Virus record (IMG/VR): IMGVR_UViG_3300033144_000281
Coordinates: 1 to 25,920 of that record
Reading direction: 5' to 3' (one strand)
Origin: a virus
Length of the DNA: 25,920 nt
Made by a program: the position numbers and the translations under genes. A model generated the notes under the pieces. The model was not told the origin of the DNA. It saw nothing but the letters and a program-made list of their open reading frames with translations, and ran no database searches. How positions within the stretch are numbered: the stretch's first letter is position 1; each line of letters starts with the position of its first letter. This document shows positions 1 through 25,920 of the stretch, one piece after another.

Positions 1-3000
1 CTTAGGTGATTTTTTATCATTTTCTTGTGCTAAAGTTATTAAAGAGTTTTTAAGAGCTAAAGCAGCTTTACCTTGTATACCTAAACCAGCTAATAAAGAA
101 TCAGCCATACCATTGGCTATTCTACCTGTCTTGTTATTTTCTTCTTCTTCTTCCTCTTCTCCAAAAGCATCAGCAAATAAAGCATTTTGCATAGCGTTAA
201 ATATTAAGTTTTGAGCAACACCATAAAAAGCTATAGTGCCTACATTTTTCTTCCAATCACCTCTGCCATTAATTAAATCTTGAGAAGATCTTTTTATAAT
301 ACGAGCATACTGCATTGGTGTATTAGCAAAAGCTAATATAACACGTCCAGCTCCACTAGCTTGTTGTTGTGATATTTTACTTGGATTACTTGACTGCTGA
401 TTTTTTTCTGCAATAGCATAAAAATCTTCAAAAGCTTGTTTCTCAGCAAGATCTTGTGGCATACCTTGTTTAACATACATGTCCAATTGATTTCTATAAT
501 AACCAGCTCCACCTGTTGCAATAGCGAAACTATCAGCAAATCTAGTTAATACAAAACCTTTATTTAATAAATAACTTAAAGCAGCTTTTGGTTTATCTTG
601 ACTTTCAGCCACAGCATCTGCTATTTCTGATTCACTTACGTTAATTTTAAGACCATTACGTCTTTCAACTAGATAAGGCGAGTTCATTAATGTTTTAAAA
701 TCAGTCCAATATTGTTTTTGATTAGCAAAAGCTTTAGCAGAGTTTATTAAACTATTGTTTCCAACACCAATAAAGTTAACTGCAGAAAGAGTCTGTAAGA
801 CAGCTGATCTAGTGTTTAAGAACATAATAGCACCAACAGAGTTATTAAGCCAGTCTAATACATTATTAACAACTCTAGAACCACCTATAGGACGGTTAGA
901 TCCTGACTTCATTCTACGTAATTGATCACGTAATGCTTCTACGTATTTAGGACCATAAGCAGCTTCTAATTTATTCATATTCTTTTCAGAGAATATAATA
1001 TCTACATTTTCCTGCCACTCTTGTAAATACTCTGTTCTATTAACTTTTGTTATACCGTTTAATACATCTGTAGTTATAGTTCCTGCTAACCAGTCTTTGC
1101 TTGGAGCAGGATATTCTTTACCTTTTTGTATTTTCATTAACTCATCAGCAAGAGTATTCATTTCAGCGTTTTTATCTACAAAATCATTTAATGCTTTTAA
1201 ATCAGTTTTAGATAAACCAGGAACTTCCATACCTTGTCTAGTCCAAACAGCAACTCTTGCGGCTTGCGAATGCGTAAATCCACCATAACCCATTTCTTTG
1301 CTTAAGCTTTTAGGTAATGTTTTTAAATTACCTTTTAACTTTTTAAAGTCTGCAGCGGCTTGTATTTTAGCTCTTGTTGTAGCAATTTCAGCTCTATCAT
1401 ATGGATCTAATAAATTTTTCTTATAAAAATCTAATTGAGCATCACCAACTTTACCTTTACCTAATGTTTTATATAATAAACCTAAAAAGTCTTCAGCTGA
1501 AGGCGTGGTAAAGAAACTAAATCTACCTTTTTTCTTACCTACTGTTTGAGCTTTTGCTTTTGAATATTCTTTAAATGATTCAATACCTGTAGAACTTTCT
1601 AATATATCATTAAATATTTTATCAAAATTCTTTTTCTTACTTGCTTTAGCTATTTGAACATCAGATTTTACATCGATCTGGTCTAATACTTCTTTAACAG
1701 CTGTAACGTTTTTAACAGCATCATCAGCAAAATAAAAATCATTATAACCTTCTGCGGCTTTACTAGCAATCCATCTACCTTTAGCAGCAGGTGTTCCATC
1801 TGCTAAACCTGTAATGTTACTTAAAGGTAAGTTTAAACCTATACCATCTAAAAATGTTTTTATTGCTGGTGCTGAATTTTGAGGTCTAGCCGTTAAAACA
1901 AAGATATCTTTACTACCAAACTTATCTTGACGTTTTAAAGCAAGATCTGCTAGTGGTCCTTTTGCTGTACCTGCAGCAACTTTTTCAAAATTACTAAAAT
2001 CAAAAGTAGCACCTTGTGATTCTAGTTCTCCAGCAGTCCTAGCAAATTCAGCAGCTGATATTTCTTTTGAACTACCGTCAGGCATTTCAACTATAACTTT
2101 TTCTTTAGTTCTAGCAAGTGTATCATCAAAATCAAAAACGCTGATTCCTTTTGCAGGTGTATCTAATGATCTTCCTAACTCAGCTGCTTTATCATAATTT
2201 TTTAAAACATCTATTTGCCTTTGAATAGTCATTTCTGGATTTACCTTGCCTCCAAATGTTTTAGTATTTACTTTACCAGAAGCTAATTCATCTGCAGCTG
2301 TTTTTTCATAAGCTTTTATTCTTTTGGCTGCTTCTTTGCCATCTAAATCATTATTAATTTGTTCAGAAATTAAACCTTCTTGCGCGTGTTTAATATTTGG
2401 GTTTTTCTTACTTTGTTTCGCTATATTACCAACGTTATAAATATCAGCAACAGGTTTACCATCGAAAGTTACACTATTAGGATCAATACCACCATTAACA
2501 TTATTAACTTTATCGTTAAAATATCTGCCCCAAATAGATTTAGCTTTAGACATATCTCCTTCTTTAGCAGCTTTATCAATAGAAGATTCAATGTCTTCTG
2601 GTATTGTTTCGCCAAAATTAAAAGGTTCACCATATTGACCACTAGTATCTGATAATTTATTATTTTCAGCATGCGACAATCCTATCATAAAATAGTTATT
2701 TTTTAAATAACCCATTAAATCTGGTACGGTATTATTTTGAATTGCTTGCATCATTAGTAAACCAGCTTTGTTTTGTGGTAAAGGATGTTCTTTTTCTCCT
2801 TTAAAGTTGGCTTCTACATAACTATTAGATTCACCTCTTGGTATAGCTGCTTGTCTTACAAAATGACCTGAATTACCAGAAGCTGAATCAAATATAGCGC
2901 TTACAACAGATATAGTTTCTGGATAAGCTTGAACCATATCAGAAAGACCTTGTAATATTATTTCTAAACCTTCATAGTTTTGTTTAACTCTTTCTTGGTA

Positions 3001-6000
3001 TTTTTTACTACCATAATCAATTTTTACTCTTTTTCCGTTTACTGTTCTAAAAAAAGCTTTACTACCTATAGCAACTTTAACAGCTTCTATTTGTGCTTTT
3101 GAAAAATCACCTTGATTTAAAAGAGCTTGCTCTAGTATTAATACTCTATCTTTACCAGTCATAAAATGACCTCTTCCAAATTTATCAGATCTTGAAGCAA
3201 AATTATTAGAGTTTATTAAATTAGCAATAGGTACAAATTTAGGTAAAATGTTTTTTATTGTTTCTTGAAAAATAGCTACATCTTGAGGGTTTTTATTACT
3301 TAAAACTCTTTTACCTTCTCTTCTAAGTATTTCGTCTCTTTTTTTCTTAGAAAACTTAACACCAGTACCAACTCTGTCAGCCGCTTCTGGAAAAGCTGTT
3401 TCAAACATTTTATTTCTAAAAGATAATCCAGCTAAACCTTTTATTGTTTGAGCTTCAGCAGATCTATATATAGGTTTAGTATATATAGGTTTAGTAGCAG
3501 TTAAGTCGCCTAATAAAGCTTTATAATCAGCAACTGTTTTACTAGGATCTAGCTTCCATTTACCTTTACCATCTTTAGTATATAAAGCATTTAATATATT
3601 GTTAGGTATAAAAGTAGATTTACCTTTTGAATCATAAGCATCAGGTAGATTTTTAAAATCCTGCTGAGCATTATTGTTAAGGTATTGTTTTAAGTTTACT
3701 AAACCTTTTAAATCTTTCTTTTGTATGTTTTGTTTTTTGTCTGTAAAAACTTTAGGATTAATACCAAAAGCTTTTCCTAATGTTTTACCTAAAGCAGGAC
3801 CTATATTTCTAGTACCAGCCATGTTTGCTACAGGTGTAGTTTTAAGATCTGTTTGTATAGCTGTTTCAATAGCTGGAGCAACATCAGTTCCTAAATTTTC
3901 TGCTAACACAGAACTATATACCGCATCACCTTTAGGACTTCTTTTTCTTTTAGGTGCTTGTGTATCTGTTTCTGTTTCTGTAGTTGTATCAGCAATAACT
4001 CCTTTTGCTTCTGTTACATCTGTTTCAAAAACATCTTTAGTACCTGCTTCACCTTTCTTAAATACATTACCAATTTTATTAGACAATTGAGAATTAATCC
4101 AACCACTTAAACTATTGTTTTGTTCAGGATTAAAGTTTCTAATATGAGGTATTAACTCTGTAACAGTTGCTTGTACAAAATCATCTTTACTAAATCCAGG
4201 TGGTTGTTGATTTGGTGGTGGTATTTTGCTTTCAATTAAACCTTGAAGAGTATTATTACCAAATAAATCTCCTATTGCTTGATCTGCTTTACCAGCATCC
4301 CACTCAGCCTTTGTAACAGTATAGTTACCAGATTCATCTTTTGCACCAGCAGCATTATCAACTTCTTCTTGTTTCTTTTTAGATGTTTTAACAGTACCTA
4401 GGTCAACTTCATCAAGAGTTTGCGTATCTAGTTCAACTTCGGCTTTAGCTAATGTTTGTTGTGATAGACCTTTACCACTCATGACATCTTTGTTAAAACC
4501 TTTTAAAAAGTCTAAAACTTGATCACCATCTTTGAAACTTTGTTTCCAACCTATAGTCTCTAAAAAGTTATTTAAAAAAGTTTTTAGTTTACCAGGTTGA
4601 GCTACAGTAATTCCACCAGAGGTTAAAGCGTCACTTGTAACAGCCATAACTTCTTCATAAAAAGTAGCTTCATTTATTTTACCAGCATTTAAATCAGCTT
4701 CATAATCTTTTAATAATGACTGAGTTTCAGCATTTACTTTTATATCAGGATTACTATCAAGACTATTTTTTAAATCTTTACCCATTTGGGCTAATTTTGC
4801 TGGATCCATCTTAGCTGCAAAAGCATGTAGTATTTCATGTTTATCTGCAGGTAAAACACCATCGGCTTCACTTGAAGCATTGTTTATAATAACTTGTTGA
4901 GTACCATCTGGTAAAGTAGCTATTAAACCGTAGCCTTGATCTTTAGCATCTAGTACTTCTCCAGCTTCATTTGTTGCTACATCTAATTGTATACCTTGTT
5001 CTTTTAACGTTTCAAAAGCTCCAATAATATCTTCTGTTGTATCAAATCTAGTAATACCTACATCGCCTAACTGTTCAGCAACAACTTCAGCGCCTTCCTG
5101 TATTCTAGCTTTAGGTGAAACTAAATTACCTCCACCAACTATTTGACCTTCTGCATCTCTTGTAACGTACGTTTCTAATATTTTATTTTTTTCTCCAGTT
5201 AGGTTTTGTTTTTTATTTTGTAAATCATCTAATAACTTTTCTTTACCAACCTCTATTCCTTTATCATTTTTAACAGCATCTATTTGCTGATCTATTTGAA
5301 AAGTTTGTTGTTCAATTTTACCTAACTGGTTTATTTCATCTCTAGACATGTCGCTATATCTATTCATAGCCGTCTGCATGATGTTTTGTATTTTAGCTGT
5401 ATTTTCAGCAATGTCATTTTGAAGCAGTTCTACTGTCTTCTTAGACATTTTAGGATTTTGTTGTATGCTGTTAATTATAGATTTATTTTTATCCTGTAAA
5501 CCTTTTATATTACTAGCATCTCCAGGTGTTTGTGTAGCGTTTATATAAGGAGCAAACAAACCAGGAGCTTTAAAACCATTGGCCATCATAAGTCCTGAAA
5601 AGAAATTATCTTTCCAGCCGTCAAATATATTAACATCTTTGCCTAAAACGTATCTGTCGTATAAATTACCAGCAGCTTCTGCAAAAACTTCTTCAGCACC
5701 TTCTGTTGCTAAATCACCAACATAACCATAACTACTAGTTAAAAACTTTTTACCGAACTCTTTGGTAAAACCAGGTTTAACACCTAAACCTTTAAAAGCT
5801 TTAGCTCTATTGATCATTGGTAGTGCAATTAATCTGCTACCAGCAAATTCAGCACCCATACTAACCATAGCACCACCCCACATTTGCAAAGCATTATAGT
5901 GTATTTTTTCTGGCTTTGACTCTCGCCATTGTCTTAGTTGATCTTGATAAAAAGCTTCTTCTTTATCTTTTTCTTCTTGTGTTGCGTCTTCTGGTAATTC

Positions 6001-8007
6001 TTTTTTCTTTATTTTTTTACCTCTTTCTTCCCAATCAGCAAGTGCTTTTTCATTTTGCTTCATTTCAGATCTATACTGGTTAAATCTGCTACCACCAGCT
6101 TGAGCAGTTACAGCATAAACACCATAACCACCAGTACCAACCATCACAGCCATTTGTGGAGCTATTGCTCCTGCTGTTGCGAATAAATACCTGCCCCAAT
6201 CAGCTCCAGTTTCAAGATCATCAATAGACATGCTTTCTGCAATATCAGACATTAATTCTTCTTGATATGCATCTATTTTAGTGTTTACATCTTCTCTTTT
6301 TTCTTTCCAGCCGTTAACGATATATTTACCAGCTAATTGCCACATAGGATTAAAAGCCTGAAAGTCTACACCTGTAGCTTCTTCTATAGTATTAGGTAGG
6401 TTAGCAACTTCAAAAGCTAATGTTTCTATACCTTGAGCCATGTCTATGGCAGAGTTTTCTGCGTTGTTTATTAAAATAGGTATTAAACTGTAGTTTCTTT
6501 CTAACTTACCAATATAAGCTGATGCATCTTCTTTCTCTTCAATAGAAGCATCAAACTCTTTATTTTTTTCTTTTAATAAATCAAAAATTTGATTTCTTTG
6601 TTTTTGTATGTTTTTAAGAGCTTTATTAGCATTGGCTACTTGCTCAGGTGTTTGATACTCTGCTTCTGTTATAGCTTTATATGACTCTGATAAAGTATCT
6701 AAAGCAACTTTACCTTTTGTAATAAAATCACCTATTTGTTTTTGCTTAGTATTTAATTTTACTGTTTTATCTTTTTGATACTGTTCCATTTGAACCTGAA
6801 GTTCACCTCTAGACCAAACATCTTTAGCGTCCATCCAACTAAATTGATTTGGTAAAGCGCCTATGCTACCTGCTAGCCAACTACCTAATTTTTTAGCACT
6901 AAAATCACTAGGAATACTATCGATAAAATTAGTCATTTTTCTTTGCTCTAATTTATCTTCAATTTCATCTTGCTTATTAGCAATCATTTTTTCCTTTATA
7001 GCTTCTTGTACTTTTGGATCTTCTAAATTTACATCAGCAACTGGTACTCTTTGTTCACTAGCTATTTCTGCTATAGCAGCATTTTTAGCTTCAACCCAAT
7101 CAGGATTAGGTATTTTTTTACCAGTTTTTTCTTTTATTTTTCTAGTAGAATATATAGGTTTACCACCTTCGCTACCAACTCTATAAGTTTCTTCTTTTTC
7201 AATAGTTTCATCTATTTCTGAATTATCATAAAAAGAAGTAGCTTTTTCGTTAGACTCTAATATTTCTTTATCTGTAAGCTTTACTTTTTCATTATACATT
7301 TTCTCCACAGCAGCAAATTTAGGATCTGTTTTTTCAGCATCAGCTGTTATTTGTCCTGCTTCTGTTTCAAGAGAACCAACTAAATTTTTATCAGCAGATT
7401 CAATAGCTTTATTAGCTTTACTATATTTGTTTAAATCTACATTATTATGTTTAAATATAGCTGGAATAGTTATTTTAGCATCTTCACTAATAGAACCAGC
7501 CTCTATCCAGTCTTTATCACCTTTTTTTCTAGCGTAATAACCTGGCCCATCTGGTGTAAAACTATATTTATATTCGTAACCACCTTTTGTATAAGTTTCA
7601 TTTGGCTTAGCAACTTGAGTTAAAGCTGTATAAGCAGCTTCTTGTTCTTGTCTTTGAATCTCAGGTTCTAGTTTTGAGTTTAATTCACTAAGAGTTAAAC
7701 CGGTCAAACCTGTAGGATCTTGAGCAACATTGCTTAATCTTTCAGCTTTTTGAAATGAAGATAAACTAAAGTTTGTGCCACTGAATGGAGAATAACCATC
7801 TTCCAAGTCGGATCCTGTATTGTCGTTTGACTCCGAGCTCGGATCCTGTGTCTGGGAGTCGTTTTGCTTTACCTCAACGTCTTCTTTTACTTCTTCAACA
7901 TTTTCATCAACAGGGTTGTTTTTTTTGAACTCAACAACTAACTTGTAGATTTCTTTTTGAGGTAATCCTTGATCTATTAAAGACCTAGTATATTCAGATA
8001 CTGTCAT
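1..8007 (-). CDS. Giant virion protein with embedded zincin-like and HAD-like domains (C-terminus off the window)
   Basis: I read this frame codon by codon from the ATG at 8007 to base 1 and found no stop, giving at least 2669 residues. The start follows the stop of the upstream gene directly (TAAATG), suggesting coupled translation. Layout: acidic Asp/Ser/Gln-rich linker at about 30-75; lysine/glutamate-rich helical stretch to about 590; Gly/Ala-rich hydrophobic patch at about 608-636; zincin-like domain at about 1005-1130 with HEILH at 1057-1061; low-complexity Thr/Glu/Lys linker at about 1155-1300; an EHPLP motif near 1740; HAD-like domain at about 1955-2110; and a helical C-terminal region with SVGAIMFLNTRSAVLQTLSA at 2390-2409 and a poly-Glu run at about 2616-2621. 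That C-terminal region resembles very large structural proteins I recall from uncultured marine phages. Position after small coiled-coil proteins suggests an internal or ejected virion protein. No DxDGD RNA-polymerase motif was seen. Function as a whole is inferred. Confidence 0.8.
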   Translation of the reverse strand, partial: MTVSEYTRSLIDQGLPQKEIYKLVVEFKKNNPVDENVEEVKEDVEVKQNDSQTQDPSSESNDNTGSDLEDGYSPFSGTNFSLSSFQKAERLSNVAQDPTGLTGLTLSELNSKLEPEIQRQEQEAAYTALTQVAKPNETYTKGGYEYKYSFTPDGPGYYARKKGDKDWIEAGSISEDAKITIPAIFKHNNVDLNKYSKANKAIESADKNLVGSLETEAGQITADAEKTDPKFAAVEKMYNEKVKLTDKEILESNEKATSFYDNSEIDETIEKEETYRVGSEGGKPIYSTRKIKEKTGKKIPNPDWVEAKNAAIAEIASEQRVPVADVNLEDPKVQEAIKEKMIANKQDEIEDKLEQRKMTNFIDSIPSDFSAKKLGSWLAGSIGALPNQFSWMDAKDVWSRGELQVQMEQYQKDKTVKLNTKQKQIGDFITKGKVALDTLSESYKAITEAEYQTPEQVANANKALKNIQKQRNQIFDLLKEKNKEFDASIEEKEDASAYIGKLERNYSLIPILINNAENSAIDMAQGIETLAFEVANLPNTIEEATGVDFQAFNPMWQLAGKYIVNGWKEKREDVNTKIDAYQEELMSDIAESMSIDDLETGADWGRYLFATAGAIAPQMAVMVGTGGYGVYAVTAQAGGSRFNQYRSEMKQNEKALADWEERGKKIKKKELPEDATQEEKDKEEAFYQDQLRQWRESKPEKIHYNALQMWGGAMVSMGAEFAGSRLIALPMINRAKAFKGLGVKPGFTKEFGKKFLTSSYGYVGDLATEGAEEVFAEAAGNLYDRYVLGKDVNIFDGWKDNFFSGLMMANGFKAPGLFAPYINATQTPGDASNIKGLQDKNKSIINSIQQNPKMSKKTVELLQNDIAENTAKIQNIMQTAMNRYSDMSRDEINQLGKIEQQTFQIDQQIDAVKNDKGIEVGKEKLLDDLQNKKQNLTGEKNKILETYVTRDAEGQIVGGGNLVSPKARIQEGAEVVAEQLGDVGITRFDTTEDIIGAFETLKEQGIQLDVATNEAGEVLDAKDQGYGLIATLPDGTQQVIINNASSEADGVLPADKHEILHAFAAKMDPAKLAQMGKDLKNSLDSNPDIKVNAETQSLLKDYEADLNAGKINEATFYEEVMAVTSDALTSGGITVAQPGKLKTFLNNFLETIGWKQSFKDGDQVLDFLKGFNKDVMSGKGLSQQTLAKAEVELDTQTLDEVDLGTVKTSKKKQEEVDNAAGAKDESGNYTVTKAEWDAGKADQAIGDLFGNNTLQGLIESKIPPPNQQPPGFSKDDFVQATVTELIPHIRNFNPEQNNSLSGWINSQLSNKIGNVFKKGEAGTKDVFETDVTEAKGVIADTTTETETDTQAPKRKRSPKGDAVYSSVLAENLGTDVAPAIETAIQTDLKTTPVANMAGTRNIGPALGKTLGKAFGINPKVFTDKKQNIQKKDLKGLVNLKQYLNNNAQQDFKNLPDAYDSKGKSTFIPNNILNALYTKDGKGKWKLDPSKTVADYKALLGDLTATKPIYTKPIYRSAEAQTIKGLAGLSFRNKMFETAFPEAADRVGTGVKFSKKKRDEILRREGKRVLSNKNPQDVAIFQETIKNILPKFVPIANLINSNNFASRSDKFGRGHFMTGKDRVLILEQALLNQGDFSKAQIEAVKVAIGSKAFFRTVNGKRVKIDYGSKKYQERVKQNYEGLEIILQGLSDMVQAYPETISVVSAIFDSASGNSGHFVRQAAIPRGESNSYVEANFKGEKEHPLPQNKAGLLMMQAIQNNTVPDLMGYLKNNYFMIGLSHAENNKLSDTSGQYGEPFNFGETIPEDIESSIDKAAKEGDMSKAKSIWGRYFNDKVNNVNGGIDPNSVTFDGKPVADIYNVGNIAKQSKKNPNIKHAQEGLISEQINNDLDGKEAAKRIKAYEKTAADELASGKVNTKTFGGKVNPEMTIQRQIDVLKNYDKAAELGRSLDTPAKGISVFDFDDTLARTKEKVIVEMPDGSSKEISAAEFARTAGELESQGATFDFSNFEKVAAGTAKGPLADLALKRQDKFGSKDIFVLTARPQNSAPAIKTFLDGIGLNLPLSNITGLADGTPAAKGRWIASKAAEGYNDFYFADDAVKNVTAVKEVLDQIDVKSDVQIAKASKKKNFDKIFNDILESSTGIESFKEYSKAKAQTVGKKKGRFSFFTTPSAEDFLGLLYKTLGKGKVGDAQLDFYKKNLLDPYDRAEIATTRAKIQAAADFKKLKGNLKTLPKSLSKEMGYGGFTHSQAARVAVWTRQGMEVPGLSKTDLKALNDFVDKNAEMNTLADELMKIQKGKEYPAPSKDWLAGTITTDVLNGITKVNRTEYLQEWQENVDIIFSEKNMNKLEAAYGPKYVEALRDQLRRMKSGSNRPIGGSRVVNNVLDWLNNSVGAIMFLNTRSAVLQTLSAVNFIGVGNNSLINSAKAFANQKQYWTDFKTLMNSPYLVERRNGLKINVSESEIADAVAESQDKPKAALSYLLNKGFVLTRFADSFAIATGGAGYYRNQLDMYVKQGMPQDLAEKQAFEDFYAIAEKNQQSSNPSKISQQQASGAGRVILAFANTPMQYARIIKRSSQDLINGRGDWKKNVGTIAFYGVAQNLIFNAMQNALFADAFGEEEEEEENNKTGRIANGMADSLLAGLGIQGKAALALKNSLITLAQENDKKSPK
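1678..2145 (-). other. HAD-superfamily phosphatase-like domain inside the giant protein
   Basis: Residues about 1955-2110 carry all four HAD motifs in order. Motif I is VFDFDDTLA, with D1959 as nucleophile and D1961 as general acid. Motif II is FVLTARP, with T2039. Motif III is a lysine in TPAAKGRW (K2076), or K2083. Motif IV is FYFADD, with D2095/D2096 for magnesium. No key residue is missing, so the domain is predicted to be catalytically competent. The substrate cannot be read from sequence; family members act on nucleotides, nucleic acid ends, sugars or phosphoproteins. Confidence 0.8.
3465..3496. repeat. 15-base in-frame tandem duplication in the giant gene
   Basis: A 15-base unit (tatataggtttagta) occurs at 3467-3481 and again at 3482-3496, with two further matching bases on the left. 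It encodes PIYTK twice in a linker region of the giant protein, keeps the frame and disrupts nothing. Confidence 0.9.
4618..4995 (-). other. Zincin-like (gluzincin-type) metalloprotease domain inside the giant protein
   Basis: Residues about 1005-1130 of the giant protein. A beta-type strand (TQQVIINNASSEAD, 1036-1049) leads into KHEILHAF, where H1057, E1058 and H1061 form the HExxH zinc-binding and catalytic motif. A Glu pair follows in YEEVMAVTSDAL (E1118/E1119), about 57 residues later, a suitable third ligand. The order of strand, HExxH helix and later Glu helix is typical of zincin domains found in large phage polyvalent proteins. Motifs are seen directly; enzyme activity is inferred. 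A chance HExxH in a helical protein is the alternative, but the surrounding pattern argues against it. Confidence 0.6.
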
Positions 8008-9108
8008 TTAACTTAATTTATTATCTTGTAAAAATTTATCTGCTTTAGCTTTTTTAGCTTCTTCTAAATCAAACACAGCTGCGTCTTCTTCAACTGTAGG
8101 TAATTTGTTTGTAGTAAATTGGTTTAAATAATTATTCATAAAATAATTTGTATAATTATTTTCAAATTGTATTTTTTTATCCTGAGACAAAGGTAAATCT
8201 TTTTCATAAGACCATGCTAAACTACCTGCATTGGCATTTTGCATCATTTGATCATCTTCTTCAACACTTGAACCTTTAGCTATAAAAACATTCCAAGCAG
8301 CTATAACTTCTTGTTCTTGTTGCATTAAACCTGCTACTTCAGCATTTATAAAAGGTTTAGCTTTTCTTTTAATTTTATCTAAATCAAATTTTAATATGTT
8401 TCTGCCTTTACCCATGCCAATGTCTATAATTTCATAATCATAACTACCATCAGAGTTTTTTAGTACAAACTCATCAGATATAGAAGCGTTAGGCGTTAAA
8501 TTACCTTCTTGATCAGCAGATCCTTCTGCTAAAACACCAACTTCAGTTAAAAGTCTCAGCATGTCCTTATTAATATCAGGTGTAGCAGCTATTAAGTCTG
8601 TATTAGCGTCTAATAAAGCTTTTAATGTGTTACTGTTTATTTGTAAAGGTTTTTCAAACATTGGTCCTTCAAAAACTAATTGTTGAGAACCATCATCTAT
8701 TAAAGTTAAATAAACATTATATCCTTCTGTTTTAGAAAACCCAGGTTTATTTGTCATTATACAATTAGCAACCATAAAAGAATAATCGTTGTTAACATCA
8801 TAATACTGCTCTTCAGTAACAGATAATTGATCAACAACAGATTTTATAAAATCTAAAGATTTTTGTGGAGCATTCTTAAGTCTCTGTAATTGTTTATGTT
8901 CATAATCACAGTTTTCACTGATACATTTACCTGAATCTATAGCTGTTTTTAATTTAGCATATAATTTTCCAGTTTCTTTATAAGCATTATCTAGTATGCC
9001 AAAAGAAGTATCTATGTTGGCTGCTACATAATCTTTGTTGTATGCTAGTGCATTACTCTGATTAGTTTGTTTAATCGCAAGGTTGTATGTAATGTTTTTA
9101 TTCTCCAT
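8008..9108 (-). CDS. Conserved phage virion protein of unknown function (probable internal protein)
   Basis: 366 residues from the ATG at 9108; its stop abuts the ATG of the giant gene. I do not recognise a domain. The protein is acidic and soluble-looking, mixed alpha/beta, with no signal peptide or membrane segment. Three cysteines lie in the first third (C62, C67, C116). A GMGKGRNILKF stretch near residue 232 is glycine-rich but is not a convincing nucleotide-binding loop. The C-terminus is lysine/alanine-rich and helical. It sits four bases after the coiled-coil protein gene and directly before the giant gene, so all three are probably translated together. A role in the internal or ejected protein complex is inference from position only. 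No Shine-Dalgarno sequence precedes the start. Confidence 0.75.
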   Translation of the reverse strand: MENKNITYNLAIKQTNQSNALAYNKDYVAANIDTSFGILDNAYKETGKLYAKLKTAIDSGKCISENCDYEHKQLQRLKNAPQKSLDFIKSVVDQLSVTEEQYYDVNNDYSFMVANCIMTNKPGFSKTEGYNVYLTLIDDGSQQLVFEGPMFEKPLQINSNTLKALLDANTDLIAATPDINKDMLRLLTEVGVLAEGSADQEGNLTPNASISDEFVLKNSDGSYDYEIIDIGMGKGRNILKFDLDKIKRKAKPFINAEVAGLMQQEQEVIAAWNVFIAKGSSVEEDDQMMQNANAGSLAWSYEKDLPLSQDKKIQFENNYTNYFMNNYLNQFTTNKLPTVEEDAAVFDLEEAKKAKADKFLQDNKLS

Positions 9109-9112
9109 TTTA

Positions 9113-9778
9113 TTATATTTTACCTCCTAAGCCTCCTACTATTCCAGCCACAGATCCAATAGCTCCAGTTATTGCCCCAGTTTCATCTCTTCTTGCTTGA
9201 GCTTCTTGACCTCTTAAGGCTGCTATTTGATTAGCAACTCTATCAAGTTGAGTTGTTTCTCTAATCTCTCTTTGTTGAAACTGGAATAAATCTCCTTGTA
9301 CATCAGCTTGTTGTATTCTTTGCGCTTCAGCCATTTGCTCGCTTTGAAGTCTTTGTTCTCCAGCTGCTCTTTGTTGTTCATTTGAAACTTCTTGTCTTTC
9401 TATATCTGCAGCAATACCTTTTTTAGCTTGTAATGCAGCTTGAGCTAAAGCGGTTGCTCCACCGGCACTAGCACCAGTTGCTCTTAATGTATCTAATGTA
9501 TTAGCTAAAGCTTGATCTGTTTGTTCCATTTTAATTTCCGTAGCTTGTGTTGCTACACTTAAATTAGCAAATGGATTAGAAAGCATATTACTAAGATCAG
9601 TAACACTTGCGTATGGATTTATTATTTCTTGACGGTTATCTTCAAGCTGCTTTAATTTTCTCTCTAAAGCTCTAGCTTGTCTAGCTTTTCTTCTAGCTTC
9701 TTTTCGAGCTCTACTAGCTCCAAAAATACCACCGCCGATACTTACTGCTGCGCCAATTCCGGCTGCTACTACACTCAT
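9113..9778 (-). CDS. Gly-rich/coiled-coil internal virion protein (ejection-type)
   Basis: 221 residues. The N-terminus (1-21) is a Gly/Ala/Ile-rich hydrophobic stretch, followed by a strongly basic segment (about 22-45, RARKEARRKARQ). The centre (about 85-195) is Gln/Ala/Glu-rich with few hydrophobic breaks and should form long helices or coiled coil. The C-terminus (about 200-221) is again Gly-rich and hydrophobic (GSVAGIVGGLGGKI). Two hydrophobic ends around a helical core are typical of small internal virion proteins that help form a channel during DNA ejection, for example the role played by T7 gp14. No homology to gp14 is claimed; the assignment rests on composition and on position between tail genes and the giant protein. 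It lies 4 bases after the cupin-like gene. Confidence 0.7.
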   Translation of the reverse strand: MSVVAAGIGAAVSIGGGIFGASRARKEARRKARQARALERKLKQLEDNRQEIINPYASVTDLSNMLSNPFANLSVATQATEIKMEQTDQALANTLDTLRATGASAGGATALAQAALQAKKGIAADIERQEVSNEQQRAAGEQRLQSEQMAEAQRIQQADVQGDLFQFQQREIRETTQLDRVANQIAALRGQEAQARRDETGAITGAIGSVAGIVGGLGGKI

Positions 9779-9782
9779 ATTG

Positions 9783-10301
9783 TTAATTATTTAGTTTTAA
9801 TTGTTTTTTCATATTTTCAACACTAATATCTGGATCATTAAAATCCTTAGCTATCACATCTTCTAAAACATCTTCTGGTATTTTTTTATCTGTTGCGTGA
9901 ACAGTTATCCAAACAGTGTCTTCATGCATGTAAATTAATCTTTTTGTTCCTGGTTTTGTTATTCCATTGTAAGGTGCTTTTATTCTTTTTATACCTTCTT
10001 CTGTTAAGACAGATATATCACCTTTTTGTACAAAATAAGGATGTTCTATTTTGTGTATACCAGTAGAGACTATTTGACCTTTAGGCATAAATATTTCTCT
10101 AATATATAATCCATCAGCAAAAGTATGCTTTAGTGGATTTATTGTGTTAACAATTTCATTTCTACCAGCTTCTTTAGGATCACCATAAGATCCCGGTAAA
10201 TTTAAAAGCTGTTCTTCAAAATCTATTATTAACTCTCTAAAACGTTCTATGTGTTCTAGTTGTTCTAAAGTGTACTCTTGTTTTACTAAGGAATTACTCA
10301 T
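9783..10301 (-). CDS. Cupin-like phage protein
   Basis: 172 residues. After a helical N-terminus (about 10-35) there is a compact beta-rich core. At 79-98 it reads STGIHKIEHPYFVQKGDISV, matching the spacing of a cupin first motif with H83, E86 and H87 as possible metal ligands and a Gly turn at G94. A second motif follows at about 116-135 (KPGTKRLIYMHEDTVWITVH), with H126 and H135. Single-domain cupin-like proteins of this form are common in the structural modules of aquatic phages, but their role is unknown to me. It could be a small virion decoration or assembly protein, or a metal-dependent enzyme. It sits between the 620-aa tail gene and the coiled-coil gene and is part of the same operon. 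Confidence 0.65.
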   Translation of the reverse strand: MSNSLVKQEYTLEQLEHIERFRELIIDFEEQLLNLPGSYGDPKEAGRNEIVNTINPLKHTFADGLYIREIFMPKGQIVSTGIHKIEHPYFVQKGDISVLTEEGIKRIKAPYNGITKPGTKRLIYMHEDTVWITVHATDKKIPEDVLEDVIAKDFNDPDISVENMKKQLKLNN

Positions 10302-10311
10302 TTAATTTAAT

Positions 10312-12174
10312 TTAATATCCGTTGTTCATCACAAAATCTGATGAAACTAAAAATAATTGTTTTTCTCCTCCAACATCTGTTACATCATCTGTAGAAAAAG
10401 TAGCAGTAGTATAATAACCTTTTAAACCACTCATTGAGTCTCCAAATATAACTTCACCTGCTCTAGGTGTACTATTGTTTACGATATTAGAAACATAGTA
10501 ATTTTCTTTTCTTGAAAAACCTATTCTTTGTTTGTCGTATGCTGGGTAATCTGTACCAAACGTACTAAAATAATTAGCTCTACTAGTAACACTAGCAAAA
10601 TTTATAACTGCATCTAAAACAAAAGGAGTAGAATTATTTACAAATATAACTCTTATACCTTCAAAAGTTATAGTACTACCTACATTTACTTGTATGTTTT
10701 GGCTAACAACTAAAGCTCCAGTAACAGCATTGTAAGATGTAACTGTTGTTCCTTGTGGTATACCTCCCCCTGATATTACAACACCAGCTGGTATAACATA
10801 TGGAACACCTGTTAATGTAATTGTATTGTTTACAGACTGAGTACTCGCAAAACCTACAACTTGTGTTTGGTTAGTTACAGTAGTATTGGCTGGAACAACT
10901 ATAGCTGCACTATCAACAGAAGATCCAATTGGTATATCAATGTTAGAATATATAGTTACACTTGTTCCTGTTACAGTCTGTGCGCATGTTGCAGTCGAAG
11001 ATGTCTGTATATATTCTCCTCCATAATAACTTCTAATAAGACTTGATTCATCAACATTTGATATAGTTATTACGTTTGGTTGGTAATCTCTTCCTGTTGA
11101 ATCAGAGAATAATGATTTAAGCATCCAACCGTTACTACCTTCGTAACCTATAGTTTTAAATGTTTTAGAGTTATCTGGCGCAGCGTTAAATATAACTGTA
11201 ACTTCACTAGCTGTTTCTTCGCCATAAAAACTACCTCTATTAACAGATGTAGAATAATGCTGATATATCCCTCCGCTTTTAATAGTATATAACTTGTTTT
11301 TTAAACTAAAAACTTGTTCTGGTGTATAACTAAAAAAGCTAACCCAACCTTGTGACTGCTCATCGTATGAAACAGTTGTAAATCCTTTTTTAAGAACAGG
11401 TGAATCTATAGCTACTTGAGTTGAAACAACATATTGATCATTATGTATATCATAACCACCAATAACTCTACCGTTGTTACCTATTACATCAAGCTCGTCT
11501 CTAAAATAATCTCTCATACCTAGTGCAGATATTTCAGATATATTACCTCCACTTAGTTTTAGTATAGCATTATTATTTTTATCAGAAAAATATTTATTAT
11601 AACCATATACAGCAAAACTTTCAGGATTTTTACTTATACCGTATTCACCGCCAAAAGGTTGTATTGTTCCTATAACTAAATTACTAGAAGTAACAGCACC
11701 TCCACCTTCAGCACTATATATAGCGTCTTTATCTATTAAAGCTCTACTAACTTTATCTTCTTGAAATATAATTAAATTTGTATCTTCAGCATAAAGTTTT
11801 TGTATAGAAGCATTTGCAGGATCAGCTGTTTTTGTTATATCTTCACCAACAGAAAATACATTAGTTTGATTTATACCTGTTCTTGAGTTAAATATACCTG
11901 AATATATTAAAGAACTTAATCTGTAAGAACCACTATTATTTTCATCTACTATATAAGCTTTTACACCAAAATCAACAGTGGTATTATTATAACCACCTCT
12001 AATTCTAGATTCTTCAATATTCCAATTATTATTACCAGTTATACCTGTTACTACAGGGTAACCACCTCTATCATTGGGTATACCAAAAGAACCATTCCAT
12101 ATAGGTTCTTCGTCATTGTTAGTCTTTTTAAGAATAAAAGTATTAAAATATTTAACTTCTACTGATGCAGCCAT
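10312..12174 (-). CDS. Tail structural protein (beta-rich, probable tail hub/needle component)
   Basis: 620 residues, rich in Ser, Thr, Asn, Gly, Tyr and Val, with almost no predicted helix. The N-terminal half has repeated short strands with a blade-like rhythm (NLIIFQEDKVSRALID, AVYGYNKYFSDKNNNAILKL, QYVVSTQ, QGWVSFFSYTPEQ), suggesting a beta-propeller-like body as in tail tube and stabilisation proteins. From about 408 to 507 it carries two copies of a small beta module ending in phrases such as VVISGGGIPQGTTVTSYN, which recurs in the adjacent 1770-aa protein. The C-terminus returns to Tyr/Phe-rich strands. It follows the 1770-aa gene by 35 bases. A tail role is inferred from composition, the shared module and location. 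Alternatives are a receptor-binding or fibre-attachment protein. Confidence 0.65.
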   Translation of the reverse strand: MAASVEVKYFNTFILKKTNNDEEPIWNGSFGIPNDRGGYPVVTGITGNNNWNIEESRIRGGYNNTTVDFGVKAYIVDENNSGSYRLSSLIYSGIFNSRTGINQTNVFSVGEDITKTADPANASIQKLYAEDTNLIIFQEDKVSRALIDKDAIYSAEGGGAVTSSNLVIGTIQPFGGEYGISKNPESFAVYGYNKYFSDKNNNAILKLSGGNISEISALGMRDYFRDELDVIGNNGRVIGGYDIHNDQYVVSTQVAIDSPVLKKGFTTVSYDEQSQGWVSFFSYTPEQVFSLKNKLYTIKSGGIYQHYSTSVNRGSFYGEETASEVTVIFNAAPDNSKTFKTIGYEGSNGWMLKSLFSDSTGRDYQPNVITISNVDESSLIRSYYGGEYIQTSSTATCAQTVTGTSVTIYSNIDIPIGSSVDSAAIVVPANTTVTNQTQVVGFASTQSVNNTITLTGVPYVIPAGVVISGGGIPQGTTVTSYNAVTGALVVSQNIQVNVGSTITFEGIRVIFVNNSTPFVLDAVINFASVTSRANYFSTFGTDYPAYDKQRIGFSRKENYYVSNIVNNSTPRAGEVIFGDSMSGLKGYYTTATFSTDDVTDVGGEKQLFLVSSDFVMNNGY

Positions 12175-12209
12175 ATTTAATTATTACTTATTTTTTATAT
12201 AAATTACAC

Positions 12210-15200
12210 TTAAGGTTGATACGTAAATGTAAACGTACTTGGAGATGGTTCTATAGGTGTAGTAGTTCCGTGACCTGCTTCTAAAGTCCAGCTGAATGCG
12301 TATGGACCTCCGCCTTGTACAAAACAATCACTTCCGCATAAACCATCTTCAGGTGATCCACCACTAGCAACTATTTGAGTTAATAAACCATAAAATGGAT
12401 AAGAAGGTGGATTAAGTTGGTCAGTAAGTCTAATATTAGGACCAATCCAACCACAACTATTAGGTATAGTTGCATTGACAACTATGTTATTTCCTGAGTT
12501 ATTAGACAATAAATCAGTCCAACTCGGAAACTGACCAGCACCGTTTGCGTTAGCTATATAAGCGTAATAACCACTAGATCCATCTCCAAATAACCAGTCA
12601 CCTCCAGGGTTATTTAAAAACAATGTTATAACTCTAAATGTTTCACAAACACCTGTGTAACCACCTGGTGTACAATTACTGCTATAGCAAGCTTCTAGTT
12701 TCCATTGCTGAACTTGACTTACATTTAGTCCCATGTTTACTAAAACAGAACAATCTACAAAATCAGTAGGATCAGAAACTCTATAGTTTATAGTATAAAC
12801 ATCTGCCGGCATATTTGGATTCTGATAATCTTGATTTATTAAAGGTATTGTAGCTTGCCTAGCTGAGTTAAAACTTTGATTAGCTTGATCTAAAGCAAAA
12901 TGATCAACAGTTTGCCCATTACTATTGGTTTGAGATGTTATTTCAAAAGTTAAATCTCTATAAGAATTATTGTTTCCTGGTGCTAGAGTAGTGCTTTTCC
13001 AACCAGCTCCATTAACAGCTTTTAATAAACCTAAATCTCTTATTTCTGTAGGCTGGACACCTTGATTATCACCAACTGCTAACAAATAAGGGTAAATAGT
13101 AGGAGTAGGACAGGTATCCCATAAAACAGAGTCTAAAACATTTATAACAGTACCACTTGCTACTGTTGAATTATTATTAACTTCTAAATTAGCAGGTGCT
13201 CTTAATTGTATACCACCACCACTATTAGAAGCAGAAGATAAATAATTTATAGCTTTGTTCCAAGTACACTCTATATTTCCATTTCCAAGCGTTTGTTTAG
13301 ATACTAAATATGTACCAGAAGGTATATATAAAGTAGTGTTTGGGTTTTGATATTGATTTAAATAGGAATTAATCTCATGCCCAACTATTAAAAGCGAGTC
13401 TTCCCATGCAAAGTGCTCTGATGTTGTTGATTGAAAAACAGTGTTTACCATAGGTAAAGGATTACTAAAATCGCCAGGAATAGTAAAAGTAGTACCTGTA
13501 GCTACAGTATTTAAAGGAACACCAACTCCTTCCACAGTATCATTTACAGCTATAGAAGTAGAAGATTCACTAGCGTCGTAAACTTTTATATTATTTGTAG
13601 TACCTGGAATTAAAACTTTCATAGACGCTCCACTACCTGTTGGAATATGTGGTGCTACGTTTCCTAGTGCAGATGTAAAGCTTTGACTAAAAGGTAAACC
13701 ATTTACAACTGCAGAAAAAGTAAAAGTAAACGTTCTTAGTTCAGGATCATCACCATACCAAATAGAGTTTGTCTGTGTAAAACCTAAATCACCTATAAAT
13801 CCAGAATCTATAGTTACATTAAATTGATTAGTGTTATTTCCTGTTTCTGTAAAAGCAAAGCATGGTCCCTGATCATAAGCAGTTTGCACATCTGTTCCAT
13901 AACCATCTACAACGCTATCTAAAGATAAAGCTTCGTCTATATCTGAGTTAGGTATTTGAACACCAAAGTTATTAACTAAATAAACAGGTCCAGTTAATAT
14001 ACTAGGTTTTGTTTGCCCAAAACCAAAAGTTAAACTTTCTAAGAAAGGAGAATCATTCCATTGATTTAATCCTGCAGCACCTAATCCACCTGTATTTTCA
14101 TTTAGAATAATATCGTTTATACTTTTTACTAATCCAGTAGTAGAAGTTTCCCAGAATATGTCTAATAAACTTTCAACTGGTTCTGTTTCATAAACAGCTA
14201 AATGTTGTATACCAGGATTTGCTGCGCTATATATATTAACTAAATCACCTATAGACGCATCAACAGCTTCGCTTACTACTATTTGAGCAGGTGTTGTAAA
14301 GTTAAGAGTGTCATTTGCTCCTATATCTACAGGATTATTAAGTTCTAAAATAACGTTAGGTGTAGCACTTGTTTTATTTAATACTATTGTACCTGCTGGT
14401 ATTGTAGGCGTACCACTACCTGTTGTTACCATCATTCCTACAGTGATATTACCTATTAAACCACCACCTGGCGCTACTGTTATTTCTGTACCTGAAGCTG
14501 CACCAGCCATAACTACACCTTGTGGACCTTGTGATGTCCCAGTAAAACTAACTAAAGTTAAATCACTTGGAAAACCAGGACCTTGAACTATATCTCCCGC
14601 TACTATAGTACCAGTTGTTCCACTAACATTATTTAGCCTTATAGTACTTGATGAACCACCTATTGATACTATACCACTTACAGCAGAAAAGTTAACATTA
14701 GATAATTGACCTATTTTATTAGCAGTGTTTATTCTTGCTATATAAGGATTTGAATCTAATGAATAAAATTGAGGAAAAAAGTTAGGTTGAGGTGGAGCTT
14801 GTGGATCGTAATCAAATAAATCTCTTACAGTTGAAACTGTTGAAGCAAAATCAGAAGTTCTGCCTGGGTAATACTGCTCGTTACTTAAACCTAAGTTTGT
14901 AGATCCTACAGAAACACTTGTTGCAGAGTTTTGAACTCTACCATAAAGTCTAACTGATGATCTAAATTGATCTTGTTGTGGACCAACTTCTACTAAATCT
15001 CTTGGTACTTTATTTATATTATCACTTATTAAAACAGTGTGTGATGTTTCGCCAACTTCTAATGTTTGATCACTAGGGTATGACGCCATTATACCAGGTA
15101 AATACACATTGTAGTAATCTTGCTCTGTTTGCTTTACAACTACTTTAAAACTATACCAACCTAATGGATTATAGTTTGCACTAGTTGGATCACCATTGTA

Positions 15201-17522
15201 AACTCCAGGCAAAGCTAATTGAGCATCTTTTTGTTCACCTATAACGTTATTAAATAAAACTTTTATAGAGTTTCCAGGCCAACTATCATTATCTATGTTT
15301 TCATCATTATAAGGTGAATAAGCAGTATCACCTTTAAAGCTTGCTCCATTTGGAAGCGTTATGCTTGTTTTATTATTTGATAAAATAGTACCTGACTGTC
15401 TACCATATCTATCAGATAAAACTATTCCAATTTGATAGTTTCTATTTGTTTTTACACTAGAGTTTGGATACTCTATTTTACTAGTTGTTTTTTGTATATC
15501 ACTACCAGGAACTAATAATACTATTTGTAAATTAGCTATTATAGCTGTCGTTGGAGTGTCTATTGTAATTGTTTGATTGTTTACGTTTGTTACTAAAGTA
15601 CCTTCTGGAACTCCATCACATATAACTATCATACCAACAAAAATTGTATTTTTTAAATTAGTTAAAGTTATTTGCGTAGATCCAGCTGCAATAGGTCCAA
15701 CAGCGTCTCCTTCTGCTTCTAATATATTAAAATCTGATTTAGTTGTAATAGCTGTTTGATAATCTATAAAATCAGGTGCAGTGTGCTTGTTTAAGAAATT
15801 ACCATATATAACTCTGTTTCCAGAAACTTCTTGAGCCAAAGCTCTTACTGGTACTTTATCGTAAACTCTTATTAAATCTTTTTCAGGTAATGTTTTAAAA
15901 GGTTTTTGAGACTGATAATCATATGTAAAATATTCAGGTTCTCCTATTGTTAATTCTACATTATCAGCTAAAGAAACTTGTGAACTTAAAGTTATTGTAC
16001 CAGCAGTACTAGGATTTACATTTGGATTATCAGGTTGATAACTATCTACTGTCACATCTGTGGTTATACCAAAGCCAGTCACATAACTACCTACCTGTAT
16101 ACCTCCTTTTACGTTGTCTACAACTACAGTATTGCTATTTGTAGTAGCTCCTTTAACATTACAATTAGCTGATTGATTAAATATTTCTTGCTCTTCTATT
16201 GTATCAATAACTTTTACAGTTGTTTGATCAGATTCTCTATACAATATATCAACAGCGTCTAATAGAAGTTTGTCTTTTAATTCATAGTTTTTAAAAGGTA
16301 ATGGTATTCTTAATTGTATTTTATCAACTTTATTTTCAACAAAAGAAACTATAGTACTTCTGTAAGATTCTGATTGATCGTCTAATTCAGGCATTCCTCT
16401 TGCATCGTCTTTTACATACATGAAATAACCATCTTGTCTAGGTATAAAAGCAGACTGTGTAAATGTAGAGAATAAAGAATATTCATCATCTACAAACTTG
16501 AATCTATATGCAAACCTTACAAACTTATCTTCTAAATAAGTATCATCACCTGCAAAATCTTTTTCATAATATTTATTATAGTTAAAAACTATCTCTGTGC
16601 CAGAAGCTAATGTTGTAGGTATAGTTGCACCTAATATATTAACTGTCCATAAAGCTGGATTATTACCAGCTGGTGCAGCATAAACTACAGTGTTAACATA
16701 TGCTGATGTTATTGGAATTATATCACCTGAAGCGTTTATATATGATATATTTGCACCAACATCATAAGGATCAGGTGTCTGAGCTTGAGCTATATATCCT
16801 TTTAAATTTTTAACCACAATACTAGTTGCTCCTGATCCAGCTTGAGCATTTAGTTTTGCACTACCACCGTTAGGATAAAACTTACTAGTAACATCCTTCA
16901 TAGTTGTTTCATATTGAGTTGTAGCTGCTGTAGATTCTTTGCTTTCAGCATATAACTCTATTGCGTTATGAGGATTATATTTAGCTACAGATATTTGGTC
17001 TTCTGTTGTGTAGTAAGTTGGATTTAAAATGTTTGTTGGATTAGCTAAATCTACATTTATTTTTCTAGGTTGATTTCTATTATCTGTCCAAAATAATAAA
17101 TTTTCAACTATATTAACGCCGTATATAGGATGTGTTTGTGAAAAATTTAAAAAAGGACCTTCAACTAGTGTAGTTAAATCTCCAGAGGAACTATTATATC
17201 TTAATACAAAGTTTTTCTTATTCTTGTTGTACGTAAGTTGTGTTGGCTTAGGATCTAAATAATTTGTAAAAAATAAATACATATTACTGTTAGAATCGTC
17301 TTCAACATGTCCTATACAATATAAGTCATTAACATTTGTGTGTGTTGCTACATTAGAAACTAAAGTATTACCTAAAACATTTTCTAAAGATCCTACGCTT
17401 TCACCTTCAGATTTACTAACTTGTACATTTAAAGCATTTCTGTATTCATTGTTAGCAATAATACGAGCATCCAAGTCTTTATTCATCTTGGATTTTATAA
17501 AAGTATTTTTAACTTTTGCCAT
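12210..17522 (-). CDS. Very large tail protein (probable tail hub with inserted beta modules)
   Basis: 1770 residues in one uninterrupted frame. The first roughly 400 residues have the rhythm of a tail hub or stabilisation protein: DARIIANNEYRNALNVQVSK near the N-terminus, then strand repeats such as NLLFWTDNRNQPRKINVD. Small beta modules with a G-x-x-V-x-G-x-G-(I/V)-P-x-x-T-x-V pattern appear at about 473, 628, 973, 1026 and 1325. The middle and C-terminal parts are Ser/Thr/Asn/Gly/Pro-rich, as expected for an extended virion appendage. At least eight cysteines cluster in the last roughly 300 residues (for example EACYSSNC and GLCGSDC) against four in the first 1240. No protease or lysin motif was seen. 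Upstream connector genes place it at the tail. Tail hub is the best guess; a tail fibre or adhesin is possible for the C-terminal part. Confidence 0.7.
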   Translation of the reverse strand: MAKVKNTFIKSKMNKDLDARIIANNEYRNALNVQVSKSEGESVGSLENVLGNTLVSNVATHTNVNDLYCIGHVEDDSNSNMYLFFTNYLDPKPTQLTYNKNKKNFVLRYNSSSGDLTTLVEGPFLNFSQTHPIYGVNIVENLLFWTDNRNQPRKINVDLANPTNILNPTYYTTEDQISVAKYNPHNAIELYAESKESTAATTQYETTMKDVTSKFYPNGGSAKLNAQAGSGATSIVVKNLKGYIAQAQTPDPYDVGANISYINASGDIIPITSAYVNTVVYAAPAGNNPALWTVNILGATIPTTLASGTEIVFNYNKYYEKDFAGDDTYLEDKFVRFAYRFKFVDDEYSLFSTFTQSAFIPRQDGYFMYVKDDARGMPELDDQSESYRSTIVSFVENKVDKIQLRIPLPFKNYELKDKLLLDAVDILYRESDQTTVKVIDTIEEQEIFNQSANCNVKGATTNSNTVVVDNVKGGIQVGSYVTGFGITTDVTVDSYQPDNPNVNPSTAGTITLSSQVSLADNVELTIGEPEYFTYDYQSQKPFKTLPEKDLIRVYDKVPVRALAQEVSGNRVIYGNFLNKHTAPDFIDYQTAITTKSDFNILEAEGDAVGPIAAGSTQITLTNLKNTIFVGMIVICDGVPEGTLVTNVNNQTITIDTPTTAIIANLQIVLLVPGSDIQKTTSKIEYPNSSVKTNRNYQIGIVLSDRYGRQSGTILSNNKTSITLPNGASFKGDTAYSPYNDENIDNDSWPGNSIKVLFNNVIGEQKDAQLALPGVYNGDPTSANYNPLGWYSFKVVVKQTEQDYYNVYLPGIMASYPSDQTLEVGETSHTVLISDNINKVPRDLVEVGPQQDQFRSSVRLYGRVQNSATSVSVGSTNLGLSNEQYYPGRTSDFASTVSTVRDLFDYDPQAPPQPNFFPQFYSLDSNPYIARINTANKIGQLSNVNFSAVSGIVSIGGSSSTIRLNNVSGTTGTIVAGDIVQGPGFPSDLTLVSFTGTSQGPQGVVMAGAASGTEITVAPGGGLIGNITVGMMVTTGSGTPTIPAGTIVLNKTSATPNVILELNNPVDIGANDTLNFTTPAQIVVSEAVDASIGDLVNIYSAANPGIQHLAVYETEPVESLLDIFWETSTTGLVKSINDIILNENTGGLGAAGLNQWNDSPFLESLTFGFGQTKPSILTGPVYLVNNFGVQIPNSDIDEALSLDSVVDGYGTDVQTAYDQGPCFAFTETGNNTNQFNVTIDSGFIGDLGFTQTNSIWYGDDPELRTFTFTFSAVVNGLPFSQSFTSALGNVAPHIPTGSGASMKVLIPGTTNNIKVYDASESSTSIAVNDTVEGVGVPLNTVATGTTFTIPGDFSNPLPMVNTVFQSTTSEHFAWEDSLLIVGHEINSYLNQYQNPNTTLYIPSGTYLVSKQTLGNGNIECTWNKAINYLSSASNSGGGIQLRAPANLEVNNNSTVASGTVINVLDSVLWDTCPTPTIYPYLLAVGDNQGVQPTEIRDLGLLKAVNGAGWKSTTLAPGNNNSYRDLTFEITSQTNSNGQTVDHFALDQANQSFNSARQATIPLINQDYQNPNMPADVYTINYRVSDPTDFVDCSVLVNMGLNVSQVQQWKLEACYSSNCTPGGYTGVCETFRVITLFLNNPGGDWLFGDGSSGYYAYIANANGAGQFPSWTDLLSNNSGNNIVVNATIPNSCGWIGPNIRLTDQLNPPSYPFYGLLTQIVASGGSPEDGLCGSDCFVQGGGPYAFSWTLEAGHGTTTPIEPSPSTFTFTYQP

Positions 17523-17528
17523 TAAATT

Positions 17529-18755
17529 TTAGTGTTTTATCCATTTAGACTTACCACGCATAACTTGTACTATTTCTTCAAGTTTAATATTAGAAAGTCT
17601 TATTTTTGCATTTCTTAATGCTGCTCTTCTATCTTTTTTAAATCTAGCTATTACACCTTCAGAAACATTAGCTCTACCAGCTAATAAGTTATATGATATA
17701 CTCATGTACATTGCTTCTTCAGCTAATTTAGGTACTCTAGTATCTAAATCATAAGCTAAACCGTCAGATATATATTCTATTACAATTAATCTATCTCTTA
17801 AATTACTAGAAAAAGTAAATAAACCGTCTCTTTCATTTATACCAAACCAACCGTTAGATTGTGATGTTTGAGGATCTAAACCATATATTCTACCCCAGTC
17901 CCATGGTCCTGAACCCCACCAGTCATCAGAATATAAATCATAAGTAAAATTATCTAATTGATTAAATATTTCATTATTTATAATTCTATCATCTGCTTCT
18001 CTCCATCTTTCTACTGTTAATGATGTACCTTCTAAGTTTTCACCAAAGTTATCTTGAGTTGGTATTCCTTTATCATCTTGTAATAATTTACTATAAGGAT
18101 TTGTAGTTAAGTTATTGTTAGGATATATTGGGTGTTTTACACCATATCGATCTATCCATGATAGAGCAACATAGTTCACATAGTCTTGAGGTATTACTAA
18201 CTGTAAGTTTTCAGGTATTGTTAATTCTTGTGATTTAATACTTTTTAAGGTATCATAACTAAACTCTTGTAAAGATCTTTTAGCAAAGAAAACTACGTCA
18301 GATTTTTTAGCGTTTTGTATTATTTTACCATCACCAACATAACCAACCATATAGTTATCTACAATATCACCTAATTTAAGGTATTGATATGTTCCATAGT
18401 TTTCTTCAACAGCGTCACCTACAGCTTCTTCAGCTGGCGTATTTCCATATTTACCACCATCTAGTTTTTTAAGCTGAACAACAATATACAGATTTGCAGC
18501 TGGATTAGCCGCAAAAGTTATAGCATTATTAACTACAGAATACTCTAAAACATATTCACTCCAACTACCTGGAAAACCAGTTGTGCTAGTATATATTTTA
18601 AAATTATTTAAAGCATAATCTGTACTTGAAGGATTCCAGTTACCAAAAACTAAATCTGTATCAAAAGTAGTTGTTATGGTTAAAGCATTTCCAGTACCTC
18701 TAAAGCCTTGTGCGCCTTGATAATATTGTTGATTTGTTTCAGTTACTAATGCCAT
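17529..18755 (-). CDS. Head-tail connector/tail ring protein
   Basis: 408 residues. The N-terminal domain (1-100) is beta-rich (NQQYYQGAQGFRGTGNALTI). A second block (about 165-215) contains QEFSYDTLKSIKSQELTIP and YVNYVALSWIDRYGVKHPIY. The C-terminal block is helical and basic and ends in VQVMRGKSKWIKH. This architecture is very familiar from uncultured marine phage structural modules, always near the capsid and tail hub genes. A role as the tail ring (tubular) protein below the portal is inferred from position, comparable to T7 gp11 in role but not shown to be homologous. It is spaced 6 bases from both neighbours, so it belongs to a tightly packed operon with the 253-aa and 1770-aa genes. 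No lesions were seen. Confidence 0.7.
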   Translation of the reverse strand: MALVTETNQQYYQGAQGFRGTGNALTITTTFDTDLVFGNWNPSSTDYALNNFKIYTSTTGFPGSWSEYVLEYSVVNNAITFAANPAANLYIVVQLKKLDGGKYGNTPAEEAVGDAVEENYGTYQYLKLGDIVDNYMVGYVGDGKIIQNAKKSDVVFFAKRSLQEFSYDTLKSIKSQELTIPENLQLVIPQDYVNYVALSWIDRYGVKHPIYPNNNLTTNPYSKLLQDDKGIPTQDNFGENLEGTSLTVERWREADDRIINNEIFNQLDNFTYDLYSDDWWGSGPWDWGRIYGLDPQTSQSNGWFGINERDGLFTFSSNLRDRLIVIEYISDGLAYDLDTRVPKLAEEAMYMSISYNLLAGRANVSEGVIARFKKDRRAALRNAKIRLSNIKLEEIVQVMRGKSKWIKH

Positions 18756-18761
18756 TTGTTA

Positions 18762-19523
18762 TTAAGATTTTTCATTTACAGATACTTGTTGTGCTTCCTG
18801 TGTAGCTGCTTGAACTATTTCAGGATCTTTTACTATAACTCCAGCGTATTTTAAAATACCTATTATTAAATTAGTTTGTTCTGATATATCTAGTTCGAAG
18901 TCTGTAGATGTAGAAGGACTATATATGTATTGTCCCATAGCTCCTGGAGTAAAACCCCATTGAGGATTACTTGGTGTAAAAATACAGTTTATTAATAGTT
19001 TATCTGGTTTAGGATTAACTTTTAATAATAAAACTGATTGTGTAAAAGGAGATATGTTTACTGTTGATTGAGTTGTAATCGCTATAGGATATTGAACAGT
19101 AGGAGCTGTAAGTTTAGATTTAGTTATTTTAGTATAATCACTTCTACTTGTTAATTGAGTTATAGATTCATATTTAGGATTTGTAGTAGTATAATGTGAC
19201 ATAATTTCACCTAGTTTAAATATAGAATTTAAACTATTGAAATACCAACCATCATTAGTAGCATCATATGTAAATTGTGCTTCTCTTTCAAAAGGATAAA
19301 GTTTATAAGCAGTGTCTTTAAACATGTTAAAAAACTCTGTATCGTTTTGAGTATTGTTTTGATTTTGACGGTTTAATTGATTGCCGTCAGGAAAATACGA
19401 TTCAAAAATTTCATTTTGAACCTGTACAGCTAAACTATTAAACTCGCTAGGAGTAATATAACCTCTTTGCTCTTTGTTTAATATGTACAAGACTGTTGTA
19501 TATACTGTATTTACATTTACCAT
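18762..19523 (-). CDS. Head-tail adaptor-like structural protein
   Basis: 253 residues. The N-terminus is helical (YTTVLYILNKEQRGYITPSE, then QNEIFESYFPDG). A low-complexity Asn/Gln stretch follows at about 47-60 (NQLNRQNQNNTQND), then a beta-rich middle (about 85-200). The end is helical (LIIGILKYAGVIVKDPEIVQ and the Gln/Ala-rich tail). Proteins of this length and plan sit directly upstream of the ring protein in related phages and probably form the first ring bound to the portal; this is inference. The ATG at 19523 lies only 17 bases past a strong transcription terminator, so the gene needs read-through or its own promoter. No Shine-Dalgarno sequence is present; the leader is nearly pure A/T. 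Confidence 0.65.
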   Translation of the reverse strand: MVNVNTVYTTVLYILNKEQRGYITPSEFNSLAVQVQNEIFESYFPDGNQLNRQNQNNTQNDTEFFNMFKDTAYKLYPFEREAQFTYDATNDGWYFNSLNSIFKLGEIMSHYTTTNPKYESITQLTSRSDYTKITKSKLTAPTVQYPIAITTQSTVNISPFTQSVLLLKVNPKPDKLLINCIFTPSNPQWGFTPGAMGQYIYSPSTSTDFELDISEQTNLIIGILKYAGVIVKDPEIVQAATQEAQQVSVNEKS

Positions 19524-19539
19524 TATTTTATTTTTTAAT

Positions 19540-19577
19540 ATACTAAAAAGGCGGACGAATCCGCCTTATATTAGTAT
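19540..19577 (-). terminator. Rho-independent terminator with UUCG tetraloop
   Basis: Read on the minus strand, an 8-bp perfect stem AAGGCGGA/TCCGCCTT (19548-19567) encloses the loop TTCG and runs straight into TTTTT. A further 7-bp A/T stem (19571-19577 with 19540-19546) can form outside it. This is the strongest terminator signal in the window. It lies about 20 bases after the repaired end of the small virion protein gene and just before the 253-aa connector gene. Confidence 0.85.
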
Positions 19578-19586
19578 CACTTGTTT

Positions 19587-20307
19587 TTATAGTTTTTTAT
19601 CTATAGATTTATAGATTTCTACACCTTCATCTGTTTTTAAGAAAGCATTTTCTATTATTTGAACCCCAAGTAAATGTTCTTTGATCTTGAGACAACACTA
19701 TAATTCCAGCTTCTTGAGCTTTAATAGCAAAGTTTCTTAATTGAACATTATCATCTTTAGCTAAAGCTATAAATGTTTTAGGATTATTTTTAGCAAATAA
19801 TAAACCATCTCTTTTAAGTTCTTTAGAACTCATACTGTTTACTACAGATCCTTTTTCAACTCTTAATATAGCTTCAAGTTGATCTATATCCATTTGCCTA
19901 GCTGCAGTCATAGCGTCAATTTCAAGATTTATTAAATCTAAATCATCTTCAGCAACTGCTATTGCGCTAAACTCTTCATATAATCTATTTCTTAAAGGGT
20001 GATATAGTGAAAGCATTTTTTGTAAATTTTGCTTTTCTTTAGGTACTTTTAAATCACCGTTTCTAAATATAATATGCCCCATTGTGCATTCTCCTTTTTG
20101 TTCATCTACAAAAACAGAGTCTTGGTTTGTTGCATATCTTAATTCTCTTTGTTTGCCTTGTTCTTGATCAAAATACAGTAAAGCATGTTTTTTTGTGTGC
20201 TTACTAGGTATTGTTAATGTTAAAGGACTTTTATCATTTTTTAAATAATAGATTCTATCTTTTATTTCCCAGGTTTCTTTAACTGGTTTTTCTTTTACTT
20301 TTGACAT
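19587..20307 (-). CDS. Small virion protein, C-terminal frame disrupted
   Basis: The uninterrupted frame runs from the ATG at 20307 to a stop at 19627 (226 aa), but coding clearly continues in another frame. After TWGSNNRK the sequence shifts to CFLKNR and stops, while the overlapping frame reads AFLKTDEGVEIYKSIDKKL and stops at 19587, just before the terminator. This tail fits proteins I recall from related phages. The likely explanation is loss of a short segment at an AAAATG-type micro-repeat near 19644-19654. The intact part has MGHIIFRNGDLKVPKEKQNL (about 76-95), then an acidic helical region (about 110-150). The function is not known; its place between capsid and connector genes suggests a head component. 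It starts at the repeated 30-base leader and is flanked by two hairpins. Confidence 0.65.
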
Positions 20308-20331
20308 AATATAATATAATTAAATAGTTAA
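20302..20331 (-). repeat. 30-base leader repeat, copy A (small virion protein gene)
   Basis: Bases 20302-20331 are identical to 23029-23058. On the minus strand the unit starts TTAACTATTTAATTATATTA and ends in ATGTCA, so it covers 24 bases of leader plus the Met and Ser codons. It lies directly downstream of the capsid-gene hairpin. It may be a promoter or translation-enhancing leader; which one is not decidable here. Confidence 0.75.
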
Positions 20332-20335
20332 TAAT

Positions 20336-20364
20336 AATTACCCCGCCCGAAGACGGGGATAATT
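20336..20364 (-). terminator. UUCG-loop hairpin after the major capsid gene
   Basis: On the minus strand CCCCGTC and GGCGGGG (20341-20358) form a 7-bp G/C stem, with one G-U pair, around TTCG. Five A/T pairs can extend it to 20336-20364 with one bulged base. The downstream tract is T-rich but interrupted by A, so termination may be partial, or the hairpin may protect the 3' end of the abundant capsid mRNA. It starts 15 bases after the capsid stop codon. Confidence 0.7.
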
Positions 20365-20378
20365 ATAAATTAGGAATA

Positions 20379-20798
20379 TTAAATTCCTTGGAATAATACA
20401 AAGTTATTAGCAGCTTGTGTTACTAAACATCTTTCAGATAAGAAGTTAACTTGCATTGCATCTAAATCTGAAGTGAAAGCACCACCAGCAGAACCAGTTA
20501 ACCAAGACTTCATACGTCTGTCGTCTCCCTGAGAAGCTCTATAACGTACGTGTAAGAATGGTCGTCTAATGTTTGTACCTAAAATTTGGTCATAAACAGT
20601 AGAAGTTCCAGCAGGTACTAATACACCTTCGATTGAATTAACACCAACGATTCCACCTCTTGTTGAAGCGTCGTTTAAGTATTTCCAATCAGTTTTATAG
20701 AAATCGTAAGAACCTCTTCTAAATCCAGAGAATCCAAGGTTAAGAGCCATTTCTTCTGAGTTTTCAAATAAACCAAAAGCAGTTCCTCCAGCGGCTTG
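20379..20798 (-). CDS. Major capsid protein, C-terminal segment (frameshifted)
   Basis: This frame is open from 20798 to the stop at 20379 and reads QAAGGTAFGLFENSEEMALN, then GFRRGSYDFYKTDWKYLNDA, PAGTSTVYDQILGTNIRRPF, LHVRYRAS and finally ANNFVLFQGI. It is the C-terminal part of the HK97-fold capsid protein type found in crAss-like and related marine phages. The internal Met at 20750 is not a real start: it follows in-frame capsid sequence. The segment is out of frame with the preceding one because about 5 bases (or an equivalent indel) are missing near 20795-20803, where CAAGCCAAGCC appears to have collapsed to CAAGCC. With that repair and removal of the 41-base duplication the whole gene is 486 codons (485 aa), an ordinary capsid length. 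Confidence 0.8.
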   Translation of the reverse strand, partial: QAAGGTAFGLFENSEEMALNLGFSGFRRGSYDFYKTDWKYLNDASTRGGIVGVNSIEGVLVPAGTSTVYDQILGTNIRRPFLHVRYRASQGDDRRMKSWLTGSAGGAFTSDLDAMQVNFLSERCLVTQAANNFVLFQGI

Positions 20799-21144
20799 CT
20801 AGCATATCATCAAAATCAAGAGCAGTTTGTCTTTGTAAGAAAAGCATGTTCTCTTCAATAGCACCTTGAGTATCTAAATTTTTAAGAATAGCATCAAACT
20901 CATCAAGTCCAGCAGCAGCAGTAAATCCTACTTCTACGTTACCTCTGTTTCTAATAGCAGCGAATAAACCTTCAGATCCTGGTAAAGCAGCGTTTCCGTA
21001 AGCTCCAGCAGCACCGCTAGCGTTTAATTCAGCTTCTACCATAGACATTTCTAAGTAATCTTCAAAACGTAGTCTTGTTTCAGACTCAGCTTTTAAATAC
21101 CATAAATATCCAGAAGCACCATCTTCAGTAGTTTTAAATACCAT
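20764..21144 (-). CDS. Major capsid protein, central segment (frameshifted)
   Basis: This frame carries AESETRLRFEDYLEMSMVEA, AIRNRGNVEVGFTAAAGLDE and QTALDFDDMLAS, central capsid-protein sequence rich in Glu and Ala. Its first 18 codons (MVFKTTEDGASGYLWYLK) lie inside the second half of a tandem duplication and repeat the end of the upstream segment, so the apparent start is not genuine. At its lower end it runs out of frame after DDMLAS and stops within a few codons (RWRNCFWFI). It should be read as one gene with 21093-21872 and 20379-20798. Confidence 0.8.
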   Translation of the reverse strand: MVFKTTEDGASGYLWYLKAESETRLRFEDYLEMSMVEAELNASGAAGAYGNAALPGSEGLFAAIRNRGNVEVGFTAAAGLDEFDAILKNLDTQGAIEENMLFLQRQTALDFDDMLASRWRNCFWFI

Positions 21145-21172
21145 AAATATCCAGAAGCACCATCTTCAGTAG
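21091..21172. repeat. Exact 41-base tandem duplication in the capsid gene
   Basis: Bases 21091-21131 and 21132-21172 are identical and directly abutting; mismatches occur immediately outside both ends. 41 is not a multiple of three, so the duplication shifts the capsid frame. Deleting one copy joins GYLWYLK to AESETRLR in frame. Confidence 0.95.
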
Positions 21173-21872
21173 CAACTTCTACCCAACCAATTTGAGCCAT
21201 ATCAGATCCGTTAATTTGGAACTGGTCTCTTAAAATTAGTGGAGAGTTAGAAAACTGCGTAAAGCTTGGAGTAATAGATTGTCTTACAGCTGAATTAGTT
21301 CCAGCAGAAGCACCGCTTAAGTTAGTTCCTTTTGTGTAAGCAGAACCGTATACAAATATTTTCAAAGCACCTGCAGCAGCAGAGAAACCTTGACCACCAG
21401 CACCAACTAAAGCGGTTACAGGTGCAAAACACTGTACTACTACGTTTCCATTTACATCGCCGTTTGTTTGAAGAACAATACACTTAGCTTCTAGTCCAGA
21501 AGCTGGATCTAAAACTACTATTGTATCGTTAACACTCATAACGTTAGTTGAACCATCAGTAATAGTAAGAGTAGTAGGGTTAACACCTACACCACCCGCA
21601 GCTGTTGCAGTGATTCCATTATAAGCAACGTGTAATCTATTTTGCTCAGACCAAATAACTTGATCAGATGTCATTGGCATTTCAGCGCCAACCATTCTTA
21701 AGAAGCCACTTAACGTTCTGTTTCCATAACGCTCTACTTCTTGTTCGTAAATTTCTGGTAAATATTGTTGCGCAAAATCATTAGCACCACCGTTGAAAGC
21801 TAAATAGTTATTAGCTAAAGGCTGTTGTATTTGCGAAGGTACAATACTACCAAATTGTGGAGATAAACTCAT
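21093..21872 (-). CDS. Major capsid protein, N-terminal segment (frameshifted)
   Basis: From the ATG at 21872: MSLSPQFGSIVPSQIQQPLA, an N-arm, then ERYGNRTLSGFLRMVGAEMP and SDQVIWSEQNRLHVAYNG, followed by a beta-rich Gly/Ala/Thr/Val region and SPLILRDQFQINGSDMAQIG. These are recognisable capsid-protein stretches. The frame is lost where the 41-base unit repeats, ending in the spurious tail KLLKMVLLDIYGI. Only the part down to GYLWYLK (about residue 246) is authentic. The gene follows the scaffold-like gene and precedes a hairpin, as expected for a highly expressed capsid gene. The leader (TTTAACTAATTAA, 21 bases upstream) resembles but does not match the 30-base leader repeat. Confidence 0.82.
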   Translation of the reverse strand: MSLSPQFGSIVPSQIQQPLANNYLAFNGGANDFAQQYLPEIYEQEVERYGNRTLSGFLRMVGAEMPMTSDQVIWSEQNRLHVAYNGITATAAGGVGVNPTTLTITDGSTNVMSVNDTIVVLDPASGLEAKCIVLQTNGDVNGNVVVQCFAPVTALVGAGGQGFSAAAGALKIFVYGSAYTKGTNLSGASAGTNSAVRQSITPSFTQFSNSPLILRDQFQINGSDMAQIGWVEVATEDGASGYLWYLKLLKMVLLDIYGI

Positions 21873-21888
21873 AATTTGTTAATTTTAA

Positions 21889-22583
21889 TTAGTTAAACCT
21901 TTTCGTTTTAATTTTTAATTTTGAAGAATCTGAACCAGAAATAGCTTTAACTTTAAATCCGCCAACAAAAACATCACCTTGTGATTTTCTACCTTCAGTG
22001 TCTACTAGGTTTTTTGATTTGTTTACAACGTCTTTTACAGCATCAGCTTTTCCTTGCTCATAAAAATGAGCTGCGATTCTATCTACATTTTCAGCAGCAT
22101 AAATAGCTTTATGAGAGCTGCGATTCTATCTACATTTTCAGCAGCATAAATAGCTTTATGATAACCTGCGTGATCATTAATGTTACCGTCATTGTCAAGG
22201 AACTTCCCTACAAGGTTATTAATGTTTGACTGGTTTTCAGCAACTTTATCACGATTAACAATATTATACTTAAATTTTTTATCTCCAACTTTAATATCGA
22301 AACCTTCGAATTCGTCATTAAATAAATCTTTAGTTTTTTGTTTAAATAATTCGTGTTGTTTTTCAGCTAATTCTTGTTGCTTGTTATATCGATTAAAAAA
22401 GTCCATTGCTTTTTGTTGATCTTGAGTTACGCCGGGTCTCAACTTGATTTCGTCGTAATATTTACTCTTAAGATCTTCTAAAAAGTTTTTGGCTTTTGCA
22501 ATCTCTTCTTTTTTAGCGAGTTTTTTCCTTTTGACTTCTCGCTCTTCGTCAATATCGGTATCATAATCGAATTTTTCTTCCAT
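21889..22583 (-). CDS. Scaffold-like capsid assembly protein, C-terminal part (frameshifted by a 47-base duplication)
   Basis: From an internal ATG at 22583 the frame reads EEKFDYDTDIDEEREVKRKK and KYYDEIKLRPGVTQDQQKAM, highly charged helical sequence, then HKAIYAAENVDRIAA. An exact 47-base duplication then shifts it into LIKLFMLLKM and a stop at 22083. Removing one copy restores AHFYEQGKADAVKDVVNKSK and a beta-type end (DVFVGGFKVKAISGSDSSKL) with a stop at 21889, giving 215 residues from 22583. Charged helical proteins between portal and capsid genes are usually scaffolds, which is the inferred role. The frame is also open upstream of 22583 (SKEYYKKSKPHLDLEEIDFI), so the ATG at 22583 is probably internal and the real N-terminus is the 22627-23034 segment. 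Confidence 0.7.
22068..22161. repeat. Exact 47-base tandem duplication in the scaffold-like gene
   Basis: Bases 22068-22114 and 22115-22161 are identical and abutting, with mismatches just outside both ends. The unit is not a multiple of three and breaks the frame. Deleting one copy gives a full open frame to 21889. Confidence 0.95.
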
Positions 22584-22626
22584 TATGAAATCAATTTCTT
22601 CTAAATCTAAATGTGGTTTAGATTTT

Positions 22627-23034
22627 TTATAATACTCTTTTGATGTTTTCAGGTAAAGGTTTACCTAGTACTTTTTCATCTCTTATAGCTTCTTTAACTT
22701 CAGCTTCAACTTGTTTTACTTCTTCTTCAGTTACTTCTTTGATCGGATGAAACCCTTCAGTAGTCTCGTTGGACTCTTGTACAGGTTCTCCCATCTTTGT
22801 GCTATCTCCGGATGGTTTTTCCACAGATACCTTCTCTGTTTCTCCGATTTGAATGGCATTATCTTCTTTTTTAATTTCAACCTTTATAGGTTCTTCAATT
22901 TTAACGTTAGGATCTTTAGTTAGATCAACTTTTGTTACGCTATCTTTTGTTTCAGTTAATTTTTTAGGTGTTTTCTTTTTTATTTTAAAGTCACCTTCCT
23001 GCTTAACAGGTTCATTTGTTTTTGTTTCTGACAT
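22627..23034 (-). CDS. Scaffold-like protein, N-terminal part
   Basis: 135 residues from the ATG at 23034, almost entirely Lys, Glu, Thr, Val and Pro (KIKKKTPKKLTETKDSVTKV, then PIKEVTEEEVKQVEAEVKEA), with low-complexity and probably disordered character. It ends LGKPLPENIKRVL. The downstream segment continues in another frame (TSKEYYKKSKPHLDL) a few bases later. In related scaffold-like proteins I recall a PENI..V segment and an EYYK..KPHLD segment in the same chain, separated by about 30 residues. An internal loss at a TCAAAAGAGTAT micro-repeat (near 22630-22646) would explain the break. The gene begins at a repeated 30-base leader and lies 30 bases after the portal gene. Confidence 0.65.
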   Translation of the reverse strand: MSETKTNEPVKQEGDFKIKKKTPKKLTETKDSVTKVDLTKDPNVKIEEPIKVEIKKEDNAIQIGETEKVSVEKPSGDSTKMGEPVQESNETTEGFHPIKEVTEEEVKQVEAEVKEAIRDEKVLGKPLPENIKRVL

Positions 23035-23058
23035 AATATAATATAATTAAATAGTTAA
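23029..23058 (-). repeat. 30-base leader repeat, copy B (scaffold-like gene)
   Basis: Identical to 20302-20331. It covers the 24 bases before the ATG at 23034 plus the first two codons, filling almost the whole gap between portal stop and scaffold-like start. Confidence 0.75.
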
Positions 23059-23064
23059 ATATTT

Positions 23065-25411
23065 CTATAAACCTGGTTCCATTGGTCCACCAGAGCCTTC
23101 TAGTTCAAAATTTATAGGATCGCTATCGTTTTTTCTTTGAGCAATCATTTTGCTTTGTTGCGTACCTTCCATTTTTATACGCTTATCTTTTGCTTGTTCT
23201 TTTTTATTATCTTTTTGTTCTTGAGCTTGAGACTGTACTTGAGCTAACTGCATGTCAAACTGGTGTTGCATTTGCATTTTTTGCATATCAAGCTCAGCTT
23301 GAGTTTGCATTTTTTGTATTTCCATTTGAGTTCTAGCTTGCTCATACTGCACCTTAGATCCAGATATTGCTTCTTGCTTTTGAACCTCATTCATAGCTAT
23401 TTTCTCATTAGCAGCAGCTTGAGCTTCACTTTGAGCTTTAATATTAGCTTGAGCGTTTTCTTGATCTTTAATAGCTTTTTGTTTACGCTTAACTTTTAAT
23501 AATTGATTAGCTAATTTAAGATTTTTGATTTGTCTTAAATCAATAGCATCTTCAAGATCAATACCATTAGACTGTAAAGCTACTTGAATATTTTGTTCTA
23601 GTTGAGCTTTTTCTTCATCGTCTGGTTCTAATTCTAAGTATATACCAAAGTCATGTAGATTTAAATTAACAACTTCTTTTAATGTATTTACATTGTAATT
23701 ACTAATTGAATTAGTTAAAGACTCAGATGTTAATGGAAACTCTAAAGCGTCAGCTATTTTTAAAGCTATATTTTCTGCTGTTCTAAGAGTTAAATAAGAA
23801 CTAGCTTGCTTAATATGTCTTGTGGCAACATTAGATGCATTAGCGGCCATCTTTTGTAGTCCCACTAATGTTTGTTTATCTGGTGTGCTACCATCTCTAG
23901 CTTCATTAAGCCCGGTCACATCACGTATCATTTGTAAATAATACTGATATGTGTTTATAAGACTTTGTATTTTACCCTGACCAGAGCTAGAATTTAATTC
24001 TTGAATAGGCACTTTACCAGGATTCATATCGCCGTCTTGCGTAAGTGATCTACCTACAATAGAACCTGTTTGAAAATACATATTCAATGCTTCAGCTGGG
24101 TTGTAATTTGTTCCATTACCAAGATCAACTTCTGCTAAACCGTCCATATCTAAATAAACACCATCTGGTACTATTCTAGACATTACTTGTTGTAGCTTTA
24201 AATGAGTAAGTTGAATCATATCAGCAAAACCAATACATTTGCTAACTAAAGATTCTATTCTACCTTTATATATTCTTGGTGCACAAATAGAATAATTCAT
24301 TTTTACTTTAGTAGTATCAGCGTAAGGTCTTGACATGTTTTCAGCCAACTCCCATTTTAACATAGTATCAGTTCCTAATACTTTTGCTCCACTGTATAAT
24401 ACTTCTATAGATCTTGACACTCTTTCAAAATTTTCATTTTCAATAGGGTTAAAAGTATCGTCTTTTTCTATAGCTTTAAGTAAACCTTGATCAGTCTTTT
24501 TAATTTTAAATACTTGATTATGGTAAGTTTTATAATCAAAATAAAGAACTTGAACAGTATTACTATCATAATCACCCCAACCAGTAATATAAGATCTATT
24601 ACCAGGCATGTTTTGTATACGCTCTAATTCTTTATCAGTTAAATCTGGAAATTCTTTTTTAAGTTCCGGTATTGTAATTGCTTTTAATTCACCTACATAA
24701 TATATATCCTCAAAATTAGGATCTTCTGTATAAGAATGAACCATATAAGCTGGATCTACATAATCAATAGTAATACCATTAGCTGTGTTAAAACTAGTTT
24801 TACAAGCAGCAATACCAAGAACAGTTAGATCCATGTTAAGTCTACGTCTTGTTAATTGATATTTATTTTGAGCTAAAACACTGGATATAGCTTCTTCTTC
24901 AGCTATTTCTAATGATTGTTTGTAACTCAACTGCATATGTAATTCTAATTCTTCTTCTGATTCTGGCAGTAACTCTGGATTAGGTACTTGATATAAGTCA
25001 ATTCCAAGTGTATTTTTTAAGTTATCTAAATATTCTTTAGCTAACATATCTTCATATATCTTAGAAGCGTACTCTGTTCTTTTCTTTATTGACTCAGGAT
25101 CTTGAGCATAAGCTTTTATATCATAAGTTCTTTCAGATATACCATTAACTACTATATCTACAAATTTAGATAATATAGGTACTGGTTTCCAGTCTAAATT
25201 AAGATAAGACAAATCACCATTTATAGATAATTCATCTTTATATTTTTGTATTGACTGTTCACCTCTAGCGTATAATCGTAGTTGGTGAAAGTTGTTCCAA
25301 GCGGTTAAATATCTATTACCTGTAGTTCTACCTTGAGAAAACCACTCGTGTTCTATAGCTTGTGCTACTTGCTTGCCGTATTCAATACTTGGTATTAGTA
25401 TATATATTCAT
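23065..25411 (-). CDS. Portal protein (N-terminus frameshifted)
   Basis: The portal forms the dodecameric ring at the head vertex through which DNA is packaged and ejected. Recognisable stretches include SYLNLDWKPVPILSKFVDIV, RTYDIKAYAQDPESIKKRTE, EDPNFEDIYYVGELKA, TGLNEARDGSTPDKQTLVGL and HDFGIYLELEPDDEEKAQLE. The C-terminus is a long Gln/Met/Lys-rich coiled coil (about 23180-23500) ending in SGGPMEPGL. The frame is open upstream of the TTG at 25212 and reads VAQAIEHEWFSQGRTTGNRY and YARGEQSIQKYKDELSINGD, so TTG is not the start. The likely start is the ATG at 25411, overlapping the terminase stop (TAATG). From it MNIYTNTKY runs into TGA, but removing one T at 25384-25385 joins it to EYGKQVAQ and gives exactly 782 codons. 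Confidence 0.88.
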
Positions 25412-25920
25412 TAATTTAAAATTTTTGATACAGTTCCTTTATTGTCGTATTTTTTTATACCTAAATCAACTGGTTTTAATTCTCTTTTATTTACAGGCGT
25501 ATACCTGTGTTTGTTACAAGCCATCAAAGCCAAACCTGAACTAATAGAAGCATCGTGTGTTGTTCTATTATTAATGTTAAATTTTGACCAGTCTTCTAAT
25601 GTACGTTGAAAATACATATCACCATAACCAGTTTCTTTTAAACCTACAAAATGTTCTATGTAAGTTTCTATAGCAGACGCGTGTGCTTGTTTAATGTCTT
25701 CACTTGAATTAGGTATACCACCTATTTCTTTTTCTGTAACAGATAATTTATTTCTTTTTTTATCTGGTCTATTCATAGCAAAACCTCTATAACCTCTACG
25801 TTTAAAATAATAAAGTAGTCTTGGTTTATTGTTTTCTGCTAATATTGGCATACCATAAAATACGCAAGCCATAAGTACATCTTCAAAAAATATTTCAGCT
25901 GTTTGTGGTCTAGCTATATA
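25411..25920 (-). CDS. terL: Terminase large subunit, C-terminal fragment
   Basis: 169 residues are visible; the gene enters from the right edge, so the ATPase domain is outside the window. The frame is open at 25920. It reads IARPQTAEIFFEDVLMACVF, then YGMPILAENNKPRLLYYFKR and RGYRGFAMNRPDK. This is the end of the RNase H-like nuclease domain that cuts concatemeric DNA during packaging. Towards the C-terminus are HASAIETYIEHFVG, FQRTLEDWSKFN and SSGLALMACNKHRYTP, typical of terminase ends. The stop overlaps the probable portal ATG by one base, the classic packaging-gene arrangement and a sign of coupled translation. The earlier catalytic aspartates are not in view. Confidence 0.85.
   Translation of the reverse strand, partial: YIARPQTAEIFFEDVLMACVFYGMPILAENNKPRLLYYFKRRGYRGFAMNRPDKKRNKLSVTEKEIGGIPNSSEDIKQAHASAIETYIEHFVGLKETGYGDMYFQRTLEDWSKFNINNRTTHDASISSGLALMACNKHRYTPVNKRELKPVDLGIKKYDNKGTVSKILN

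Follow-up and report, generated by a model that had tools for sequence, protein, structure and literature searches.

Phages such as T4 are known to use PNKP genes of their own to reverse host tRNA damage once infection is under way, and free-standing PNKP proteins are well known. T4 Pnkp (PseT) is itself a small free protein in which the kinase precedes the phosphatase, and the bacterial Pnkp system works in the cell as a heterohexamer that includes an RNA ligase and Hen1. Zincin-bearing polyvalent phage proteins have also been described: according to the main text of a survey, these proteins of phages and conjugative elements combine a zincin-like metallopeptidase with exchangeable enzymatic modules and are proposed to be delivered with DNA, and no HAD phosphatase or PNKP module was seen in that main text (Iyer et al., 2017, PMC5512222). 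In podoviruses, the ejection proteins end the structural module in a small-middle-large order, and the large one has a variable enzymatic part, such as the transglycosylase of T7 gp16 (PMC8954989). Here we describe a giant phage protein that contains a PNKP-like HAD phosphatase and, in some relatives, a kinase nested within the phosphatase. Both arrangements appear to be new within the literature searched.

The window, the whole stretch of DNA analyzed, comprises 25,920 bases of a phage record, with 32% G+C and no tRNA found. Its main genes all lie on the minus strand, in the order terminase end, portal, scaffold-like pieces, capsid, tail genes, a 172-aa short-tail-fibre-like protein, a 221-aa protein, a 366-aa protein, and the giant. 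The features are listed below, with residue numbers referring to the giant.

1..8007, minus strand: giant protein, 2669 aa within the window (from the ORF listing), its C-terminus cut by the window edge
1..1644, minus strand: constant C-terminal core, residues 2122-2669 (cut), following the HAD domain or its replacements
1645..2151, minus strand: HAD phosphatase domain, residues 1953-2121, PNKP-3′-phosphatase-like (from motifs, invariance, AlphaFold2, structural neighbours, and PHROG_415)
1720..1737, minus strand: HAD motif IV, FYFADD, residues 2091-2096, with D2095 and D2096
1759-1761, minus strand: K2083, likewise invariant
1780..1782, minus strand: HAD motif III lysine, K2076, assigned by spacing
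1882..1899, minus strand: HAD motif II, VLTARP, residues 2037-2042, with T2039 and R2041 aligned with T4 Pnkp S211 and R213
2068..2083, minus strand: approximate cap insertion site, residues about 1975-1980, holding only the short loop MPDGSSK in the window
2113..2136, minus strand: HAD motif I, FDFDDTLA, residues 1958-1965, with nucleophile D1959 and acid/base D1961
4651..4839, minus strand: zincin-type metallopeptidase motif HEILH (1057-1061) plus invariant E1119
8008..9108, minus strand: 366-aa protein adjoining the giant, putatively in the position of the second ejection protein (from gene order in Elemovirus, Panino, and phi38:1)
9113..9778, minus strand: 221-aa protein whose start is hydrophobic and rich in Gly/Ala, a putative gp14/gp7-like ejection protein (from position and size)
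9783..25920, minus strand: virion module with terminase end, portal, scaffold-like ORFs, capsid, and tail genes (from PHROG matches and tblastn)

The initial annotation placed a complete HAD phosphatase domain at window positions 1678-2145. These coordinates are correct and correspond to giant residues 2110-1955 (ORF 8007..1), with the minus strand coding; plus-strand coding of the interval was ruled out by stops throughout. Motifs I, II, III, and IV are present in order in the window copy with intact catalytic residues, and AlphaFold2 predicted a HAD fold (pLDDT 82), Rossmann-like with a flap/cap insertion following motif I, not a non-HAD fold. Solved HAD phosphatases topped the list of structural matches, with Z up to 12.3. 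Since nine residues (D1959, D1961, T1963, T2039, R2041, K2076, K2083, D2095, and D2096) are identical in 81/81 aligned homologues, the motifs are not due to chance. All motifs are kept in 242 of 251 distinct homologues, all from uncultured phage contigs, and 7 others are merely truncated, either at a contig end or by a break in the frame. Loss of the catalytic aspartates, which had been raised as a concern, was thus confined to 2 decayed copies. Motifs II and IV are separated by exactly 54 residues in 241/241 sequences. Across 16 full-length giants, conservation peaks in the HAD domain, whose mean pairwise identity of 0.67 compares with 0.56-0.60 in the C-terminal core and 0.10 over the first 1000 residues, figures biased toward HAD conservation because the set was gathered with HAD as the query. 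The region encodes a HAD phosphatase with an intact active site. The decayed copies (L284 and L236) have lost motifs or retain only the C-terminal part of the domain, and in both the giant protein is retained.

We detected the HAD domain in several hundred contigs of one public collection, yet no isolate in the searched phage collection matches by sequence: neither the HAD domain alone nor the full-length giant (for which no match was meaningful) found a counterpart among 50,697 phage records. Searching a genome collection yielded only 11 contigs binned in metagenome-assembled genomes, at least some of which are phage-like. Wherever seen, the domain is fused to the giant, as the initial annotation had wondered, with no standalone version among closed ORFs; four short HAD ORFs (883-1572 aa) look like split giants. 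Closed-ORF homologues of the giant are mostly 2700-3300 aa, with a median of about 2900 aa. BFVD contained more distant HAD matches of 200-283 aa, and a PDB sequence search with the domain gave no relevant match. Pfam searches with the giant and with the HAD domain returned only chance matches below threshold, such as Sigma70_r2 and DUF2608.

PNKP 3′-phosphatases are the closest structural and profile relatives of the domain. Its nearest structural neighbour was T4 Pnkp (Z 12.3, rmsd 2.5, 117 residues aligned), followed by bacterial Pnkp1 (Z 12.2), in which a HAD phosphatase is likewise joined to a polynucleotide kinase. Generic HAD phosphatases scored 1-2 Z lower (phosphoserine phosphatase, 11.6; Lipin/Nir2-type, near 10-10.8). 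Since a Z of about 12 is just 1-2 above these, the substrate cannot be read from the fold by itself. In a family-level profile search, as proposed in the initial annotation, PHROG_415 (polynucleotide kinase) was matched by 52/59 HAD members, with a best value of 4.6e-9. No Pfam HAD model rose above its cutoff, and Pfam by itself would have overlooked the domain. Comparison with eight T4-family Pnkps using hhalign gave a probability of only 63% (E 7e-5), in an alignment that paired motif I, T4 S211/R213 with T2039/R2041, and the DD of motif IV. R2041, two residues past the motif II Thr, is invariant, and K2076 precedes the first motif IV Asp by 19 residues, matching the spacing of K258 and D277 in T4 Pnkp. 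T4 R176 falls where the profile alignment is gapped, and no Arg is apparent there.

The likeness to T4 Pnkp covers the HAD fold, the DxDxT motif, the S/T-x-R motif, the motif III Lys 19 residues before the motif IV DD, and, in relatives of the window phage, a kinase partner. The differences are that the HAD domain here lies within a giant, that the kinase, where present, is inserted in the phosphatase cap, that sequence identity is about 15%, and that T4 R176 has no clear counterpart. Together, the profile and structural resemblances suggest that the substrate is a polynucleotide.

All variation in the size of the HAD domain is confined to one cap site, where relatives carry a 45-aa helical insert, an ART-like domain, or a P-loop kinase nested in the phosphatase. 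Motifs I and II are 78-80 residues apart in 205 distinct sequences and 86 apart in 3. The spacing increases to 123-126 in the 13 sequences with the helical insert, to 215 in 1 sequence with a different, weakly ART-like insert, and to 263-281 in the 19 sequences with the nested kinase. The kinase, about 190 aa, sits between two strands after motif I. We first saw it in two loci (L091 and L093), and a search with the kinase as query recovered about twenty more phage contigs. The window copy lacks a kinase, and in two cases (L197 and L147/L198), a kinase lies elsewhere in the same giant as the HAD domain.

The nesting of the kinase within the phosphatase is shown by computation. A composite model of the HAD domain and nested kinase (pLDDT 88.7) had full-length T4 Pnkp as its best Foldseek PDB match (9.5e-8). 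The kinase matched AAA_33 and zeta toxin in Pfam, PHROG_505 polynucleotide kinase in 14/14 cases, the C. thermocellum Pnkp kinase in PDB (5.8e-4), and the T4-family Pnkp kinase profile (probability 97.9, E 3.9e-13). Its Walker A, N-Q-D, D-G-T, and RN..R lid motifs are invariant or almost so. By these sequence comparisons the nested kinase appears closest to polynucleotide kinases. O-phosphoseryl-tRNA kinase and zeta toxin are likewise near, and VIA-align placed the kinase half equally close to O-phosphoseryl-tRNA kinase and C. thermocellum Pnkp; for this reason, the substrate of the nested kinase is also a prediction. One relative (L275:8990-12235) has another domain at the kinase's cap site that weakly resembles the ADP-ribosyltransferases of polyvalent proteins.

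We searched with the core alone and examined what precedes it. The 80 loci recovered comprised 45 with the HAD domain, 2 in which HAD contains the nested kinase, 7 where only the kinase occupies this place, 24 with neither, and 2 that were too short for a call, shares that are not population frequencies because the core query started from a kinase-only member. Since HAD, kinase, or neither can stand before the constant core, the core seems to follow an exchangeable slot. The kinase-like domain occupies the slot without HAD in L187, L200, L205-L208, and L211. HAD-less giants also include two with ART-like sequence in the slot before the core (L219:9038-10090 and L257:9038-10090) and three with nuclease-like VEVK/WEIKK motifs in the slot (L242, L272, and L282). 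An ART identity for the L275 insert and the L219/L257 slot was unsupported beyond a weak ART-PolyVal profile match, seen in one relative only (E 0.14). In L147/L198, L183, and L195, the core is a separate ORF of 523-575 aa directly after the HAD ORF, due to either a frame error or a natural split. A 4686-aa giant (L126:10577-13213) has about 880 additional residues between HAD and core.

The giant contains two unrelated enzyme-type modules, the HAD domain and a zincin motif, to which a kinase is added in relatives. HExxH occurs in 244/263 giant ORFs compared to 0.3% of shuffled ORFs, and E1058, H1061, and E1119 are invariant in 16 full-length homologues. As no Pfam peptidase or LPD profile passed on the giant, this assignment is by the HExxH pattern. 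The initial annotation had envisaged a phosphatase and a protease in one ejected protein; the zincin motif supports the pairing, and ejection is suggested by gene position. The giant resembles polyvalent proteins, as presented in the main text of their survey (PMC5512222), in being a giant multidomain chain with a zincin-like motif and exchangeable enzymatic modules, and differs from them in that no Pfam LPD domain match was obtained.

A model on which our confidence is evenly poised is that the HAD domain is an active PNKP-type 3′-phosphatase that serves as an enzymatic module of a giant polyvalent protein, probably ejected, and heals nucleic-acid ends. The giant would enter the host together with the phage DNA and may be cleaved by its own metalloprotease, which could release its domains. 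The HAD domain would then remove 3′-phosphate (or 2′,3′-cyclic phosphate) from ends made by host nucleases, and a ligase, often phage-encoded, or a host enzyme would seal the trimmed ends. Relatives with the nested kinase may also phosphorylate 5′-OH ends; with the kinase domain added inside the cap, they therefore hold both halves of an end-healing enzyme. That some relatives have a matching kinase inside the phosphatase suggests that nucleic-acid breaks are repaired as infection begins. If true, a PNKP module in an injected protein joins both of the themes with which we began, as repair would arrive with the genome. The phage could benefit from having repair in place ahead of its own gene expression, when nucleases may cut incoming DNA or host tRNAs. 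The nested kinase would be another way of joining the PNKP halves, and the interchangeable slot before the constant core would be a defined site in which to seek other early effectors. Only tentatively do we extend this to a general proposal, that the giant of this abundant, uncultured marine phage lineage brings exchangeable end-healing enzymes (3′-phosphatase, kinase, or a new nested bifunctional enzyme) for repair before phage genes are expressed.

Other functions can be envisaged for the domain. It could act on small phosphorylated molecules instead of polynucleotide ends, for example nucleotides, a second messenger in defence, or some other metabolite. Many small-molecule and lipid HAD phosphatases fall within 1-2 Z of Pnkp, most homologues, including the window copy, lack a kinase, and inserts differ among relatives at the C1 cap site, by which HAD enzymes select their substrates. 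Since the specific profile matches are to polynucleotide kinase families and the partner domain nested in the cap is itself closest to polynucleotide kinases, we consider a small-molecule substrate unlikely, though worth keeping in view. It is improbable that the domain works as a protein phosphatase on phosphorylated host proteins involved in signalling or transcription: the HAD protein phosphatases and effectors Eya2, Lem4, and MDP-1 do appear in the structural lists, but they rank under Pnkp, and no profile links the domain to protein phosphatases. Among the targets guessed in the initial annotation, "modified DNA ends" came closest, with the PNKP-type evidence suggesting DNA or RNA ends, while free nucleotides and protein signals were disfavored. 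Could the domain look catalytic and now be chiefly a structural module of the giant? Such a role would fit its constant fusion and the same C-terminal core that always follows it, the two decayed copies, which indicate that the giant can exist without catalysis, and the sizeable fraction of core-bearing giants without HAD. However, a scaffold would have no need for nine invariant active-site residues in 81 homologues or for a fixed spacing between motifs II and IV, and an unrelated kinase can take the HAD domain's slot. We regard a chiefly structural role as very improbable.

Delivery by the virion is suggested by gene order. The head-tail genes of the window are homologous to and collinear with those of Elemovirus elemoF, Maribacter phage Panino, and MW202828 (tblastn). 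The last gene of the module encodes a giant that is annotated as structural in the Flavobacterium phage elemoF (gp18) and Cellulophaga phi38:1 (gp101), and our giant takes the same syntenic place, after a head-tail module that is homologous in elemoF and matches in gene order in phi38:1, which was compared by gene order alone. The HAD, core, and kinase profiles of the giant found no match in elemoF, Panino, or MW202828; since homology to the structural giants of isolated phages was not seen, its virion location is assigned by position. To this extent, the early impression that the chain otherwise looks structural holds, with gene order as its sole basis. The 221-aa protein, the 366-aa protein, and the giant also repeat the small-middle-large order of T7 gp14/gp15/gp16 and P22 gp7/gp20/gp16 (PMC8954989), but the giant is over twice the size of its counterparts, has other enzymes, and shows no sequence homology to them, nor was there a PHROG ejection-protein (gp16-like) match in the window. 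As sequence homology does not back the podovirus-like order, we infer, rather than observe, ejection. Alternatively, the giant may be produced inside infected cells without entering the virion, serving for instance in assembly or late repair. In favor of this, no homology to a proteome-verified virion protein was found. We find it rather unlikely, because the giant is last in a virion operon collinear with those of phages whose last giant is annotated as structural, and because it is preceded by 221- and 366-aa proteins, as in the podovirus ejection-protein order. In all, the giant is probably an internal virion protein of the ejection type, entering the host along with phage DNA.

We also searched for ligases as possible sealing partners. 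Among genomes of at least 56 kb, the ATP-dependent ligase PF01068 was present in 23/28 HAD-bearing phages compared to 1/3 HAD-less relatives, and among genomes of 46-54 kb, in 7/20 compared to 0/6. The association is suggestive, not significant, in these length-matched strata (one-sided p about 0.12 each, with relatedness not removed). A candidate sealing partner is thus often present in HAD-bearing phages. Unlike the bacterial Pnkp system with its own RNA ligase, none of 25 phage genomes contained RNA ligase PF09414. PF09511 was also found in 0/25, in a search whose control matched nowhere, and NAD-dependent ligase was found in 0/15 genomes.

Several minor features of these genomes were also evident. 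In the related Elemovirus elemoF, a small HAD family hydrolase (KNV11_gp48; L084:7908-8261, elemoF gp48) has its own gene, apart from the giant. In the window, the major capsid gene (20379-21872, minus strand) is split over three frames, and a 41-bp tandem duplication, with copies at 21091 and 21132, explains one of the frame shifts. Since the gene is whole in related phages, these breaks are likely assembly or sequencing errors. The scaffold-like gene (22083-23034, minus strand) consists of two ORFs (135 and 166 aa) in the window and a single ORF in Elemovirus and Panino, perhaps reflecting another frame error.
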